From Woeseia sp. (lineage in GTDB: Bacteria; Pseudomonadota; Gammaproteobacteria; Steroidobacterales; Woeseiaceae): a stretch of DNA of 64,000 nucleotides. The stretch spans positions 1 through 64,000 of the forward strand of contig JAJFKW010000002.1 in assembly GCA_021773015.1 (NCBI GenBank), read 5' to 3'. The notes beneath the pieces were generated by a model. That model ran no database searches. It saw only the letters and a program-made list of their open reading frames with translations, and had not been told where the DNA came from. A program made the position numbers and the translations under genes. Shown here one piece after another: positions 1 through 64,000 of the stretch. The number at the start of each line of letters is the position of its first letter. Position 1 is the stretch's first letter.

Positions 1-406
<406 letters not shown>

Positions 407-533
407 ATAACGCCAAAAAACTTGTACGACATGTAATGCGACACAAAGATGAACTCAGGATTGTCAGAAATTTCCAAATTGTTAAGCGCAATAGAGAGGG
501 CGTAGTCCTTTCGATTGTTAGTGCAATACAGAA

Positions 534-652
534 TTGCCTGGCGGCAATAGCGAGTAGGAACCACCCGATCCCATTTCGAACTCGGAAGTGAAAATGCTCT
601 GCGCCGATGGTAGTGTGGGGTCTCCCCATGTGAGAGTAGGACATCGCCAGGC
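534..652 (+). rRNA. 5S ribosomal RNA
   Basis: The sequence runs from TGCCTGGCGGC to CGCCAGGC, the two halves of helix I. It contains the conserved core CGAACTCGGAAGTGAAA and the loop E/helix IV segment GATGGTAGTGTGGGG. Length is about 119 nt, normal for 5S. It lies 127 nt after the 23S end and is followed by a strong terminator, so it is the last gene of the rRNA operon. Confidence 0.97.
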
Positions 653-664
653 TTTTATTTCGAA

Positions 665-697
665 GGCCCCGTTCCGTTTGGAGCGGGGCTTTTTTCG
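665..697 (+). terminator. Rho-independent terminator of the rRNA operon
   Basis: GCCCCGTTCC pairs with GGAGCGGGGC (one G-U pair) across a short loop and is followed by six T residues. It ends the 23S-5S transcript. Confidence 0.88.
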
Positions 698-996
698 TTT
701 CGGGCGTTGCGTGTCCTACGCCAATCAATGCGGCTGGTCCATCGCGCCTGAACGAACCTCAACACTAAAGATCAATCCGCACCGACCTACGGCGTTATTT
801 CGGCACCGCGGGCGGATTCTCGACATCGAGTCTATCGACGTTGTACAACAAGCCTTGCGAGCGCTTAATTCGAATTGAGTATGACGTTCGTTTTGCTTTC
901 TAAGCTACATTCAGGTTTCCTTACTCATATGAGCTGTATTCATCAGCGGTTCCGCAAATACGACAACAAAAACTGAAACACCGGAGTCAGACAAAA
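698..996. other. Intergenic stretch after the rRNA operon
   Basis: About 300 bases with no convincing gene. Reading frames here are short, and the longest one runs back over the 5S gene. It presumably holds the promoter of the S9 peptidase gene, but no clear -35/-10 pair could be assigned. A CCGGAG ribosome binding site lies at 981-986. Confidence 0.5.
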
Positions 997-3057
997 ATGC
1001 GCACTGAACATCGCCGAGGCCACCGTATATGCGTTCTTGGTCTTATGATCGCCTGGGGGTCGCCCCAGCTAAGCCAGGCTCAACCACTGAGCGTCGAAGA
1101 AATCGTCTCATTGAAGCGTGTAACGGAAGCCCAAATGAGCCCGGCCGGAGACAAGATTGCCTACCTGCTTTCTGTACCGCGAACGTTGTACGAAGATGAC
1201 GATGGCGAGGCCTACCGAGAATTGCATGTCGTCGATCTGGACGGAAACTCCCGTCCATATGTGAGTGGCAAAATTGAGATCAAGTCTGCTGCATGGTCTG
1301 CCGATGGAGAAGCAATCTATTTCGTCGCTAAGCGCGAACCCGAGGAGGCATTCACGTCGTTATTTCGCATTTCGGCGTTTGGCGGGGAGGCAGTTCGAAT
1401 TCTAAGTCACGAAGAATCCATTAAAGCTATTTATCCGTCGCCTGACGGCACGCGCATTGCTTTCCTTGCTGATGAGGCGCCGATTGAGAAAAAGGAAATG
1501 CTGGAAGCCAAAGGCTTTAAGGCAAAAGTCTATGAAGAATCTGTACCGATACGGCTGGTTTGGATGCTGGATCTGAGTACTGAAGAAGTGTCGGTTCACC
1601 AATTGGAAGGGTCAGCATCTGATCTTAGCTGGGCAAGTGACGGAAAACGCTATGCGGTTGCCTTGGCGCCAACGCCGCTTATCGATGATTCCTACACGTC
1701 GCGGGATATTTTCGTAATCGACGCGACATCCGCAAAAATGCAAAACCGAATGCAGTCTGTAGGCAAACTTGGCCACTTCGATTGGTCGCCAGACGGTAAG
1801 CGCATTGCTTATGTCGGTAGTGTTGATATCAATGACCCAAGTGCAGGCCGGCTATACGTTGCTTCGTCAGCAGGCGGCGAGCGTAGAGAACTGGTGCCGG
1901 AATATCAGGGTCACGTTGCAGACCTCATCTGGATGGGTGACGACGATATCCGCTATCTGGGAATTCGCGGTTTATGGGCTGACTATGCGGTCGCGTCTGT
2001 GATTAATTCACAAGCTGCTGGAAAAGCACCTGTTTCCGGGCCAATCATTCGTAAGATACATGCGAAAGCAGGGCAAACTGTCGTCGCTGCGGTGGCAGAC
2101 ACGCCAGCGCATCCGCCAGAAGTGTTCGTGCTGCGTGATGGCGCTAAACCCAAACGCCTAACGCATTCAAATCCGATCATAAATGATCGCATCTTGGGTC
2201 GGCAGGAGGCGATAAGTTACCAAGCACGCGATGGTTTACCAATAGATGCGGTGTTGATTCACCCGACTAGCAATGTCCGCCAGCGTAACAGCGGGCCGCT
2301 GATTCTATTTATTCATGGCGGCCCGGAGGGTAATCACTCAAACGGCTGGATGTCGACATACTCACAACCGGCACATGCGCTTGCGGGTCAAGGCTACACT
2401 GTAGCGTATCCGAATTATCGGGGCAGTACCGGCCGTGGCGTGGAGTTCTCCAAATTAGGTCAGCATGATTATGCGGAAGAAGAATTCAACGATATCGTTG
2501 ACCTGAAAAAGCATCTGATCAACGAAGGGCTGGCTGGTGCTGATCACGTCGGTATCTCTGGCGGTTCGTACGGCGGTTATGCAACGATGTGGGCGGCAAG
2601 TGCTTTGAGCGATGAGTTCGCAGCGGCTGTCGCTTTCGTCGGCATTTCTAATCAACTATCGAAGTTCGGCACCGGCGATATTCCGTACGAGATGTATCAC
2701 GTCCATTCGCGCGCGTGGCCCTGGGAAGATTGGATGTGGATGTTGCGCCGCAGTCCTGTTTATCACGCGGGTAAGACCCGGACACCGTTGCTCATCATGG
2801 GTGGCGACAAGGATCCGCGGGTTCATCCGAGTCAGTCGCTGGAAATGTACCGGCATGTCAAGTTGCGCACGGATACACCGGTGCGGCTGGTTATTTATCC
2901 GGGTGAAGAACATGGTAATAAACACACTGCTGCCCAATACGATTATGCATTACGTTTCGAACGCTGGATGAACCACTATCTTCGGGGACCGGGGGGTGAA
3001 CCGCCGGCCTACGAGTTGGATCATTTGACGCGACTGGAAAGCGCGGGAAGCGAATGA
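997..3057 (+). CDS. Secreted S9 family (prolyl oligopeptidase-like) peptidase
   Basis: An exported serine peptidase of 686 residues. A signal peptide spans about residues 1-28 (cleavage after SQA). Residues 30-390 show the WSxDG-type repeats of a beta-propeller. The C-terminal alpha/beta-hydrolase domain carries an oxyanion region with HGGPEG, the nucleophile in GGSYGG (Ser about 524), Asp about 606 in DKDPRVHP and His about 639 in EEHGN. Family members cleave short peptides, often as dipeptidyl or acylaminoacyl peptidases. The exact specificity cannot be read here. The ATG start has CCGGAG ten bases upstream. The gene stands alone after the rRNA operon. Confidence 0.92.
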   Translation: MRTEHRRGHRICVLGLMIAWGSPQLSQAQPLSVEEIVSLKRVTEAQMSPAGDKIAYLLSVPRTLYEDDDGEAYRELHVVDLDGNSRPYVSGKIEIKSAAWSADGEAIYFVAKREPEEAFTSLFRISAFGGEAVRILSHEESIKAIYPSPDGTRIAFLADEAPIEKKEMLEAKGFKAKVYEESVPIRLVWMLDLSTEEVSVHQLEGSASDLSWASDGKRYAVALAPTPLIDDSYTSRDIFVIDATSAKMQNRMQSVGKLGHFDWSPDGKRIAYVGSVDINDPSAGRLYVASSAGGERRELVPEYQGHVADLIWMGDDDIRYLGIRGLWADYAVASVINSQAAGKAPVSGPIIRKIHAKAGQTVVAAVADTPAHPPEVFVLRDGAKPKRLTHSNPIINDRILGRQEAISYQARDGLPIDAVLIHPTSNVRQRNSGPLILFIHGGPEGNHSNGWMSTYSQPAHALAGQGYTVAYPNYRGSTGRGVEFSKLGQHDYAEEEFNDIVDLKKHLINEGLAGADHVGISGGSYGGYATMWAASALSDEFAAAVAFVGISNQLSKFGTGDIPYEMYHVHSRAWPWEDWMWMLRRSPVYHAGKTRTPLLIMGGDKDPRVHPSQSLEMYRHVKLRTDTPVRLVIYPGEEHGNKHTAAQYDYALRFERWMNHYLRGPGGEPPAYELDHLTRLESAGSE

Positions 3058-3173
3058 ACCCGGGAGGTTCGTCTGTGCGCTGGATTTCTTAAGACTCGAA
3101 TGTTATTCCATTCCTGTCATAGTCGGCAATCAACGGAGGTCTGCGCAGCAGCGCATGCTGCGATAAAACAATC

Positions 3174-3707
3174 ATGAATAGATTAGTCAAGAATTGTGTG
3201 TTGCTGAGTTTTGCTTGGCTGTCGGCTTGTGCGACAGATGGCCCAACCTATCCCGTATTGAAAAAAACCACGACGATGGATGTAGACATGTCCTGTCAAT
3301 TCTTAAACGGAGAGTTTTACTCGGCCAGTAGTTTGCGCTCCGAGATCATCGCGGCGCATGGGGACGCTATCAACAAGGCGGTCAAAGATTCGGTAATTGG
3401 GGCGGTTATGAATCCAGCGGATGCTGTGTTTTCTGGCGTCATGAAGTCAGTGAGCGTGACTGGAAAGGCCAAGCAATACGCTAAAGCGTCGGCCGCCGCA
3501 GGGGACCGCATGGAACAGGTCCTCAGATACAAACGGGAGAAAGACTGTCCCGAAGTTCCGTCTCGGGACCCCAGTTTGACCGACGACAATATACTGACGT
3601 TGCTCGACGAGGTCCTGTCGCGTTATGAAGCCGGTGAAATCGATGAGAAAGAGTACTTCAGACAACGCAGCAACTTGCTAAACAAAATGCGAGATCTGAA
3701 GTACTAA
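3174..3707 (+). CDS. Lipoprotein with C-terminal SHOCT-like segment
   Basis: A 177-residue protein with a lipoprotein signal peptide ending in the lipobox LSAC (lipidated Cys19), so probably anchored in a membrane facing the periplasm. The C-terminus (about 140-175) reads as a helical hairpin with LLDEVLSRYEAGEIDEKEYF, the pattern of SHOCT domains found at the ends of many membrane and envelope proteins. The middle is not recognised. The purine-rich CGGAGG at 3134 is too far upstream to serve the ATG, and no better start is visible. It is convergent with the next gene. Function unknown. Confidence 0.75.
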   Translation: MNRLVKNCVLLSFAWLSACATDGPTYPVLKKTTTMDVDMSCQFLNGEFYSASSLRSEIIAAHGDAINKAVKDSVIGAVMNPADAVFSGVMKSVSVTGKAKQYAKASAAAGDRMEQVLRYKREKDCPEVPSRDPSLTDDNILTLLDEVLSRYEAGEIDEKEYFRQRSNLLNKMRDLKY

Positions 3708-3734
3708 TCGAGAAATTACGATACATATGAAATA

Positions 3735-4607
3735 TCAATTGGTGTAGAGGAATTGAAAGCTCCGTAAAGCTACGTAAGGTTCGAGTTCGTCTGTATCTAA
3801 GTTGCGTGTCACCGTTCCCAGATAGTACGGCGGCGAGTCCTGCAGTAGGATTTGACTGATTTTGGGGTTTGACATACTGAAAAACCCGTTCGTTTCTAAT
3901 ACCAATGCCTTGTAATTATTGCCTGCGTGATCTTGGACAGTCCTACTGTCGGTGACGATACCGTAATTGCTTGCAGACAATGGATTCGCGGTTGGACTGT
4001 AATATGGACTAAGCCGAATCTTCTGCCCTGTCGTTTTTGCTAGCGATGCCATGACCCAATTGCCAGGACCGAAACCTGGCGCATCAATTGGCTGAAGTTG
4101 CGGTGTGACCTCGGCCTTGCCGGTATCGATCATGTGCAGCGACATACGGTCATCGAATACTCGACCGATGTAATAGTTTTTCGCGCTGCCGGGTATCGGG
4201 CCGATCTCAAAAAGTACCTGCATGTCTTGTTGACCCACCAGCATGTTGAGAACCCGTGCATTGGTATCGCTTCTTTCGGGGTCTGCCGAGTCGATCAGGG
4301 ATATAGATATGGCGTCGTCCCCGTTCCAGCCAACAGATTCGGCAGTAATGATTACTCGGTCCCTTCGTAACGCGCCAGCATCCGGGCCCGATGCCTGCCG
4401 GTATTGGCGATCATAGACCGCCCTGAACGGCCGGAAGCCTTTCAATTTCGCTTCACCTGGAGATGTCGAAGGCCAATTGTCTATATCGGTAAACACTCGT
4501 TTCTTCGGGTGAACGTTCTCGTCCGCGGAATAGGCAACCTCGGTCGGTATTGCGAACAACGCTACAAGCGAAAATGCAGCAACGGCGAATCTGGAAAACA
4601 AGTTCAT
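3735..4607 (-). CDS. Hypothetical secreted protein (esterase operon, second gene)
   Basis: A 290-residue protein starting at ATG 4607. The frame is open for 55 more codons upstream, but those overlap the esterase end and the internal ATG is followed at once by a typical signal peptide (about residues 1-27, ending AYSA-DE). AAGAGA lies about ten bases upstream. The mature part is rich in beta-strand-like alternation and has no motif I recognise. It lies 43 bases downstream of the esterase gene on the same strand and is likely co-transcribed with it. Its role is unknown; an exported partner of the esterase is a guess from position only. Confidence 0.7.
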   Translation of the reverse strand: MNLFSRFAVAAFSLVALFAIPTEVAYSADENVHPKKRVFTDIDNWPSTSPGEAKLKGFRPFRAVYDRQYRQASGPDAGALRRDRVIITAESVGWNGDDAISISLIDSADPERSDTNARVLNMLVGQQDMQVLFEIGPIPGSAKNYYIGRVFDDRMSLHMIDTGKAEVTPQLQPIDAPGFGPGNWVMASLAKTTGQKIRLSPYYSPTANPLSASNYGIVTDSRTVQDHAGNNYKALVLETNGFFSMSNPKISQILLQDSPPYYLGTVTRNLDTDELEPYVALRSFQFLYTN

Positions 4608-4650
4608 AGTAGATATCTCTTTTTGAATGAATGATGGATGAGGTGGCGAC

Positions 4651-5745
4651 CTAGTGGTTTTCCCGCACCGGCGTCCGCTGAAGTAACATTGAAAACCACG
4701 GCAGTACTTCGGTGCGTATGCGACCGGACCTGCCCCATAGACGATCTCGGTGGCCGCCGTTGTATTCTTCAAAAATATGGTGAACGTTCAGCTCCCGTAG
4801 TCGTTCTGACAGCCGCCTTGACCCAAGCGGGATATGGGTGAATTCGTCGTCAGTACCTGCATCGAATTTGAAGCCGCGCAATGACCGGAGATTGTCACGG
4901 TATCGTGTGACTTGATTCACGATGAGGCGTCCAGTCCAGTTGCTAAATGCGGGTTCGGACGGTTCCATCTGACCGTTTTTGCCTATACGAAATGGCATGT
5001 CAGCGTAAAACGGAGGGCTGTCTGGAGCTGGCGAAAAAGCCTGGGCGGCGATCATTATCCCCATTTCGTACACCTCATCGACCTCGTCCCAGTCAGGAAT
5101 CGAAAGAATGGATCGAAAAGTCGGATTGTCGGCGGCAAGATCGGCGCCCCAATCGATCGCCGCAGAGCTCATGCCGTAAACGGCGCTGAATACATCCTGA
5201 TATTTCATGCCAATACTCATTGCGCCGTAGCCACCCATCGAATGACCGGCTATACCACGACTATCCGCAGCGTTAAGCGTCCGAAAAGTGCTATCAACCC
5301 AGGACACCAACTCCCGTGCCAGGAAGTCCTCCCAGTTTCCAGTTGCTGATGAGTTCACGTAGAAGCTGCCGCCCGCGCGGGATCGCATGTCGGGCATGAC
5401 GATAATCATCTCTTCGAGGCGGCCGGATGCAACTCCCTCGTCCATGATCCGATCAACGGTCCCCCACGGGTCGTTTGCGTCAAACCATGGGTTGATCCAG
5501 ACTTGCTGGGTGTCGCCGAGGCCGTGCAGCAAGTAAAGCGTCGGATAACGGCGCTGCGGTTTTGTCGCGTATGACGGTGGCAGATAAACTGAAACTTGCC
5601 GCTCAGGGTTTTCCGACGTAGCGGTATTACCAAGAGTGCTCGCGTGCACTGGCTGGGTGTTTACGCCAGGGGATTGCGCTTGGCCCATTGCATGCAGACC
5701 AAGGAAAACACAAGCCAAAATCGCTAGCTTTGAGAATATCTGCAT
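4651..5745 (-). CDS. Secreted esterase, EstD/FrmB-like (putative esterase family)
   Basis: A 364-residue alpha/beta hydrolase with a signal peptide of about 24 residues (cleavage after GQAQ or nearby). Residues 50-80 hold YLPPSY and the oxyanion segment LLHGLGD. The nucleophile elbow GHSMGGYGA places Ser at about 169. Asp in GTDDEF and His in GGHRDR are the likely partners. The family includes esterase D, S-formylglutathione hydrolases and mycolyl/feruloyl esterases; the signal peptide argues for an external ester substrate rather than formaldehyde metabolism. It is first in a two-gene minus-strand unit, 130 bases downstream of the AraC-type regulator. Confidence 0.88.
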   Translation of the reverse strand: MQIFSKLAILACVFLGLHAMGQAQSPGVNTQPVHASTLGNTATSENPERQVSVYLPPSYATKPQRRYPTLYLLHGLGDTQQVWINPWFDANDPWGTVDRIMDEGVASGRLEEMIIVMPDMRSRAGGSFYVNSSATGNWEDFLARELVSWVDSTFRTLNAADSRGIAGHSMGGYGAMSIGMKYQDVFSAVYGMSSAAIDWGADLAADNPTFRSILSIPDWDEVDEVYEMGIMIAAQAFSPAPDSPPFYADMPFRIGKNGQMEPSEPAFSNWTGRLIVNQVTRYRDNLRSLRGFKFDAGTDDEFTHIPLGSRRLSERLRELNVHHIFEEYNGGHRDRLWGRSGRIRTEVLPWFSMLLQRTPVRENH

Positions 5746-5875
5746 TCTTTGCGCTCCAAAAGATAGCCAATAGAATGGCTTCTTGAGGACCGGACGTCGT
5801 CCGCTTGGGTCGAGTGAGACCTAAAGAGTAGAAAATATTTTGGCAAGGCGAGCTGCGGATGGTTCCTTCTAGAGC

Positions 5876-6955
5876 TTAGTCAGAATGTATCGAGGCCAGA
5901 AAATCTTTGGGCGTCATCTTGAAGGTCTCGCGAAAGAGTCGATAAAACGACGCTTTGCTATTGAATCCAGATTCGTAGGCAAGATCTAGAATGGGTCGGC
6001 CGTTATTTGCGGGATCCCGCAGCAGTCCATCGATATGTGCCAGACGATATTGCGTCATTAACTGATAATACGTGCAACGTAAACCCTGATTGATCACTTC
6101 GGAAAGCGCATTTTCGTTCATATCAATGGATTCTGCGAGCTGACGCAAAGACAGATCCGGATCCAAAAAGGTTTTTTCGGACTCTAATTGATTCGTCAAT
6201 TGCTCAATTTGGGCGTCGTATTTGGTGTGCGCAACGACCCGCGGTTTTGCCGCCAGTACCCACGGTCGCAACATAAACATTAACGACACCAAATAGATCA
6301 TTGCGGTCAACACGATAATTCCGAAGCGGTCCGAATTTATCGGAATCGCCCATCCGGTATGTTCAAGCCAATACATCAGGTAAATTAACGAAGCCGTTAC
6401 CCCTGTTGCCAGTATCCAATGCCCCAACCAACGCATCGGAAATCGTTTACGATCGAAAGAAAAATCGCCGTATCGATTGATACCCTCGGATAGGCTTCGA
6501 TAAGCAACAATTAAGTATGCCCAGATAAACAGCGCCTTTATGGCGACGAAGAAGCTAACCACGGTACCGATTGCTTGCGTCGTTATCCCCAACCAACCCT
6601 GTGTTTGACCGGTTGCAATATACAACCAAAAGATCAGACCGACGCCTAGCGGCAAAAAATGTAAAAGCGCCGCAGGCAATTGTTTTGTGTCCGGACGCAA
6701 GATGGCTCGGACAAACATCAACACGACCGGCGCTATCAGAAATTCTCCATTGATGCCCAGGGCGGTGGCGTACAGCGCCTGAGATGGGTTTGAGTTATCC
6801 CGAACCAGCGCTATTAAAACATTAAAAGTGAAGACGCCAACCAACAGAGCGAGATATCGTGCAGCCTGACGATTCGGTGTCGTTTTCACCAATAGCGCGA
6901 ATGATATGAACGCCCCTTGTACTAAGGCAATAGAGTAAAGAATGGGCCAGAACAT
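5876..6955 (-). CDS. Membrane-embedded AraC family transcriptional regulator
   Basis: A 359-residue protein. The N-terminal two thirds (about 1-240) contains six to seven hydrophobic segments. The C-terminal 100 residues form an AraC-type double helix-turn-helix, with LSLRQLAESIDMNENALSEV for the first helix pair and ILDLAYESGFNSKASFYRLF for the second, ending in the signature FKMTPKDFL. Such fusions are thought to sense envelope or membrane signals. I use the ATG at 6955; a TTG six codons upstream is also in frame. It sits upstream of the esterase operon on the same strand and could control it, but no operator was found. Confidence 0.88.
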   Translation of the reverse strand: MFWPILYSIALVQGAFISFALLVKTTPNRQAARYLALLVGVFTFNVLIALVRDNSNPSQALYATALGINGEFLIAPVVLMFVRAILRPDTKQLPAALLHFLPLGVGLIFWLYIATGQTQGWLGITTQAIGTVVSFFVAIKALFIWAYLIVAYRSLSEGINRYGDFSFDRKRFPMRWLGHWILATGVTASLIYLMYWLEHTGWAIPINSDRFGIIVLTAMIYLVSLMFMLRPWVLAAKPRVVAHTKYDAQIEQLTNQLESEKTFLDPDLSLRQLAESIDMNENALSEVINQGLRCTYYQLMTQYRLAHIDGLLRDPANNGRPILDLAYESGFNSKASFYRLFRETFKMTPKDFLASIHSD

Positions 6956-7140
6956 AGCGCAATTGTCTCGCAATTTTCGCCACGAATATACTGCTTACAA
7001 AGCACCCTCCATTGCTGAATGGGGGTTCCTCGCATCTTGTTGCTAAGACGATGTTCGCCGAAGTTCAATTCATAGCGTGCTGAACGAGTTGTCTATCGTT
7101 GAGTGCTATCCTCACCCGTAATTCAGCACAGGTATTGCTC

Positions 7141-8184
7141 TTGGCCGTTTACCCACGAAATTTTTGGTACATCGCAGCGATGTCCGATGAAATCGGTAGT
7201 ACACCGTTTGCGCGTAAGATCTGCGATCAACGTATCGTGTTTTATAGAAAGCCCGACGGGCAGCCGGTTGCGTTACAAGACTATTGTCCACATCGTGGAT
7301 TGCCACTTTCGAAAGGTAAATGCGAAGGGCGTTCGATTCGCTGCGGATATCACGGCATGTTGGTGAATGAATACGGCGAGTGTGAATCGATGCCGCAGCA
7401 GCCGAATGTCGGGAGATTGGCAGGAATTCATTGTTATCCGTGCAAGGACAATTGTGGGTACATCTGGGTATGGGTGGGCGACGAGAGTGGCGTTGATGAG
7501 TCCAGTCTGCCGAACATGCCCTGGAAAAATTCAAACTCAATATCGACGTCCAATAGCAATCCTCAATGGACATTCGCCGGTGGTGTGTTCCATTTGAATT
7601 GCGACTATCGGCTGCTGGTCGACAACTTGATGGATTTATCGCATGAGACCTATGTACATCCCGAAAGTATCGGGCAGACGGAGATCGACGAAGCGAAACC
7701 AGATGTCGCTTTTGACGGCGATAACGTAATAGTAGAAAGATGGATGAATAATATTACCCCTCCGCCTTTTTGGGCCGGACTCTACGGGTCAAATGAAGCT
7801 GTTGATCGATGGCAAATTTGCCGGTTCTATCCGCCGTCAAATGTGCACATCGATGTTGGCGTCGCAAAGGCCGGCAGCGGGGCACAAAGCGGCAATCGGT
7901 CGCTGGGCATATCCGGCATGGTCGTGGGTTTCATAACACCCGAATCGGCAACCAGCTGCTGGTATTTCTGGGGAATGGCGCGCGACTTCGACGTTGACGA
8001 TGAGGCGTTGACAGAACGAATTTACGACGGTCAGAAAAAAATATTTTATCAAGACGTCGGAATACTCGAGGCGCAACAAGAAAATATTTTACAAAACCCT
8101 GACCGTAGACTTGCCAATCTGGATATCGACTCCGGTGGAAATCACAGCCGCCGAATCATCGAGAAGCTCTGTTCTAGCGAATAG
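7141..8184 (+). CDS. Rieske aromatic O-demethylase oxygenase subunit, VanA-like
   Basis: About 347 residues, closely matching the vanillate O-demethylase oxygenase pattern along its length. The Rieske cluster is CPHRG followed by CGYHG (C49/H51 and C68/H71). The mononuclear iron site is in NLMDLSHETYVH, and the family segments VDRWQICRF and ITPESATSCWYFWGMAR follow. VanA-type enzymes oxidatively remove methyl groups from methoxyarenes and need a reductase (VanB). None is present in the window. The best start is TTG 7141, eight bases after CACAGG, because it matches the usual N-terminus; an in-frame TTG at 7099 is the alternative. Substrate is inferred only from family. Confidence 0.88.
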   Translation: MAVYPRNFWYIAAMSDEIGSTPFARKICDQRIVFYRKPDGQPVALQDYCPHRGLPLSKGKCEGRSIRCGYHGMLVNEYGECESMPQQPNVGRLAGIHCYPCKDNCGYIWVWVGDESGVDESSLPNMPWKNSNSISTSNSNPQWTFAGGVFHLNCDYRLLVDNLMDLSHETYVHPESIGQTEIDEAKPDVAFDGDNVIVERWMNNITPPPFWAGLYGSNEAVDRWQICRFYPPSNVHIDVGVAKAGSGAQSGNRSLGISGMVVGFITPESATSCWYFWGMARDFDVDDEALTERIYDGQKKIFYQDVGILEAQQENILQNPDRRLANLDIDSGGNHSRRIIEKLCSSE

Positions 8185-8268
8185 CCGGCCGGCAGACTAG
8201 ATGCATCGTCGACACTGCAACTTGACGAGCGGCCCAGTGGCTGAGCAACTGGCAGGCGATTGGCATTG

Positions 8269-9894
8269 TCATGCTGAAAGTTGGCTGCCGCTCAATAGGC
8301 TTTCCATGAAGTCGAACACATATTCGGCTTGCGTGAGCGTTGATTGATATCCAACCACGAGATCGGGTCTAATCAAAATAAGTCGTGCGACGCCGGTCGA
8401 CGCGTACGCCGCATCAAATTGCCGAAGTTCGTCGTTAATTGTCAGCTCGGCGCTGCTTGCGGCCATACTACTGGGCACAATTATTACGGACTCAACATGC
8501 GTAGCGAAATTGCTTTGCAGGCGCCGTTTGAGGTCATCGCATGCCGGCAAATCGCCACTGCTAGCAGGCAACAATAGCGCTGTAAAGTTCGGATGCCTGA
8601 GTAGGTCGTGCAGCCATAATTCGGGTGGTCCCGCAGTCAGCATCGCATTAGCTGCCCGATCGCCAGGCTGAATCGGACTATCGAGTATGCTGACGGCTGC
8701 GGGGGTGTCTGTAAATGCACGGTAGGAATGAGCAAGACCCGATATGGAGTAAATACTGCTGCTATGCCAATCGTCGTTTTGCGTGAGCTTGAAGCGTTCC
8801 TGCACCGGAATTTCGTGGTTAATTACAATTTGATGAATGCGATTGGCACCCTCGGTTACTTGCTCAGCAATCGGTTTTCGCTCTTTTTGATATGTTTCAA
8901 GCAGGCCTTCAGATGCATCGCCATTGACGACCGCAGACAACTTCCATCCCAAGTTAAACGCATCTTGCAAACAGGCATTCATGCCCTGCCCGCCGGAGGG
9001 TGAATGTACGTGCGTAGCGTCACCGCATAGGATGATTCTGTCTTGTCGATATACGTCACCAATAATTTTGTGTATTTGCCAGGTTGATGACCACACGACT
9101 TCATCAATTTTCGCGCCCGTGTCATAAAAGTCCAAGCCCCACTGGTAGGCTGCTGGGATTTCCATTTCCGTCAATTTCTTTTGCATTTCACCGGTCAGGT
9201 AAACTCGGTGCACGTTTCCCGGTAGGTGCGTGATTAGCAGAAACCCTTGATCCGACGTGTAGTAGTTGACCCACGCGTCGTCACCGTTGTAGCAGCGCAA
9301 TTTGATATCAGCCATCGACATCGTTGTCAGATAAGATTCGTTGTGTTCGAAAGAGCCTCCGAGTGCACTACGAACGATGGACCTGACGCCGTCCGCGCCG
9401 ACAAGCCACGATGCCGTCGCGATTTCCTGGCGGTCGTCAGCGTGGTGGGTGATTGATGCATGCGCGTTTTCTAAGTCGTTATTTACTCCCATGCACTCGA
9501 CATTCCACTCCGGCACATGATCGTAGGTGGCCAATAGGTGGTCGCGCAGTACTTCTTCGAGGTCATTCTGGTTTATTTTGCCGTAATAGTTAAAGCGTGT
9601 ACTTTTGAGTTGACGAAAGTCCGTTGCCGGAACATCCTGATGCGGAATATCCAATCCCTTGAAGTGGAAGCGGTTACCCGGGCAGATTTCCTGCAGTTCC
9701 TGCAGCTTTGGCGCGACACCGATATGTTCGAACATTTCCATCGTACGCGCGTGGATGGTAAATGCGCGTGTTGATCCAGAGGGTGTCGGCCTTTTGTCTA
9801 CCTGCCTAACCGAAATGCCACGACGTAGAAGTTCGTTGGCGAGAATTAAGCCGGTCGGCCCAGCGCCTATGATCAATACTGGGTGGTCCACCAT
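8269..9894 (-). CDS. FAD-dependent aromatic hydroxylase (PheA/TfdB/MhpA type)
   Basis: A 541-residue flavoprotein monooxygenase. It shows the N-terminal dinucleotide motif IIGAGPTG (8-15), the DG motif GADGVRS (167-172), and the FAD-ribityl GD motif at 291-292 in CGDATHVHSPSGGQGMN. The C-terminal thioredoxin-like extension (about 410-541) is typical of the phenol hydroxylase branch. These enzymes ortho-hydroxylate phenolic rings with NAD(P)H and O2. It is the last gene of a minus-strand unit with the VOC and SDR genes and is convergent with the VanA-like gene. AGGAAA precedes the ATG. The substrate is not readable; a phenol released by the VanA-like enzyme would fit. Confidence 0.9.
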   Translation of the reverse strand: MVDHPVLIIGAGPTGLILANELLRRGISVRQVDKRPTPSGSTRAFTIHARTMEMFEHIGVAPKLQELQEICPGNRFHFKGLDIPHQDVPATDFRQLKSTRFNYYGKINQNDLEEVLRDHLLATYDHVPEWNVECMGVNNDLENAHASITHHADDRQEIATASWLVGADGVRSIVRSALGGSFEHNESYLTTMSMADIKLRCYNGDDAWVNYYTSDQGFLLITHLPGNVHRVYLTGEMQKKLTEMEIPAAYQWGLDFYDTGAKIDEVVWSSTWQIHKIIGDVYRQDRIILCGDATHVHSPSGGQGMNACLQDAFNLGWKLSAVVNGDASEGLLETYQKERKPIAEQVTEGANRIHQIVINHEIPVQERFKLTQNDDWHSSSIYSISGLAHSYRAFTDTPAAVSILDSPIQPGDRAANAMLTAGPPELWLHDLLRHPNFTALLLPASSGDLPACDDLKRRLQSNFATHVESVIIVPSSMAASSAELTINDELRQFDAAYASTGVARLILIRPDLVVGYQSTLTQAEYVFDFMESLLSGSQLSA

Positions 9895-9993
9895 ATAATT
9901 TTTTCCTGTCGGTCCAGAGAACGCGGTATTGCTTTACGTTCAAACATTCGTAGGCCGTCAATGACAGCTGCAAACAACGCGCTAGCGTACGGT

Positions 9994-10407
9994 TTACGGT
10001 TTGTAGTCGACCGGGCAGGTCCCGCCAACCAGTTGCATGCTTTCATCGGTGTATTGCTGCAATTCAATAAATATCCCGTTGGGGTCATGACAGCTGATCA
10101 TCCATTCCCGATCACTCGCATATTCTTTCTTCGCGACATCGACGTTGTTCATTTTCAGGAGGTCGTATGCTTCGTCCACGCTATCAACCTCGATCGCGAA
10201 ATGCCGAATGTTGCCGGGCGCTTCGCTCTGACTGACTTTGATGACTTCTATGTAGGTTCGATTATCAAACGCCAAGTAGAAGCCAACTAATTCGTCGTCG
10301 TTATTCCTAAATTCGAATTGCCGTTTCAGACCGAGAATATTGTAAAAGCGCTCCGTTGCCTCCAAGTCGATCGTCTCGATACAGACGTGTGCAAGTTTCG
10401 CTTTCAT
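9994..10407 (-). CDS. VOC family protein (glyoxalase/dioxygenase fold)
   Basis: A 137-residue single-domain protein with two beta-alpha-beta-beta-beta units. It opens with LAHVCIETIDLEATERFY and closes with DPNGIFIELQQY, both typical of the vicinal oxygen chelate superfamily. His7, Glu and the C-terminal Glu of FIEL are candidate metal ligands. Members include glyoxalase I, ring-cleavage dioxygenases and epimerases. Its start overlaps the SDR stop codon by four bases (ATGA), so the two are translationally coupled. Next to an aromatic hydroxylase, a role in ring cleavage or isomerisation is plausible but unproven. Confidence 0.82.
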   Translation of the reverse strand: MKAKLAHVCIETIDLEATERFYNILGLKRQFEFRNNDDELVGFYLAFDNRTYIEVIKVSQSEAPGNIRHFAIEVDSVDEAYDLLKMNNVDVAKKEYASDREWMISCHDPNGIFIELQQYTDESMQLVGGTCPVDYKP

Positions 10408-11306
10408 TTTGCATCCCCCGACTCGGCATCTGGTCCTGACTCGCCACTACTCCACCAATCCGAACCGGCAACGCTGCGTAGAAACCTGTCACGACCCGCG
10501 TCGTCTTGCGCCAACATCGTCTCTAGTACCTTCTCTGACAGCGGATCGGCGGGCCAACGTAGCCTGAAGTATTCGTCATCGGCGTTTGCAATAGCAACGA
10601 AAAGTGCGGCGACGTGCGCCGGATCGAGCGCCTCTGGCATTCGACTACGCAAATTGGAAAGCTGCCATTCAATCAGTTTTTTGTAAGGCGAGTTGTCCGG
10701 GTAATCGCTCGGCAACGCGGACGGCGAATTCAAATTACGCGACATGATCTCGGTCTCGTACAACCCTGCCTGTACCAAAGCGACCTTTATTCCCCAGCGA
10801 TCAACCTCATGACGCAGCGCCTCTGTTGCACCTTCCAACGCGAATTTGCTGGCAGCGTACGGCAAGTCTCCGGGCAGCCCGGCGAGCCCGGACAGCGAAC
10901 TCATCATGATGATCAAGCCCGAACCTTGGTTTCGCATGACGGGCAAAATAGCTCGAGATAATAATAAAGGCCCGATGCAATTCGTCTCCATAACCAGGCG
11001 CAGCGCATTTTCATCCACATCTTCCAACGCACCTGCACGATGGATACCCGCGTTGTTGATTAGCACATCGATTCGGCCGTGGTCGGCAACGATGTCGTCG
11101 GCAAATTTGCTAAAAGTTGCGCTATTTAGGACGTCCAACTGTCGCACATCCAGCTCGAGATGCTCGGCTCGAGCGCGACCCTGTAGTCTGTTTGCCCCGC
11201 TGACATCCCGCATCGTGGCAATCACAGTATCCCCATTTCGAGCAAATGCCAGCGCGCTTTCCAGTCCAAATCCACTCGCACTGCCGGTGATGATTATTAC
11301 AGCCAT
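10404..11306 (-). CDS. SDR family NAD(P)-dependent oxidoreductase
   Basis: A 300-residue classical short-chain dehydrogenase. It shows the cofactor motif TGSASGFG (7-14), NNAG (84-87), and the catalytic set Ser137 or Ser139, Tyr150 and Lys154 in the segment ending LPYAASKFA. Downstream of Tyr-x3-Lys it has a long C-terminal substrate region. It probably oxidises or reduces a hydroxyl/carbonyl group of the pathway intermediate. It is the first gene of the SDR-VOC-hydroxylase unit and is divergent from the MDR gene, with 77 bases between the starts. Confidence 0.88.
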   Translation of the reverse strand: MAVIIITGSASGFGLESALAFARNGDTVIATMRDVSGANRLQGRARAEHLELDVRQLDVLNSATFSKFADDIVADHGRIDVLINNAGIHRAGALEDVDENALRLVMETNCIGPLLLSRAILPVMRNQGSGLIIMMSSLSGLAGLPGDLPYAASKFALEGATEALRHEVDRWGIKVALVQAGLYETEIMSRNLNSPSALPSDYPDNSPYKKLIEWQLSNLRSRMPEALDPAHVAALFVAIANADDEYFRLRWPADPLSEKVLETMLAQDDAGRDRFLRSVAGSDWWSSGESGPDAESGDAK

Positions 11307-11383
11307 ACGTTTTATTCCTGACGCCGTTCGCGGGAACGACGATTACCCTACAATACCGATTCGCGAACTGTGAGGTGAGCTTA

Positions 11384-12379
11384 ATGCCAAAGCGAATAGT
11401 ATTTCCATCAAAAGGACAGGTCGAATTGCAATCGTTCGATCTACCCGAATTGGCACCGGAAGACGTTCTTGTTCGCACCTTGTATAGCGTCATTAGTATT
11501 GGCACGGAAACGACGATATTGCATCAGAATTATGCGCGTGGAACGCATTTCGACAATATTTTCTCTTTTCCGCAGCTAAAAACAGGTATGCAAGCAGTTG
11601 GCGTGGTCGACCGAGTTGGAGAAACGGCCTCGCGGTTTCAGAAAGGTGAAACTGTTTTTATGCGCATGGCTCATGGCTCGCATCAAGTATTGCCGGAGCA
11701 TTCCTGTTCACCCGTTCCGCCCAATATCGACCTGAAAGCCGCTTGCTGGTGTGGCTTGGCAAAAACGGCCTTTCGAGCGGCCTGGGCGGGTAATTTTGCA
11801 GCGCAAAATGCAGTTCTGATAGTTGGCACTGGCCCAGTAGGGCAGTTGACGGTTCGTTGGGCGAGCGCGATGGGCGTCGCCGAAGTTGTGGCCGTCGATA
11901 TGTCGGAGTATCGCCTGCAGCTTGCGTTGCGTGGTGGCGCTACTCGAACTATAGCGGGTGCGCTTGAATCAGCGTCGGCATCTATTGCGCAAATGAATGG
12001 CGGAGATGGGCCGTCACTCGTCGTCGATACAACCGGAAATGCAGCCGTGTTCGCACAGTGCCTCGCGGTCGCAGCAAAGTTCGGTAAATTGATCCTATTG
12101 GGCGATAGCGGGCATCCACAGCAGCAGTGTCTGACTTCCGATGCCATGACGAAAGGCCTGACCATTCAAGTAACACATGACAGCCACGATCTCGACGGCT
12201 GGACCCAGGATAAGGTTGATCAGCAGTTTCTTGAGCTTGTGGGCGCGGGAAAAATCAACTTGGACGGTCTGATTACGCATGAGTTTTCACCCGCTGAATG
12301 CGCGCATGCCTATGCGCTGGCGAGCGAAAATCGCCACCAGGCGGTGGGTATTCTCTACGACTGGAAAGGCCATGGATAA
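11384..12379 (+). CDS. MDR family dehydrogenase/reductase (zinc-independent type)
   Basis: A 331-residue medium-chain dehydrogenase. The N-terminal GroES-like domain carries SVISIGTETTIL, and the Rossmann motif GTGPVG lies at about 148-153. The four-cysteine structural zinc lobe of classical alcohol dehydrogenases is absent. The N-terminal pattern resembles the MDR branch that includes the bacteriochlorophyllide dehydrogenase BchC, so the substrate need not be a simple alcohol. The ATG 11384 is preferred over an in-frame GTG at 11375 because TGAGGTGAG just precedes it. The gene is divergent from the SDR operon and upstream of the DUF819 operon. Confidence 0.82.
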   Translation: MPKRIVFPSKGQVELQSFDLPELAPEDVLVRTLYSVISIGTETTILHQNYARGTHFDNIFSFPQLKTGMQAVGVVDRVGETASRFQKGETVFMRMAHGSHQVLPEHSCSPVPPNIDLKAACWCGLAKTAFRAAWAGNFAAQNAVLIVGTGPVGQLTVRWASAMGVAEVVAVDMSEYRLQLALRGGATRTIAGALESASASIAQMNGGDGPSLVVDTTGNAAVFAQCLAVAAKFGKLILLGDSGHPQQQCLTSDAMTKGLTIQVTHDSHDLDGWTQDKVDQQFLELVGAGKINLDGLITHEFSPAECAHAYALASENRHQAVGILYDWKGHG

Positions 12380-12442
12380 CGCGAATAACAAGCAAACTGT
12401 GTAAAAGCTCAGCTCGCCGATATTTACTCGCGGCGCCAATTA

Positions 12443-12456
12443 GTTTATATATAAAC
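12443..12456. promoter_or_regulatory. Perfect 14-bp palindrome, candidate MarR operator
   Basis: GTTTATATATAAAC, identical on both strands, lies 80 bases upstream of the DUF819 transporter start. The same 14 bases recur at 23138-23151 ahead of the TonB receptor. The AT-rich symmetric form fits MarR-type operators, and a MarR gene lies at 22507. Confidence 0.6.
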
Positions 12457-12536
12457 GAAGTTGCGCCGGCATAAAAATACCGTTTTGTCGCAGCGTCACC
12501 AATGACGCAAGCCGGGCAGAAGCGTAGGGGGATATC

Positions 12537-13682
12537 GTGACCGTCATCGAATCGAACGATCTATTTTCGTTGGGCGCAATACTGATGGGCTTGGCCTGGC
12601 TCGGTTTCTTTATCGATACGCATCCAATCGGTCGTAAAACATCCGGCGTGATCTGGGTATTGGGCGGTGCAATGTTGCTGTCTAATTTCAAAGTGATTCC
12701 TTTTGAAGCGCCAGCGTACGGATTTGTTGGCGGCTCGCTGGTTCCGTTGGCCATACCATTGTTGCTATTCAAAGCGGATCTGAAACGGATTTTCCGCGAA
12801 AGCGGGATGGTGATGGTTACTTTCCTGATTGCCAGTGCGGCGACGGTTATCGGTGCGGTCGCTGGTTTTTATCTACTCGACTTGGGCGAAATCGGCCCAA
12901 AGGTTGCCGGCGTGTACACGGGTGGATACATCGGTGGCGCGGTCAATTTTCTTGCAGTGTCCGAAGCGGTCCAAATGACGGACACGCAATTCAGTGTGGC
13001 TATTAGCGCAAGTAGTGTTGTTAGCATTATTGCGCTGATGATGCTCATTGCTATTCCCGCTATCGGCTGGGTGACCAAGCGCATTCCCTCAACATTTCTG
13101 GACGAAATGAGCGCGCAAGAAAAGGGCGATTTAGGAGAAACCGTCGCTCCAAAACTGTTGTTGACGCATGTTGCTGGCGCAATTGCGTTGAGTTTCGCGA
13201 TTTGTTCAGCGGCCAAGTTGCTTGGCGAACTTGTCGAACGGCCTCAGTACAACATTCTATTTATCACGTTGATAACGCTGGTCGTCGCGAACTTGATTCC
13301 GAAAATATTGCGGAACATACAGGGCGACTTTGAACTGGGTATGCTGTTCATGTATATCTTTTTCGCTGTCGTTGGTGCCGGAACCGATGCGCTGCAGTTT
13401 CTCGGCTCAGCATTCATTCTCTTCGTCTACGGCATGATCATTATTGTTATTCATTTGGCAATCGTCCTAATCGCCGCAAGATTACTGAAGATTGACCTGG
13501 CGGAGGCTGTTGTCGCGTCAGGTGCGGCCCTCGTCGGACCAAGTGTAACTGCGGCGATCGCGATCTCGCGAGGTTGGCGATCGTTGGTGACGCCCGCAAT
13601 CATGTGCGGAATTTTTGGCTACGCGATCGCGACCTTCATCGGTTTTGCATTGACCGAGTGGCTATCCGGAGGCGCGCTGTGA
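12537..13682 (+). CDS. DUF819 (YjcL-type) integral membrane protein, probable transporter
   Basis: A 381-residue polytopic membrane protein with about ten to eleven hydrophobic helices and the glycine-rich central segment GVYTGGYIGGAVNF characteristic of DUF819. The repeat half holds VASGAALVGPSVTAAIA. Family members are thought to be solute carriers, but substrates are largely unknown. The start is GTG at 12537 with TAGGGGGA just upstream. It heads a long plus-strand operon of catabolic enzymes, which suggests uptake of that pathway's substrate. The 14-bp palindrome lies upstream. The last codons overlap the next small gene (GTGA). Confidence 0.85.
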   Translation: MTVIESNDLFSLGAILMGLAWLGFFIDTHPIGRKTSGVIWVLGGAMLLSNFKVIPFEAPAYGFVGGSLVPLAIPLLLFKADLKRIFRESGMVMVTFLIASAATVIGAVAGFYLLDLGEIGPKVAGVYTGGYIGGAVNFLAVSEAVQMTDTQFSVAISASSVVSIIALMMLIAIPAIGWVTKRIPSTFLDEMSAQEKGDLGETVAPKLLLTHVAGAIALSFAICSAAKLLGELVERPQYNILFITLITLVVANLIPKILRNIQGDFELGMLFMYIFFAVVGAGTDALQFLGSAFILFVYGMIIIVIHLAIVLIAARLLKIDLAEAVVASGAALVGPSVTAAIAISRGWRSLVTPAIMCGIFGYAIATFIGFALTEWLSGGAL

Positions 13683-13843
13683 AAAGAGCCGATATCGAAA
13701 AACGCATAGACGGCAATCCGAGTTTTGACCCGTTTGCAGCTCATGGCGTGACAAATAGTGAAAAACTCGCAGCAATTTTTCCGTATCGATGTGCCTTTCT
13801 GCCAGTAAACAGGCGGGCCGACGGAACGATGTGGAATCAGTGA
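13679..13843 (+). CDS. 54-residue protein coupled to the DUF819 gene
   Basis: A short frame starting at GTG 13679, overlapping the DUF819 stop codon in the arrangement GTGA. A strong CCGGAGG sits six bases upstream inside the transporter gene. It stops one base before the ATG of the FAD oxidoreductase gene. The product is soluble and mildly basic at its N-terminus, begins KRADIEKRIDGNPSFDPF, and has no motif I recognise. Tight packing, coupling and a good ribosome binding site argue that it is translated. The role is unknown; possibilities include a transporter accessory or an enzyme subunit. Confidence 0.65.
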   Translation: MKRADIEKRIDGNPSFDPFAAHGVTNSEKLAAIFPYRCAFLPVNRRADGTMWNQ

Positions 13844-13844
13844 T

Positions 13845-15428
13845 ATGAGCGATTTCGATATCGTAATCGCCGGTGGCGGCCACAACGCGCTCATATGTGC
13901 CTGCGTGCTGGCCAAAAATGGCCTCAAAGTTGCGGTGATTGAGCGAAATGATTGGGTTGGCGGCGGCGTACTTACGCGTGAAGTCACTTTACCCGGCTTT
14001 AAGCACGATTTATTCGGTTCATCGCATGTTTGGATTCATCTCAATCCGGATTTCAAACACATACGCCCCGAGCTTGAAAAGCACGGTTTAAAGTACATTT
14101 GGTCCGAGGACCATATCACCGGGCATCCGAATAAGTACGAGGGTGATGGCATCGTTGTCTACAAGGATATCGACAAAACCTGCGACACGATTGCTGCATA
14201 TTCCAAGTCTGACGCGAAACGCTATCGTGAAATTTACGAGGAATTCGGCGAGATACAAGATGGCGTTACCAAATCCATGTTCTCGCCGCCGGCGCCGCCG
14301 AGCTACATGTACCAGGGCTTGGAGAATAACCCGGAGGGCATGAATCGACTGCGCGATTTTCAGTTGAGCTCGCGTCAGTTCACGTTGGAGAATTTTGAAA
14401 ACGATCACGTGCGCGCATTTATTCTTGGCTGGGCCATGGCGCCGCAAACGCTGCCGGACCAGTTAGGCACCGCGGCTGGTTTTTACGTCATGATCCCGAG
14501 TATTCACTATTATGGTCAATCCATTCCCGAGGGTGGCAGCGGCATGTTGTCGGAGTCCATGCGTGCTTATTTGGAATCGATGGGCGGTGTAGTTCAAACC
14601 GGAGCAACGGTCTCGAAATTTATTGTCGATGGCGGTGAGTGTCGCGGATTACGGCTAGCCGATGGTACGGATATTTTGGCGCGCCAAGGCGTTATTAGTG
14701 CGCTCGACCCCTTTCAGACATATCTCTCTGGATTCGAAGAGGGTGTTTTGCCCAGCGAATTTACGCAGATGGTTCGCAATTTCAAATTCGGTGATGTCAC
14801 GATTGCGCGGGTTCACTATGCCCTTAACGAAGCACCCAAGTTCAAGAATGGCACGGACATGGATAAAACCGCGTTTCAACGAATTTTTGGTAGCGTTGCC
14901 GACATCGATAGGCAATACAGCGAAATGGCCCGCGGCCTTGCGCCATCGGATCCGTTTTTGTGGACCGCCGCATGGACGACGATGGATCCGACTCGCGCAC
15001 CGGACGGCAAACATACCCTCATCATGGATACGTTCGTACCAGTGGACCTCGCCAATGGTGCGGACTGGGAAGAAATCGCGCCAGGCTACATTCGCGATAA
15101 ATTGCTGGGTCAGTTGCGCAACTTCACAACGAACATGACGGATGACAACATTCTCGCCGAATACGTCGAATCCGGGCCGAGCCTTGCCCGCGCCAACCTG
15201 TGTTTTTATAAGGGCGTTACCACCGGTGGCGAGAGAACACTTGCGCAATTAGGCGCATTTCGACCGTTTCCGAATTACGCAGATTATCGCGGGCCCGTAA
15301 AGAAGTTTTATATGACCGGACCGTCATGTCACCCCGGTGGAGGGATCTCGGGTATGGGCACCATCACCGCGAACGAGATCTTAAGAGACCTCGGCGTAAC
15401 TGAAGAAGACGACGATTTTGATTTTTAA
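13845..15428 (+). CDS. Phytoene desaturase-like FAD oxidoreductase
   Basis: A 527-residue flavoprotein of the amine oxidase/CrtI superfamily. It shows the N-terminal motif IVIAGGGHNAL (6-16) with GG doublet residues near 37-39, and the C-terminal FAD signature around HPGGGISGMGTITA (about 493-506). Despite the CrtI-like look, there is no carotenoid gene nearby and no hydrophobic membrane segment. Relatives include amine oxidases and desaturases of many substrates. Here it sits between a transporter and a nitrilase in a catabolic operon, so oxidation of an amine or C-C bond of the imported compound is likely. The ATG lies one base after the previous stop. Confidence 0.85.
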   Translation: MSDFDIVIAGGGHNALICACVLAKNGLKVAVIERNDWVGGGVLTREVTLPGFKHDLFGSSHVWIHLNPDFKHIRPELEKHGLKYIWSEDHITGHPNKYEGDGIVVYKDIDKTCDTIAAYSKSDAKRYREIYEEFGEIQDGVTKSMFSPPAPPSYMYQGLENNPEGMNRLRDFQLSSRQFTLENFENDHVRAFILGWAMAPQTLPDQLGTAAGFYVMIPSIHYYGQSIPEGGSGMLSESMRAYLESMGGVVQTGATVSKFIVDGGECRGLRLADGTDILARQGVISALDPFQTYLSGFEEGVLPSEFTQMVRNFKFGDVTIARVHYALNEAPKFKNGTDMDKTAFQRIFGSVADIDRQYSEMARGLAPSDPFLWTAAWTTMDPTRAPDGKHTLIMDTFVPVDLANGADWEEIAPGYIRDKLLGQLRNFTTNMTDDNILAEYVESGPSLARANLCFYKGVTTGGERTLAQLGAFRPFPNYADYRGPVKKFYMTGPSCHPGGGISGMGTITANEILRDLGVTEEDDDFDF

Positions 15429-15461
15429 CGCTCCAAATAGTTGGGGTAGAGGCAATACATC

Positions 15462-16616
15462 ATGAAGCGCGAAAAGATAGATACATACACGGCTCTTGTC
15501 GTACAGCCTGAAGTGACGGTTGTCGAAGACCGGGAAGGCATCAAGAAAAACCTTGACCGTGTCTGCAACCTTATTCACTTCGGCGTTGGTTACTACTGGG
15601 AGATTCCGGTCAAGCTCGTCATCCTGCCTGAGTATTTCATGCAAGGCGTCGGCACTCCTGGCAAAGGCGAATCTGGCATCAAAGATCAAATGAAAAAGGC
15701 CGTCACGATTCCGGGGCCCGAAATTGATCAACTTGGGGCGATAGCGAAAGAATATGGCTTGTACATATGTGGCGGTGGTGTCGTTGAGGAAGTACCGGAG
15801 TTTCCCGGGCGATGGTTTAACACCAACTTTATCGTCGGGCCAAGTGGTGAGGTTGTCCTGAAGTATCATAAGTGGCACATCCCAGCCTACATCGGTTTGG
15901 GCACCAGCCCGCACGATATGTTCGACGAATACAAAGAGGTTTTCGGCGGTAGCATCAAAGATCTGTTTCCTGTAATCGACACGGAAATCGGCAAGTTGGG
16001 GACGATGACTTGCCATGACGGTTGCACGCCGGAAGTTTCGCGAGCGCTCGGTTACAACGGTGCCGAAATTATCTGTCATCCGGGAGCAATTCAGGAATTC
16101 GAAGGCGTGTCGCAGCCGTGGGATTTTTGGATGTTTACGCGACGCGCTCGCGCGCATGACAACATGGCTTATGTGTTGGGATCGAATTGGGGCAAGGTCA
16201 ACTATGACTACTACCCCAAAGCGTTTTGCCCCGGACACTCCTTTGCAATCGACTACACGGGGCTTGTGCTGCGTGAAGCCCCATATCCGGAAGAACAAGT
16301 CCTGTCAGTACCTATCGATATAGAGGCGCTGCGCCAGTATCGCACTCGGACAGGACACAATTGTTGGATAGATGTTCGAACCGAGGGCTTTCAAGAGATG
16401 TATACGAACCCGATTTATCCCGCGAATCGTTTTCCATCCGGCAAGCCGCCGCGCACGCTTTCTGAGAAAGTTTCCATTTGTAAGGAAGTCTTCGACGAGC
16501 TGCATCGGCGCGGCACTTTTACACCACCGGCCGGCTATGGGCCAGAAGATATATCGGACCTTTTGCAGGAACGCATTGACTACGCGCAAAAAACCGGTCG
16601 ACTGCGCAAGAGTTGA
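15462..16616 (+). CDS. Nitrilase superfamily carbon-nitrogen hydrolase (amidase type)
   Basis: A 384-residue hydrolase with the complete catalytic triad: Glu57 in ILPEYFM, Lys137 in KYHKWH and Cys184 in MTCHDG. The longer length and the CHDG context resemble the aliphatic amidase and formamidase side of the superfamily rather than true nitrilases. It would hydrolyse an amide (or nitrile) to an acid and ammonia in the cytoplasm. A purine-rich GGGGTAGAGG lies just before the ATG. It follows the FAD oxidoreductase by 33 bases in the same operon, so it may act on that enzyme's product. Confidence 0.88.
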   Translation: MKREKIDTYTALVVQPEVTVVEDREGIKKNLDRVCNLIHFGVGYYWEIPVKLVILPEYFMQGVGTPGKGESGIKDQMKKAVTIPGPEIDQLGAIAKEYGLYICGGGVVEEVPEFPGRWFNTNFIVGPSGEVVLKYHKWHIPAYIGLGTSPHDMFDEYKEVFGGSIKDLFPVIDTEIGKLGTMTCHDGCTPEVSRALGYNGAEIICHPGAIQEFEGVSQPWDFWMFTRRARAHDNMAYVLGSNWGKVNYDYYPKAFCPGHSFAIDYTGLVLREAPYPEEQVLSVPIDIEALRQYRTRTGHNCWIDVRTEGFQEMYTNPIYPANRFPSGKPPRTLSEKVSICKEVFDELHRRGTFTPPAGYGPEDISDLLQERIDYAQKTGRLRKS

Positions 16617-16625
16617 GGTGACAGC

Positions 16626-16883
16626 ATGAAAGTCAGAAGCAAGTTGGCGGACATCGATTTTCGATTCGGAAGATTTGAATATAAGAAGGATCACTTGTTG
16701 ATTCACAGTCATCCCGATCAGTCGATGCAAAGCAAAGTATACGTCAGTCCGAACGACATACTTTCCGCGTTTGGCCGCGCTTTGGCAAACCCAATGGTCT
16801 GGGTTTACTTCTTGGGCTTCCCATTCTTTTTAATTCGCTACCGTCGCCGGCATGCAAAAAAACGTGCGCTTGAAAACGGTTAA
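16626..16883 (+). CDS. Small membrane protein, 85 residues
   Basis: A short basic protein beginning ten bases after the nitrilase stop, with GAGGTGACAGC as ribosome binding region. Residues 1-50 are polar. One hydrophobic segment (about 52-70, around MVWVYFLGFPFFL) is followed by a strongly basic tail RYRRRHAKKR, so the C-terminus is expected inside the cell. No family recognised. Its position suggests a membrane tether or accessory of the neighbouring enzymes. Confidence 0.65.
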   Translation: MKVRSKLADIDFRFGRFEYKKDHLLIHSHPDQSMQSKVYVSPNDILSAFGRALANPMVWVYFLGFPFFLIRYRRRHAKKRALENG

Positions 16884-16917
16884 TTTTACACATGTATATT
16901 ATTAATAGAGATTCTTT

Positions 16918-18561
16918 ATGGCCCAGTTGAGCGGCGCGCAGGCGATTATCAAATCGCTGCTTGTTAACGATGTCGATACTATTTTTGCTTTGCCAGGTGG
17001 CCAGCTGGATCACCTGTTCGATGCGATATATGGCGAAGGTGATCGCATACGCCTCATTAGTTCGCGGCACGAACAAGGTGTTGCGTATATGGCCTACGGC
17101 TATGCGAAGTCAACTGGCAAAGTTGGCACTTATGCGGTCGTTCCGGGCCCAGGCTTGCTGAATTCCACCGGGGCACTCTGTACTGCATGGGCGAACCATG
17201 CTCGCGTACTGTGCATATCGGGTCAGGTGCCGTCTACCTCGCTCGGCAAGGGTTACGGCGATCTACACGAAATTAAAGACCAGCTCGGACTCATTAGACA
17301 TCTTACAAAATGGGCGGAGCGTATTGATCGGCCGCAGGATGCGCCTGCAATCGTCGGCGAGGCGTTTCGACAATTGAGATCCGGTCGTCCGCGGCCGGTG
17401 GAAATCGAGATGCCCATGGACGTAATGGGGCAAAAACTCGAAGTCGAGTTGCAAGACTTTACTGTGGCGGATGAGAAGCCGAGCGTTGATCTCGATCTAA
17501 TCAAAGATGCTGCAACCATTCTAGGGTCGGCAAAGCGGCCAATGATCGTTGTCGGCTCGGGAGCTCAGGATGCCTGTGAAGAAGTACTGGCGATCGCCGA
17601 AGCTCTGCAGGCGCCGGTCATGGCGAAACGTAATGGCAAAGGCATTGTCGCCTCCGATCATTACTTAAGTGCAAACCTGCCGATGGGGCACCGGCTTTGG
17701 GCAGACGCCGACGCGGTGTTGGCCGTCGGCACACGTTTACGAATGCCATTGTGCATGTGGGGTAAGGACGATGATCTGAAGCTGGTGCGCGTCGACATCG
17801 ATCCAACCGAGGTCAGCAAGATTTGCGAGCCTGAGGCTGGAATTGTGGGCGATGCAGCTGATGTTCTGACGGCACTATCGCGTGAACTCGATGCAACAAA
17901 CGTTGCTCGAAGTTCTCGCAAGGACGAGTTGCAAACGTTAAAAGCCGAGATAGATGCAGATATACGGGCGACCGTCGCGCCGCAGATGGCCTATCTTGAG
18001 GTGATTCGCGAGGCACTACCCGACGACGGCATTTTCGTGGACGAGGTAACGCAAGTTGGCTTTACATCGTGGTACGGATTTCCCGTGAGTAAGCCGCGGC
18101 AACACATTACTGCGGGTTATCAGGGTACGTTGGGATATGGGTTTGCTACTGCCTTAGGTGTCGTTGCCGCGCACCCGGACAAAAAGGTAATTCAGATAAG
18201 CGGCGACGGTGGATTCATGTTCAATGTGCAGGAATTGGCTTCCGCCGTACAGTATCGCCTGCCCGTCACCACTATTATCTTTAACGACAAGCGCTTTACC
18301 AACGTTCAACGCCAACAGAAAGAGTGGTTCGGCGGACGGGTCATCGCATCTGATTTACACAATCCGGATTTCGTCAAGCTGGCAGAGAGCTTCGGTGCGT
18401 TGGGATTGCGCGTTGCTGATCCCAGCAGCTTGAAATCTGCAATTGCGACAGCGTTCGCACAAAATGGTCCGGCGATTATTGAGGTTACTGTCGATGAATT
18501 TTTCCCTGCCCCTTGGAAATTCATCATGATGCCGCAGACACGCGGTGGAGTGTGTAGTTGA
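16918..18561 (+). CDS. Thiamine pyrophosphate-dependent enzyme (acetolactate synthase/2-keto acid decarboxylase family)
   Basis: A 547-residue three-domain TPP enzyme. The catalytic Glu52 is in RHEQGVAYMAYGYA. The TPP-Mg site starts with GDGG at 429-432 and ends with FNDKRF about 26 residues later. The middle FAD/DHAP-like domain spans about 190-320. It lacks an acetolactate synthase small subunit partner and lies next to an aminotransferase and an aldehyde dehydrogenase. This context favours a decarboxylase that turns a 2-keto acid into an aldehyde, as in benzoylformate or indolepyruvate decarboxylases, though oxalyl-CoA- or sulfopyruvate-type activity is not excluded. Its stop is one base before the next start. 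Confidence 0.85.
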   Translation: MAQLSGAQAIIKSLLVNDVDTIFALPGGQLDHLFDAIYGEGDRIRLISSRHEQGVAYMAYGYAKSTGKVGTYAVVPGPGLLNSTGALCTAWANHARVLCISGQVPSTSLGKGYGDLHEIKDQLGLIRHLTKWAERIDRPQDAPAIVGEAFRQLRSGRPRPVEIEMPMDVMGQKLEVELQDFTVADEKPSVDLDLIKDAATILGSAKRPMIVVGSGAQDACEEVLAIAEALQAPVMAKRNGKGIVASDHYLSANLPMGHRLWADADAVLAVGTRLRMPLCMWGKDDDLKLVRVDIDPTEVSKICEPEAGIVGDAADVLTALSRELDATNVARSSRKDELQTLKAEIDADIRATVAPQMAYLEVIREALPDDGIFVDEVTQVGFTSWYGFPVSKPRQHITAGYQGTLGYGFATALGVVAAHPDKKVIQISGDGGFMFNVQELASAVQYRLPVTTIIFNDKRFTNVQRQQKEWFGGRVIASDLHNPDFVKLAESFGALGLRVADPSSLKSAIATAFAQNGPAIIEVTVDEFFPAPWKFIMMPQTRGGVCS

Positions 18562-18562
18562 T

Positions 18563-19684
18563 ATGAACGATCAAGCCGTTAAGAAACCGCTACCGCATGC
18601 TGGCGTCTTGAAGATCCAGCCGTATACGCAAGGCGCGAGCGAAGTACCGGGCATACAGGACCCGATCAAGCTGTCGTCCAACGAATCATCGTTCGGCCCC
18701 AGTCCGCAGGCGCTGGAAGCGTACGCTGCGGCCGCTGGTATGCTGCATCGCTATCCCGACGGCGCGCAGACGGCACTGCGCAATGCCATCGCAGAAACGT
18801 ACGCACTGCAAGCTTCAAATATCGTCTGTGGCAACGGCTCTGATGAGCTTATTCAATTGGTCACACGAGCATTTGTCAGCGCAGGCGACGAAGTGCTGAT
18901 GAGTGAAAATTGTTTCCTCATGTGCCGTATACATGCACTGGCGCAGGACGCAACAGTGGTGGTTGCACCGGAACAAGACGATCTCGTTGATGTTGACGCT
19001 TTGCTTGCAAGGGTGACCGATAAAACTCGGCTGTTGACCCTCGCAAACCCTAATAATCCAACCGGCACGTATATCGATGGCGATGCTATTCGGCGCTTGC
19101 ATGCGGCATTGCCGAATCATGTCATTCTGTTATTGGATGGGGCATATGCAGAATATGTGACAGCTGATGACTATGATGCTGGCGCGGACTATGTGCTAAA
19201 CAGCGACAATGTCGTAATGACGCGCACGTTCTCAAAAATCTATGGCTTGTCATCGCTGCGCATAGGTTGGGCATATATGCCTGATGCAATACTCGATGCC
19301 GTACAGAGAATTCGCACCCCATTTAATGCCAATGGGCCGGCAATGGATACCGCCACTGCTGCCGTCGCGGACACCGTCTACATTGAAAAAATACGCGACA
19401 ATAACGCGTATTGGTTACAGGAAATTCGTCAACGCCTCACAGCGCTCGGTCTGTATGTCATTCCAAGTGTGACCAATTTCTATCTGATCCGATTTCCAGA
19501 CAAGTGTGGTACAACGGCGCTACGCGCTGCGAAATACTTGGAGGGTGCGGGAATTATTCCGCGACCCGTCGGTGGCGAAGACGACGCCGAGTTGCGCATA
19601 ACGGTTGGATCAGATGATGAGAACGCCGCAGTATTGTCCGCGTTCGAAGGGCTAATGAAACAGCAGGTTTCTAAGACCGGCTAG
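18563..19684 (+). CDS. PLP aminotransferase, class I/II, HisC-like
   Basis: A 373-residue fold-type I aminotransferase. It shows SSNESSFGPSP near the N-terminus, the NPNNPTG loop (about 158-164), the PLP lysine at about 225 in TFSKIYGLSSLRIG, and a C-terminal Arg in LRITVG for the carboxylate. The pattern is that of histidinol-phosphate and aromatic aminotransferases. No histidine biosynthesis genes surround it, so a catabolic role (amino acid to 2-keto acid) feeding the TPP enzyme is more likely. ATG 18563 is one base after the TPP gene stop; a GTG six codons upstream is the alternative. Confidence 0.87.
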   Translation: MNDQAVKKPLPHAGVLKIQPYTQGASEVPGIQDPIKLSSNESSFGPSPQALEAYAAAAGMLHRYPDGAQTALRNAIAETYALQASNIVCGNGSDELIQLVTRAFVSAGDEVLMSENCFLMCRIHALAQDATVVVAPEQDDLVDVDALLARVTDKTRLLTLANPNNPTGTYIDGDAIRRLHAALPNHVILLLDGAYAEYVTADDYDAGADYVLNSDNVVMTRTFSKIYGLSSLRIGWAYMPDAILDAVQRIRTPFNANGPAMDTATAAVADTVYIEKIRDNNAYWLQEIRQRLTALGLYVIPSVTNFYLIRFPDKCGTTALRAAKYLEGAGIIPRPVGGEDDAELRITVGSDDENAAVLSAFEGLMKQQVSKTG

Positions 19685-19694
19685 GATTGCATTG

Positions 19695-21188
19695 ATGGCA
19701 AACACATACAGACCAAGCGAGTCCGTTGCATCTCGGCTGGCAAAGCCGCAGCCGCTATTGGTCGACGGTATTTTTCGCCATGCCGGGGATTCTGCTACAA
19801 GTGATGTGTTCGATCCTTCCTCCGGAAATGTCATAACGACAGCCGCTTCGGCGACCGAAGCGGACACGCTCGAAGCAATTGCGGCTGCCCGTCGCACATT
19901 CGACGCTGGCGACTGGACCGGTTTAACGCCAGCACAGCGCGGCAAAATTCTCTGGCGAGTCGGCGATCTGATCGAAGACAATGCAGACGAAATCGCAGAA
20001 CTGGAAATGTTAGATGCCGGTAAATCCTTCGCGTCGGCACGACAAGGTGAAATTCCATTTGCGGCGGATTGTTTTCGCTATTACGCGGGTTGGTGCACCA
20101 AGATTGAGGGGGCAACGAAGGACCTTTCGATAGTGCCCGACCAGGATTTTCATATCTACACGCGACGCGAGCCTGTCGGCGTCGCGGCACTGATCGTGCC
20201 TTGGAATGGTCCGTTGGTGCAGGCGTCTTGGAAACTCGCACCCGCCCTTGCCGCGGGTTGTAGCTGTATTTTGAAACCGGCTAGCCAAACGCCGCTGTCT
20301 GCAATACGCCTAGGCGAGCTTTGCATCGAAGCCGGGGTGCCGAAAGGCGTTGTGAATATCGTGCTGGGCGGTGGCGCATCGGTGGGAAACTTGTTGGCGC
20401 GACACGATGATGTCGACAAACTCTCGTTCACGGGATCGACGCAAACGGGTCGCAGTATCATCGATGCGGCCAAGGGCAACCTGAAGAAGTTAACGTTGGA
20501 GCTTGGCGGTAAATCTCCTGTCATCGTTTTCGCGGACGCCGATATCGATGCTGCTATCGAGGGTGCGGCGCAGGCGATTTTTTCGAATGCGGGTCAAGTT
20601 TGCGTCGCGGGTTCCAGGCTGTATGTAGAGGCTGCGGTCTACGAAAAAGTTGTCAGTGGCGTCGCGGCAATCGCCAGCAAGATGAACGTAGGCGCGGCAA
20701 CAGAAGAAGGTCACGATATGGGGCCGTTAATTTCCAGTGAACACCTGGACTCGGTTTGCAAGCTCATCGACGCGGGAAAGCAAGAAGGCGCGAGAATCGT
20801 CGCCGGCGGAGAAAAAACGGGATCGTCGAATGGCTACTTTCTGCAGCCAACTGTTTTTGCCGATACTGATCATACGATGCAGATCGTTCGCGAGGAGATA
20901 TTCGGGCCCGTTTTGGTCGCAATGAAGTTTGCCGGGGATGCCGATATTTCCGCGTTAGCCAATGATAGCGATTTCGGGCTCGCAGCCAGCATTTGGACTC
21001 GCGATGTCGGCAAAGCACATCGTACGGCAGCCGCGATTCGCGCAGGTCTCGTGTGGGTGAATTGCCACGGCATTCCGGATATGGCGATCCCGTTCGGTGG
21101 TTACAAACAGTCCGGTTGGGGCAGAGAGAATGGGCAGGAAGCGTTACTGCAATATACGGAGTTGAAATCGGTGGTCGTAAAACTATGA
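19695..21188 (+). CDS. NAD(P)-dependent aldehyde dehydrogenase
   Basis: A 497-residue aldehyde dehydrogenase. It has PWNGPL near the cofactor pocket, FTGSTQTG for the nicotinamide loop, the general base Glu269 in LELGGKSP, the nucleophile Cys303 in NAGQVCVAGSR, and the C-terminal PFGGYKQSG. It would oxidise the aldehyde made by the TPP decarboxylase to an acid. ATG 19695 is preferred over the in-frame TTG 19692; AGGA lies eight bases upstream. The stop overlaps the next start (ATGA). Confidence 0.92.
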   Translation: MANTYRPSESVASRLAKPQPLLVDGIFRHAGDSATSDVFDPSSGNVITTAASATEADTLEAIAAARRTFDAGDWTGLTPAQRGKILWRVGDLIEDNADEIAELEMLDAGKSFASARQGEIPFAADCFRYYAGWCTKIEGATKDLSIVPDQDFHIYTRREPVGVAALIVPWNGPLVQASWKLAPALAAGCSCILKPASQTPLSAIRLGELCIEAGVPKGVVNIVLGGGASVGNLLARHDDVDKLSFTGSTQTGRSIIDAAKGNLKKLTLELGGKSPVIVFADADIDAAIEGAAQAIFSNAGQVCVAGSRLYVEAAVYEKVVSGVAAIASKMNVGAATEEGHDMGPLISSEHLDSVCKLIDAGKQEGARIVAGGEKTGSSNGYFLQPTVFADTDHTMQIVREEIFGPVLVAMKFAGDADISALANDSDFGLAASIWTRDVGKAHRTAAAIRAGLVWVNCHGIPDMAIPFGGYKQSGWGRENGQEALLQYTELKSVVVKL

Positions 21189-22429
21189 ACAGAAAACGCA
21201 GGCTCAATCAAACGATTCAATTCCTGATTTTTATCACTCTGCTGGCCTGGCTCGCGTCGACCGCTCACGCGCAACGCGAAGATGTCACATTTTTGGTGAT
21301 CGGTAAGCATGCGAACTTCGCGCAGCAAGCAGATGGCGAGCTACAGCCGGTCGATTATTCGTTTTTCTCTGAAATTTTCTTTACCGATAATGGCGACGCA
21401 GAGAATGCGTTCTTGAGCATGCCAACCGGAGAACGTCTTAAATTTCGCGACCAGCGCGTGGCGCCAGCACCGGACACGGATAATTTGCTGCTGATTTCTG
21501 GTGCAAAGCGATTCGTAAGCTACGAGGAGTTGCTGTCGTGGTATCCGGATGGTGCTTACAACATCACATTCGACTCACCCAGCGGATCGGTAGACAGTGG
21601 CGCGTTGAGTTTTCCGCAGAACGGGTTGCCAAATGCACCTCTTATCACTTTACGGCAAGCCGGCAAGATGCTGTGCGGCATCGTTGATCCCGCTAAAGAC
21701 GTACAGGTGTCCTGGAGCGAATTCGAACAAGGGAGTGCCGACCAAAACGGCATACTAGACGACTTAATTTTCGTAATTTTGGAGGACGCGTCTGGCGAGC
21801 GCGTCTCACACAGTGGCAGGCCGTTCGAAGGCAAGCCGTTTCTCACGTATGCCGATAAAAAACACGACATAGCGGCTGCCGCTATGAGTGACGGGCAGGA
21901 ATATACACTGAGTGTTGAGCACGCAATTCTCACCGACACCAAAAGATTGGATGGTGTTCCTGCGATGACGACGTACGCGGTTACATCAAAACTCAAATTC
22001 GAAACACGTACGGATTCGAACACCAATTGCGGCACACGCGAAGATTCGAAAGGCACCAGTATGAGCCCCAGCACCGATGCACAAGTTGTTATGTTCTATT
22101 ACAAAGATTTGGCCGACGTCGATCGTTTCTATGGCGAGGCGCTTGGCCTGAACAAAACACTGGACGACGACTGGGTAAAATTCTATGCGACAAGCCCGAC
22201 GAGTACGGTCGGATTGGTGAAGGAGAGTGAGGGTGCCTGGCACGATGTTCGAGAGAAAAATTCAGTAATGTTGAGCATCGTTACAGCCGAGGTAGACGCT
22301 TGGTATAACAAACTAAAGAGAGATAAATCAATCGTATTCCTCAAGGAAATAGGAGACGGCGGTCCAATTCGTAGTTTCCTGATCGAAGATCCCGGCGGTT
22401 ACACCGTCGAATTCTTTCAGTGGCTGTGA
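21185..22429 (+). CDS. Exported protein with C-terminal VOC domain
   Basis: A 414-residue protein starting at ATG 21185, which overlaps the aldehyde dehydrogenase stop. A signal peptide covers residues 1-29 (ending THA-Q). Residues 30-295 form an unrecognised domain with several aromatic and Asp/Gly-rich stretches. Residues 297-414 form a vicinal oxygen chelate domain (VVMFYYKDLADVDRFYGEAL to EDPGGYTVEFFQWL). VOC enzymes are normally cytoplasmic, so an exported one fused to a novel domain is unusual. It closes the catabolic operon and may bind or convert the substrate in the periplasm. The track-length upstream frame overlaps the dehydrogenase and is not used. Confidence 0.75.
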   Translation: MNRKRRLNQTIQFLIFITLLAWLASTAHAQREDVTFLVIGKHANFAQQADGELQPVDYSFFSEIFFTDNGDAENAFLSMPTGERLKFRDQRVAPAPDTDNLLLISGAKRFVSYEELLSWYPDGAYNITFDSPSGSVDSGALSFPQNGLPNAPLITLRQAGKMLCGIVDPAKDVQVSWSEFEQGSADQNGILDDLIFVILEDASGERVSHSGRPFEGKPFLTYADKKHDIAAAAMSDGQEYTLSVEHAILTDTKRLDGVPAMTTYAVTSKLKFETRTDSNTNCGTREDSKGTSMSPSTDAQVVMFYYKDLADVDRFYGEALGLNKTLDDDWVKFYATSPTSTVGLVKESEGAWHDVREKNSVMLSIVTAEVDAWYNKLKRDKSIVFLKEIGDGGPIRSFLIEDPGGYTVEFFQWL

Positions 22430-22506
22430 GGTTGCGATAACGCAAGACAGATTTAGTGGGCGCAAATAATTCCAATAACAAGCTTGTTGACTAAAGATTG
22501 AGACAT

Positions 22507-23001
22507 ATGGCGGATAAAAATCTTTTTGAAGCAGCAGCCAACGAACTGCCGACCGAAGATTACCGGATGCGAGCCTGGCTTGCGCTGGTTGGCTGTTTTA
22601 CCAATATTGAGCGGTTGCTGCGACGAAGATTCAGCAAGGCCTTCAGGGCAGGGCTGCCGCGCTACGATACGTTGACTGCGCTTGGGCAGAACCCGGACGG
22701 ACTTACCATGAGTGAGTTGGCCTCGATGTTGATGGTGTCGAAAGGCAATATCACCGGTGTGGTCCGCCGGCTGCAAGAAAAGCGTTGCGTACGTCAGGTT
22801 AAGTCGCGAAAAGACGGTCGCGTGCAAGTGGTGACCCTAACGCGCAAGGGAAAAGAGCTTTGGCAGCAAATGCACCAGGAATATCGTGACGTGGTAGGCG
22901 AGGTGTTGCTCGGCTTGACGAAATCCGAATCGAGTTCGCTGACCAAAAGTTTGCTAACTGTACAAGAGAAAATTGAGATGGCTGGGCAACCCAAAGGGTG
23001 A
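22507..23001 (+). CDS. MarR family transcriptional regulator
   Basis: A 164-residue winged-helix regulator. The recognition region is LTMSELASMLMVSKGNITGVVRRL, followed by the wing KSRKDGRVQVVTLTRKG and the C-terminal dimerisation helices. MarR proteins usually repress and are released by phenolic or carboxylate ligands. The gene lies between the catabolic operon and a TonB receptor, and identical palindromes occur ahead of both, which makes it the natural candidate to bind them. The start is ATG 22507; a TTG three codons upstream is possible. Confidence 0.88.
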   Translation: MADKNLFEAAANELPTEDYRMRAWLALVGCFTNIERLLRRRFSKAFRAGLPRYDTLTALGQNPDGLTMSELASMLMVSKGNITGVVRRLQEKRCVRQVKSRKDGRVQVVTLTRKGKELWQQMHQEYRDVVGEVLLGLTKSESSSLTKSLLTVQEKIEMAGQPKG

Positions 23002-23123
23002 ATTTGGGTGGCCGTCGCATTATCGGCACCACGCCTGTTTTACAGGAAGCACATGATAATTAAGAAGATTTTTACTGCCTGGAACATTGGAACGAATGTT
23101 CTGTAACGTTTCGCAAAGAACAA

Positions 23124-23151
23124 TTGACGCATATATTGTTTATATATAAAC
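23124..23151 (+). promoter_or_regulatory. TonB receptor promoter with overlapping operator
   Basis: A -35-like TTGACG at 23124 is followed after 15 bases by TATAAA. The perfect palindrome GTTTATATATAAAC (23138-23151) covers the -10 region. A repressor bound here would block RNA polymerase. The site lies 31 bases before the ATG. Confidence 0.6.
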
Positions 23152-23182
23152 TAAAACAGTCAGAAAACTCTGGGGGAAGGAA

Positions 23183-25621
23183 ATGAAACGAATACTCATT
23201 GCTGCAATTGCCTTGGCTACGATGGCTTCAACGCCGTTGCTCGCGCAGGAATTGGAAGAAATTATTGTAACGGCACAGCGTCGTGAACAAAGTCTACAAG
23301 ACGTCCCTGTTGCCGTTACCGCATTTAGCGGTCAAGCAATCGAACGTCAAAATATCAAAAGTGCAACGGATTACCTGATGCTGACGCCAAACGTTAGCTA
23401 TACGGAAGACGGGCAATTTGGTAAGCGAAGTGCGGGTATCGCAGTTCGCGGCGTCAATAACCTGGTGTCCGGCGAGAATGCCGCGGTTCCTTCCATTGGC
23501 GTTTATCTCGATGAATTTAGTGTTGCATCGGTTCCCAATCAATTTGCGAATCCGCAATTGCCGGATATGCAGCGAATTGAAGTGCTGCGTGGTCCACAGG
23601 GTACGTTCTTCGGACGCAATGCAGTGGGCGGCGCGCTGAACCTAACCAGCAGAAATCCTACGGATGAATTGTCAGGCAAGATAACTGTTGGCGCAGAAAC
23701 CTATGATGATGCGGGTGACCAGTTCAGCATTACAGGCGTGCTAAACGCGCCAGCTTCGGATGTTTTCAAATTTCGCGGTGTCGTGCACTACGAAGATAAC
23801 AGTGGCCAAGTTGAAAATATTTGTGCTGAAGGTGCCACCGCTGCAACCTGTCCGGTGGCGTTCGCCAACGGCTTTACGCCCAACGGCGCCGCAGACAGCG
23901 GGCACGAATACATCAGTGTGCGTTTGAAAGGACTTTGGGACATATCTGACGATACGACTTTGTTGACAACGGTTGTGTACGGCAAGGAAGAGCAAGGCCA
24001 TGACGAAAACGTACCGTCCGGTATTACAGATCTTGACACTGTTGATACGTTGGGAATTTCAGGCCCCATCGATCCAGGTACAGGGTTCTGGCCAAACAAT
24101 CGCAATCAAGTAAGTCATGATCTTCCGGAACGCAACGATACCGACACCATCATTGGTATCGTCAATCTGACGCATTCGTTTAGCGATAGTCTTACCTTGA
24201 AATGGATTACCGGCGTCATCGATTCGGAGTTTGAAAGATTGTTCGAACAAGACTTGATCGGCGGTCTGGATGCATTGGGGCGCTCTAACACTTATTCGGG
24301 TACGTCGGCGAGCACGGAACTTCGGCTTGAGAGTAGCAGTGACAGTCTCGATTGGATTGCGGGCGTCATGATTTCAAACGACGATCAAGATCAAGAAAAC
24401 AAAGTCTTCGTATCCAGCTCACCGACGGATTCCATTGGTGGCGTCGGCTTCCTGCCGCCATTTCCGGAAGGTCTCGGGCTTGCTTTCAACACCAAGAGTT
24501 TTGAAATTGAGGGTATCGCAGTCTTCGGAGATCTGACATTTCATGTCAACGATCAGCTCGATCTAATTGTTGGCGGCCGTTATAGCCATGACGAGGTAAC
24601 AACAGATTTGCAGGGCTTCGGTACAGCGCCGACTTGTGTATGCCCTAATGGCCCAGGCGACGCGGAGTTTTTCCCAAGCTTTGTGAATGTTCCGAGAACT
24701 GCCGCCAGCGGCAAAGAGTCTTTCGATGACATTTCGCCACGCTTGGGTTTCCGTTATCAAGTCAACGATGATGTGGGTATCTACGGTATGGCTTCGAAGG
24801 GCTACAAGGCGGGCGGAACAAGTACAGGCAACTTCAATGCGGATCCGATTGAGATAGCCTACGGCGACGAAACGCTGTTGAATTATGAATTTGGTGTCAA
24901 GTCAGAGTTGATGGATAATCGATTGCGCATCAACGCGGCCGTTTTTCACCTGATTTGGGATGACATGCAATTCGAATCGTTCAGGTTTCTCATTCCGGGT
25001 GATCTGACATCAAATTTTGAACAAACTATCAACATTGCGGAAGCGACCGCGACGGGGGCAGAGGTTGAATTTCAGGCGGTGCTGACGGATAACTTTATTT
25101 TGAGCGGCGCCATTGGTGTTTTGGATACAGAGATCGATGACCCACAGTTGATCGAAATTACGGGCGGCTTCAACGTGTCGCTTGACGGTTTGGATATTCC
25201 GAAAGCGCCCGATCTATCTTGGAATCTGGCGGGCGAATATCATTGGCCAGCGGGCGACAACGATGCCTGGATACGAATTGAGTTCGTGCATCGCGATGGC
25301 CAATACTCTGACATCGAAGGGCTGACTAATTTGCAGACGCGTGAACGATTGCCGAATACGATAGACCCAAATGTACCGGATTCCGGTTTGGAGCGCCCTG
25401 TCGGACCGAATGAGTTTCCGTTCCTAAGCCCGGATTTTGACGTCGTCAATCTTCGCGGTGGCTGGGAAGCCGACAAATGGGGCTTCCAGGTTTATGTTCA
25501 GAATCTGGCGGATGAGGAATATTACACCGGTACGCAAGAGAACTTTGGTGCGAGTGGTATTCGCCTACGGCCGCACCCGAGAATCATCGGTGCAAACGTA
25601 AATTTCAACTTCGGCGAATAA
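23183..25621 (+). CDS. TonB-dependent outer membrane receptor
   Basis: An 812-residue receptor. A signal peptide covers about residues 1-21. The TonB box region is EEIIVTAQRREQSLQDVPVA. The plug domain (about 40-160) includes VEVLRGPQGT-like IEVLRGPQGTFFGRNAVGGA. The barrel ends in an aromatic-rich strand with terminal VNFNFGE. The sequence style is that of the large receptor family found next to catabolic genes for aromatics, lignin fragments or terpenoids, not siderophore loci. A strong GGGGGAAGGA precedes the ATG, and a terminator follows. It probably imports the substrate of the upstream operon across the outer membrane. Confidence 0.93.
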   Translation: MKRILIAAIALATMASTPLLAQELEEIIVTAQRREQSLQDVPVAVTAFSGQAIERQNIKSATDYLMLTPNVSYTEDGQFGKRSAGIAVRGVNNLVSGENAAVPSIGVYLDEFSVASVPNQFANPQLPDMQRIEVLRGPQGTFFGRNAVGGALNLTSRNPTDELSGKITVGAETYDDAGDQFSITGVLNAPASDVFKFRGVVHYEDNSGQVENICAEGATAATCPVAFANGFTPNGAADSGHEYISVRLKGLWDISDDTTLLTTVVYGKEEQGHDENVPSGITDLDTVDTLGISGPIDPGTGFWPNNRNQVSHDLPERNDTDTIIGIVNLTHSFSDSLTLKWITGVIDSEFERLFEQDLIGGLDALGRSNTYSGTSASTELRLESSSDSLDWIAGVMISNDDQDQENKVFVSSSPTDSIGGVGFLPPFPEGLGLAFNTKSFEIEGIAVFGDLTFHVNDQLDLIVGGRYSHDEVTTDLQGFGTAPTCVCPNGPGDAEFFPSFVNVPRTAASGKESFDDISPRLGFRYQVNDDVGIYGMASKGYKAGGTSTGNFNADPIEIAYGDETLLNYEFGVKSELMDNRLRINAAVFHLIWDDMQFESFRFLIPGDLTSNFEQTINIAEATATGAEVEFQAVLTDNFILSGAIGVLDTEIDDPQLIEITGGFNVSLDGLDIPKAPDLSWNLAGEYHWPAGDNDAWIRIEFVHRDGQYSDIEGLTNLQTRERLPNTIDPNVPDSGLERPVGPNEFPFLSPDFDVVNLRGGWEADKWGFQVYVQNLADEEYYTGTQENFGASGIRLRPHPRIIGANVNFNFGE

Positions 25622-25636
25622 GTCTAGCTAAGAACG

Positions 25637-25668
25637 AAAACGCCGCCAGAAATGGCGGCGTTTTTTTG
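25637..25668 (+). terminator. Rho-independent terminator after the TonB receptor gene
   Basis: CGCCGCCA and TGGCGGCG form a perfect 8-bp stem with a GAAA loop (25641-25660), followed by seven T residues. Confidence 0.92.
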
Positions 25669-25700
25669 TTCTGCGTTAATTCTCATCATCGACACGTATT

Positions 25701-25730
25701 CGTAGGAGCGGCTTTCAGCCGCGATTACGC
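25701..25730. repeat. REP-like intergenic hairpin, copy 1
   Basis: CGTAGGAGCGGCTTTCAGCC followed by GCGATTACGC. The six-base arms GCGGCT and AGCCGC can pair. The core CGTAGGAGCGG recurs at 50460 and 53902, always between genes. Confidence 0.7.
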
Positions 25731-25760
25731 CATCGGTTCAAAACATCAGTTTGTATCAGA

Positions 25761-26117
25761 CTACTCGATCCAAAACTCCCGTTCCTGGTCTTTCCAAAAC
25801 TCGACCTTCATGCGATGGTGAATAAACACACCCTTGTAGTAGGGGTCGTTTTCTTTGTACTCCTTATACGGTCCTTCGTAATCCTTGCGGCGGGTTTTGT
25901 ACGCCTCATAGGCCGCGAGATTCTCGTATTCCCACATGATCAAATGCCGCCCAGACTCTTCTCCGGCGACGTATTTGTTGAAGTACCGCAAGCTCTTCCA
26001 CTCTTTAAACAGGTCGCGATGGTCGTGTACCCATTTGATCCAGCGCCGCAATTCTTCGTCGTGCTCTTTTTGCTTGCCCTCGGCAACCAACCAAGTTTCA
26101 ACTTCAAATACAGACAT
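25761..26117 (-). CDS. NIPSNAP/dimeric alpha-beta barrel-like protein
   Basis: A 118-residue soluble protein, very rich in charged and aromatic residues. Its pattern FEVETWLVAEGKQKEHDEEL, then LIMWEYENLAAYEAY, is that of small dimeric ferredoxin-like (NIPSNAP or antibiotic monooxygenase-like) proteins. Its ATG shares one base with the stop of the preceding Tat-signal gene (TAATG), so the two are coupled. GGGGGAC precedes the start. Function unknown; it has no signal peptide of its own. Confidence 0.65.
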   Translation of the reverse strand: MSVFEVETWLVAEGKQKEHDEELRRWIKWVHDHRDLFKEWKSLRYFNKYVAGEESGRHLIMWEYENLAAYEAYKTRRKDYEGPYKEYKENDPYYKGVFIHHRMKVEFWKDQEREFWIE

Positions 26118-26374
26118 TATAACGTCCCCCTATCATTCGCCGGTTTCGATAGCTCGCCCGCATGACGTATTAATCGTTCCGCTTCCGAGTCGATACCCAC
26201 TTTACCGCTGCCATTACCACTATCAATTGGCGCGGTTCGCACTTCTGCTTGAGCGCCAATCGCAACAGCAGTCGTACCGGCAACAGTCGCCTGTAGAAAT
26301 CGACGTCGCGTTTGCATGTTTTGCGGCGAGTCATTTGCGGCATCGATGTCCGAGTTCATAGTTCGCTTATTCAT
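26117..26374 (-). CDS. Small Tat-signal protein
   Basis: An 85-residue protein whose residues 20-43 form a twin-arginine signal (TRRRFLQATVAG, then a hydrophobic stretch ending GAQA). Only about 40 residues would remain after cleavage, with SEAERLIRHAGELSKP as the only structured-looking part. A later ATG (codon 6) is an alternative start. Short Tat-signal proteins of this size often accompany redox enzymes or are small subunits, but no redox enzyme is next to it here. Coupled by TAATG to the next gene. Confidence 0.6.
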   Translation of the reverse strand: MNKRTMNSDIDAANDSPQNMQTRRRFLQATVAGTTAVAIGAQAEVRTAPIDSGNGSGKVGIDSEAERLIRHAGELSKPANDRGTL

Positions 26375-26522
26375 GAAATCTATTCCATTACAAAGACATT
26401 GCCGATTTTATCATTCGCCGCTACATCAACCAACAATCGGGCGAGTGAATCGCAAAGAATGTGCTGGCAAGTGGACGCTATGAAATTTACACTGCGATAA
26501 ACGAACTTGTGGTTGAATTGTT

Positions 26523-26978
26523 ATGCGCTTTTCGGAAGTACTGCTGCGCCTCGGTTGTGCGCTCGTCGCCTGGATGGTGATTTATGCTTACTTCGTTTGG
26601 CTTGCTGCGCTGCGATCCATCGGTTGTGGTCCGGATAATGATGAAATGCACCTTCTGCTGCTTGGTATGGCACCGTTCGCTGTCGCTTGTGCAGTCATGC
26701 TCCGGCTAACCAGGCCCTATCGTGAAATCCACCAGATCCTGCGGTGGTTGAGTGTGCCAATCGCACTGCTGTTTCCACTCGCTTTACAAACCACTTGGAA
26801 GGTATTTTCTACGGTCAATATTGGCGGCGGCGGGATCTGCGGCGACAGCCGGTCGACGTCCTGGGAGGCCTGGTGGGCCCCGCTGCAACTTGCCGCGCTC
26901 GCGATCAGCGCCTGGTTGATCGTGAGAGTCTGGAGGTCAGTTGCCAGCGACCGCAGCGCATCAGCAAACGGCGCGTAA
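26523..26978 (+). CDS. Hypothetical membrane protein, 151 residues
   Basis: Four predicted membrane helices at about residues 8-30, 44-62, 74-92 and 116-136, with a glycine/cysteine-bearing loop NIGGGGICGDSRS between helices 3 and 4. No family recognised. It stands alone, divergent from the Tat-signal gene. Confidence 0.6.
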   Translation: MRFSEVLLRLGCALVAWMVIYAYFVWLAALRSIGCGPDNDEMHLLLLGMAPFAVACAVMLRLTRPYREIHQILRWLSVPIALLFPLALQTTWKVFSTVNIGGGGICGDSRSTSWEAWWAPLQLAALAISAWLIVRVWRSVASDRSASANGA

Positions 26979-27129
26979 GACAACGCTGGAGTCGCGCCAT
27001 CGTTTGTCATGATGTGCCATAGGTGGTAAAAACGTTTACAGCTAAACTAGCTGCATATTGGGGTTCGCAAAATCAACTAAAAAATCGCGAACAAACAACA
27101 AAAAGTACTATTGAAATTGGGGAAATGAA

Positions 27130-27540
27130 ATGTCCATGATGTCGGAATTTAAAGATTTCGCGATGCGCGGAAATGTGGTCGATATGGCTGTCGGTATTGT
27201 TATTGGTGGTGCATTTGGCAAAATCGTATCGTCGTTTGTTGCCGATGTACTGATGCCACCGATCGGAATTCTACTGGGTGGAGTCGACTTCTCTGATTTG
27301 TCGGTGACGCTAAAAGCGGCAGTGGAGGGTGCGGATGCCGTGCTATTGAAATACGGAGCTTTCATCCAAACTGTTGTTGACTTTCTGATTATTGCTTTTG
27401 CGATTTTCCTTGTCGTCAAAGCAATGAATTCTGTCACGGCCAAGGAAGAAGAAGCGCCCGCACCTGCAGCACCGCCAGAGCCAAGCAAAGAAGAAGTGTT
27501 GTTAACGGAGATTCGTGACGCGCTGCGATCTGGTAATTAG
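27130..27540 (+). CDS. mscL: Large-conductance mechanosensitive channel MscL
   Basis: A 136-residue inner-membrane channel that opens under membrane tension to release solutes on osmotic downshock. The N-terminal helix is [22 protein letters not shown]1 is [20 protein letters not shown] with the pore-lining glycines, TM2 lies around 75-98, and a C-terminal bundle follows a proline/alanine linker. The length matches the family. GGGGAAATGAA precedes the ATG; an out-of-frame ATG five bases upstream is not used. A strong terminator follows. Confidence 0.97.
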
Positions 27541-27565
27541 TTCGTAATCACATCGAGCGAAGCAA

Positions 27566-27608
27566 CAAAAAAGCCCGGCTGGAGCAAGCTCCAGCCGGGC
27601 TTTTCTTT
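27566..27608 (+). terminator. Strong terminator between mscL and the DUF937 gene
   Basis: A perfect 13-bp stem (AGCCCGGCTGGAG with CTCCAGCCGGGCT, 27572-27601) closes a four-base loop. A-rich sequence precedes it and T-rich sequence follows, so it can stop transcription from both converging genes. Confidence 0.93.
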
Positions 27609-27623
27609 TTGCGGGTTTTTTTC

Positions 27624-28142
27624 TTAGAAAAATTTCTTGGCAAGGCTCATGACATCATCCAGACCGAAGTCGCCGTCGCCACCACCCATTAGTCCACCAA
27701 GTAGGCCCGGTAGGCCGCTGGATTCGGTGCTGCTCTTTTTGCCAACAGCGCCCATTGCAAGGCCCGCAATCATCGGCAATGCCTTTTTGATTAGACTAGC
27801 GTCAATTCCCGTTTTCTCAGCGGCCTGAGCCGCGACATTTCGACTTACATCTTTGCTGCCGAACAAATGGCCAAGAATATTGTTGCCATCGGTTCGAGCT
27901 TCTGTCGCCGACATCAAATCTGGGTTGTCGAGATATTTTTGATGTCCACCGCCGGTCAGCGCTTTCTGCAACGCAGCCAGGCCTCCGCTCGATTCCGTTT
28001 GTTTCTGCATGCCTTTCATCAATGCCGGCGCCAGCGCACTAACCAAGTTGCCAGTATCAGAACCGCTAAGCCCCAAATTGCCGGCAAGGCTTGCCAAGCT
28101 CTTTTGTCCGCCCGATTGATCGAGCAAATCCATTAAATTCAT
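27624..28142 (-). CDS. DUF937 domain protein
   Basis: A 172-residue soluble protein, rich in Gly, Ala, Leu and Ser. It starts NLMDLLDQSGGQKSLASLAG and carries the repeated helical pattern of DUF937 through about residue 130, then a glycine-rich stretch and a short helix DDVMSLAKKFF. Family function is unsettled. It is the last gene of a minus-strand run of small stress-type genes, 18 bases after kbp. Confidence 0.82.
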   Translation of the reverse strand: MNLMDLLDQSGGQKSLASLAGNLGLSGSDTGNLVSALAPALMKGMQKQTESSGGLAALQKALTGGGHQKYLDNPDLMSATEARTDGNNILGHLFGSKDVSRNVAAQAAEKTGIDASLIKKALPMIAGLAMGAVGKKSSTESSGLPGLLGGLMGGGDGDFGLDDVMSLAKKFF

Positions 28143-28160
28143 TTTATTGCCTCAAGTTGT

Positions 28161-28607
28161 CTAGTCCATCGGGATCTTAATTTTCTGTCCCGGGTAGATT
28201 TTGTTTGGATCTGGGATGAGCTCTTTATTTGCTGCGTGAATTCTTGTGTACTTTGATGCACTACCGTAGAAACGTTTTGCAATGCCTCCCAGCGTATCGC
28301 CGCTTACGATTTCGTAGTACTCAACCTTTTCCTTCGGCTCTTCTGGCTTGGGTTCTGGATAAGTTAGGTCGTCGACCACGACTTTTTCGACGCCTTTTAC
28401 GTTGCCGGCAATCAATACCGCAGTATCGCGGGTCGCTTCGTTAGTACACTCGCCACAAATTGTTGCAATTCCGTCGTCAAACTTGACCGTGACGTTTTTC
28501 AGCCCGGAAAGCTTATTATCTAAGTGTTCTTTTATATTCTCGGCAGCTTGTGCATCAGTTTCGAAGATTTGTTGTCCGAGTTCTTTGGCAAAGTCAAAAA
28601 GGCCCAT
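28161..28607 (-). CDS. kbp: Potassium-binding protein Kbp (BON + LysM)
   Basis: A 148-residue cytoplasmic protein matching E. coli Kbp (YgaU). It begins MGLFDFAKELG, has a BON domain (about 25-85) with VTVKFDDGIATICG, and a C-terminal LysM domain (about 97-147) with YEIVSGDTLGGIAKRFYG and PNKIYPGQKIKIP. Kbp binds K+ and is induced by osmotic or stationary stress in E. coli. No signal peptide is present, as expected. AGGGGAAA precedes the ATG. It lies among other stress-type genes and near mscL, which suggests a shared osmotic theme. Confidence 0.92.
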   Translation of the reverse strand: MGLFDFAKELGQQIFETDAQAAENIKEHLDNKLSGLKNVTVKFDDGIATICGECTNEATRDTAVLIAGNVKGVEKVVVDDLTYPEPKPEEPKEKVEYYEIVSGDTLGGIAKRFYGSASKYTRIHAANKELIPDPNKIYPGQKIKIPMD

Positions 28608-28648
28608 TGTGATTTCCCCTAATCAGTTTTGTCGCGCGAAATAGAACG

Positions 28649-28671
28649 AGCCCGCGTGTTGGCGCGGGCTC
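28649..28671 (-). terminator. Hairpin between yegP-like gene and kbp
   Basis: GAGCCCGCG and CGCGGGCTC form a perfect 9-bp stem with a five-base loop. On the minus strand it is followed by a weak T-rich run, so it may end or attenuate the upstream transcript. Confidence 0.6.
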
Positions 28672-28681
28672 GGTACTTGGC

Positions 28682-29014
28682 TTACGATTGGTCGTCTAGC
28701 GTAGCGTCTGCCGCACAGTTAGCGACGCTTTTAATTCCGCCGCTGCAACCGGAATCAGATTCGTAATTCTGGCTGGTGCCGATGACTTGACCGTTTGAGG
28801 CGGTAAGATTAAATCGGTACTTGCCACTGTCGGTTTGCTTTTTGACAAACCGATCTGGATTCGCGCTATTTTTGCGAACCGATTCAATACCGTTCGTGCA
28901 GCCAGCTTTGGACGTATATCCTTCACTCGCCAAAATATTTTCGCCGTTGCCCGCTTTCAGTCGAAAACGAAATTCACCGGCTTTATCTTTATAACATTCA
29001 AACTTTCCTGCCAT
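28682..29014 (-). CDS. YegP family protein (two DUF1508 repeats)
   Basis: A 110-residue protein made of two copies of the DUF1508 unit (about 1-50 and 51-100), each with the pattern F-x-L-x-A-x-N-G-x-x-I-x-x-S-x-x-Y and ending in GIESV or GIKSV. E. coli YegP has the same duplicated build; the role is unknown. The start is ATG 29014 with AAGGGGA upstream; a longer frame reading 41 codons further back lacks family similarity. Confidence 0.85.
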   Translation of the reverse strand: MAGKFECYKDKAGEFRFRLKAGNGENILASEGYTSKAGCTNGIESVRKNSANPDRFVKKQTDSGKYRFNLTASNGQVIGTSQNYESDSGCSGGIKSVANCAADATLDDQS

Positions 29015-29046
29015 GTTCTGTCCCCTTATTGGATGTGTTTTGTTGC

Positions 29047-29250
29047 TTAGTCTTTGAGTACGAAACTTACTTTCATCGTTACGCGAAACTCGGAAATGTC
29101 GTTGCCTTTGATAATGACTTTCTGTTCTTTGACCCAAGCGCTTTCAACGCCACTGATCGTTTTGGTGTATCGCTTGATGCCTTTTTCCATTGCGTCTTCA
29201 AAACTCTTCTTAGACGACGCGGTTATTTCGGTGGTTCTTGCAATTGACAT
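29047..29250 (-). CDS. Dodecin family flavin-binding protein
   Basis: A 67-residue protein with the dodecin pattern: SIARTTEITASSKKSFEDAM, the helix through KGIKRYTKTI, then V-x-x-A-W-V-K-x-Q, and a final strand. Dodecins form hollow dodecamers that store or buffer flavins; the Trp in SAWVKEQK matches the flavin-stacking position. First gene of the small-gene run on this strand, 32 bases before yegP. Confidence 0.9.
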   Translation of the reverse strand: MSIARTTEITASSKKSFEDAMEKGIKRYTKTISGVESAWVKEQKVIIKGNDISEFRVTMKVSFVLKD

Positions 29251-29508
29251 GGTTTTCTCCCGGTAATAGCGAAAGACAGCCGCAGTGACCAGGGTTAAGC
29301 CTGGCTGAGGTGAATTCCGAAAATAATTGCCGGCGATTTTCCGGCGGACGCTTATGCGATCTTGTTATCTGTGATCGATTTTACACACAGTCGCATACAG
29401 ATTCGAAATTTCTTGTGATTTATTGAGCAACCAGTCAATTTAGGTGTTTGGCATTATTGAGATGCCGGGTAAAGCAGGCTAGAAGAGAGCAAAACTCAGC
29501 GGGCAATC

Positions 29509-30525
29509 TTATTCAGCATGGCCAGTTTCCATTTGACTCGGCCGGCGCTCCTCGCTCTGTGGGTGGCTCGACAGCCAACCGGGTATCTCTCCGGCTTCAC
29601 CCTGATCCTCTTCCAGCCGCGTCAGCAGGTCTGCCAGCACGTTGGTGTCCACACCGATGGAACGCAGGTAAGCGAACGAAAACTCGTCTGCTTCGCGTTC
29701 GAAGTCCCTCGAGTATTTTGATTGCATCAAAAATGTCGGAATCGCCGCTGAGAGCGCCGTGATGTTGGTTAAGTCGCCAGTGAGTCCTGCGATAATGATG
29801 GCGCTCGAGGAATTTTGCAGAATGATACGCAGCGAATGTCGTTGTGCGAGATGGCCAACTTCATGGGCAAGTACGCCAATAATCTCCGCGTCCGAATCGG
29901 CCAAGTCAACCATCTGGTCGGTCATGATAACTAGTCCGCCAGGCACGGCAAACGCGTTGGCGCCGATAATATCTGACGCGCGAAATTCAAGCCGGTACGT
30001 ATCGTAGTCAGCGTGTTGGCTGGTGATGTCCGAAAATAATTTTTGAATATGCGCCTGCTCGGATTCGTCGAGTTTGCTGGTCGCAAATAGAAAGCTATCC
30101 ATAATCTCGATACTCTCATCGCTGATGGTCTGATCAACGTCTGCGGGTATCGAAAACGCCACATACTTAGCGCCAATCGGTACGCCAAAGGTCAGTAGTA
30201 GCCAAGCGCCAACTATGGCAACAACCAGTGCACCCAATGCCGCGCGCCAGGATTTTTCGAGCAGACCTGCAATGCTGCGTTCTTTGCCCGCACACTGCTC
30301 AACGTATTGTCCAAACGACTCGTCCGCAAACTCAATACTGGCATTGTCCACCAAGATAATTCGCCAGCGGCCACTCCCGACTGGTGCTTCGATTCGTAAG
30401 TCGTGTGGCACGATGTCCACCGAAATGCCTTCGGCAGAAAATTGAATATGGGCAGGTGACGCTTGCAACGTTCCTTGTTTGGAGCCAGCGTTTTGACCGT
30501 CGAAATAGTGGGCGCGGGTTTGCAT
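29509..30525 (-). CDS. M48 family metallopeptidase, membrane-anchored
   Basis: A 338-residue protein. Residues 1-85 form an N-terminal cytoplasmic-like domain, a membrane helix spans about 92-118, and the zinc peptidase follows: HEVGH at 221-225 and the third ligand region FEREADEFSF about 55 residues later. M48 peptidases degrade damaged membrane or periplasmic proteins. Its ATG shares a base with the YjgN-like stop (TAATG), so the two proteins are coupled and probably work together in the inner membrane. Confidence 0.88.
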   Translation of the reverse strand: MQTRAHYFDGQNAGSKQGTLQASPAHIQFSAEGISVDIVPHDLRIEAPVGSGRWRIILVDNASIEFADESFGQYVEQCAGKERSIAGLLEKSWRAALGALVVAIVGAWLLLTFGVPIGAKYVAFSIPADVDQTISDESIEIMDSFLFATSKLDESEQAHIQKLFSDITSQHADYDTYRLEFRASDIIGANAFAVPGGLVIMTDQMVDLADSDAEIIGVLAHEVGHLAQRHSLRIILQNSSSAIIIAGLTGDLTNITALSAAIPTFLMQSKYSRDFEREADEFSFAYLRSIGVDTNVLADLLTRLEEDQGEAGEIPGWLSSHPQSEERRPSQMETGHAE

Positions 30526-31595
30526 TAAATGCCAATATCCACTTCGATATCGAACGCGTTACCAATTTCGTCGCCAAGCGCGGATCCTTGCGCGCTTTTG
30601 TCCGCCGTAAATGAGGACCATTCGTCCGCGATGACGACTTCCATTACGCTCGCGCGATACTTGGCGAGGCGAATTTGTGCCCAAGGGATTAGTAGCCCGA
30701 ACGATGCGACGATGGCGACCAGATTCGTGAGGTATATCAGCGTCATTTTGCGAACCGAAAGCAGTGAGATAAATCGACTATTGGAAATGCAGGTGCCGTT
30801 CCAAACGCAATTGTACAGTCGAACACGGTAGTAAACGCCCGCGACAACATAAACCAGAACGATTGGCAATATCGTGACATAACCAACTAATTGCGTCAGA
30901 AAGAGTGAGCTGCTGCCGGAATCACCCAACATTTCGTCGGCCAGCGCGGCGATGAGACCACCCGCAATTGCAACGACGATAACACTCAACAGGGAAAGGC
31001 CGACCATCTTCCAGAATATTGCGATGAACGTGTTGTGATCGGCATCGAATTTGAACAATGTTTGCCCGTACCCGGAATTGTTGACGAAGAATTGACTGCG
31101 CCAGAAAGCTGCGGTCGGGGTCATTACGCCAAAAGTGAAAACCGTCACCAATATTCCCAAGAAAAACGCTTTTGCGGCACCCTTGTAGTTGCGTTGAAAA
31201 TTAAATCGAATACCGCGATACGAGGTATTGCGCATGTTAAATACTCGCGAACGCACCATCAGCCACGGCACTAGAAAAAATACGACCACTAGTAAGGCAA
31301 GCGGCGCAAATAGGTGGATACGGTCTGACAATAAATATGCACCGAACAGTGCGGCAGCAATGAGCCTGCCGATTAATATTGCCTTCGGACTTGCATGGAA
31401 ATCGAAGCTGCCCTCGTCAATTGCCGTGTGGCTGTAAAAGTATCGGCGCTTCCTGACGGTTGCCCATGCGGAATAGACGCCGAGGGTCAGGATTGTCAGT
31501 GCAATGTTGACGATCCAGATGCGAAAGTATTCACCGGCCTCTCCGGAGAATTGGACTGTGACGGTCTTGCTGGCAACGGGTGCGGTGTCGTCCAT
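30525..31595 (-). CDS. DUF898 (YjgN-like) inner membrane protein
   Basis: A 356-residue polytopic protein with about eight membrane helices. It shows the family features NIALTILTLGVYSAWATVRKRRYFY near the start and a related repeat near the end (LTNLVAIVASFGLLIPWA, then IRLAKYRA). E. coli YjgN has the same architecture; function is unknown. Genes of this family are often next to M48 peptidases, as here. The ATG lies 440 bases from the divergent PrnB-like gene. Confidence 0.87.
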   Translation of the reverse strand: MDDTAPVASKTVTVQFSGEAGEYFRIWIVNIALTILTLGVYSAWATVRKRRYFYSHTAIDEGSFDFHASPKAILIGRLIAAALFGAYLLSDRIHLFAPLALLVVVFFLVPWLMVRSRVFNMRNTSYRGIRFNFQRNYKGAAKAFFLGILVTVFTFGVMTPTAAFWRSQFFVNNSGYGQTLFKFDADHNTFIAIFWKMVGLSLLSVIVVAIAGGLIAALADEMLGDSGSSSLFLTQLVGYVTILPIVLVYVVAGVYYRVRLYNCVWNGTCISNSRFISLLSVRKMTLIYLTNLVAIVASFGLLIPWAQIRLAKYRASVMEVVIADEWSSFTADKSAQGSALGDEIGNAFDIEVDIGI

Positions 31596-32035
31596 GGCTT
31601 ATCCTTCATTATTATTATGCTTGCCAAAGTGTTCTGATAGCCGTGAATTGCGAGTCCACAGCTGGTCTGACACTACCACAGGAAATGCGGAATTTAACCC
31701 CAGTTGTTAGGCTGCAAAACACCCATTAAGCCCAGATTTGGCGATTCGTATTCGGCTATGGGACGTTATGCAAATTCGATATAGATCGCACAGCGGATAT
31801 GGAGGTTACAAGGACTAGGCGTCAGTCGGGGTAATTTGCCGCTGGCTAACGCTCGCGGTGATGGTCCAGATCGGGCCGTTTCGATGGCCAAAAGTGTGCG
31901 AGACCCAAGCGAATGAAATGCGTTGGAAATGTGGTCTTTTTTCTTCGTGCGCGGTGTCTTTGCGTGAGTTGCTGCGTTACCCTACACGGCTGCTGTCATC
32001 GTTATTGGCCATATTACTAGATTCGGAATTACGCA
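31596..32035. other. Intergenic region before the PrnB-like gene
   Basis: 440 bases without a gene I can support. Short plus-strand frames from 31858 have no coding character and overlap the next gene out of frame. The region must hold the promoters of two divergent transcripts. A long untranslated leader is possible. No riboswitch or hairpin was recognised. Confidence 0.5.
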
Positions 32036-33211
32036 TTGAAATCCAGGACAGAAGCATTCGATCGTTGGATCAGGGGTACGTTTGTCGAGCTCAATACAGA
32101 GCTTGAGGAAACCTATTTCGCCCAGGACGACAAAGCTGCGGTAACCGGCGTTGGAGCGGATCTGAAAGCTGCACTGGTCGAATCGGGCCGCGAGTATATT
32201 GAAGCACTTCTGGAGGAAGGCAATACCGACCAGGGCTTCGAAAAAGGCTTTGATCTGCTTGGAAATGTGGGCTTGTATATGGCCTCTTGCCGAAGACATG
32301 ACATCACGGAGCCCTCACGCGAGAAAACTTCACCACTAATTGAGGCATCAGCGTTGGCGATGCAATTGGGCGCGTCGCTGGGTGTCACACCTAGATTCGC
32401 GACCAGTCACCTCTCCACGCATAACCGCGCAATTAACGGCTCGTACAAGTGCTTCACTTCGCTGGAAGCGGAGCGAATTTTTCTCGAATACAACACCCGC
32501 GGCATATTGGCATACAAACGGGCTGCGGATGCATTGGTTAGGATTTTGCCCCTTGGCGTAACCCATCCCGTTGCCTATGACTTGCTCGCGGCCGCCAAGG
32601 ACGCCTTGCAAGAAGTGTTGCGGCACAACGCCGATTTGTTCCAGTTGCTCGATGTTGATCGGTTTTTTTACTGTGTCAGACCCTATTACAAGCCGTTTCG
32701 CGTCGGCAAGGACGAGTATCGCGGTGCTAATGCGGGCGATTTCGCCGGGATCAATGAGATCGATTTATTGCTCGGGCTCTGCAAAGCGGACAACCCATCG
32801 TATTCGCAATTACTGGTCGACAAATTTTTATACATGATGCCGGCAGATCAGGAGCGTCTGCGCGATAGCATGCGACGTCGCAGTCTGTTGCGAGAATTCA
32901 TTGAGCTGCTTGATTCGAACGCCGACAGTAGTTGTTTTAGAAACAATGTAGCAATGTTCTTGGAAGTTTGCGACGCCCACGGCGAAACGGCGAAGCAACA
33001 CCATGATCAATTGGTCAGCCGGTTTATCGAAGCGCCATCAAGTAATCTTGCCGATCAGCATTTGCAAAATATTACGGCGAGCGGACCGCCACTAAATATT
33101 CTGTTGCAGTCGCTCGAAAAATTACGCGATCTGCGGATGGCAGCGGTACGAGACGACATCCCGAGCAGTTATCGTGAAATTCAACGACTTCGCGACAGCG
33201 CCAGGAATTAG
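32036..33211 (+). CDS. PrnB/DUF1864 family protein (indoleamine 2,3-dioxygenase-like)
   Basis: A 391-residue, mainly helical protein. The segment FYCVRPYYKPFRVG-x-x-x-Y-R-G-A-N (about 215-240) lines up with the pyrrolnitrin enzyme PrnB. A later His (about 315, in DAHGE) falls where PrnB has its haem ligand, and SGPPLNILLQ near 355 matches the C-terminal glycine loop. PrnB is a haem protein of the IDO/TDO superfamily that rearranges 7-chlorotryptophan. The start is TTG 32036, since a stop lies six codons upstream and no ATG precedes it. Together with the decarboxylase and Fe-S genes downstream it suggests aromatic amino acid chemistry. The substrate is unknown. Confidence 0.7.
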   Translation: MKSRTEAFDRWIRGTFVELNTELEETYFAQDDKAAVTGVGADLKAALVESGREYIEALLEEGNTDQGFEKGFDLLGNVGLYMASCRRHDITEPSREKTSPLIEASALAMQLGASLGVTPRFATSHLSTHNRAINGSYKCFTSLEAERIFLEYNTRGILAYKRAADALVRILPLGVTHPVAYDLLAAAKDALQEVLRHNADLFQLLDVDRFFYCVRPYYKPFRVGKDEYRGANAGDFAGINEIDLLLGLCKADNPSYSQLLVDKFLYMMPADQERLRDSMRRRSLLREFIELLDSNADSSCFRNNVAMFLEVCDAHGETAKQHHDQLVSRFIEAPSSNLADQHLQNITASGPPLNILLQSLEKLRDLRMAAVRDDIPSSYREIQRLRDSARN

Positions 33212-33304
33212 TGCCTCAAGTTAACGTTGGCGATTTTCGTACTTCCTATGACACGCAGAATTAAGTTGTGATTCTGCCGATCTTAAACGGCAACAAGCGA
33301 GTAA

Positions 33305-34750
33305 ATGGAACATCAAACAAAACTAAACGAGCTGCAGCGCATTGCATCTGCACTCGAATCAGATGCTGAATCACGGGCGGCTGGCTTGCAAACGGCAGCA
33401 GTGCATGCAGAAAATTTCCTCAAGGCACTGCCGGACCGACCGGTATACGTCGCCCCTGGCGATCGCAACGAGGCACTGAACGCATTCGCACTAAGCGAAG
33501 AACCGGGTGAACTTGATGATGCAATGGAGATCTTGGACAAGTACGTCGAAGGCGTCGGTCACAACTTAGGTTCGGGTCGTTTTTTTGCGTATATCCCAAG
33601 TGGCGGACTCTATGAGGCGGCGCTTGCGGACTACCTGGCTGCAGTCAGTAATCGTTATGCGGGTGTCGGCTACGCGGCGCCGGGCGCCACCAGGATGGAA
33701 GAGTCGTTGTTGCGATGGTTGTCTGACGTCGTTGGTTACCCCAAGACTTCTGAAGGCGATTTAACCTCCGGTGGCAGCATGGCGGCACTGTCGGCAATCG
33801 TTGCCGCGCGCGAGGCATTTCAAATCCGTAGTCGCGATGTTGAAAAGGCAGTCGTCTACTTAACCTCTCAGACGCATCATACGTTTAGCAAAGCATTGCA
33901 TATCACAGGATTGGGCGAATGTGTTATGCGTTACGTGTCGGTCGACGATGGGCACCGTATGCGTGCCGACGCGTTAAGCGAGCAAATCGAAAGCGATTTG
34001 CAAGACGGGCTAAAGCCGTGGTTTGTTGCAGCGTCTGCTGGCACAACAGATCTCGGGGCTGTAGATCCGTTAAACGATATTGCCGATGTTGCCGAATCGT
34101 TCAAGCTATGGTTTCACGTAGATGCGGCATACGGTGGCGCATTTGCGTTATGCGACGAGGGCAAGAAACGCTTGAGTGGCCTGGAGCGCTCAGACTCGCT
34201 GATTCTCGATCCGCACAAGGGGTTCTTTTTGCCTTGTGGTACCGGTGTGGTGCTGGTGCGGGACGGCAAAAAACTATTCGATGCATATCATGCGCGAGGC
34301 AGCTACATGCAGGATATGGCACATGACACAGAGCGTTCGCCATGCGATCTGTCGCCCGAATTGACGCGTCCTTTTCGTGCGCTTCGTTTTTGGTTGCCAT
34401 TCAAGAAACTCGGAACGCGTCCATTCGTGGCAGCATTAGAGGAAAAGCTGCTGCTCGCGGATTATTTTTACCAGCAGATTGTGCGAATCCCCGGCGTTGA
34501 AGTCGGGCCGCCACCGGATTTATCGATCGTCACTTTTCGTTATGTCCCGCAAAATGGTGCAGTCGACGAGTTTAACCGGCGGCTCGTCGATGCCATTCGC
34601 GACGATGGACGGGTGTTTCTTACATCGACGACAATGTCCGGAAAATTCGTTATTCGGATGGCAGTGCTAAACTATAGATCGCACCTTGCGGATATCGACA
34701 TGGCGTTGCAGGTAATCAACGAAAAAATTAGCGAAATTAACGGTTCATAA
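33305..34750 (+). CDS. PLP-dependent decarboxylase, aromatic amino acid type (group II)
   Basis: A 481-residue fold-type I decarboxylase. It shows HNLGSGRFFAYIPSGG near 80, SGGSMAAL (about 156), the cofactor Asp in FHVDAAYGG, and the PLP lysine at about 305 in LILDPHKGFF. This family decarboxylates tryptophan, tyrosine, DOPA or glutamate; the HVDAAYGG and DPHK setting is that of aromatic-L-amino-acid and tyrosine decarboxylases, but substrate cannot be fixed. It follows the PrnB-like gene by 93 bases and precedes the Fe-S protein by four. Confidence 0.88.
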   Translation: MEHQTKLNELQRIASALESDAESRAAGLQTAAVHAENFLKALPDRPVYVAPGDRNEALNAFALSEEPGELDDAMEILDKYVEGVGHNLGSGRFFAYIPSGGLYEAALADYLAAVSNRYAGVGYAAPGATRMEESLLRWLSDVVGYPKTSEGDLTSGGSMAALSAIVAAREAFQIRSRDVEKAVVYLTSQTHHTFSKALHITGLGECVMRYVSVDDGHRMRADALSEQIESDLQDGLKPWFVAASAGTTDLGAVDPLNDIADVAESFKLWFHVDAAYGGAFALCDEGKKRLSGLERSDSLILDPHKGFFLPCGTGVVLVRDGKKLFDAYHARGSYMQDMAHDTERSPCDLSPELTRPFRALRFWLPFKKLGTRPFVAALEEKLLLADYFYQQIVRIPGVEVGPPPDLSIVTFRYVPQNGAVDEFNRRLVDAIRDDGRVFLTSTTMSGKFVIRMAVLNYRSHLADIDMALQVINEKISEINGS

Positions 34751-34754
34751 CACG

Positions 34755-35744
34755 TTGCCAAAGAAAACTAAAAACTTCGAACCAATGTCTGAGTTCACGG
34801 ACTGCTTTCCGGAGATATCGGGCAATACGGTCAATGGTCTCGGCGAATCGAACCCCCGCAAGCCTAGCCCGTTTTTCTGGCACCCGCCACATCGGCAAAC
34901 ACACGGTAAATTGCAAAAGAAAGTTACCGACTATCATCGACAGTCACCCGCCATACGCGAAGAATTTTCACCGACTCCACCCGGTGGCAGAGGACCGAAA
35001 ACGATAGAGCAGTCACCGGAGGTTGTCGATAAAGATGCGGCAGAATGGTCAGATATCGTCAAGCATTTTGCATTGAGTAACGAAAGCGATCTCGTTGGTA
35101 TCACTGCAATGGATCCGCTGTACGTGTACGAGGGTTATGAAGTGAACGAGCCCTGGGTCATAACTATTGGCGTGACCATGGATTACGAGGAACTTTCACA
35201 AGCGCCTCCGAGCTTCGACAATCCCGCCACCGCAGTGGTCGTCGCCAAAGAATATAATCGTGCAGCACGTGCCTGCCGCTATCTCGCGAATTACATTTTG
35301 TCGCAAGGTTACTACGCGAAGGCTTACCAGGGTCCATACGCGAGTGCGCTGAATATGCTTCCCGCAGCGCTGGCGTCCGGTTTCGGTGAACTCGGTAAAC
35401 ACGGTTCGATTATCAATCGTACTTACGGTTCGAGCATTCGCCTGTCCGCCGTCACCACGGATATGCCGCTCATCGCAGACCAGCAGGACGAATTTGGTGC
35501 AGACGATTACTGCACTCGCTGCAAAGCGTGCAGCAATGCCTGTCCGCCCGGCGCAATTGCGGATGAAAAACAGCTCGTTCGGGGTGAGATGAAATGGTAC
35601 GTCGATTTCGACAAGTGCATTCCTTACTTTGGCGAGGCATTGGGCTGCGCGATTTGTTTATCGCGATGTCCATGGTCCAGGCCGGGCAATGCCACGAATA
35701 TTCTCAAGAGTTTGGCCAAACGGAACGCAAAAAAGCACGATTGA
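34755..35744 (+). CDS. Double [4Fe-4S] protein related to reductive dehalogenases/QueG
   Basis: A 329-residue protein from TTG 34755 (ATG 34785 is the alternative). The middle (about 105-245) contains GFGELGKHGSIINRTYGSS and VTTDMPL, the pattern that precedes the clusters in reductive dehalogenases and epoxyqueuosine reductase and contributes to cobalamin binding there. Eight cluster cysteines follow: C253-x2-C256-x2-C259-x3-C263-P and C288, C298, C301, C305-P. There is no Tat signal and no tRNA-modification neighbour, so it is neither a respiratory dehalogenase nor an obvious QueG. A cytoplasmic corrinoid-dependent reductase is the best inference. The N-terminal 95 residues are not recognised. 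Confidence 0.72.
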   Translation: MPKKTKNFEPMSEFTDCFPEISGNTVNGLGESNPRKPSPFFWHPPHRQTHGKLQKKVTDYHRQSPAIREEFSPTPPGGRGPKTIEQSPEVVDKDAAEWSDIVKHFALSNESDLVGITAMDPLYVYEGYEVNEPWVITIGVTMDYEELSQAPPSFDNPATAVVVAKEYNRAARACRYLANYILSQGYYAKAYQGPYASALNMLPAALASGFGELGKHGSIINRTYGSSIRLSAVTTDMPLIADQQDEFGADDYCTRCKACSNACPPGAIADEKQLVRGEMKWYVDFDKCIPYFGEALGCAICLSRCPWSRPGNATNILKSLAKRNAKKHD

Positions 35745-35960
35745 GGACGTCAGCTGATACAGCGCGGTAATGCAATCATGAGTGACAATTAGCGACAACG
35801 AAGCGGATCAGCTATGGTTAGCAGCGTCAATGCTGGTTATCCATTGCGGCCGAGAATAAATGGCGAAGGATAGAGCCGACAATACTGCACTTAATCACAA
35901 GCTCACGTAGCCGCGCTCCCCAAGGTAACAACAAAAACAAGAACTATTGGAGATAAGTAC

Positions 35961-37346
35961 ATGGCAGGGTCACAAAACGCAGAATTTAAACACGAGAAGT
36001 GGTCTTCGGAATCGGTGTTTTTACTTGCTGCGATTGGCGGCGCTGTCGGTCTTGGCAATCTCTGGCGCTTTCCGTTTCTTGCTGGCGAGAACGGTGGAGG
36101 TGCATTCGTACTTCTGTATATCGCATTCGTGGTTATCATATGTTTGCCGCTGGTTATGGCGGAACTTGCGATGGGTCGACGCGGCGGCGGCAGCGCTATC
36201 GCCACAATGCGCAATCTTATTTCTGAATCCAGCGCATCCTCGAAATGGCGCGTTGTCGGCTGGCTAAGCATTCTGGTGCCTTTGGTGGCGCTGGGCTACT
36301 ACAGCGTCGTCGCTGGATGGTCAATTGACTATATTCGTATGGCCGCGATGGGCGAATTCTCCGGCCAATCCGGCCAGGACGCTGCGCAGGCATTCGGCTT
36401 GCTTGCAGAGTCACCCATGCGAGTTTTGTCGTTGCACGCATTATTCATAGTTGGCGCCATCGTTGTTGTCGCGCGAGGGTTGGGCAAAGGCATAGAAGTC
36501 ATCATGCGAATCATGATGCCGGCACTGTTCTTGTTGATGATTGTCCTTGCGCTGTATTCCATATTTCAGACGGATATTGCGGCTGGAATGAGGTTCATGT
36601 TCGAACCGGACTTCAGCAAGATCACGTTCGAAGTTGTTTTGGCCGCGCTGGGGCAGGCTTTTTTCTCAATCGCTGTAGGCGTTGGAATGTTGATGACTTA
36701 CGGGGCGTATCTTCCTAAAGATATCTCAATTGGACGTGCTGCAGTTTGGATCATTGGTGCCGATACGTTCGTTGCAATACTGGCCGGCATCGTCATTTTT
36801 CCTATCGTGTTCGCCAACAACTTAGATCCAGGCGAAGGGCCTGGCTTGATCTTCGTTACTTTGCCAATTGCGTTCGGTCAAATGACCGGTGGCTATGTCA
36901 TCGGAATACTGTTCTTCGTAATGCTGTTTTTTGCTGCATTTTCTACTGTGATCGGCATGCTTGAACCGGTCGTTTGCTGGCTGACCGAGCGTAAAGGCGC
37001 GTCGCGAACAAAAGTGACCTTCATTGCTGCAGGCGCAGGCTGGTTGATCGGACTGTCGGCGGCGTTGTCCTTTAACGTGTGGAGCGATGTGCGCTTATTT
37101 GAGTCCGTAAAACTTCTGGCTGACAAGAGTATTTTTGACATCATTGACTTTTTTGTTGCAAGTCTAGCAATTCCGTTCAACGCGGCTTTGTTGTCATTGT
37201 TTGCTGGATGGAAAATGTCGCGAAGTGCATTACTCGATGAGATCGGCATAGAAAACCAATCGATTGCGAGCTACATTCGATTCATTCTGCGGTTTGTCGC
37301 CCCGGCGGTCATTCTTATCATATTTGTGAGTGCGTTTTTTAGCTAA
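35961..37346 (+). CDS. Sodium-dependent amino acid transporter (NSS/SNF family)
   Basis: A 461-residue inner-membrane symporter with about eleven to twelve helices. The first helix has the NSS signature GGAVGLGNLWRFPFLAGENGGGAF (residues about 26-49), which forms the Na+ and substrate site; the unwound TM6 region and SSF/SNF-like AFSTVIGMLEP follow. Bacterial members such as TnaT and LeuT import tryptophan, leucine or other amino acids. It follows the PrnB-like/decarboxylase/Fe-S genes by 216 bases and could supply their amino acid. TGGAGATAAG precedes the ATG. Confidence 0.9.
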   Translation: MAGSQNAEFKHEKWSSESVFLLAAIGGAVGLGNLWRFPFLAGENGGGAFVLLYIAFVVIICLPLVMAELAMGRRGGGSAIATMRNLISESSASSKWRVVGWLSILVPLVALGYYSVVAGWSIDYIRMAAMGEFSGQSGQDAAQAFGLLAESPMRVLSLHALFIVGAIVVVARGLGKGIEVIMRIMMPALFLLMIVLALYSIFQTDIAAGMRFMFEPDFSKITFEVVLAALGQAFFSIAVGVGMLMTYGAYLPKDISIGRAAVWIIGADTFVAILAGIVIFPIVFANNLDPGEGPGLIFVTLPIAFGQMTGGYVIGILFFVMLFFAAFSTVIGMLEPVVCWLTERKGASRTKVTFIAAGAGWLIGLSAALSFNVWSDVRLFESVKLLADKSIFDIIDFFVASLAIPFNAALLSLFAGWKMSRSALLDEIGIENQSIASYIRFILRFVAPAVILIIFVSAFFS

Positions 37347-37421
37347 CGACATTTTGCGCACCAAGTTTATGTCGTTTGTTCGTAACGGGAAATAGTCCGC
37401 GGCGAAAGGGCATTCTGGTAT

Positions 37422-38957
37422 ATGCAGGGATTGAGCGGTTTTGAGAATTACCTTACTCGGTTAGCCAGCTGTCTGATTGTCCTAGCCAGTCCGGTGTTGC
37501 CTGGGTGTGCTGGGGGTCCTATTGACTACCCCAGGGCATATACTGAGGCAATGACGGATACGGCAATGACCCCGCTCGGCAAGGAAGTATCGAAGTGGCA
37601 GGAAAATAACCCTGGGCGCTCAGGGTTCTTCCCGGTCATTCGCGGCATCGACGCACTCGGCGCGCGAATTGAATTGATCGACCAGGCCGAGCGCACGATC
37701 GACGCGCAGTATTTCCTGATGAAGAATGATCGAGCCGGCTTGATCTTTGCCGGCAAGCTGCTGCAGGCAGCAGACAGAGGCGTCCGAGTACGCTTTTTGT
37801 TGGACGATATTTTCACCAGCGTCAAAGACGATGGTCTGGTGTTTCTCGACTCGCATCCGAATATTGAGATACGCCTGTTCAACCCGGTCAATCGACGCGG
37901 TTTTTACTATCTAAATTACGTTAGCAACTTCAGACGTGCGAATCGACGCATGCACAACAAGTCGTTCATAGTGGATAACCAAGCCGGCATTGTTGGTGGA
38001 CGCAATATCGCCGCTGAGTATTTCGAGCTGACGAAGGATGAGATCTTTGTCGACTTCGACATGGTGGTCGTAGGTAAAGTTGCCGCTGACGTATCGGCAA
38101 CATTTGATCAATTCTGGAACCACGAGCTGTCGGTTCCGGTTAAGGCGTTCGAGAAAAGCAACGTCAAACCGGATCGTCCTGCGCTTCGCGAGCAGATGTA
38201 CAAAACCGTCCAGGACATCGGTAATTCGACATACGCTAAAGCGCTGGAATCTTCGCTGTTAGAAGATATGCATCGTGAGGAATTCTTGCTGATACCCGCT
38301 AACGCGGAGGTCATCACTGACGACCCGGAGAAGTTGCTTCGAGCGACAACGGGAAAAGGCGAGGCGCTGGCGGACGCGCTTTCCGCTGTTTTGGATCAGG
38401 CGACGTCTGAGGTTGTTATTGTTACGCCCTATTTTATTCCGAACCAGCATAACTTTCGGCAGTTAACCACCCTCGCCAAACAGGGCGTGCGAGTAGTCGT
38501 CTTTACCAACTCTCTAGCGTCGACAAATCATGTGCCAGTGCATGGCGCATACTCGCGATACCGAAAACGCCTATTGCGGGCAGGCGTAGAAATGCATGAA
38601 GCGCGGGCGAATGTTGGAACGGACGATGAACTGTTGACACTGCATACAAAGGCAATCGTTGTCGATCGAAAAATCACCTTTATCGGCTCGCTGAATATCG
38701 ATCCACGGTCAATCGATATCAATACGGAAATGGGCATTCTCATTCATTCCGCAGCATTGGGCGGCGCGCTTGCTGAGGCTATCGACACCCGTCTAAGTGG
38801 CATTTCCTATCAGCTACGACTGGATGCCAAGCAACGCATTCGCTGGCAGAGCGAAATCGATGGGGCACTGACCGAAGTGACGTCCGAGCCGCTGGCGGGC
38901 CGATGGCGGCGGTTTTTGGCTGTATTGTCGAAAATTATCCCGGAAAGGCAGCTCTAG
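37422..38957 (+). CDS. Phospholipase D-type phosphatidyltransferase, ClsC-like lipoprotein
   Basis: A 511-residue protein with an N-terminal lipobox LPGC (about residue 28) and two HKD catalytic motifs: H178 in RRMHNKSFIVDNQAGIVGGRN and H408 in LHTKAIVVDRKITFIGSLN. This is the architecture of cardiolipin synthase C and related phospholipid transferases that act at the periplasmic face of the membrane. The lipid anchor is a feature of this subgroup. No ClsC activator (YmdB) is beside it. Confidence 0.87.
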   Translation: MQGLSGFENYLTRLASCLIVLASPVLPGCAGGPIDYPRAYTEAMTDTAMTPLGKEVSKWQENNPGRSGFFPVIRGIDALGARIELIDQAERTIDAQYFLMKNDRAGLIFAGKLLQAADRGVRVRFLLDDIFTSVKDDGLVFLDSHPNIEIRLFNPVNRRGFYYLNYVSNFRRANRRMHNKSFIVDNQAGIVGGRNIAAEYFELTKDEIFVDFDMVVVGKVAADVSATFDQFWNHELSVPVKAFEKSNVKPDRPALREQMYKTVQDIGNSTYAKALESSLLEDMHREEFLLIPANAEVITDDPEKLLRATTGKGEALADALSAVLDQATSEVVIVTPYFIPNQHNFRQLTTLAKQGVRVVVFTNSLASTNHVPVHGAYSRYRKRLLRAGVEMHEARANVGTDDELLTLHTKAIVVDRKITFIGSLNIDPRSIDINTEMGILIHSAALGGALAEAIDTRLSGISYQLRLDAKQRIRWQSEIDGALTEVTSEPLAGRWRRFLAVLSKIIPERQL

Positions 38958-39043
38958 CTCGCCGCTTCGCTGCCTTGCACAGTGCGGTTTAGCTGCATAG
39001 ACTGACCTGCTCGCGGTACCACACACCTACGGAGTTTCCATCG

Positions 39044-40717
39044 ATGCGTATTTTGCGCATAGGGCTTTATTCGCTCGCAGTAATTGCAATTCTAATCGTT
39101 ATCTCAGTCGTAACGGTATTTACGCTCGACTTTGGAATATTCAAAAATCGCATCGAGACGCTCGCATCCGAGCAGACCGGACGTGACGTGGCAATTGCGG
39201 GCGATTTGCACATCAATATCGGCGAGAAGATTGAAATCAGCGCCGAAAAACTGACGCTCGGAAATGCTGAGTGGGGAACGGACGATTCACTTGCCGCTAT
39301 CGGTGCATCAACCCTTTCATTCGATACCTGGGCGCTGTGGGACAACCGGGTGGCGTTGCTTGACGCTGAATTCTCAGGGCTGCACATTAACATTGAGAGC
39401 GATGCCGACGGCATTGGCAACTGGGAAATAACCACAGCCGGTGGCGAACAAATTGCGAGCGATTCTAGCGATTCTATCGAACCCGCAGAGTCGGCGATGC
39501 AATTTACACTCGGCAAGATCACTATTACCGATGCATTGCTGTCACTGCGAACGGCGGGTGAAGAGAAAGCCCTACTACTGCCACTGGCTAGCGTCAAAAT
39601 ATCGGTGCAGGATAACCAACTGGATATCCCAAGATATGAGATCGACATAACGGCGGACAAACTTGATCTCACCGAATACTTGGCGACCAACGATGACGGC
39701 AATTTGGCCGAAGATGGCGCAGAGCTGGACATAGAGAATAGCAGCGACGCCGATACTGAAACAGCCGCTGCGTCCAGTGAACGCCTGATACCAGATGATC
39801 CTTTGCCGCTTTCGTCGCTGCAGGGCTTGCACATTGACCTTCATGCTGCGCTCGCCTTGCTGAAAACACCGTCGGTTGTGTTTGAAACGCTGGAGCTGGC
39901 ACTCACGATTCAAGACGGGTCGCTCGCGATCACACAGCTTACGGCGCAGGACTTGGACGGGGGGCGACTGTCTTTGTCGTCCAGTTTGATTCCAGATGCC
40001 AGCGCAGGTGCAGATTTGACGTTTAGTTTCGCAGGCGATGGCACCTCTTTCGGCTTGCTAAGCGAGGACAACGAAAAAATTGTCAAGAAATTGACCTACG
40101 ATGCGAACGCAGAACTCAAGGCATCTGGCACAACGCTTCGCGAGTTGGCCAGCGAACTTACGGGTACCGTGCGAGTGATTGGCGGTGAAGGACAAACGGA
40201 CTCGTCATTACATACATTTATCGCCAAAGATTTCGTTGCGCAACTGGTCGGCGCACTCAACCCATTTAAGGAATCGGATCCAGTAACCAACGTACAGTGT
40301 TCCGCGCTGACGTTGAACATTCAGGATGGTGTGGTTTCGGGTGACCCCGCGTTTATCCAGAAGTCCGATAAATTACAGATTGCGGGCGACGTTGATATAG
40401 ACCTGACAACGGAAAAACTCAGCGCAGAATTCAACATTGTACCGAAAGAGGGTTTAGGTATCGGGGTGACGAGCTTGGTCAACCCCTACGTCAAGGTGAC
40501 GGGGACGTTGGCAAATCCTTCGCTGGGTCTCGATGCAGGTGGCGTGTTGCTGGAAGGCGGTGCGGCAGTCGTCACCGGCGGAATTTCGATCCTTGCGAAG
40601 GGTCTCAAGGACAGGTTTATCTCAGTCGAAGACCCGTGTGGCAAGGCGGTAGAGGATGCTGACAAAGCGCTCGAAAAGCAGGAGTCGAAACAAGCGGACG
40701 ATGCAAGCGAAGGCTGA
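39044..40717 (+). CDS. AsmA family envelope protein
   Basis: A 557-residue protein with one N-terminal membrane helix (about 5-29) and a long periplasmic region rich in beta strands. N-terminal GRDVAIAGDLHINIG and C-terminal segments GVVSGDPAFIQ and YVKVTGTLANPSLGLD match AsmA. AsmA-like proteins are thought to bridge the periplasm and move phospholipids to the outer membrane. An acidic linker lies around 205-250. The ending is highly charged and overlaps the next gene by 17 bases. Confidence 0.87.
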   Translation: MRILRIGLYSLAVIAILIVISVVTVFTLDFGIFKNRIETLASEQTGRDVAIAGDLHINIGEKIEISAEKLTLGNAEWGTDDSLAAIGASTLSFDTWALWDNRVALLDAEFSGLHINIESDADGIGNWEITTAGGEQIASDSSDSIEPAESAMQFTLGKITITDALLSLRTAGEEKALLLPLASVKISVQDNQLDIPRYEIDITADKLDLTEYLATNDDGNLAEDGAELDIENSSDADTETAAASSERLIPDDPLPLSSLQGLHIDLHAALALLKTPSVVFETLELALTIQDGSLAITQLTAQDLDGGRLSLSSSLIPDASAGADLTFSFAGDGTSFGLLSEDNEKIVKKLTYDANAELKASGTTLRELASELTGTVRVIGGEGQTDSSLHTFIAKDFVAQLVGALNPFKESDPVTNVQCSALTLNIQDGVVSGDPAFIQKSDKLQIAGDVDIDLTTEKLSAEFNIVPKEGLGIGVTSLVNPYVKVTGTLANPSLGLDAGGVLLEGGAAVVTGGISILAKGLKDRFISVEDPCGKAVEDADKALEKQESKQADDASEG

Positions 40718-42752
40718 ATGGATTCTGCGACTCGCAGTCTGGGTTGTAGCGCTTGGCCTGGGAGGACTAGCTCAAGCGCAACAAAACAGCGAAGAAGAAA
40801 TTCAAGAAATTGTTGTATCAGCGGCAAGACTTGAACAAACGCTGCAAGAAGCGGCTCGTTCAGTGTCAATTGTCGACGCAAAGCAGATTCAACAGGCAAA
40901 GCAGCAGCTAAGCCTTGCCGAAGTTCTGCAGGCTGTGCCCGGCCTTTACTTGCAGGGCCGCGATAATTTTTCGCAGGATCTCAGAGTTTCACTGCGTGGC
41001 TTCGGCGCACGTTCGAGCTTCGGAATTCGTGGAATTCGAATTTTTGTTGACGACATTCCCGAAACACTTCCGGATGGGCAAGCGCAGGTTGACAATATTG
41101 ACCTTGGCTCGGCGAAGAGAATTGAAGTGTTGCGTGGTCCCGCAGCGGCGTTGTACGGCAACGCCTCGGGCGGCGTAATTTCCGTATTCAGCGAACTTGG
41201 CGAGTCGCAACCGTATATTGAGTCTCGCGTCTCAGCCGGCGAGTTCGGCTTCCGTAAGGTTCAACTGAAAGCGACTGGAAAATTCCAGGGACTGGACGTT
41301 CTATTCAATGCCGTGGATCATAAAGTCGACGGATTTCGCGATCACTCTCGGGCAGAAGGTACGCTCGTCAGCGGCAAGCTCGGCTTCGACGTAAACGATA
41401 CCGGTCGCGTGCTTGTATCGCTGAATCACAATGATCAGCCGGTGGCTGAAGATCCGGGCGGCATCGATTTACAGCAGGCCTCAAACCAACCGTCATCCGC
41501 TCGCGATAGAAACGTTCAATTCGATGCTGGAGAGGCGCTGCAACAAACTCGGCTGGGGATTGTGTACAAAAAACAGGCGAATACTAGCCAGCTGCTGCTG
41601 CGCAACTACTTTGTATGGCGAGACTTCACCAATCTTTTGCCTTTTACCGGCGGCGGTGCGGTCGATCTGGAGCGGTTTTTCTACGGCGGCGGCATTCAGT
41701 ACGTGCGCGATAATTTTCTCACCGATTCGTTTCAACTAACTGCCGGTGTTGACCTGGATCGGCAGCAAGATCGCCGCCAACGTTTTGACAATGATTCTGG
41801 CGAATTAGGCCAATTGTCGTTCGATCAGGATGAGGATGTCAGCAGTACCGGTGTGTATCTGCAGGGAATATTCCGCATAGGCGAAAACATTCGGCTATCA
41901 ACAGGCCTCAGACATGACCACCTTAGTTATGATATTGGTGATCGCTTCTTACTTGACGGTGACGATTCCGGCGATGCGGACTTCGATGAGACCAGCGTTT
42001 CGGCGGGCGCAAGTATCGATTTGCCGTTCGCGACGCTCTTCTTCAACTACGCAAGCTCGTTCGAGACGCCGACCACGACTGAATTCGCGAATCCGGATGG
42101 CAGCGGAGGATTCAATCAGCAACTGAACGCGCAATCGGCGGACAGCTTCGAGGTCGGATTGCGAGGCGCAGGTAAGTCTTATTTCTACGAGTTGGCGATG
42201 TTTCATATCGATCTTGACGACGAATTGACACCGTTCGAACTTGCAGCATTTCCAGGCCGCACGTTTTTCTCAAATTCCGGGACGTCCTCGCGATTTGGCA
42301 TTGAAGCAAACCTGCAATTGAAACTTACGCGAGGCTGGAGCGCGGAATTTTCGTATACCTACTCCGACTTCGATTTTGATGCATTCCTCGATGCTAACAA
42401 CAACGATTTTTCCGGTAATAGGCTACCTGGGGTGCCCGAGCACTTCGCGTACGGCCAACTCAGTTATGCCGCTGACAGTGGTCTCTTCGCAACGTTAGAG
42501 GCCAGTTACTCTGGCAAACGATTCGCAGACAATGGCAATCTTGTTGAAGCGTCTTCGTACACGCTGACAAATTTCCGTGCGGCGTACCGCAAGCAGCTAA
42601 ACAAAGTGTTGCTGGAACCGTTTATCGGCATAAACAACTTGTTTGACCAACGCTATAGCCACAATATTCGAATAAATGCATTCGGCGGGCGATTCTTTGA
42701 GCCGGCGTCTCCACGGCACGTGTATGCCGGTTTACTGGTTCGCTTTCAATAG
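40701..42752 (+). CDS. TonB-dependent receptor, YncD/PqqU-like
   Basis: A 683-residue receptor starting at ATG 40701, inside the end of the asmA-like gene; a signal peptide covers about residues 1-27. The TonB box is EIVVSAARLEQTLQEA. The plug has SLRGFGARSSFGIRG and DDIPETLPDGQAQVDNIDL, close to E. coli YncD (PqqU), which imports pyrroloquinoline quinone. The barrel ends in HVYAGLLVRFQ with terminal aromatic. The ligand is inferred from similarity only. The longer upstream frame lacks a signal peptide at its start. Confidence 0.88.
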   Translation: MQAKAEWILRLAVWVVALGLGGLAQAQQNSEEEIQEIVVSAARLEQTLQEAARSVSIVDAKQIQQAKQQLSLAEVLQAVPGLYLQGRDNFSQDLRVSLRGFGARSSFGIRGIRIFVDDIPETLPDGQAQVDNIDLGSAKRIEVLRGPAAALYGNASGGVISVFSELGESQPYIESRVSAGEFGFRKVQLKATGKFQGLDVLFNAVDHKVDGFRDHSRAEGTLVSGKLGFDVNDTGRVLVSLNHNDQPVAEDPGGIDLQQASNQPSSARDRNVQFDAGEALQQTRLGIVYKKQANTSQLLLRNYFVWRDFTNLLPFTGGGAVDLERFFYGGGIQYVRDNFLTDSFQLTAGVDLDRQQDRRQRFDNDSGELGQLSFDQDEDVSSTGVYLQGIFRIGENIRLSTGLRHDHLSYDIGDRFLLDGDDSGDADFDETSVSAGASIDLPFATLFFNYASSFETPTTTEFANPDGSGGFNQQLNAQSADSFEVGLRGAGKSYFYELAMFHIDLDDELTPFELAAFPGRTFFSNSGTSSRFGIEANLQLKLTRGWSAEFSYTYSDFDFDAFLDANNNDFSGNRLPGVPEHFAYGQLSYAADSGLFATLEASYSGKRFADNGNLVEASSYTLTNFRAAYRKQLNKVLLEPFIGINNLFDQRYSHNIRINAFGGRFFEPASPRHVYAGLLVRFQ

Positions 42753-42778
42753 TGATCCAAAGACCCTAACTGCACGTG

Positions 42779-42870
42779 CGTCGTCGCGAGGAGCGTAGCG
42801 ACGCGGCGATCTCATAGCCATTGGCATTTTGCCAGCGTTCTGAGATCGCCGCGTTTTGCTCGCAACGACG
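42779..42870. repeat. Bipartite palindromic repeat, module-2 type
   Basis: The left arm (42779-42813) and right arm (42841-42870) are inverted copies, sharing the outer CGTCGT and the inner CGGCGATCTCA. The left arm resembles the repeat module at 50510 and 53953. It sits between two convergent genes. Confidence 0.7.
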
Positions 42871-42962
42871 GTTCTTGTGACAGACTTGTCGATTTCGGCA
42901 TTGATGGGACGGCGCTGGATCCAGCCCAAAATTTGCATCAGTATAGGTTTGCACCCCTTAGT

Positions 42963-43901
42963 TCAGGGCAAACTACTAATCCACTCGATTAGGTCGCGCG
43001 TAAATTCGTCGCGATTCGTTTCATTGAACATCTCATGGCGGCCTTCTTCGTAAAGTTTCAGAGTCACTGCGCTGTGGCCGCTTTTCAGGTATGCATTGTT
43101 GAGTTTGGTTAACCCTGCCTGCCCGCCGACAGGATCATGAGTGCCACCGGTAATCAGGATCGGCAGATCCGCGCGTATTTTCTGCAATGCGCGCTTAGCG
43201 CCTATCTCCAACAATCCGCCAGTCAGGTCATGCCACAATTGACAGCTCGAATCCTGGCCGCAGAGCGGATCGGCCACATATTTGTCGACTTCTCTCTCGT
43301 CCCGGCTAAGCCAGTCGAATGGCGATCGATTCGGCGCAAACCGTTTGTTGAAGTCGCCGAATCCGAGCTTGTTCAAGAGTGCGCTTTTCTCACGGCCGCC
43401 CAACCGCCAGCATTCGAACGCGGCAAGCCAGTGACCGACTTGCAACTGTATTCTCGGCGCAAAGGTGCTGGCCGATAAAATCATATTTGCGATGTCCGGT
43501 TGCCTTCGTATGACATAGCTCTGCGCAATGTACGAACCCATGCTATGGCCCAGTAACGTGATTGGCACGCCTGCAAACTGTTGACGCACAGATTGTTGCA
43601 CCGTATCGACGTCGTCGATGATCTTTTCCCATCCTCGTTCGTCAGCGTAATGTCCCAAATCGCCACTCGGGCAATTCTCACCGTGACCACGATGATTGTG
43701 GGCAATTACGGCGATACCGTTGTTGTTGCAGGCTGCCGCAAAGCGTTCATAGCGCGCAGCATGTTCGCCCAGACCATGTAGCAGGTGGATGACGCAGCGC
43801 GGCTGCTCTGGCGCCCAGACTTCAACCAGGATTCTATGTCCATCTTCGGCCTGTAGGCTCAAACGCTCGGCGGTTGCTTCATCCATATCAAGATCGGTCA
43901 T
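42963..43901 (-). CDS. Alpha/beta hydrolase, monoacylglycerol lipase-like
   Basis: A 312-residue cytoplasmic serine hydrolase. It has the oxyanion segment HLLHGLGEHAARY, HNHRGHGEN, the nucleophile in LLGHSMGSYIAQ (Ser about 121), Asp in GTHDPVGG and His in YEEGRHEMFNE. The pattern is that of lysophospholipase/monoacylglycerol lipases. Its start overlaps the potassium-channel gene end by 14 bases, so both are in one transcript. Confidence 0.88.
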   Translation of the reverse strand: MTDLDMDEATAERLSLQAEDGHRILVEVWAPEQPRCVIHLLHGLGEHAARYERFAAACNNNGIAVIAHNHRGHGENCPSGDLGHYADERGWEKIIDDVDTVQQSVRQQFAGVPITLLGHSMGSYIAQSYVIRRQPDIANMILSASTFAPRIQLQVGHWLAAFECWRLGGREKSALLNKLGFGDFNKRFAPNRSPFDWLSRDEREVDKYVADPLCGQDSSCQLWHDLTGGLLEIGAKRALQKIRADLPILITGGTHDPVGGQAGLTKLNNAYLKSGHSAVTLKLYEEGRHEMFNETNRDEFTRDLIEWISSLP

Positions 43902-44337
43902 TTGATGTGCTGTGTAATTTCATCATTTGAATGAATGTAAAAGAAGCGGACCAGGTGATCAACGTCAACCCGGCAACGGACTGCATTCCTGTCATGAAGC
44001 GGATTGGACCCAACGGCACGATGTCGCCAAACCCCAAAGTCGTGAATACGGCGGCGGAATAATAGACGCAGTCAAACAAATTGATCGTAAGCATGCCGTT
44101 CATCTGCCCAAATAGCTCGCTCTGCAGCAGCAAGAAATAGCTGACGCCAAATATCCATATTTCGACGATGTGCAGAAAGAGAATGCACAAAATCATAATG
44201 ATCATCCGTCGCCGCCCGTGAACCACGCCAAATCGGGTATAGCCAAGCAAACGTAATCCTTCATAGTGCAGTACGACGCAGATGCCGACGGCAAATGCCG
44301 TTACCGCGAAAGTAAGCCAAACGTAGATTGAGGGCAT
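43888..44337 (-). CDS. Two-transmembrane potassium channel
   Basis: A 149-residue membrane protein with an N-terminal helix, a second helix around 45-68, the pore helix and filter TTLGFGD (variant of TVGYGD), and a final helix around 115-140. This is a minimal ion channel of the Ion_trans_2 group without the cytoplasmic RCK domain. ATG 44337 with CCAGGAAAC upstream is preferred over a TTG-type start 18 codons earlier. Coupled by overlap to the lipase gene. Confidence 0.8.
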   Translation of the reverse strand: MPSIYVWLTFAVTAFAVGICVVLHYEGLRLLGYTRFGVVHGRRRMIIMILCILFLHIVEIWIFGVSYFLLLQSELFGQMNGMLTINLFDCVYYSAAVFTTLGFGDIVPLGPIRFMTGMQSVAGLTLITWSASFTFIQMMKLHSTSNDRS

Positions 44338-44408
44338 TTTGCGTTTCCTGGTGTGATCGTATGATTCTATGTCAAAGTAACTGCACAGCAAAAAATACAG
44401 GCAGATTT

Positions 44409-45038
44409 ATGAAGTTTTACGACTGTTCGACAGCGCCCAGCCCACGCAGGGTGCGGATTTTTATTGCCGAAAAGGGGCTTGATATCCCAGTGCAGCAAGT
44501 CGATCTTCGAAATGGCGAACAGCTCAGCGCGACGTTTCGCGCCCTAAATGCCGATTGTGCGGTGCCGGTACTGCAACTTGACGACGGTCGTATGCTCAGT
44601 GAAGTGGTCGCAATTTGCCAGTACCTAGAGGAGGTGAGCCCGGATCCAAGACTGATGGGCGTAGACGCTGCGGAGCGTGCGACCGTGCTTATGTGGAACG
44701 CGAAAATCGAACAGCAGGGTTTGTCTGCGACCGCGGATGCCTTTCGAAACAGTGCAAAAGGGTTCAAAGATCGCGCGCTGACCGGCCCGCATAACTATGC
44801 ACAAATTCCCCAGCTTGCTGAGCGTGGGATGCAACGTGCTGTGCATTTTTCGCAGCGCCTGGATGAATTGTTCGCGAGCAACGCTTATGTGATAGGTAAA
44901 GCCATCTCAATTGCTGATATTTCGGCGTTTTTGTTTGTTGAGTTTGCGAGCCGCCTAAAAGCGATCGATTTGGATGATTTCGAGAATCTGCGTCGATGGC
45001 ATGAAAGCGTCGGCGAGCGGCCGGCTTTTCAACGATAG
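44409..45038 (+). CDS. Glutathione S-transferase
   Basis: A 209-residue cytosolic GST. The thioredoxin-like domain (1-80) has STAPSPRRVRIFIAEKG for the active-site start, AVPVLQLDDGRMLSEVVAI with the cis-Pro and glutathione-binding Ser, and the helical domain contains AISIADISAF (N-capping box). The catalytic position near residue 8-11 is Ser. It may detoxify electrophiles. Start ATG 44409; earlier in-frame codons overlap the divergent channel gene. Convergent with the TPR gene, three bases apart. Confidence 0.88.
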   Translation: MKFYDCSTAPSPRRVRIFIAEKGLDIPVQQVDLRNGEQLSATFRALNADCAVPVLQLDDGRMLSEVVAICQYLEEVSPDPRLMGVDAAERATVLMWNAKIEQQGLSATADAFRNSAKGFKDRALTGPHNYAQIPQLAERGMQRAVHFSQRLDELFASNAYVIGKAISIADISAFLFVEFASRLKAIDLDDFENLRRWHESVGERPAFQR

Positions 45039-45041
45039 CGG

Positions 45042-45785
45042 CTAATCGCGCAGTCGCCGCACTCCCTCTTTCGCAGCATTGATCCACTCTTTCTGCGACT
45101 TGCGAAAATGCCGTGGGGCAAGCTCTGCAGCATCAACAACTTGCTCGAATACTTTCTGCGCCTGTGCCTGACGGTCGCTGCGTTCCAATAACTGTGCGTA
45201 GCGCACGCTGGCTTCCGGGCCCGGATAGGTTCCCGCGGCCGATTCGTACTCATGCAAGGCGTTCTCGATGTCGCCGCAGGCCTCAACGATTCTGGCGTAG
45301 AGCAAGTGCCCGTCGGGTGATTTGAATTCCGGATTGTGTTCGATCAACAACTCCAGCGTTTCTTTCGCCTGCGGATAAGCGGCTTGACCAAATTGCGCCG
45401 TGGCAAGGCCAAGCATTAGATCCGGGTCATGTTGATAGATTCCCGTCAAGGCATTCCGGTAATGGTCAACTGCCTCGTCGTACCGTTCGGCGTTGACGAG
45501 TTCTGCGGCCAGGTGCCGTTTGGCATCGACGCTGTCTGAAATTCGGTTTTGTTTCTCGTGGTGGCGTAGGTCAGCGCCTGGGTCGAGCTTTCTGCGAATT
45601 CCCTTCATTGCACGTTTCGCACGGTAGTCGCCGAGAAACTCAGGCAACAACTCCACCAGAATGTAGCTGATAGGCCCGATGACCGGCGTCATAATAATGA
45701 AGATCCAGTAATAGGGCCGGCCCGTGCGCAATGCATGCACGATGAGCATGATATTGAGTATGTAAGAAAGACCTACGCCAGCCAT
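45042..45785 (-). CDS. TPR protein with N-terminal membrane segment
   Basis: A 247-residue protein. Two hydrophobic helices (about 5-20 and 25-45, with the PLDc_N-like YYWIFIIMTPVIGPISYILVE) are followed by a linker and four tetratricopeptide-like helical pairs (about 85-230). It is probably an inner-membrane protein with a cytoplasmic protein-interaction domain. Eleven bases separate it from the preceding membrane protein gene. Role unknown. Confidence 0.72.
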   Translation of the reverse strand: MAGVGLSYILNIMLIVHALRTGRPYYWIFIIMTPVIGPISYILVELLPEFLGDYRAKRAMKGIRRKLDPGADLRHHEKQNRISDSVDAKRHLAAELVNAERYDEAVDHYRNALTGIYQHDPDLMLGLATAQFGQAAYPQAKETLELLIEHNPEFKSPDGHLLYARIVEACGDIENALHEYESAAGTYPGPEASVRYAQLLERSDRQAQAQKVFEQVVDAAELAPRHFRKSQKEWINAAKEGVRRLRD

Positions 45786-45796
45786 CTGCGCCTCAC

Positions 45797-46282
45797 CTAA
45801 AAGTCTTGGGCCGACTTGAGTGTGCGAAAACCCAGGAATAGAAGCAATCCCAACTTAACTAATTCCAGCACTGCATAAGCGGCGTGAGCGGGTGACGCAG
45901 CCGGCTCCGTGCCCGAGGCGATCATAAGCGCGCGTTGCGAAAGCTCAGGTAACAACCAGAAGGACTGTGCAAGTACAATCAGTGTGAGAATGGCTGTTGC
46001 TACAAGCAGTTTTCGATACTGCGCAGAAATGCGCACAAGGATCAGCAAAATGACGAGCAACGCCAACTCGGCTTTATTGAGCGCTGCAAAAACTACCCGG
46101 CCAACATCCAGAGCTACCGGGCGCGTCAGCAGCGGCGCAGTAAATTTGACCGGCGCTTCAAGCAGCGAAATACCGGCAGTCAGGCCAAACCAGGTAAAGC
46201 AGATCCAGGCCGGGTTGCGAAGGGCGCTCACGAACGCTTTCGGTAATAGTTTTTTCAACGCATAATTCCCTACGATTGCCAC
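45797..46282 (-). CDS. Membrane protein, 161 residues
   Basis: Four hydrophobic helices (about 24-44, 60-85, 90-112, 135-155) and a short acidic end. It may belong to the DUF4149-like integral membrane group, but I could not confirm it. GTG 46282 is used; TTG 46258, nine bases after GTAGGG, is the alternative. It is the first gene of a two-gene unit and divergent from the ctlX-like gene. Confidence 0.6.
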   Translation of the reverse strand: MAIVGNYALKKLLPKAFVSALRNPAWICFTWFGLTAGISLLEAPVKFTAPLLTRPVALDVGRVVFAALNKAELALLVILLILVRISAQYRKLLVATAILTLIVLAQSFWLLPELSQRALMIASGTEPAASPAHAAYAVLELVKLGLLLFLGFRTLKSAQDF

Positions 46283-46311
46283 GGATACCCGTAATTGACG
46301 TTTCTAACGAT

Positions 46312-47253
46312 ATGACTACACAAAAAGAATCGCAACTGGCGACCGCCGTACTAATGATTAGGCCGGCAAGGTTCGAATCGAATCCGCTGACGGCCGCGTC
46401 CAATCGTTTTCAGCATGCCCAGGATATATCGGTCGAGGCACAACAAGAAGCCGCTGTTTCCCAATTTGACGATTTGCGCCGACTCCTGCAGGACAATGGA
46501 ATCCAGGTGGTCTGCATTGAGGATACATTTGAGCCGCATACACCGGACTCGATATTCCCCAATAACTGGATCAGCTTTCACGCAGATGGCACGGTCGTGC
46601 TGTACCCGATGGAAGCTACAAACCGTCGCCCTGAACGGCGTGACGACATTATTGACGACCTGGGTTCCAAATACGGTTTTCACGTTACCCGAACAATCGA
46701 CCTGTCCGCACATGAGCTGGATGGCCGTTATCTTGAAGGTACAGGCAGCATGGTATTGGATCGCGCGAATAGAATCGCCTATGCGTGCTTATCCTCAAGG
46801 ACGCATCTCGATGTGCTTGGCGATTTCGCACAGCAATTGGACTATGAAGTCCTCGCGTTCGATGCGACTGACAGGACTGGGGTGCCTATTTATCACACCA
46901 ACGTATTGATGAATATTGGCGAGACGCTGGCAATTATTTGCGCCGATGCGTTGCCTCGCGATGAACAAAAAATGGCCGTCTTAACGAGTTTGCAGAAAAC
47001 GGGACATACCGTGCTGAGTATTAGCCCGGCGCAAATGGAAGCATTCGCAGGAAACATGCTTGAGTTGCGAAACGCGCATGGCGAGCGCTTGCTTGCTATG
47101 TCCGAACAAGTCAGCGATTCATTGACAAAAAAACAGCGCGAGACCGTTGAAGCGCACAGTAAGGTCATCAGCGTGCCAATTGATGATATCGAAAATTCTG
47201 CAGGCGGCAGCGTGCGCTGCATGTTAGCTGAAATTCATCTACCTAAGATGTAG
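46312..47253 (+). CDS. ctlX: Citrulline/arginine-type hydrolase, CtlX-like (amidinotransferase fold)
   Basis: A 313-residue enzyme of the guanidino-group hydrolase superfamily. It opens TAVLMIRPARFESNPLTAASN as in CtlX, has PDSIFPNNWISFH (substrate Asp/Asn region), EGTGSMVLDR, the His in YHTNVLMNIG, and the C-terminal nucleophile Cys in GGSVRCMLAE. CtlX proteins act in citrulline or arginine use, releasing ammonia. ATG 46312 matches the family N-terminus; a TTG 12 codons upstream overlaps the divergent gene. It stands alone before the SPFH gene. Confidence 0.85.
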   Translation: MTTQKESQLATAVLMIRPARFESNPLTAASNRFQHAQDISVEAQQEAAVSQFDDLRRLLQDNGIQVVCIEDTFEPHTPDSIFPNNWISFHADGTVVLYPMEATNRRPERRDDIIDDLGSKYGFHVTRTIDLSAHELDGRYLEGTGSMVLDRANRIAYACLSSRTHLDVLGDFAQQLDYEVLAFDATDRTGVPIYHTNVLMNIGETLAIICADALPRDEQKMAVLTSLQKTGHTVLSISPAQMEAFAGNMLELRNAHGERLLAMSEQVSDSLTKKQRETVEAHSKVISVPIDDIENSAGGSVRCMLAEIHLPKM

Positions 47254-47348
47254 TATGCGACGCAGAATGCGCGTGATTGACCTTTAAATTCCAGATTTTG
47301 CCCGCACATCTACACCTTATTTTAACTCTCACCTGACCGGAGAAAACT

Positions 47349-48242
47349 ATGGCAGGATCATCTGCGCAAAAGAACTTTGTATTCATCATTATCGGTGTTG
47401 GATTGTTACTTCTCATTGGAATGAACTTCTACAAAACGATTCCGCCGGGCCGCGTTGGCGTCGCGACGATATTCGGTAACGTAGTTCCAGAAGGGTACTC
47501 GCAGGGCATACATATTCCAGTTAACCCGCTTTATCGCTGGACGATGTTTGACGCACGTGAGCGTACACATCTTGAATCTGCCTCAGTGCCAAGTCAAGAT
47601 CAGCTGCAAACGAAGCTCGATGTGAGTGTTCAATATCGTATCAATGGCACGATGGCACCAATCATTCTTGAACAAACGGGTGATGCCGAAACCGCCGTAA
47701 GGGTGCATCTTATTCCGAAGTTGCGATCACTGTTGCGCGAGCAGGGTAAGAGCATTAAACGCGCGGAAGATTTTTTTAAAGAAGAGACTCAAGAGACGCT
47801 GCAGATCGCACTGACGGAAGGACTAAAAGAATACTTGTTGCCGAAGGGAATCGACGTATCGGCAGTTCTTATTCGTGATATCTCGTTGCCGCCATTTATT
47901 GTCGAAGCGATTGAGAAAAAGAAAGAACGCGAGCAGGCTGTTGAACAGGAAAGAGCGGAGTTGGAGCGAGTAAGAACAGAGCTTCAGCAGCATGTGGCAA
48001 GAGCGGCGGCAGGTCGTGAGGCTGCGGAAGAAGAAGCGGCGCGTAAGCGGATATTGGCGGACGCTCAAGCTTACGAAATTACGCAGATCAACAAAGCAAC
48101 GGCGCAGAATCCGGCCTATATTCAGTTGCAGTCATTAGAGGCGCTCAAGGCGATATCAAAAGACCCAGCGAGCAAGATCTATTTTATGGACGGGTCAAGC
48201 CCGAGTCCGTTGCCGCTGATGCATTTGGGTGACAAGCAATAA
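47349..48242 (+). CDS. SPFH/prohibitin family membrane protein
   Basis: A 297-residue protein with one N-terminal membrane helix (about 9-27), an SPFH domain (about 30-200) containing IPPGRVGVATIFGNV and SVPSQDQLQTKLDVSVQYRI, and a charged coiled coil (about 200-255, EREQAVEQERAELERVRTEL). Prohibitin-like proteins form large membrane rings that organise lipids or regulate proteases such as FtsH. CCGGAGAAAACT gives a good ribosome binding site, and a terminator follows. Confidence 0.9.
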   Translation: MAGSSAQKNFVFIIIGVGLLLLIGMNFYKTIPPGRVGVATIFGNVVPEGYSQGIHIPVNPLYRWTMFDARERTHLESASVPSQDQLQTKLDVSVQYRINGTMAPIILEQTGDAETAVRVHLIPKLRSLLREQGKSIKRAEDFFKEETQETLQIALTEGLKEYLLPKGIDVSAVLIRDISLPPFIVEAIEKKKEREQAVEQERAELERVRTELQQHVARAAAGREAAEEEAARKRILADAQAYEITQINKATAQNPAYIQLQSLEALKAISKDPASKIYFMDGSSPSPLPLMHLGDKQ

Positions 48243-48272
48243 GAAAACGCGGTAATTTGCCAGAAAAACAAG

Positions 48273-48301
48273 GGAGCCATGAGTCATGGCTCCTTTTTTT
48301 T
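48273..48301 (+). terminator. Rho-independent terminator after the SPFH gene
   Basis: GGAGCCAT and ATGGCTCC form a perfect 8-bp stem with a five-base loop, followed by eight T residues. Confidence 0.92.
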
Positions 48302-48571
48302 GGCAATCCGCCTACGGATTTCGAAGTGTCGCTAACGCTCGGTGCGGATTGATCTTGAGTGCGTGGCTCGCCAAAATTACGATGCCGTAAAAGCGACATG
48401 AAGGACGGGAGCCCGAATGTTGCGAAGGCCCAGTCAGGAATCATCGCTGGGTGCATAGCTGGCAGCGTGGATAGACGGTTGAAGATGGCCGAGACAACCC
48501 TGTAGCGATATGATGCTTTTCCGCCGAAAACCTCGCTTTCAGGCTTATCCCCAAGCAGTTAGACTACTGCG
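48302..48571. other. Structured intergenic region before the M61 peptidase gene
   Basis: 270 bases without a supported gene. It contains an inverted repeat CAATCCGC/GCGGATTG (48304-48311 and 48344-48351) and a CCCAG...CTGGG hairpin (about 48429-48453). A minus-strand frame of 90 codons crosses it and the terminator, so it is unlikely to be coding. The look is that of a dispersed intergenic element, but no second copy lies in the window. Confidence 0.45.
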
Positions 48572-50386
48572 ATGACTGCCCCGATCAGCTACACAGTATT
48601 CCCAAAGAATCCTGGCGCCCATATTCTTGAGGTGACACTCACGATTGAGAAACCGGATCCGGCAGGGCAACAACTGTCGTTGCCAGCTTGGATACCAGGC
48701 AGCTATATGATTCGCGATTTTGCTCGTCATATTGTCGCGATTAATGCGCAAACCGATGGCGTAGAACTCGGCATCGAAAAAACTGACAAGAGCACCTGGC
48801 TGGTCGCTCCTTGCGAGTCCAGCCTGACTGTGACCGCACAAATTTACGCCTACGATCAAAGTGTGCGCGGCGCTCACTTCGACACTACGCACGCGTACTT
48901 CAATGGCACTTGCGTGTTTTTGCAAGTACACGGCCTGGAAAATGCACCTTGCGAGGTACACATTAAACGACCAGCACGGCCGGTCGGCCAAGATTGGCGT
49001 GTTGCGACATCAATGGATCCAAAGGATGCCGAACGCTACGGCTTTGGGCTATACGGTGCGGCAAACTACGACGAACTCATCGATCATCCGGTTGAAATAG
49101 GTAATCTCGCGATTGGCGAGTTCGAAGCGCGCGGCGTACCGCATTCAATTGCGATTCACGGGCAGTGTAACGTTGATATGGGCCGTATTTGTCACGACCT
49201 TGCCACCGTCTGCGAAACCCACATAAAATTTCTTAGCAAGCCGAAGGATCTTGATCGCTACGTTTTTCTACTGACGGTTCTGGGAGAGGGCTACGGCGGT
49301 CTTGAACATCGTTGGTCTTCGAGCCTCGTTTGTAAACGTAGCCACTTGCCGTTGCGCGGCGACGAAAAAGTATCCGATGGATACCGAACATTCTTGGGTT
49401 TATGCAGCCACGAGTACTTCCACTTGTGGAATGTTAAGCGCATGAAGCCGGAACGGTTTACACCTTACGATCTCAGCACCGAATCGCATACCGGATTGTT
49501 GTGGGTGTTTGAGGGCATCACCTCGTACTATGATGACCTGGCACTCGTTCGTTCCGGTCTAATCAGCGCCGAGGGTTATTTGGAACTACTGGCAAAGACC
49601 ATTACGCGCGTGATTCGTGGCAGTGGAAGGACCATTCAAAGCGTCGAGGAGTCGAGTTTCGACGCGTGGACAAAGTTTTACAAGCAGGAAGCAAACGCAA
49701 GCAACGCAATTGTCAGCTACTACGCGAAGGGCGCGTTGATTGCGCTGGCGCTCGACATGACATTACGCGAGAAAACAGAAGATCGTATTTCTCTCGACGA
49801 TGTGATGCGGGAGTGCTGGCAGCGCTACGGCGAAACTGGAGCAGGTATGCCTGAGCGTGGGTTGGAGTCGATTGCGAGTAAGTTGTCGGGAATTGACCTC
49901 AGTGATTTCTTCAATCGATTCGTGCGCGGAACCGATGAGCTACCACTTGGCCCGTTGCTGTCGGCAATGGGCCTGCAATATCATCTTCGGTCAGCGAATG
50001 GACAAACGGATGCAGGTGGCAAACGTAGCAATCCATCTCGTCAAATGGACGCTTGGCTGGGAGCGCGTTTAATTAGTCGAAGTGGATCGTCAGTTTTTGC
50101 AGCCGTGCAAGCGGATAGCCCGGCAGAGAAAGCAGGGCTTGCAGCGCACGACGTAGCTATTGCTTGGGACAATCTAAAACTGTCGTCTGCAAATATTGAT
50201 AAACACCTCCGCCATCATCGCGCGGGCGACATTGTTACGCTCACTGTTTTTCGCGGTGATGAATTAATGCGCTTTAAAGCAACCTTGGTCGCACCACCGG
50301 CAGATACATGTTACTTGCTGGTGAGCGACGATTGCACGCCGGAACAAGAGAAACGGCGCGAAGACTGGTTGGCAACGACGACTTAG
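48572..50386 (+). CDS. M61 family (glycyl aminopeptidase-like) metallopeptidase with PDZ domain
   Basis: A 604-residue cytoplasmic-looking peptidase without a signal peptide. The N-terminal beta domain spans about 1-175. The zinc site HEYFH is at 280-284, with the third ligand Glu in the segment WVFEGITSYYDDL. A C-terminal PDZ domain (about 490-590) contains DSPAEKAGLAAHDVAIAWD. M61 enzymes release N-terminal Gly or Ala. The family size matches. Confidence 0.92.
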   Translation: MTAPISYTVFPKNPGAHILEVTLTIEKPDPAGQQLSLPAWIPGSYMIRDFARHIVAINAQTDGVELGIEKTDKSTWLVAPCESSLTVTAQIYAYDQSVRGAHFDTTHAYFNGTCVFLQVHGLENAPCEVHIKRPARPVGQDWRVATSMDPKDAERYGFGLYGAANYDELIDHPVEIGNLAIGEFEARGVPHSIAIHGQCNVDMGRICHDLATVCETHIKFLSKPKDLDRYVFLLTVLGEGYGGLEHRWSSSLVCKRSHLPLRGDEKVSDGYRTFLGLCSHEYFHLWNVKRMKPERFTPYDLSTESHTGLLWVFEGITSYYDDLALVRSGLISAEGYLELLAKTITRVIRGSGRTIQSVEESSFDAWTKFYKQEANASNAIVSYYAKGALIALALDMTLREKTEDRISLDDVMRECWQRYGETGAGMPERGLESIASKLSGIDLSDFFNRFVRGTDELPLGPLLSAMGLQYHLRSANGQTDAGGKRSNPSRQMDAWLGARLISRSGSSVFAAVQADSPAEKAGLAAHDVAIAWDNLKLSSANIDKHLRHHRAGDIVTLTVFRGDELMRFKATLVAPPADTCYLLVSDDCTPEQEKRREDWLATTT

Positions 50387-50403
50387 AAGTAACGAGATGC
50401 CAT

Positions 50404-50544
50404 TGTGAGATTGCCACGCTTTGCGGGCTCGCATGAACGGCACAAAATCAACGTCGTGTCGTAGGAGCGGCATCCTGCCGCGATAAGGCGCTCGCAATGA
50501 AAAAAGCCCGTCTTTGCGAGGAGCGCAGCGACGAAGCAATCTCC
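50404..50544. repeat. Composite intergenic repeat, copy B
   Basis: Three parts: a degenerate inverted arm GTGAGATTGCCACGCTTTGC (50405 on), a REP-like hairpin with core CGTAGGAGCGGCATCCTGCC (50460 on), and a second module TTTGCGAGGAGCGCAGCGAC (50513 on) ending GAAGCAATCTCC. The same order occurs at 53868-53987, so the two divergent genes between them are bracketed by direct copies. Confidence 0.72.
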
Positions 50545-50560
50545 AGCAGTCTAACTCGGG

Positions 50561-52048
50561 CTAGTTAAGCCTCGCGGTTTCCGCCGCAACGATAGACAAC
50601 GCCGATGCACGCGCTTCCGGATCTTGAATTCGCCGAGCGGTCATCGTCGCTGAATTCAAGTCCCCATCAATCGCATACTCCTTCGCGAGTGCAATATCGT
50701 AGTAACCGGGCAAATAAGGGTGACTCGAGAAGCGCGAACGCAAGTTGTTCGCGTCCGAGATTTTCCCCTCCTCAAGCAAGATCAGCGCTAGCTCGTAAAT
50801 TCCCTGTGTGGAGTTTTTGCTGTCCTTCAATTCTTGGGTGAGCTTGGCAATCGTGCTGTGCGTGTCGCTGCCGTAATACTCAGCGACATATAGATTCATG
50901 TTGAATTGTTCATGCACGCCACGACGATATTCGCGTGCCTGCTCTATGGCTTCCGCATAGGCCTGCATATTTCCCGCTTTTGCGAATGCGATTGCGGCTT
51001 TTGTCGATGCGGCAGATCGACTGGAGAATTCCCTGTAGTATTTTGCCAGACTTAGCGATTTTTCAACTTCGCCTATCGTTGCGTATCCTTCGACCACACG
51101 ATCTCGCGCGAGTCCGCGCGTCATTGGATCGGAAATCTGATCATTTAGCGATTTGGCAAGATCCATTGTTGCCGCCGCGCTGCCGGATCCATTCGAATGC
51201 TCCGCTACGCCGATACGCACCAATGCGGTAACGTGTCCGAGTCCCGAGCTCATCGCAGCGGTTTGTAGTGCGGCGCTGTAATCCCCGACTTTCGCTTGCT
51301 GCTCGGCAATATGCTCAATCGCCAATGTCCGTGCACCCGGGTCTGCAATACTGTTTGCGTAAGATTGCGCTGCACTGAAATTCCCTGCAACTGCGTGCGC
51401 GCGCGCAATTTCGCTTTGGGCGTAGCCGTGTTGACGGCGGTCGGCGCTGGTTTCCGCAACCAACGCCAGTGCGCCGTCTATGTCGCCAGCATAACCTTTG
51501 GTGCCAACGATTCGCGCGATAACTCTGGGTCTCGCATAGGACGGTACCTGTTGTGCGAGTGAGTAGGCTTCGTCAAACAGTGCCTCGATCTGTTCACTAG
51601 ATGCTGCCGCATTGGCAGCCGGCGCGGTGTCGACGGTGGAAACATCGGCGGCAACCAAGGTACCGTTGAACCCCTCGGTATCGAATTCACCACGCGTCGC
51701 GTCTTGGTCTAAAACAAATGTAAATGGAAAGTTCGCGCCGCCGGCGGAAAACGTACCGTCAACGCCGTCGCCGCTTACCTCAGCAACTACTGGGTAACTT
51801 TGCTTAGTCGACGTATAGAATAGTGTTCCCTCAAGTTTTCCGGCGTTTTTTCGTAACTCAAGTTTGACCATTGCCGAAGAAAACTTACCGACGTATTTAT
51901 CCGTCGCGGAGGTAGCGAAAGGGTTTTGCGGTGCATTCTTGGCGAACGGATTGTCTTGTGCGTGAATCGTGGGACTGGTCGTCAAAGCCAGCACGCCAAG
52001 CACGACAATCAAGTGCCGAATTGTTAATCGTTGTCCTAATGTCTGCAT
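50561..52048 (-). CDS. Secreted helical-repeat protein, paralog 1
   Basis: A 495-residue exported protein starting at ATG 52048 (AGGTGGA eight bases upstream). A signal peptide spans about 1-31. A short NPF-rich linker is followed by a beta domain (about 50-130) with YVGKFSSAMVKLELRKNAGK and LEGTLFY, then an Ala-rich linker and a long array of paired helices (about 150-495) of TPR/HEAT type, such as AEHIAEQQAKVGDYSAAL. It shares this whole plan, including NPF-VG-FSS, with the divergent gene at 52310. Family not recognised. Probably periplasmic or cell-surface; role unknown. Confidence 0.75.
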   Translation of the reverse strand: MQTLGQRLTIRHLIVVLGVLALTTSPTIHAQDNPFAKNAPQNPFATSATDKYVGKFSSAMVKLELRKNAGKLEGTLFYTSTKQSYPVVAEVSGDGVDGTFSAGGANFPFTFVLDQDATRGEFDTEGFNGTLVAADVSTVDTAPAANAAASSEQIEALFDEAYSLAQQVPSYARPRVIARIVGTKGYAGDIDGALALVAETSADRRQHGYAQSEIARAHAVAGNFSAAQSYANSIADPGARTLAIEHIAEQQAKVGDYSAALQTAAMSSGLGHVTALVRIGVAEHSNGSGSAAATMDLAKSLNDQISDPMTRGLARDRVVEGYATIGEVEKSLSLAKYYREFSSRSAASTKAAIAFAKAGNMQAYAEAIEQAREYRRGVHEQFNMNLYVAEYYGSDTHSTIAKLTQELKDSKNSTQGIYELALILLEEGKISDANNLRSRFSSHPYLPGYYDIALAKEYAIDGDLNSATMTARRIQDPEARASALSIVAAETARLN

Positions 52049-52309
52049 GCTGATTTCCACCTAGTCACAGCGCGATCGGTCATATTCCAAAAAGATATAT
52101 GTCCGATTCGCAATCGCGCGATCACGATTTGCATAGATACTAATGAATACATCAGCACCGGAGCAGCGAAGAGCGTCACGGATTTCGAGAGGCGCGCTGA
52201 TGAGCTTTGTGAATTGTGACCACGATCCTCCCGCCAAAGCCTTGGCCGGTCTATGTTTGCATGACGATGATGGTCGATTTGGCCGCTAGGGTACGCTCAG
52301 GACTTAGAT

Positions 52310-53851
52310 ATGACTCGTTTCGCATTGATCGCTATCTCAGCCGTTTTCTTATTTGTAACACCGGCGATGGATACAATTGCACAAGAATCCTCTGCAAATC
52401 CGTTTTTGTCTGCACCAATCGTGAAATTCGTCGGTGATTTTTCGTCGTCGGAAGTTAGTTTGTCGACGACTAAAAGTGGTGGCGGAATTTCCGGCACCAT
52501 GCAGTTCGGTGGACAGTCGTTTACGCTAAATGGTTCTCTCGATGGCAAGACTGTCGCCGGAAAGTTCTCCGCTGATGGCAATCTATTCGACTATCAATTG
52601 ACGTCTTCGCCGGACGGCGGCATAGAGTTTTCAACCGACGGCTATGTCAGCACCTTGCAGCGTACGGAGGCCGGTGGCGCAGCTTCGGCCGCTGTAAATC
52701 CGATGAGTCGGCGCACGGCACGCAACGTCAAGACTGATCCAAGGGTCACGGCTGCGAACGAGGCTCTGGCCATTGTTAAGCAAATGCCACCAGGTCCGCG
52801 CATTAATACCGTCATATCTCTAATTCCCGCATTTTATGCACAAGGTGACTCGGAAATGGCACGCGAGCTTGCCGAAGATCATGCCAGGGAATCTGAGTAC
52901 GTCGATCTACATGAGATCGTCAAATTTGCCGCGCTACAAACCGACCTTCGCAACGGAGATTTGGACGCGGCGAACAGCAAACTGGACGGCTTATCTTCTA
53001 AAACATACGTTGGGATAGCGCTTGGCGAACTCGCGATGGATGCCGCTCTGCGTGGCGATAGAGAATTGGCGAAATCGCTCATTCAAAGAATGCCGTCGCC
53101 TTATGGCCAAGTATTGAACATCAATAACGTCATCGAACGATTACAGCGGAAAGATAGAGCGGCCGATGTGAACTGGCTGGCGGATTTCGCTGTGTCTATC
53201 GCTGAGACGCCGGACCCAATATCTCGCTTACAGTTTACGATGCCTGCCGTGGCGCGAATAATCGCGCTCGCCGGTGATGTTGACGCGGCACTCGCCTACG
53301 CGCGTTCGATCCCTGACCATATTGGCGACGTGCCTAGAGAGGAACGAAAGGCGCGGAAAGCGGCTGCGATAAGCGGACAAGTCATCGCGTTGTTCGCGGT
53401 AAGCGGCGTCTATTATAAAGACATTCCACGTACCGGGCCGCGCGAGATCATTGAGGAAGCTTTCAAAATTTCCAAACGTAAACTGAAAGATCAATCACTT
53501 CATCATCTCGTGGCACTAAAGTTGTTGGAGGTCCACGGTGAAATGGGGGACATCGACAAGGGTATCGAGTACATGCGGATGTATGCATCGATGATCGGTG
53601 AACCTTCGGCGGGGCGTGTTTTGGCAATGGGTATGGCGCGAGGTGGACAATTTTCAGAAATGAGAAGAGTGGCGCGCATCGTATCGGATGATAAAACACG
53701 AGGGTATATACAATCGCAAGTACTGTTATGGAAAATTGCAAACGAATATCCAAATGTATCGGAGATGCTGGCCGATGCGCGGTTAATCAGGGATGACGAG
53801 TCACGTGCGTCGGCGCTTGCCTATGTCGCGATGGCGCTGCCTGACGATTGA
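52310..53851 (+). CDS. Secreted helical-repeat protein, paralog 2
   Basis: A 513-residue exported protein with a signal peptide (about 1-25). NPFLSAPIVKFVGDFSSSEV opens a beta domain (about 30-115) that ends with a D-G-rich strand, followed by helical repeats (about 140-513) such as RITTVISLI-like pairs and AYARSIPDHIGDV. The order of parts and the NPF/VG-FSS signature match the divergent gene at 50561-52048, so the two arose by duplication. They face away from each other across 261 bases that must hold both promoters. Role unknown. Confidence 0.75.
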   Translation: MTRFALIAISAVFLFVTPAMDTIAQESSANPFLSAPIVKFVGDFSSSEVSLSTTKSGGGISGTMQFGGQSFTLNGSLDGKTVAGKFSADGNLFDYQLTSSPDGGIEFSTDGYVSTLQRTEAGGAASAAVNPMSRRTARNVKTDPRVTAANEALAIVKQMPPGPRINTVISLIPAFYAQGDSEMARELAEDHARESEYVDLHEIVKFAALQTDLRNGDLDAANSKLDGLSSKTYVGIALGELAMDAALRGDRELAKSLIQRMPSPYGQVLNINNVIERLQRKDRAADVNWLADFAVSIAETPDPISRLQFTMPAVARIIALAGDVDAALAYARSIPDHIGDVPREERKARKAAAISGQVIALFAVSGVYYKDIPRTGPREIIEEAFKISKRKLKDQSLHHLVALKLLEVHGEMGDIDKGIEYMRMYASMIGEPSAGRVLAMGMARGGQFSEMRRVARIVSDDKTRGYIQSQVLLWKIANEYPNVSEMLADARLIRDDESRASALAYVAMALPDD

Positions 53852-53867
53852 ACTGGCGGGACAATTC

Positions 53868-53987
53868 GACGAAGTAATCTCTCAGAAAAGTTAGGTCGTA
53901 TCGTAGGAGCGGCATCTTGGCGCGATAAGACGTTCGCAACAATAAAAAAGCCGTCTTTGCGAGAAGCGAAGCGACGAAGCAATCCCC
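53868..53987. repeat. Composite intergenic repeat, copy C
   Basis: CGACGAAGTAATCTCTCAG (53868 on), then the REP-like core CGTAGGAGCGGCATCTTGG (53902 on), then the module TTTGCGAGAAGCGAAGCGAC (53956 on) with GAAGCAATCCCC. It mirrors copy B at 50404-50544 in order and orientation. Confidence 0.72.
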
Positions 53988-53998
53988 AACCGCCTACC

Positions 53999-54898
53999 TC
54001 AAAGCAACCTCAGCCGGCTCTCCAAAACCTGAATCGAAAATTCCGAATACATCGGCTGAATCTCACCATCAAGATGCGACGGCAGCGGCGCTGTGGCAAC
54101 AATCTCACAGCGCTTTATCGGCGCGTGCACGATCTCCGGTTGCCCGATGTGTGTTCCCTGCAGCAACCGTGGCAACAAGCTAAGCATTCGCATTGCGCTA
54201 ACGGGCTTGGCAAAAACCAAATTCAATTCGCCGTCGTCGTTTCTTGCCATCGGTGCGATTTGAAACATGCCGCCAACCCAATCGCCATTGCTGATATTCG
54301 CAAGCGTTAGCGAACCGCTGTACGAATCGCTGCCATAATCAATTCGCAGTTCAGGTGTCGTAACGCCTTCCCACATTCCTTTAAAGACAGCGATGAGATA
54401 AACCAAGTCGCCAATAGGCAACCGAATCTTTTCGGCAATCTTGGTGACCTTGGCGTCGAAGCCGATTCCCGCGCCATTCGCGAAGTAGCGCTCGTTCATC
54501 TGGCCAACATCGAGTTGGCGATTCGGCGCATCACTACGGATCCTGTCGGCGAGCAATATCGCTGCGTCCTCCCAGTGTATTGGGATAGTGCAGGCCTTGG
54601 CGAAGTCATTGCCGGTGCCAACGGGAATTACCCCCAGTGCTGCTGATTTGCTGGCCGTCAGCACGCCATTCACCGCCTCGTGAATCGAGCCGTCGCCACC
54701 GGCCACGATGACCTTGTCAGCACCTTCGCTAACGCGTTGGCAAATCTGTTTTTCAATATCGCCACGCTCGCGGCTTACGATGATTTCGTGATCAATTTCG
54801 TTCGCGTGCAGCAGGTTGCGCAACGACGTGACGTTGCGCCCGGCGCGGCCGCGCCCGGCGGTAGGATTGACGAACAGTGGAATAGGGGATTTGCTCAT
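53999..54898 (-). CDS. Diacylglycerol/lipid kinase, YegS/DagK-like
   Basis: A 299-residue lipid kinase of the DAGK catalytic family. Motifs are FVNPTAGRG (9-17), the ATP-binding GGDGSIHEAVNG (about 67-78), and GVIPVGTGNDFAKA (about 89-102), with the C-terminal SHLDGEIQP. It phosphorylates diacylglycerol or a related lipid, or is a YegS-type phosphatidylglycerol kinase. It is divergent from plsY, 71 bases between starts, so both could share regulation of phospholipid synthesis. Confidence 0.9.
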   Translation of the reverse strand: MSKSPIPLFVNPTAGRGRAGRNVTSLRNLLHANEIDHEIIVSRERGDIEKQICQRVSEGADKVIVAGGDGSIHEAVNGVLTASKSAALGVIPVGTGNDFAKACTIPIHWEDAAILLADRIRSDAPNRQLDVGQMNERYFANGAGIGFDAKVTKIAEKIRLPIGDLVYLIAVFKGMWEGVTTPELRIDYGSDSYSGSLTLANISNGDWVGGMFQIAPMARNDDGELNLVFAKPVSAMRMLSLLPRLLQGTHIGQPEIVHAPIKRCEIVATAPLPSHLDGEIQPMYSEFSIQVLESRLRLL

Positions 54899-54969
54899 AG
54901 GTTACGGCAACCGATGCTACAATGCCGCCTCTTCATTTGACAGCGCATTCGTATGGCCGCTCTGACGCT

Positions 54970-55641
54970 ATGCTAGAACTTGGCATCAAATTTCTCATCA
55001 GTTACCTGATCGGCTCCTTGATGGGCTCGATGATCATGGGTCGATTGAAGGGCGGTGTCGATATTCGCACGATGGGCAGCGGCAATGCCGGTGGCACCAA
55101 CGCATTGCGAACGCAGGGTGCAATGTTCGCGGTGGGTGTAATGATTGTCGACATTGGCAAGGGCATTTTGGCGCCTGCGCTGATTCCCGGTTTGGAAATA
55201 CCCGGCGTTGCGGCGGACCCGGAACTCCCCAGAATCTGCATCACATTGGCCTGTGCTGCTGGCGTGGTCGTGGGACACGTTTGGCCAATTTGGCACAAGT
55301 TCCGCGGCGGCAAAGGCGCGGCAACCTTGGTGGGTACCATCATCGTGTTGATGCCCGAAATGGTATTGCCCATTCTACTGATCTGGGCCTGGATGTTGGT
55401 GATCTTGGGTTACGTAGGCCTTGCCACAATGACGGCTGCGGCCGCGGCACCGCTTTACGTTGCTTTGATGCGCTTGCCGCACGATCAAGCGCTCTTTTAT
55501 TACTGCGTCGCGATGGCGCTGTTCATGATTTTCTCGCACCGTTCGAACATACACAGAATGTGGCGCCGCGAAGAACCGCGAAACGATTCGCTAATGGTGT
55601 TCAGAAAGAAAAAACAAGATGCCGGTGATGGACCCAGTTGA
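54970..55641 (+). CDS. plsY: Glycerol-3-phosphate acyltransferase PlsY
   Basis: A 223-residue inner-membrane enzyme with five to six helices. It transfers an acyl group from acyl-phosphate to glycerol 3-phosphate, making lysophosphatidic acid. The three conserved cytoplasmic motifs are present: GSGNAGGTNALRTQG (about 35-49), HVWPIWHKFRGGKGAAT (about 101-117) and FSHRSNIHRM near 186. The start is ATG 54970, which directly begins the first helix. It heads a four-gene operon and overlaps birA by 23 bases. Confidence 0.95.
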   Translation: MLELGIKFLISYLIGSLMGSMIMGRLKGGVDIRTMGSGNAGGTNALRTQGAMFAVGVMIVDIGKGILAPALIPGLEIPGVAADPELPRICITLACAAGVVVGHVWPIWHKFRGGKGAATLVGTIIVLMPEMVLPILLIWAWMLVILGYVGLATMTAAAAAPLYVALMRLPHDQALFYYCVAMALFMIFSHRSNIHRMWRREEPRNDSLMVFRKKKQDAGDGPS

Positions 55642-56428
55642 AGACGTCGCGATTCTCGACTCGCTTGCCGAATTCGTACGGTCACGCGTAGCGAAGGTTG
55701 AAGTCTTTGAAGAAATTGAATCCACCAATAGTTATCTGATGCAACAGCCGGCGCCCACCGCCGGTACCAGCCGCATCGCGATCGCAGACCAGCAAACCGC
55801 AGGGCGCGGCCGGTTGGAAAAAACCTGGCAATCGCCAGCGGGATCCGGCTTGTACCTTTCGACGTCTTACACGTTCGATAACAAACCGGACAACATCGCC
55901 TGTTTGACACTCGCCATCGGCGTTGCCGTTGCCAAGGCCTTGCGTAACTTAGGCGTTCACGATATCAAATTGAAGTGGCCGAACGATCTCATCGTCAACG
56001 ATGGCAAATTGGGCGGCATTCTCACGGAACTGCAATCCGATACGAATCACGGCATCTGCGTTGTTGTCGGTATCGGTCTAAATATCAATATGCGTTCGAA
56101 GATTGATGACAGTGTCGCAACTGTCGGTAGGGTTGCGGATCTGCACGAAGTGTTATCGAGTGTGCCGAACCGGGATGCACTGGCAACATTTGTTATCGAA
56201 AGCATCGTTGATGCGTTAACTGAATTTGATAGCTACGGATTCAAGAGTTTTCATGCTGCATGGCACGAGTTTGATTGGTTCAAAGACAAATCCGTCAGCG
56301 TTGCCAATACGTCAGAGAAAATCACCGGCGTCGTCAGTGGCATCGATAAAGACGGTGCACTGTTGGTTAAGCGTGGTGACGAGATAGAAAGAGTTGTCTC
56401 TGGCGTCGTCAGTATTGAGAACGCTTGA
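55619..56428 (+). CDS. birA: Biotin-[acetyl-CoA carboxylase] ligase, catalytic type
   Basis: A 269-residue enzyme that attaches biotin to the carboxyl carrier protein of acetyl-CoA carboxylase. It starts directly at the catalytic domain: EEIESTNSYLM, the biotinyl-AMP loop QQTAGRGRLEKTWQSPAGSG (split over 57-76), KWPNDLIV and GGILTE, then a small C-terminal SH3-like domain (about 222-268). The N-terminal winged helix that makes E. coli BirA a repressor is missing, so this protein should not regulate bio genes. The start lies inside plsY. The stop shares a base with coaX (TGATG). Confidence 0.93.
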   Translation: MPVMDPVEDVAILDSLAEFVRSRVAKVEVFEEIESTNSYLMQQPAPTAGTSRIAIADQQTAGRGRLEKTWQSPAGSGLYLSTSYTFDNKPDNIACLTLAIGVAVAKALRNLGVHDIKLKWPNDLIVNDGKLGGILTELQSDTNHGICVVVGIGLNINMRSKIDDSVATVGRVADLHEVLSSVPNRDALATFVIESIVDALTEFDSYGFKSFHAAWHEFDWFKDKSVSVANTSEKITGVVSGIDKDGALLVKRGDEIERVVSGVVSIENA

Positions 56429-57210
56429 TGGCATTGACGAAAAGAAATGCTAAGGCATTATTGATCGATGTTGGCAACACAAGTTTGAAGTGGGGCGTGC
56501 TTGCAGACAATCACATTGGTAAAACCGGTTCGATTACCCACGAACGACTAAAAGAAACGGGCTTTGCGGCGCTGACGTCGAAGGCACCACGCAGCATTGA
56601 TTGTGCAATGGTCTGCAATGTTGCGGGGGCGGGCATTGCCAGCAAGCTCACCGGTATTATTTCTGTGCATTGCAAAGTGTCAACGCGATTTGCTGCCTGC
56701 GAGAAATCAGCCTACGGGGTCACGAATGGATACAAACAAACCCGACGATTAGGTGTCGATCGCTGGGTAGCGATGGTTGGCGCTTTCAATGAATTCAAAT
56801 CGGCGTTGTGTATTGTGGATGCAGGAACTGCGGTAACGATCGATGCAATAGACAAAACTGGCTCGCATCTCGGCGGTCAGATCATCCCGGGACTGCAACT
56901 GATGGGACAGGCTTTGAGCAACCGTACCAGCGACATCGTTGCCACCGGCCAGCGAGCGAAAGATCCTGGCGATGGGTTGGGCATCTTTGGGCGCAGTACC
57001 AACGAAGCGGTGGCAAATGGCTCGCTGACGGCGATTTGTGGGGCCATCGAGCAGGCTGCGAAACGTATGCGGGCCGCGAGCCTGCGACCGAAAATCGTCT
57101 TGACCGGAGGAGATGCCTCCCGCATCCTTAAACAGCTGAATAACAACGCAATTCATCGCCCGCATCTCGTGTTGCAAGGGCTTTCGATAATGGTACAGAG
57201 CGACAAATGA
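56428..57210 (+). CDS. coaX: Type III pantothenate kinase
   Basis: A 260-residue kinase of the acetate/sugar kinase fold, first enzyme of coenzyme A synthesis. It has the N-terminal phosphate loop DVGNTSLKWG, the family segments RRLGVDRWVAMVGA and IVDAGTAVTIDAI, GGQIIPGLQLM and ILTGGDA-like VLTGGDASRIL. This type needs a monovalent cation and is not inhibited by CoA. ATG 56428 overlaps the birA stop. birA-coaX pairs are common. Confidence 0.95.
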   Translation: MALTKRNAKALLIDVGNTSLKWGVLADNHIGKTGSITHERLKETGFAALTSKAPRSIDCAMVCNVAGAGIASKLTGIISVHCKVSTRFAACEKSAYGVTNGYKQTRRLGVDRWVAMVGAFNEFKSALCIVDAGTAVTIDAIDKTGSHLGGQIIPGLQLMGQALSNRTSDIVATGQRAKDPGDGLGIFGRSTNEAVANGSLTAICGAIEQAAKRMRAASLRPKIVLTGGDASRILKQLNNNAIHRPHLVLQGLSIMVQSDK

Positions 57211-57893
57211 GAAACCTGCTGTTATTGCTGGTGCTTGCCAATATTTTGTATTTCGTTTGGAGCTGGTTCACCGAAACCCCGCCAGCGGCCGGTGTCGTGG
57301 TGGTGAATGAAAACGAACTGGGCCCGCCGCTCGAAGTTGCCGCGGCAACCAGCACAGACGCGGCCAACAGCGTTGGTGCGGTGTTGGGTTCTGGTAATTC
57401 ATCCGATTTGGCTGCCGTGGTCGGCAGATCGTGCGTCACCATTGGTCCTTTCAAGAGCAACGCGGAAGCGGATGGCGCTGTTGCAGCCTACGAAGGAGAG
57501 GGCATGCGAACGGGCGTTCGATCAACGCAAGGCCAAGTGTTCGTGGGCCATTGGGTACAGATTCGCGGCATCCCCGATCAGGCGCAGGTTAATGAGATCC
57601 TCGAAACACTCCGCGCGGGCGGCCTGGGCGAATCCTATCCGGTACCGGATGACGATGGCGGCTACAAGATATCGCTGGGCTTGTTCGGCGAAATGACGGG
57701 CGCGGAAAGAGTGGAATTACAGGCAAAGTCGCTGGATTTGGCAGCAGATATCACGCCGAGAATGCGCGAAGCGACGGTATTTTTCGTGGATTTAGCGCTG
57801 CCGCCAGGCGCGGGCGCCAAGGCAATCACGGAAAAATACGGGGAAGAGAAAGTAGCGCTCAGAGGGGCGGCAACCTGCCCCAGTTCGAGATAG
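57207..57893 (+). CDS. SPOR domain protein
   Basis: A 228-residue protein with an N-terminal membrane helix (about 3-20), a low-complexity linker and a C-terminal SPOR-like region (about 75-155, from SCVTIGPFKSNAEADGAVAAY to YKISLGLFG). SPOR domains bind denuded peptidoglycan at the division site. Its ATG overlaps the coaX stop (ATGA). It closes the operon before the tRNA gene. SPOR proteins commonly follow coaX. Confidence 0.87.
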   Translation: MRNLLLLLVLANILYFVWSWFTETPPAAGVVVVNENELGPPLEVAAATSTDAANSVGAVLGSGNSSDLAAVVGRSCVTIGPFKSNAEADGAVAAYEGEGMRTGVRSTQGQVFVGHWVQIRGIPDQAQVNEILETLRAGGLGESYPVPDDDGGYKISLGLFGEMTGAERVELQAKSLDLAADITPRMREATVFFVDLALPPGAGAKAITEKYGEEKVALRGAATCPSSR

Positions 57894-57988
57894 CGGAAAA
57901 ACGCAGGCAAACGAGACAAGAACACTTGCCGAAAACGCGGGAAAAGCGAATAATGCGGCCCGCCTGAGCATCCTCAGGCCAGAACTAA

Positions 57989-58064
57989 GCCGGTATAGCT
58001 CAGTTGGTAGAGCAACTGATTTGTAATCAGTAGGTCCCGTGTTCGATTCATGGTGCCGGCACCA
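57989..58064 (+). tRNA. tRNA-Thr (anticodon TGT), CCA encoded
   Basis: A complete cloverleaf. The acceptor arms GCCGGTA and TGCCGGC pair. The D arm AGCTCAGTTGGTAGAGC follows. The anticodon stem CTGAT/ATCAG flanks the loop TTGTAA with TGT. The T arm has GTTCGATTC, and the 3' end is ACCA. The genes just downstream differ in character from those upstream, so this is probably the integration site of a mobile element. Confidence 0.96.
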
Positions 58065-58079
58065 TAAAATCAATGACTT

Positions 58080-58105
58080 AGCCCCTCCACCGTGAAGGGC
58101 TTTTT
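58080..58105 (+). terminator. Probable terminator of the tRNA transcript
   Basis: AGCCC and GGGCT can form a 5-bp stem followed by TTTTT. The stem is short, so this is a modest call. Confidence 0.5.
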
Positions 58106-58107
58106 CG

Positions 58108-58130
58108 TATGTAGACACTATGTAGACAAC
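58108..58130. repeat. Tandem repeat next to tRNA-Thr
   Basis: TATGTAGACAC is directly followed by TATGTAGACAAC. Short tandem repeats beside a tRNA 3' end resemble the arm-binding sites of tyrosine integrases. No integrase gene is in the window. Confidence 0.6.
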
Positions 58131-58491
58131 ACTATACTGGTTAGCGGAAGTCCTCAGGCCCTCCATTCTTGGCCCGCCGATATAGGCTAAGTTCATCAGT
58201 CGCGCTTTGCTAAGGCCGCAGATACTCCCTGCGGACCTTAGAAACGGCATCGGCAGATCTCTTTAGTTGCGACAAAGCGCTGATTGCTACCATTGAAAAC
58301 CTTAACTACCGACCCAACAAAAAGACCTCATTTTCCTATCGACATCATTACAGATCGCGCCCGTGCGGGACGAAGTTAAGTCGACTTAGAGCTTTGTGTT
58401 CTATGTAACACCGACCGGCACTAGGTGCTTGGCTACCTGATATCCCGCATACTCCCGCAGAATTTGATCTAAATTGATATGGTGAACTCAG

Positions 58492-59121
58492 ATGACATCA
58501 AAAGATGACAAACATGCTCATTACATCGAAATTTGGGCAAAAGCTGTAGATACGCAAATGCATTTTAACGAAATGTCGGTAAAGTCTCGCCAGATTGGCC
58601 TTACTTTCGTTGCTGCAGTACTGGGCGTTGCAGTTGTGTTGATTAGCAAAAGTGAAGACTTTACATTCTATGTCGGTGAAGGCCCCTATTTTGAAGTTCA
58701 CGTTGCGGTCTTACTAATACTTGGGGCGCTCATAGCGCTTTACGCCGTACGAGAACTGGATCTAAACGTCTATCATAAAATGCTTCGTGGTGCGGTAACG
58801 TTCGGAGAGGATTTTGAACAGAACTACATGAAAGAGATATTCGACTTAGAGAAAGGGATGACTCAAGCCATTTCACATTTCAGTAGGTTTGAAGACGCTG
58901 GGAAGGCTATGGCGAGTGAGTCAACGAAATTCAAATATTCCGGAAAAAAACAGGTTACGGCTGAAGATAAGATTCGAAAATTTTATCGAAATACGTTTAT
59001 CACGCTTGGAGCTGCTGCAATAGCTATGTTTATTGCTACAAATGTAAATACGTGGTGGCCGTCGGATTCTGAAGATGAGACTCCAAGTGTCGAAGAGGAA
59101 ATAGTGCGTCCAACCAAATAA
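58492..59121 (+). CDS. Membrane protein of unknown function (element cargo)
   Basis: A 209-residue protein. The N-terminal part AVDTQMHFNEMSVKSRQIGL precedes two membrane helices (about 34-52 and 67-90), a cytoplasmic helical region (about 95-160) and a third helix (about 172-187), then an acidic tail. The layout (amphipathic start, paired helices, helical soluble part) is seen in several small effector-type membrane proteins of mobile elements, but I do not recognise the family. The HAD gene follows after 20 bases in the same direction, so the two form a unit. Confidence 0.6.
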   Translation: MTSKDDKHAHYIEIWAKAVDTQMHFNEMSVKSRQIGLTFVAAVLGVAVVLISKSEDFTFYVGEGPYFEVHVAVLLILGALIALYAVRELDLNVYHKMLRGAVTFGEDFEQNYMKEIFDLEKGMTQAISHFSRFEDAGKAMASESTKFKYSGKKQVTAEDKIRKFYRNTFITLGAAAIAMFIATNVNTWWPSDSEDETPSVEEEIVRPTK

Positions 59122-59141
59122 ATCCTTCTAGAAGATCAGAT

Positions 59142-60053
59142 ATGCCCAATACAACTAAACTGCTGGTGTGCGATCTTGATAACACGCTGTACGATTGGCT
59201 CGGCTACTTTGTTCCTTCTTTCTACGCCATGGTCGAAGAGGTCGTGCGCATTGCCGATTGCGATCGGGACTTATTGCTGGACGATTTTCGAGCGATTCAT
59301 CAGCATCACCACGATGCGGAGCATCCGTTCGCCCTACTGGAAACTGACACAATTAGGCGCATATTCGCGAACCAGACTGTCAAAGAGACTGCGACGATAC
59401 TTGCGCCCGCTTTTCGTGCTTTTAACTCCACACGAGAAGAAACACTCCGCCTACATCAAGGGGTTGCCGATACTTTGAGCTTGCTAAAGCAAGCGAACAT
59501 AGTTCTTGTAGCTCACACAGAGAGTAATCTTTATGCGGTTATTGATCGTTTAACGAGGCTTGGCCTGACGGACTTTTTTTCGAAGATCTATTGTAGAGAA
59601 AGGACGGTGACGTTACACCCCGATCCTACAAGGCAACTAACGCAAGTTCGTGAATTTCCGATGAGAAAAGTGATTGAACTCAGTCGCCAAAGTCGAAAGC
59701 CGAACAAAACTGTACTTTTAGAAATTTGTAATAGCGAGGGTGTCTTGCCGAGTCAATCCGCATACGTGGGAGATAGCATTGCGAGGGACGTCATGATGGC
59801 AAAGGATGCCGGGGTTCGATCGATTTGGGCGAAGTACGGAACGAAGCACACACAAGAAGACTGGTTGAGACTTGTTCGGATTTCACACTGGACGCAAGAA
59901 GATGTTGTGTGGGAGAAACGAGCGGAATCAGCGGCGGCAACGATTGAGCCTGACTACGTTGCGGAACGGTCTTTTCAAGATGTGCTTTTAGCAATCGGAG
60001 AAGTTAACGATCAATTTGATACTCGGATGCTCAAGAAAGAGAATGCAAGCTAA
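59142..60053 (+). CDS. HAD superfamily hydrolase (phosphatase-like)
   Basis: A 303-residue HAD protein with motif I DLDNTLYDW (about 11-19), motif II in LVAHTESN, a motif III Lys in RKPNKTV, and motif IV in YVGDSIARDVMMAKDAG. Two Asp in motif I and GDS-D in motif IV fit a phosphohydrolase. The C-terminal 60 residues extend beyond the usual domain. It is paired with the membrane protein gene upstream. The substrate is unknown; nucleotide or sugar phosphates are typical of the family. Confidence 0.8.
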   Translation: MPNTTKLLVCDLDNTLYDWLGYFVPSFYAMVEEVVRIADCDRDLLLDDFRAIHQHHHDAEHPFALLETDTIRRIFANQTVKETATILAPAFRAFNSTREETLRLHQGVADTLSLLKQANIVLVAHTESNLYAVIDRLTRLGLTDFFSKIYCRERTVTLHPDPTRQLTQVREFPMRKVIELSRQSRKPNKTVLLEICNSEGVLPSQSAYVGDSIARDVMMAKDAGVRSIWAKYGTKHTQEDWLRLVRISHWTQEDVVWEKRAESAAATIEPDYVAERSFQDVLLAIGEVNDQFDTRMLKKENAS

Positions 60054-60163
60054 ATTCAAAAAACTGATTCTGATATATCGATGATCGGTATCCTAGTCGA
60101 GCAACGATATAAGAAAATGTAGCTTGACTGAGTAGTACTATTGCGGAGTCTCATGGCGTGTAC

Positions 60164-60964
60164 TTAGAGTTGCTTTAGCCCGTTCACGACAACCCACATG
60201 AGCGAAGAAAATTTCGTTTTTATGCGGCGCACAACGCATTGATCATTCGAATTATGTACGGCGCCTATGCGTTGCGGGTTAACGGCACTAAGCGCTTTAG
60301 TTAGTTGAATATCTTCCGAAGTTGGTTGTACAAGTCGTTCGTATGTATTTGCGAGGCTACCGAGCGTCATTTTCGAAATTCTCGCTAAAGTCACCTGTTT
60401 TCCGACCAAGGCCGCATGCCCATTTGCGGTTCGACGTCTAAGCCTTTCTCGTGCGCCATCCTCCAGTAGCTGGCACGCGTCTTTGAATCCATCAATCCAA
60501 TCTCCTCGGTTGATCTTCGCGTACGCATCAGTCATTTGCCGCTTTATAGGTCTGTCTATGCCCGAGAGGCTAGGGAGGCTAACTACGACCGACAGATCCC
60601 GCTCGCGAATCAATTCAGTTATGCCCTCGGGCCCTGATTGATAAACGCCGATGCCAAGTTGTCGAATTTGAGCCAAATGCAGGCCACTAATCGTCGTTGC
60701 TACGGGGACCAGGAGCGCAACGTATGATTCTTTCTGTCTGCATTTTCCATAAGAAGCCCAGTCTTTGAGAACTTGCATTGGGCACGATGAGTTCACTTCG
60801 ACGAAGTACCTTGCAACTCCTCTGCTTCCTCGCAGTGTAGGTGTACCCGGGTATTCAATATCTGAGGGCTCGATACCTACGCTAAAATTTCTGTCGCGTA
60901 AATATGCTGTGAAACTTACCGCGTGTTCCACGAGGTCGAGATCTAGTGTTAAATATTTCGCCAC
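60164..60964 (-). CDS. Hypothetical protein, element operon end
   Basis: A 266-residue soluble protein beginning at GTG 60964 (AGGT eight bases upstream). A mixed alpha/beta core (about 45-115) contains ARYFVEVNSS and YVALLVPVAT, then LGIGVYQSG. This pattern hints at a nuclease-like (PD-D/ExK) fold, but the usual E-x-K triad is not clear. The remainder is helical and basic. It follows the ParB-like gene after six bases and is the last gene of the minus-strand operon. Function unknown. Confidence 0.6.
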   Translation of the reverse strand: MAKYLTLDLDLVEHAVSFTAYLRDRNFSVGIEPSDIEYPGTPTLRGSRGVARYFVEVNSSCPMQVLKDWASYGKCRQKESYVALLVPVATTISGLHLAQIRQLGIGVYQSGPEGITELIRERDLSVVVSLPSLSGIDRPIKRQMTDAYAKINRGDWIDGFKDACQLLEDGARERLRRRTANGHAALVGKQVTLARISKMTLGSLANTYERLVQPTSEDIQLTKALSAVNPQRIGAVHNSNDQCVVRRIKTKFSSLMWVVVNGLKQL

Positions 60965-60970
60965 GCTGAC

Positions 60971-61915
60971 CTAGGTTTTGAGAAGTTTCGAAATCAACCG
61001 TCTGAGGTTTACAAGGCGTTCTCGAAGGGCTTCGCTGACCTCGAATTCCCTTTCGACAATTTCCGTAACGCGGCCTTCCACGCGATCTACCAAAACTTCT
61101 ACCGAATGTTGGAAGTCGAATTCTTCAACCGTGTCTTCAAAGAGTTCTCTGATGGAATAAGTTTTGTTTTTGACGAATTTCTTCGTAACTCTTACAGCTT
61201 CTTCCAGCGAGATTTCGTCACGGTCTACCGCCCGCGCCAACCTCGAGAATTTCCGTGGGTCAACCGTACTTGTAATAACCCCAGTCCGAAATTTCGCGAT
61301 AATCGCTTGGCGAAATTTCTCTTCGAAACTTGTTGTCACGATGATGTCGCGATTAACCAAGGCTCGGCCAGCAGCGGTAGCCTCGAGTACATGATCAACT
61401 GTGATCTGCTGCTGAGAGCGGGGCTTTTCCAGCTCTTTCATAAGCATATCTTTGTAGTGATTGGGTAGCGCAAGGAGCTTTTTGTATCTGCGTACTTCAC
61501 CTCTCGTAAGCGAAGCCAATTCTGCCAGTTGTTTTTCCGTTGGCTTCTTATCATTCTGTTTGAAAAAAAGTGATTCGAGGACCTCCAACTTTAATGCGGT
61601 CGGCAGCGGGTCCCATTCGTTCCTACGATGATGAATGGCGAACATCATCATCAGATTCTGCAGTTTCCCCGGTTTGGCCTGTAGATTGACTGGGATTTTT
61701 TGCAGTCCTATTTTTATCGCGCATCGCCACCGTCGCTCACCATCCAAAATTGTGTATGACGATCCGTCTTTATATACCGTAAGGGGCACCAGAATTCCTT
61801 GCTGCTGGATGCTATCCCGCAATGCATCGAGTTCTTCCTGATGGAAAATCAAACGAGGATTTTCAGGATTCGGCGTAAGTTTCTTAACTGGAATGAGTTC
61901 TACGGTTTCTGTCAT
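60971..61915 (-). CDS. ParB/Srx-type DNA-binding protein
   Basis: A 314-residue protein with an N-terminal ParB-like domain (about 5-100): IPVKKLTPNPENPR, GILVPLTVYKDGSSYTILDG and GERRWRCAIK (58-68), the nucleotide-binding signature. A helical middle (about 130-160) includes KQLAELASLTRGEVRRYKK, a helix-turn-helix. A charged C-terminus follows. True ParA is absent, so plasmid partition is not shown; ParB-like proteins of elements also regulate or bind DNA near methylases. Its ATG lies four bases after the methylase stop. Confidence 0.82.
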   Translation of the reverse strand: MTETVELIPVKKLTPNPENPRLIFHQEELDALRDSIQQQGILVPLTVYKDGSSYTILDGERRWRCAIKIGLQKIPVNLQAKPGKLQNLMMMFAIHHRRNEWDPLPTALKLEVLESLFFKQNDKKPTEKQLAELASLTRGEVRRYKKLLALPNHYKDMLMKELEKPRSQQQITVDHVLEATAAGRALVNRDIIVTTSFEEKFRQAIIAKFRTGVITSTVDPRKFSRLARAVDRDEISLEEAVRVTKKFVKNKTYSIRELFEDTVEEFDFQHSVEVLVDRVEGRVTEIVEREFEVSEALRERLVNLRRLISKLLKT

Positions 61916-61919
61916 TTGA

Positions 61920-62729
61920 TCAAATCTCGGCTTCGAAATTACTGATAAATACTTCTACTGCTTTTCTTCTATGCTCGGCAAATCCTGCTACGTTTCGTTG
62001 GGCCATTTTTCTCTTAACGAACCACCCCTGCGCCACTTTCTTAGTCTCTGGGCTCTGTGCGTAGCTAACCACAAAGTAAGCACCTCGATTGTTTATGAGC
62101 TCGAGAACTTCAGTTAAACGATCAACATCGTAAATCCCGAACGTGTTTGCAGAATATTGCCTAAAAATTCGCCGATTGCTAACTGCGTAGGGAGGATCCA
62201 AATAAACGAAATCACCATTGCGCACATACTGATTCACTAGATCCGAGAAATCCTTCGACTCCAAGTTAGCGTTTCGAAGTAATTTGGATGCAGACTTGAA
62301 TCGCTCATATTGCGGTATTCCACCCGTCCGAGCACCGCCATAGGGAACGTTAAATACGCCCTGTTGGTTTGTGCGGTAAATTCCGTTGAAGCAGTTTCGA
62401 TTCAAGTACAAAAATCGGACCGAACGATCGAAAACGTTCATTTGTGTTGGGTCGAGCGACCGAATGTTGTAGTACTCGGTTTCCGACTTTGGAATTGAAA
62501 CTACTGCGTCGTAGAGTTTCTTCGGCGTCCTGCGCAGTGCTCGATACGCGCTAATTAGTTCGCGGTTTACGTCGTTCAGAACAGCTTGCTCTGGCTCAAT
62601 CGCAAAAAACAATGCCGCGGACCCCGCGAACGGCTCAACGTATCGCGTTGCTTCGCAAGTATGCCAATAGTCAGCAAGGCTCGGCAGCAACTTTCGCTTA
62701 CTGCCGGCCCAGCGAAGGATGGTATCCAT
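61920..62729 (-). CDS. Dam-type DNA adenine N6-methyltransferase (D12 class)
   Basis: A 269-residue methylase with the expected motif order: the N-terminal WAGSKRKLL (7-15), the AdoMet pocket VEPFAGSAALFF (31-42), and the catalytic DPPY at 178-181. It would methylate adenine, probably a short palindrome such as GATC. No restriction partner is evident, so it is an orphan methylase or part of the element's regulation or defence evasion. It sits between a small gene and the ParB-like gene in the minus-strand operon. Confidence 0.9.
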   Translation of the reverse strand: MDTILRWAGSKRKLLPSLADYWHTCEATRYVEPFAGSAALFFAIEPEQAVLNDVNRELISAYRALRRTPKKLYDAVVSIPKSETEYYNIRSLDPTQMNVFDRSVRFLYLNRNCFNGIYRTNQQGVFNVPYGGARTGGIPQYERFKSASKLLRNANLESKDFSDLVNQYVRNGDFVYLDPPYAVSNRRIFRQYSANTFGIYDVDRLTEVLELINNRGAYFVVSYAQSPETKKVAQGWFVKRKMAQRNVAGFAEHRRKAVEVFISNFEAEI

Positions 62730-62733
62730 TTAC

Positions 62734-62946
62734 CTAACCAGTCATCTTGTCTGTTGCAACGAATTGTAGTTCGTTTGGGTTGACGTGTCCGTACTTTATC
62801 CGTACCGGCGTAGATTCTAATCTCACACGGGACTGACGTGCGGGCTGCACAACCGTATAATTCTCGATGGATGGTGTCTTCTTTGATGAACTAAGGCCAT
62901 TAACTTGGCATAGGTATGCTGAAATCATGAGCATTTTTGTACTCAC
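62734..62946 (-). CDS. Small protein of the element operon
   Basis: A 70-residue frame whose GTG start overlaps the stop of the ssDNA-binding gene (GTGA) and which ends four bases before the methylase ATG. It is basic and shows no motif. The tight packing supports translation; the ATG at 62934 is another start. Unknown role. Confidence 0.5.
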   Translation of the reverse strand: MSTKMLMISAYLCQVNGLSSSKKTPSIENYTVVQPARQSRVRLESTPVRIKYGHVNPNELQFVATDKMTG

Positions 62947-63233
62947 TTCGTCTTGATCGCTAGTTCCGCAAACTTTATGGCCTCATTGAGCGGCGTCAAT
63001 GAGGGATATGCCATTTCTAGTCTCTCGTACTTATCAGGCCTGAAGGATTTGGCCGAGACCGTGTATAGGCCCTCTTGATATTGGCTGTCGCTCGGAATCG
63101 AAATTTCCACGACACGAGGTCGCCGATTTTTTTCGACAGTTTCCGCCTCCTGGAATCGTATCGCGAAATCGGTTCCGTCTTTCTTAGTGATCTTGCGTTG
63201 GTGAACTGGTTCGAACACTTTTAAAATTAGCAT
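62943..63233 (-). CDS. Single-stranded DNA-binding protein, inovirus gene V-like
   Basis: A 96-residue protein with a strand-rich pattern: RRPRVVEISIPSDSQYQEG, YTVSAKSFRPDKYERLE, then the Leu-Pro turn near the end. This is the pattern of the helix-destabilising ssDNA-binding proteins of filamentous phages. Such proteins coat ssDNA made by rolling-circle replication. Its ATG 63233 has AGAGGT seven bases upstream; a TTG nine codons earlier is possible. It lies just after the replication initiator gene and its hairpin. Confidence 0.65.
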   Translation of the reverse strand: MLILKVFEPVHQRKITKKDGTDFAIRFQEAETVEKNRRPRVVEISIPSDSQYQEGLYTVSAKSFRPDKYERLEMAYPSLTPLNEAIKFAELAIKTK

Positions 63234-63240
63234 CGAAAAT

Positions 63241-63405
63241 ACCTCTATTAATTTGTACAAATTTCAGACGTACTCTGCCCGTCAAGCAACGAAGGGCACA
63301 GTGCGTCGTACAGTTATTGACAGGACTCCAAGGGTCCCCGACTTAGCGGGCCTTGACCCGGGGACCCCTGCCGACTGTGGTCTTCGCAGCTTGTCCCGGC
63401 CCCCG
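63241..63405. other. GC-rich inverted-repeat region after the initiator gene, possible origin
   Basis: A GC-rich stretch between the initiator and the ssDNA-binding gene. GGGTCCCCG (63332-63340) and CGGGGACCC (63359-63367) form a 9-bp perfect hairpin with an 18-base loop. Such a stem-loop could be a terminator or the nicking origin of a rolling-circle element. No conserved nick sequence was recognised. Confidence 0.5.
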
Positions 63406-64000
63406 CTACGCACAAGGCCCGGGCTGCGCGGCTTCGCCTACCACAGCCGGCCTCCCCGCGATCAAGCCCCGCATAGTCGGTGAGCTGTCAAATTCGATCG
63501 TCCATTCCTTGTAACGAGTTTGAACACCGTAGCCGTCGTGATCCACGCCGATTACAAGGTCGCCAATTGGCTCGCCATACATGCCTTCTCGATCGCTCCA
63601 TGCTTTCATAAGTCTCACTGGGCATTCGCTAGTTCGTAAGGATGGACCTCCCTGAGCCATCATGTATCCGGCCCAGTCTCCTTTGTCCGCAGATTCCCGC
63701 GCGGCCTCAACAATCTGATCTCCAGAAACTGATTCTGCGAGGCGACGTAACTCACGATAAACAGATACAGGAGGGCCGCCGATCTGCTGGAACTGCCTTA
63801 TCCGCCATGTTGAGGCCCAGGCTTCAACTCGCTCGGCCGCCTCTTTAGCAGTTTCCCCTTCCGGCAAATGTGCCGCGTCAATGTTCTTGCTGACGTACTT
63901 AGCAATGTATCCGGTAGCGGTTCCTTTCGAGGGATCTATCTTTACCGCGTCAAACCGATATTTCGACGCACCAGGCTCGTCACCGTCAATCTGTAGTGCG
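63406..64000 (-). CDS. Replication initiator, phage GPA/rolling-circle type (partial)
   Basis: The C-terminal 198 residues of a larger protein; its start lies beyond the window. The frame stays open to 64000 and contains [18 protein letters not shown], in which the Y-x-x-K-Y pair is the nicking motif of rolling-circle initiators, then [20 protein letters not shown], a hallmark of the phage replication gene A (GPA) family. Such proteins nick the origin and restart replication. The ORF start at 63867 that a tool would call is only a TTG inside it. C-terminal segment [14 protein letters not shown] is low-complexity. Confidence 0.85.

Follow-up and report, generated by a model that had tools for sequence, protein, structure and literature searches.

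The window analyzed here, a 64,000-nt stretch of Woeseia sp. contig JAJFKW010000002.1, contains four ORFs (P0001 to P0004), all of which are open and co-directional on the + strand, as the initial annotation had described. P0001 (32036..33211) has a TTG start and encodes a 391-aa SO4414-type PrnB/IDO-fold haem-oxygenase-like protein (PF08933). It is followed by P0002 (33305..34750), encoding a 481-aa group II PLP-dependent amino acid decarboxylase, P0003 (34755..35744), which also starts with TTG and encodes a 329-aa minimal reductive-dehalogenase (RDase)-fold protein with two 4Fe-4S motifs, and P0004 (35961..37346), encoding a 461-aa sodium:neurotransmitter-type (NSS) amino acid symporter. 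The genes are separated by 93, 4, and 216 bp, respectively. Promoter-like sites (5 vs. 6.2 in shuffled sequences) and terminator-like sites (9 vs. 7.8) showed no excess across the stretch. Since such sites were no more common than in shuffles, they argue neither for nor against transcription of the quartet as a single unit.

Three genes on the + strand, 6-12 kb upstream of the quartet, have orthologs that accompany a P0001-P0002-P0003 trio in genome G005, from one other genus, where order and direction are the same (contig C32, locus L070; 73, 58, and 76% identity). They encode an aldehyde dehydrogenase (ALDH; 19692..21188; PF00171, 571 bits) with 75.5% identity over 421 aa to its counterpart near P0001 in G005, a MarR-type regulator (22498..23001; PF12802) 54% identical to the gene beside P0001 in G005, and a TonB-dependent receptor (23183..25621; PF00593/PF07715) 66% identical over 818 aa to the gene beside P0003 in G005. 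The G005 ortholog of P0004 (63% identity) lies on a different contig, and the full quartet was found in the window alone among the sequences searched. A ThDP enzyme (16918-18561) had an apparent link to P0003 homologs in genomes G002 and G012 and was dropped as a partner because it is just 26% identical to its counterpart there.

The family names initially given to the four genes were borne out. P0001 matched PF08933 (PrnB) at 592 bits (gathering cut-off 27), and its structure model aligned with 2nwb (Z 36.7), PrnB (Z 20.3-21.2), and IDO1/IDO2 (Z 18.6-19.6 over 295-318 residues). As modeled, P0001 is an IDO/TDO-fold protein whose nearest solved relative is SO4414 (2nwb/1zee; 57-58% identity). 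F210, F211, R215, H322, T347, S349, and G350 were invariant in 19/19 homologs, and H323, which aligned with an IDO1 His, was kept in 18 of the 19 (Gln in L017). By analogy with residue roles in IDO/TDO, H323 and R215 are candidates for the proximal His and the carboxylate-binding Arg. P0001 may be a haem oxygenase that acts on tryptophan or an analog. The initial annotation had also related this gene to PrnB of pyrrolnitrin synthesis; membership in PF08933 stands, but P0001 is not PrnB proper, with just 14-17% identity in structural alignment and E values of 2.3e-7 (sequence) and 4e-9 (family profile), far weaker than those to SO4414 (about 1e-163 and 1e-192).

P0002 matched PF00282 at 189 bits (cut-off 27) and exceeded the cut-off of no NCBIfam equivalog. 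Its best PDB match and nearest solved relative was 4obu (215 bits), followed by tyrosine and tryptophan decarboxylases (192 and 174 bits). Scores to aromatic-L-amino-acid decarboxylase entries (126-167 bits) and glutamate decarboxylase entries (136-142 bits) overlapped, and glutamate therefore stays a possible substrate. A role in forming kynuramine is a possibility, for which no supporting paper was found among the matches listed. P0004 matched PF00209 (SNF; 163 bits, cut-off 27) and NF037979 (110 bits, cut-off 50), with 4us3 as the best PDB match (284 bits).

P0003 contains 4Fe-4S domains and scored 94.4 bits against the reductive dehalogenase model TIGR02486, below its cut-off of 160.35, as did two of its homologs. 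Its structure model (pLDDT 89.7) aligned with RDases at Z 23.5-25.2 over residues 29-325 (264-286 residues aligned), and with QueG at Z about 14 over residues 94-312. A QueG identity was ruled out by this fold coverage and by the score against TIGR00276 (52.3 bits vs. a cut-off of 200); an ORF elsewhere in the same genome is, we presume, QueG-like. In a plasmid collection, P0003 was absent and one P0001 was present.

Analysis of PF08933 loci in other genomes revealed a recurrent partner. A kynureninase-like PLP gene (KYNU2) was detected by tblastn beside P0001 in 19 of 29 distinct loci, where the 29 include one KYNU2 fragment at a contig edge (L005) and some closely related loci, among them six of HTCC2207 type and four of Endozoicomonas type. 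L084 and L087 were not counted, since their contigs, equal in length to those of L003 and L006, were taken to be identical with them. Three alphaproteobacterial loci (L007, L017, L021) were without KYNU2. In G027 and in a Novosphingobium plasmid, KYNU2, an NSS symporter, a CDGSH-cupin gene, and P0001 occurred together; the first three also occurred together on contig C66 of G005. PF08933 genes have KYNU2 as a recurrent partner and, in some lineages, also the CDGSH-cupin gene, the NSS symporter, and a TonB receptor, with all of these together in one alphaproteobacterium. The Woeseia genome encodes both KYNU2 and a canonical kynureninase but no recognizable TDO. Replacement of TDO by P0001 was not supported: TDO was present in 4/9 genomes with P0001 and 79/110 without it, a difference that was not significant (p = 0.13; the Fisher tests of co-occurrence, here and below, treat genomes as unrelated and ignore kinship).

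In 5 of the 21 loci viewed, P0003 lay within a cluster resembling the 2-aminobenzoyl-CoA (anthranilate) pathway, and in three of these five a PRK08255-like oxygenase was encoded on the same stretch (the ORF maps skip overlapping frames and so miss P0003 in L078 and L119 and P0001 in L006, L087, and L088). We take clusters with this oxygenase to serve 2-aminobenzoyl-CoA/anthranilate degradation; the NCBIfam name of the oxygenase model is salicylyl-CoA 5-hydroxylase. A single contig of G044 carries a symporter, KYNU2, a hydratase, an acyl-CoA dehydrogenase, the oxygenase, and P0003. The Woeseia genome has its own anthranilate-type cluster at 252-272 kb of contig C4, and its full-length oxygenase scored 1016 bits against NF006101, short of the cut-off of 1078, which was exceeded in 5/119 relatives and 12/369 genomes of the class. 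The MarR regulator of the window is 38-39% identical to MarR genes of anthranilate-type clusters in G000 and G017.

Among 119 relatives, P0003 was present in 11 of the 20 with a full-length oxygenase (at least 983 bits) and in 13 of the 99 without (p = 1.3e-4), where a genome was counted as carrying P0003 if its match reached E 1e-49 or better, a set of 24 that includes partial matches in G004, G014, and G019 and an internal stop in G028. Class-wide, with the Woeseia genome excluded, the oxygenase (E 1e-200 or better) was found in 3/3 P0003 genomes vs. 13/365 others (p = 6.8e-5). It was absent from 13 of the 24 P0003 genomes among the relatives; for P0003 homologs of at least 47% identity, a threshold chosen after seeing the data, it was present in 8/9 (p = 1.3e-6). 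For P0001, the oxygenase occurred in 4/9 relatives with the gene vs. 16/110 without it (p = 0.04), and it lay beside P0001 in 1 of 29 loci (L019).

Taken as a whole, the linkage to KYNU2, the uptake genes, and the anthranilate-type neighbors elsewhere suggest that the quartet probably belongs to a metabolic unit tied to an aromatic amino acid, as had been proposed. What the analysis shows is to which families and folds the proteins belong, which residues they keep, and how their genes are linked and co-occur, whereas each substrate and reaction named below, like the use of cobalamin, is inferred. The reading that we tentatively prefer, and consider somewhat short of probable, is that the quartet is a fragment of a scattered gene set that takes up tryptophan, or a modified form of it, and degrades it in the direction of anthranilate, with P0003 as an accessory reductase. 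The catabolic set would be split over several loci of the genome. Tryptophan or a close analog, perhaps peptide-derived, would be imported by the TonB receptor and P0004, and its indole ring opened by P0001 acting as a haem oxygenase of IDO/TDO fold distinct from TDO. Enzymes of the cyclase/formamidase and kynureninase types, with genes at other loci, would then yield anthranilate, which would enter the 2-aminobenzoyl-CoA route of the cluster on C4. P0003 would be a cytosolic, minimal cobalamin/4Fe-4S reductase that perhaps removes a halogen or reduces an oxygenated intermediate. In a side branch, P0002 may decarboxylate the aromatic amino acid or an intermediate, with ALDH taking the derived aldehyde. 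Besides the linkage and co-occurrence given above, the pairing of P0002 homologs with an NSS symporter in G067, G050, and G009 favors this reading. Counting against it are the restriction of the quartet to the window among the sequences searched, the lack of pairwise enrichment among P0001, P0002, and P0003 (below), the departures of KYNU2 from canonical kynureninase, the sub-threshold score of the Woeseia oxygenase, the non-significant TDO comparison, the P0003 genomes that have no oxygenase, and the alphaproteobacterial P0001 loci that have no KYNU2.

A halogenated substrate for the gene set is possible, and the presence of P0003 allows a reading in which a halogenated (e.g., bromo-) tryptophan is degraded, P0003 being a true catabolic RDase that acts on halo-kynurenine or halo-anthranilate while the remaining enzymes degrade the dehalogenated ring. 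The RDase fold covers nearly the entire protein, and eight Cys, Y167, and R229 were invariant in 14/14 homologs. Of the residues named as key in NpRdhA in PMC10463259, Y426 corresponds to Y167 and K488 to R229, but the position of R552 is occupied by Phe (F292) in 14/14. By this alignment and its model, P0003 has the RDase fold, both 4Fe-4S motifs, and the Tyr and Lys/Arg positions, and it may bind cobalamin. The optional occurrence of P0003 among oxygenase genomes (11/20) is what would be expected of a side activity, the Woeseia genome encodes a further, 1073-aa protein that does exceed the TIGR02486 cut-off, and marine aerobic RDases debrominate phenols, according to PMC13101508 and PMC10463259. 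Against this, P0003 falls under that same cut-off (94 vs. 160 bits), the substrates of characterized catabolic RDases are, according to PMC10463259, ortho-halogenated phenols, no redox partner was recognized within the quartet, and there is no sign of a halogen in the sequence. We consider this route unlikely. A more specific form of it, a dedicated aerobic halo-tryptophan pathway in which an SO4414-type enzyme would be a third tryptophan-opening haem oxygenase feeding the 2-aminobenzoyl-CoA route, and single-domain cytosolic P0003 would dehalogenate a halo-anthranilate branch, appears decidedly improbable.

Rather than being a dioxygenase, P0001 might act on an aromatic amino acid through a different haem reaction, such as a PrnB-like rearrangement or mono-oxygenation, with KYNU2, the CDGSH-cupin protein, and the decarboxylase processing an unusual product. 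Consistent with this, P0001 and PrnB belong to one Pfam family, the CDGSH-cupin gene is linked to P0001, and KYNU2 is without two signatures of canonical kynureninase, a Tyr ahead of the PLP Lys and an Asp-x-x-His motif, although a canonical enzyme is also encoded. The Woeseia KYNU2 scored 93 bits against the kynureninase model TIGR01814, below its cut-off of 246; against the C-terminal model PF22580 (cut-off 27), KYNU2 of L009 and L083 scored 35.7 and 28.8 and the Woeseia copy 26.5. The low identity of P0001 to PrnB, its closeness to SO4414, and the catabolic look of those neighbors that were annotated argue the other way, and we give this explanation a rather low probability.

The decarboxylase, symporter, and reductase could also lie beside an IDO-like gene by accident, without a common pathway. 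Co-occurrence of DUF1864 (PF08933), RdhA-like, and decarboxylase genes was rare, and a lack of its conservation is an outcome that the initial annotation had named beforehand as refuting its proposal: all three were together in 2/119 relatives, the Woeseia genome included, and genome-wide no pair was enriched (P0001 with P0003, 3/9 vs. 21/110, p = 0.38; P0001 with P0002, p = 0.44; P0002 with P0003, p = 1.0). Class-wide, no genome except that of Woeseia had both P0001 and P0003. In 20 PF08933 loci of other genomes, several of which end at contig edges, P0002 and P0003 were found in none and a P0004-like gene in two. A P0002 homolog is paired with an NSS symporter in three genomes (G067, G050, and G009), there without P0001, and the gaps of 93 and 216 bp also fit a chance assembly. 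The trio in G005, kept in order at 58-76% identity with its ALDH, MarR, and TonB orthologs, speaks against chance, which we regard as quite improbable. The initial annotation had left open whether a compound is made or broken down; the kynureninase-like gene, uptake, and anthranilate-type neighbors favor breakdown. Given the distance of P0001 from PrnB and the catabolic look of the annotated neighbors, pyrrolnitrin-like synthesis was not retained as the principal interpretation.

In line with the initial statement that the gene combination is undescribed, no account of it was found in the open-licence literature, among the matches listed. The same holds for a reaction of SO4414 of Shewanella oneidensis, whose structure was released in 2005 and whose fold P0001 shares (1zee, 2nwb; Z 34-37). 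By its title, 2nwb is a putative 2,3-dioxygenase with ferric haem bound, and PMC3184988 and PMC3059290 mention 2nwb/1zee solely as a holo/apo pair. With these recurrent partners known, a role of PF08933 proteins as tryptophan oxygenases can be put to a direct test. IDO1/IDO2 and PrnB are alike in fold to P0001 (Z about 19 and 21) at 12-17% identity. Catabolic RDases (NpRdhA, JtRdhA) and PceA share the fold and two 4Fe-4S motifs with P0003, whereas solved RDase chains are 464-725 aa long vs. 329 aa; unlike the catabolic RDases, P0003 has one cobalamin-type domain without a fused reductase and adjoins anthranilate-type genes. QueG shares the cobalamin/4Fe-4S portion of the fold, with P0003 scoring far under the QueG cut-off. 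P0003 represents a family shorter than solved RDases and statistically tied to a CoA-dependent aromatic oxygenase. Dehalogenation by this family would make it a small enzyme acting on halo-aromatics; otherwise, the RDase fold would have a new reaction in aerobic aromatic degradation. The linked clusters resemble the aerobic 2-aminobenzoyl-CoA pathway in their PRK08255-like oxygenase, CoA ligases, enoyl-CoA hydratase, and RidA, and differ from it in the extra RDase-like gene.

All four co-directional genes of the initial annotation were found as ORFs on the forward strand of the window, which lies within contig C2 of a 4.84-Mb assembly (G000; completeness 98.9%). Pfam placed the PrnB/IDO-like protein P0001 (32036-33211) in PF08933 with 592 bits and the decarboxylase P0002 (33305-34750) in PF00282 with 189 bits, and the symporter P0004 (35961-37346) matched PF00209 (Pfam/NCBIfam), all as originally assigned. 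For P0003 (34755-35744), described as a dehalogenase-like Fe-S protein, the 4Fe-4S domains were recovered, but its reductive dehalogenase and QueG scores in Pfam and NCBIfam were both below threshold. The remark that no pathway with this combination is described agreed with the open-licence papers, where the gene set was without description among the matches listed.

The suggested co-occurrence of DUF1864, RdhA-like and decarboxylase genes was not borne out. Among 119 relatives (own genome included; P0002 counted at E <= 1e-60, P0003 as full-length type), P0001 occurred in 9, P0002 in 28 and P0003 in 24, and no pair was enriched in tests that ignore relatedness (P0001 with P0003, 3/9, p=0.38; P0001 with P0002, 3/9, p=0.44; P0002 with P0003, p=1). 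All three were present only in G000 and one relative, G005. Across 369 genomes sampled class-wide, P0001 and P0003 were each found in four, the own genome alone having both, and PF08933 loci from named genomes contained P0002 in 0/20, P0003 in 0/20 and P0004-like genes in 2/20. In G005, a single 10-kb contig carries, in one direction, genes for an ALDH, MarR, P0001, P0002, a GNAT acetyltransferase, P0003 and a TonB receptor. Six of these, the GNAT being the exception, are matched in the window at 54-76% identity, with ALDH at 19692-21188, MarR at 22498-23001 and the TonB receptor at 23183-25621; the ~6 kb between these three genes and P0001 holds MscL, M48 peptidase and DUF898 genes, among others.

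Running into the ALDH gene at 19692, forward-strand genes at 13845-19684 encode a FAD amine-oxidase-like protein, a nitrilase-type hydrolase, a ThDP enzyme (PRK08266, over cut-off) and a HisC-like aminotransferase, which may be another unit for degrading amino acids. Between ALDH and MarR, 20993-22429 encodes a protein that looks secreted and carries a glyoxalase (VOC) domain at its C-terminus; its start may be ATG 21185, which would overlap the stop codon of ALDH. Adjoining the TonB receptor, the reverse strand at 25761-26374 holds a 118-aa protein with no Pfam or NCBIfam match, as well as a small protein whose signal looks Tat-like by eye. A DUF885 family protein (L096 2601-4622, L094, L093, L086, L088; of these copies, only that of L096 was run against Pfam) neighbours P0002 homologues in one family and, in another, P0001 homologues.

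The solved structures nearest to P0001 were 1zee and 2nwb, both of SO4414 of Shewanella oneidensis; the title of 2nwb has this protein holding ferric haem. The P0001 model (pLDDT 80.3) matched 2nwb with a Z-score of 36.7 and 1zee with 34.2, compared with 20.3-21.2 for PrnB and 18.6-19.6 for IDO1/IDO2. The words Shewanella, 1ZEE and 2NWB are absent from the main text of a paper on PrnB (PMC11791213). Residues F210, F211, R215, Q321, H322, T347, S349 and G350 were invariant in an alignment of 19 homologues, and H323 was kept in 18/19. In a weak match (E 0.1), H323 aligned with the IDO1 histidine that we take to be the haem ligand, and R215 is presumably the counterpart of the IDO1 substrate-binding Arg. 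The homologue of a Marinicaulis MAG (L017) has Gln in place of the aligned haem-ligand His of IDO and retains His322; either His322 would be the ligand or the L017 protein would differ.

KYNU2, a kynureninase-related class-V PLP gene, was present in 19/29 distinct P0001 loci and lay within ~120 bp of P0001 in 17 of those 19 (one, L005, a fragment at a contig edge). The ten loci without it were the window, L002, L007, L016, L017, L018, L019, L021, L070 and L082; contig ends cut L016 directly past P0001 and L002 2.4 kb past it, and G000, G005 and G044 encode KYNU2 elsewhere. Three of these ten are alphaproteobacterial: L007 and L017, both from Marinicaulis, and L021 from Sulfitobacter. The gene order in G027 was symporter, KYNU2, CDGSH-cupin, P0001; symporter, KYNU2 and CDGSH-cupin share another contig of G005, and KYNU2 and CDGSH-cupin genes are found on contig C1 of G000. 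A plasmid of Novosphingobium (an alphaproteobacterium by its record) carries P0001, CDGSH-cupin, a partial TonB-receptor match, KYNU2 and an NSS symporter within 10 kb. The KYNU2-linked CDGSH-cupin proteins (L105 10458-11549, L083 3989-5095, L127 11215-12543) are fusions of CDGSH iron-sulphur motifs with a cupin region; NSS symporter and PF08933 genes are linked to them as well in G027 and Novosphingobium. KYNU2 scored below the kynureninase cut-off, and its alignment with the own canonical kynureninase showed altered Tyr-Lys and Asp-x-x-His positions, which we take to matter; we therefore only infer that KYNU2 may cleave kynurenine. P0001 occurred without tryptophan dioxygenase (TDO) in the own genome, G005, G027, G047 and G055 and with it in G044, G073, G088 and G101, an anticorrelation that was not significant among 119 genomes (p=0.13).

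The best solved match of P0002 was 4obu (215 bits), presumably a bacterial tryptophan decarboxylase, followed by tyrosine and tryptophan decarboxylases (192 and 174 bits). Its scores with aromatic-L-amino-acid decarboxylase entries (126-167 bits) and glutamate decarboxylase entries (136-142 bits) overlapped, and an NCBIfam scan gave no equivalog over its cut-off. Alignments with solved relatives showed one His and one loop Tyr retained, which we take as marks separating decarboxylases from aldehyde synthases. P0004, an NSS symporter, best matched 4us3 (284 bits), which we take to be MhsT, a transporter of bulky hydrophobic amino acids, tryptophan included.

We viewed 21 loci of the P0003 type (window, L070-L081, L089, L112, L119-L124). 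In five (G038, G044, G036, G017, G041), P0003 was surrounded by anthranilate-type genes: PRK08258 enoyl-CoA hydratase (over cut-off), acyl-CoA dehydrogenase, RidA, CoA ligases, OYE, indolepyruvate oxidoreductase-like subunits or a PF04199 cyclase; a PRK08255-like oxygenase was on the same stretch in three (G038, G044, G017). These clusters resemble, we presume, the aerobic 2-aminobenzoyl-CoA route. NCBIfam calls its model of this oxygenase salicylyl-CoA 5-hydroxylase; the G000 protein scored under that model's cut-off (1016 vs 1078). A PF04199 cyclase was near P0003 in L120 and L121, and in G008 P0003 was flanked by HPPD and an NSS symporter; some viewed loci, e.g., L071, L122 and L123, had no labelled partner. 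The own anthranilate-type cluster is at C4:252-272 kb. One contig of G044 carries an NSS symporter, KYNU2, hydratase, dehydrogenase, oxygenase and P0003, and so ties P0001-type and P0003-type partners together.

Full-length oxygenase was found in 20/119 relatives (5 over cut-off), and P0003 in 11/20 of these vs 13/99 without it (p=1.3e-4, ignoring relatedness). Class-wide, the oxygenase occurred in 17/369 genomes (12 over cut-off) and in all four with P0003; with the own genome left out, p was 6.8e-5, ignoring relatedness, two of the three others being of one genus. Genomes with P0001 had the oxygenase in 4/9 vs 16/110 without P0001 (p=0.04) among the relatives and in 1/3 vs 15/365 (p=0.13) class-wide, likewise ignoring relatedness, and at one of the 29 P0001 loci, L019, anthranilate-type hydratase, oxygenase and cyclase genes lie 4-9 kb off.

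The genes are linked, and they are most economically read as a dispersed gene set for tryptophan or a modified tryptophan. Such a candidate substrate would be taken up across the outer and inner membranes and P0001 would act as the ring-opening enzyme on it; the product would be converted to anthranilate, which would then be degraded CoA-dependently, with an optional reductive step from P0003. P0002 and ALDH would form a side branch via an amine.

The G000 genome encodes a P0003 paralogue (43%; C1:1748508), a further ORF that is presumably QueG-like, and a 1073-aa reductive dehalogenase-like protein (C1:2107001-2127000; L106 8395-11616) that scores 194 bits against a TIGR02486 cut-off of 160 and has Fer2 and reductase-like C-terminal matches. 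A TonB-receptor-like gene lies ~3 kb from the latter. The model of P0003 (329 aa; pLDDT 89.7) matched reductive dehalogenases over residues 29 to 325 (Z 23.5-25.2), vs residues 94 to 312 only for QueG (Z about 14), and this fold suggests putative cobalamin binding. All 14 homologues retain Y167, R229 and the eight Cys that make up two 4Fe-4S motifs. In HMMER alignments, with positions counted by hand, NpRdhA Y426 corresponded to Y167, K488 to R229 and R552 to F292, a Phe invariant in the P0003 family. These three NpRdhA residues are named as key in PMC10463259. Removal of a halogen by P0003 would be compatible with its fold and two key residues, although one key residue of NpRdhA is missing and no halogen was seen. 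In PceA, a conserved Tyr246 and an Arg305 at the pocket are reported (PMC5500849), and P0003 differs from the self-sufficient enzymes described in PMC10463259 in that one cobalamin-type domain was matched, without a fused reductase.
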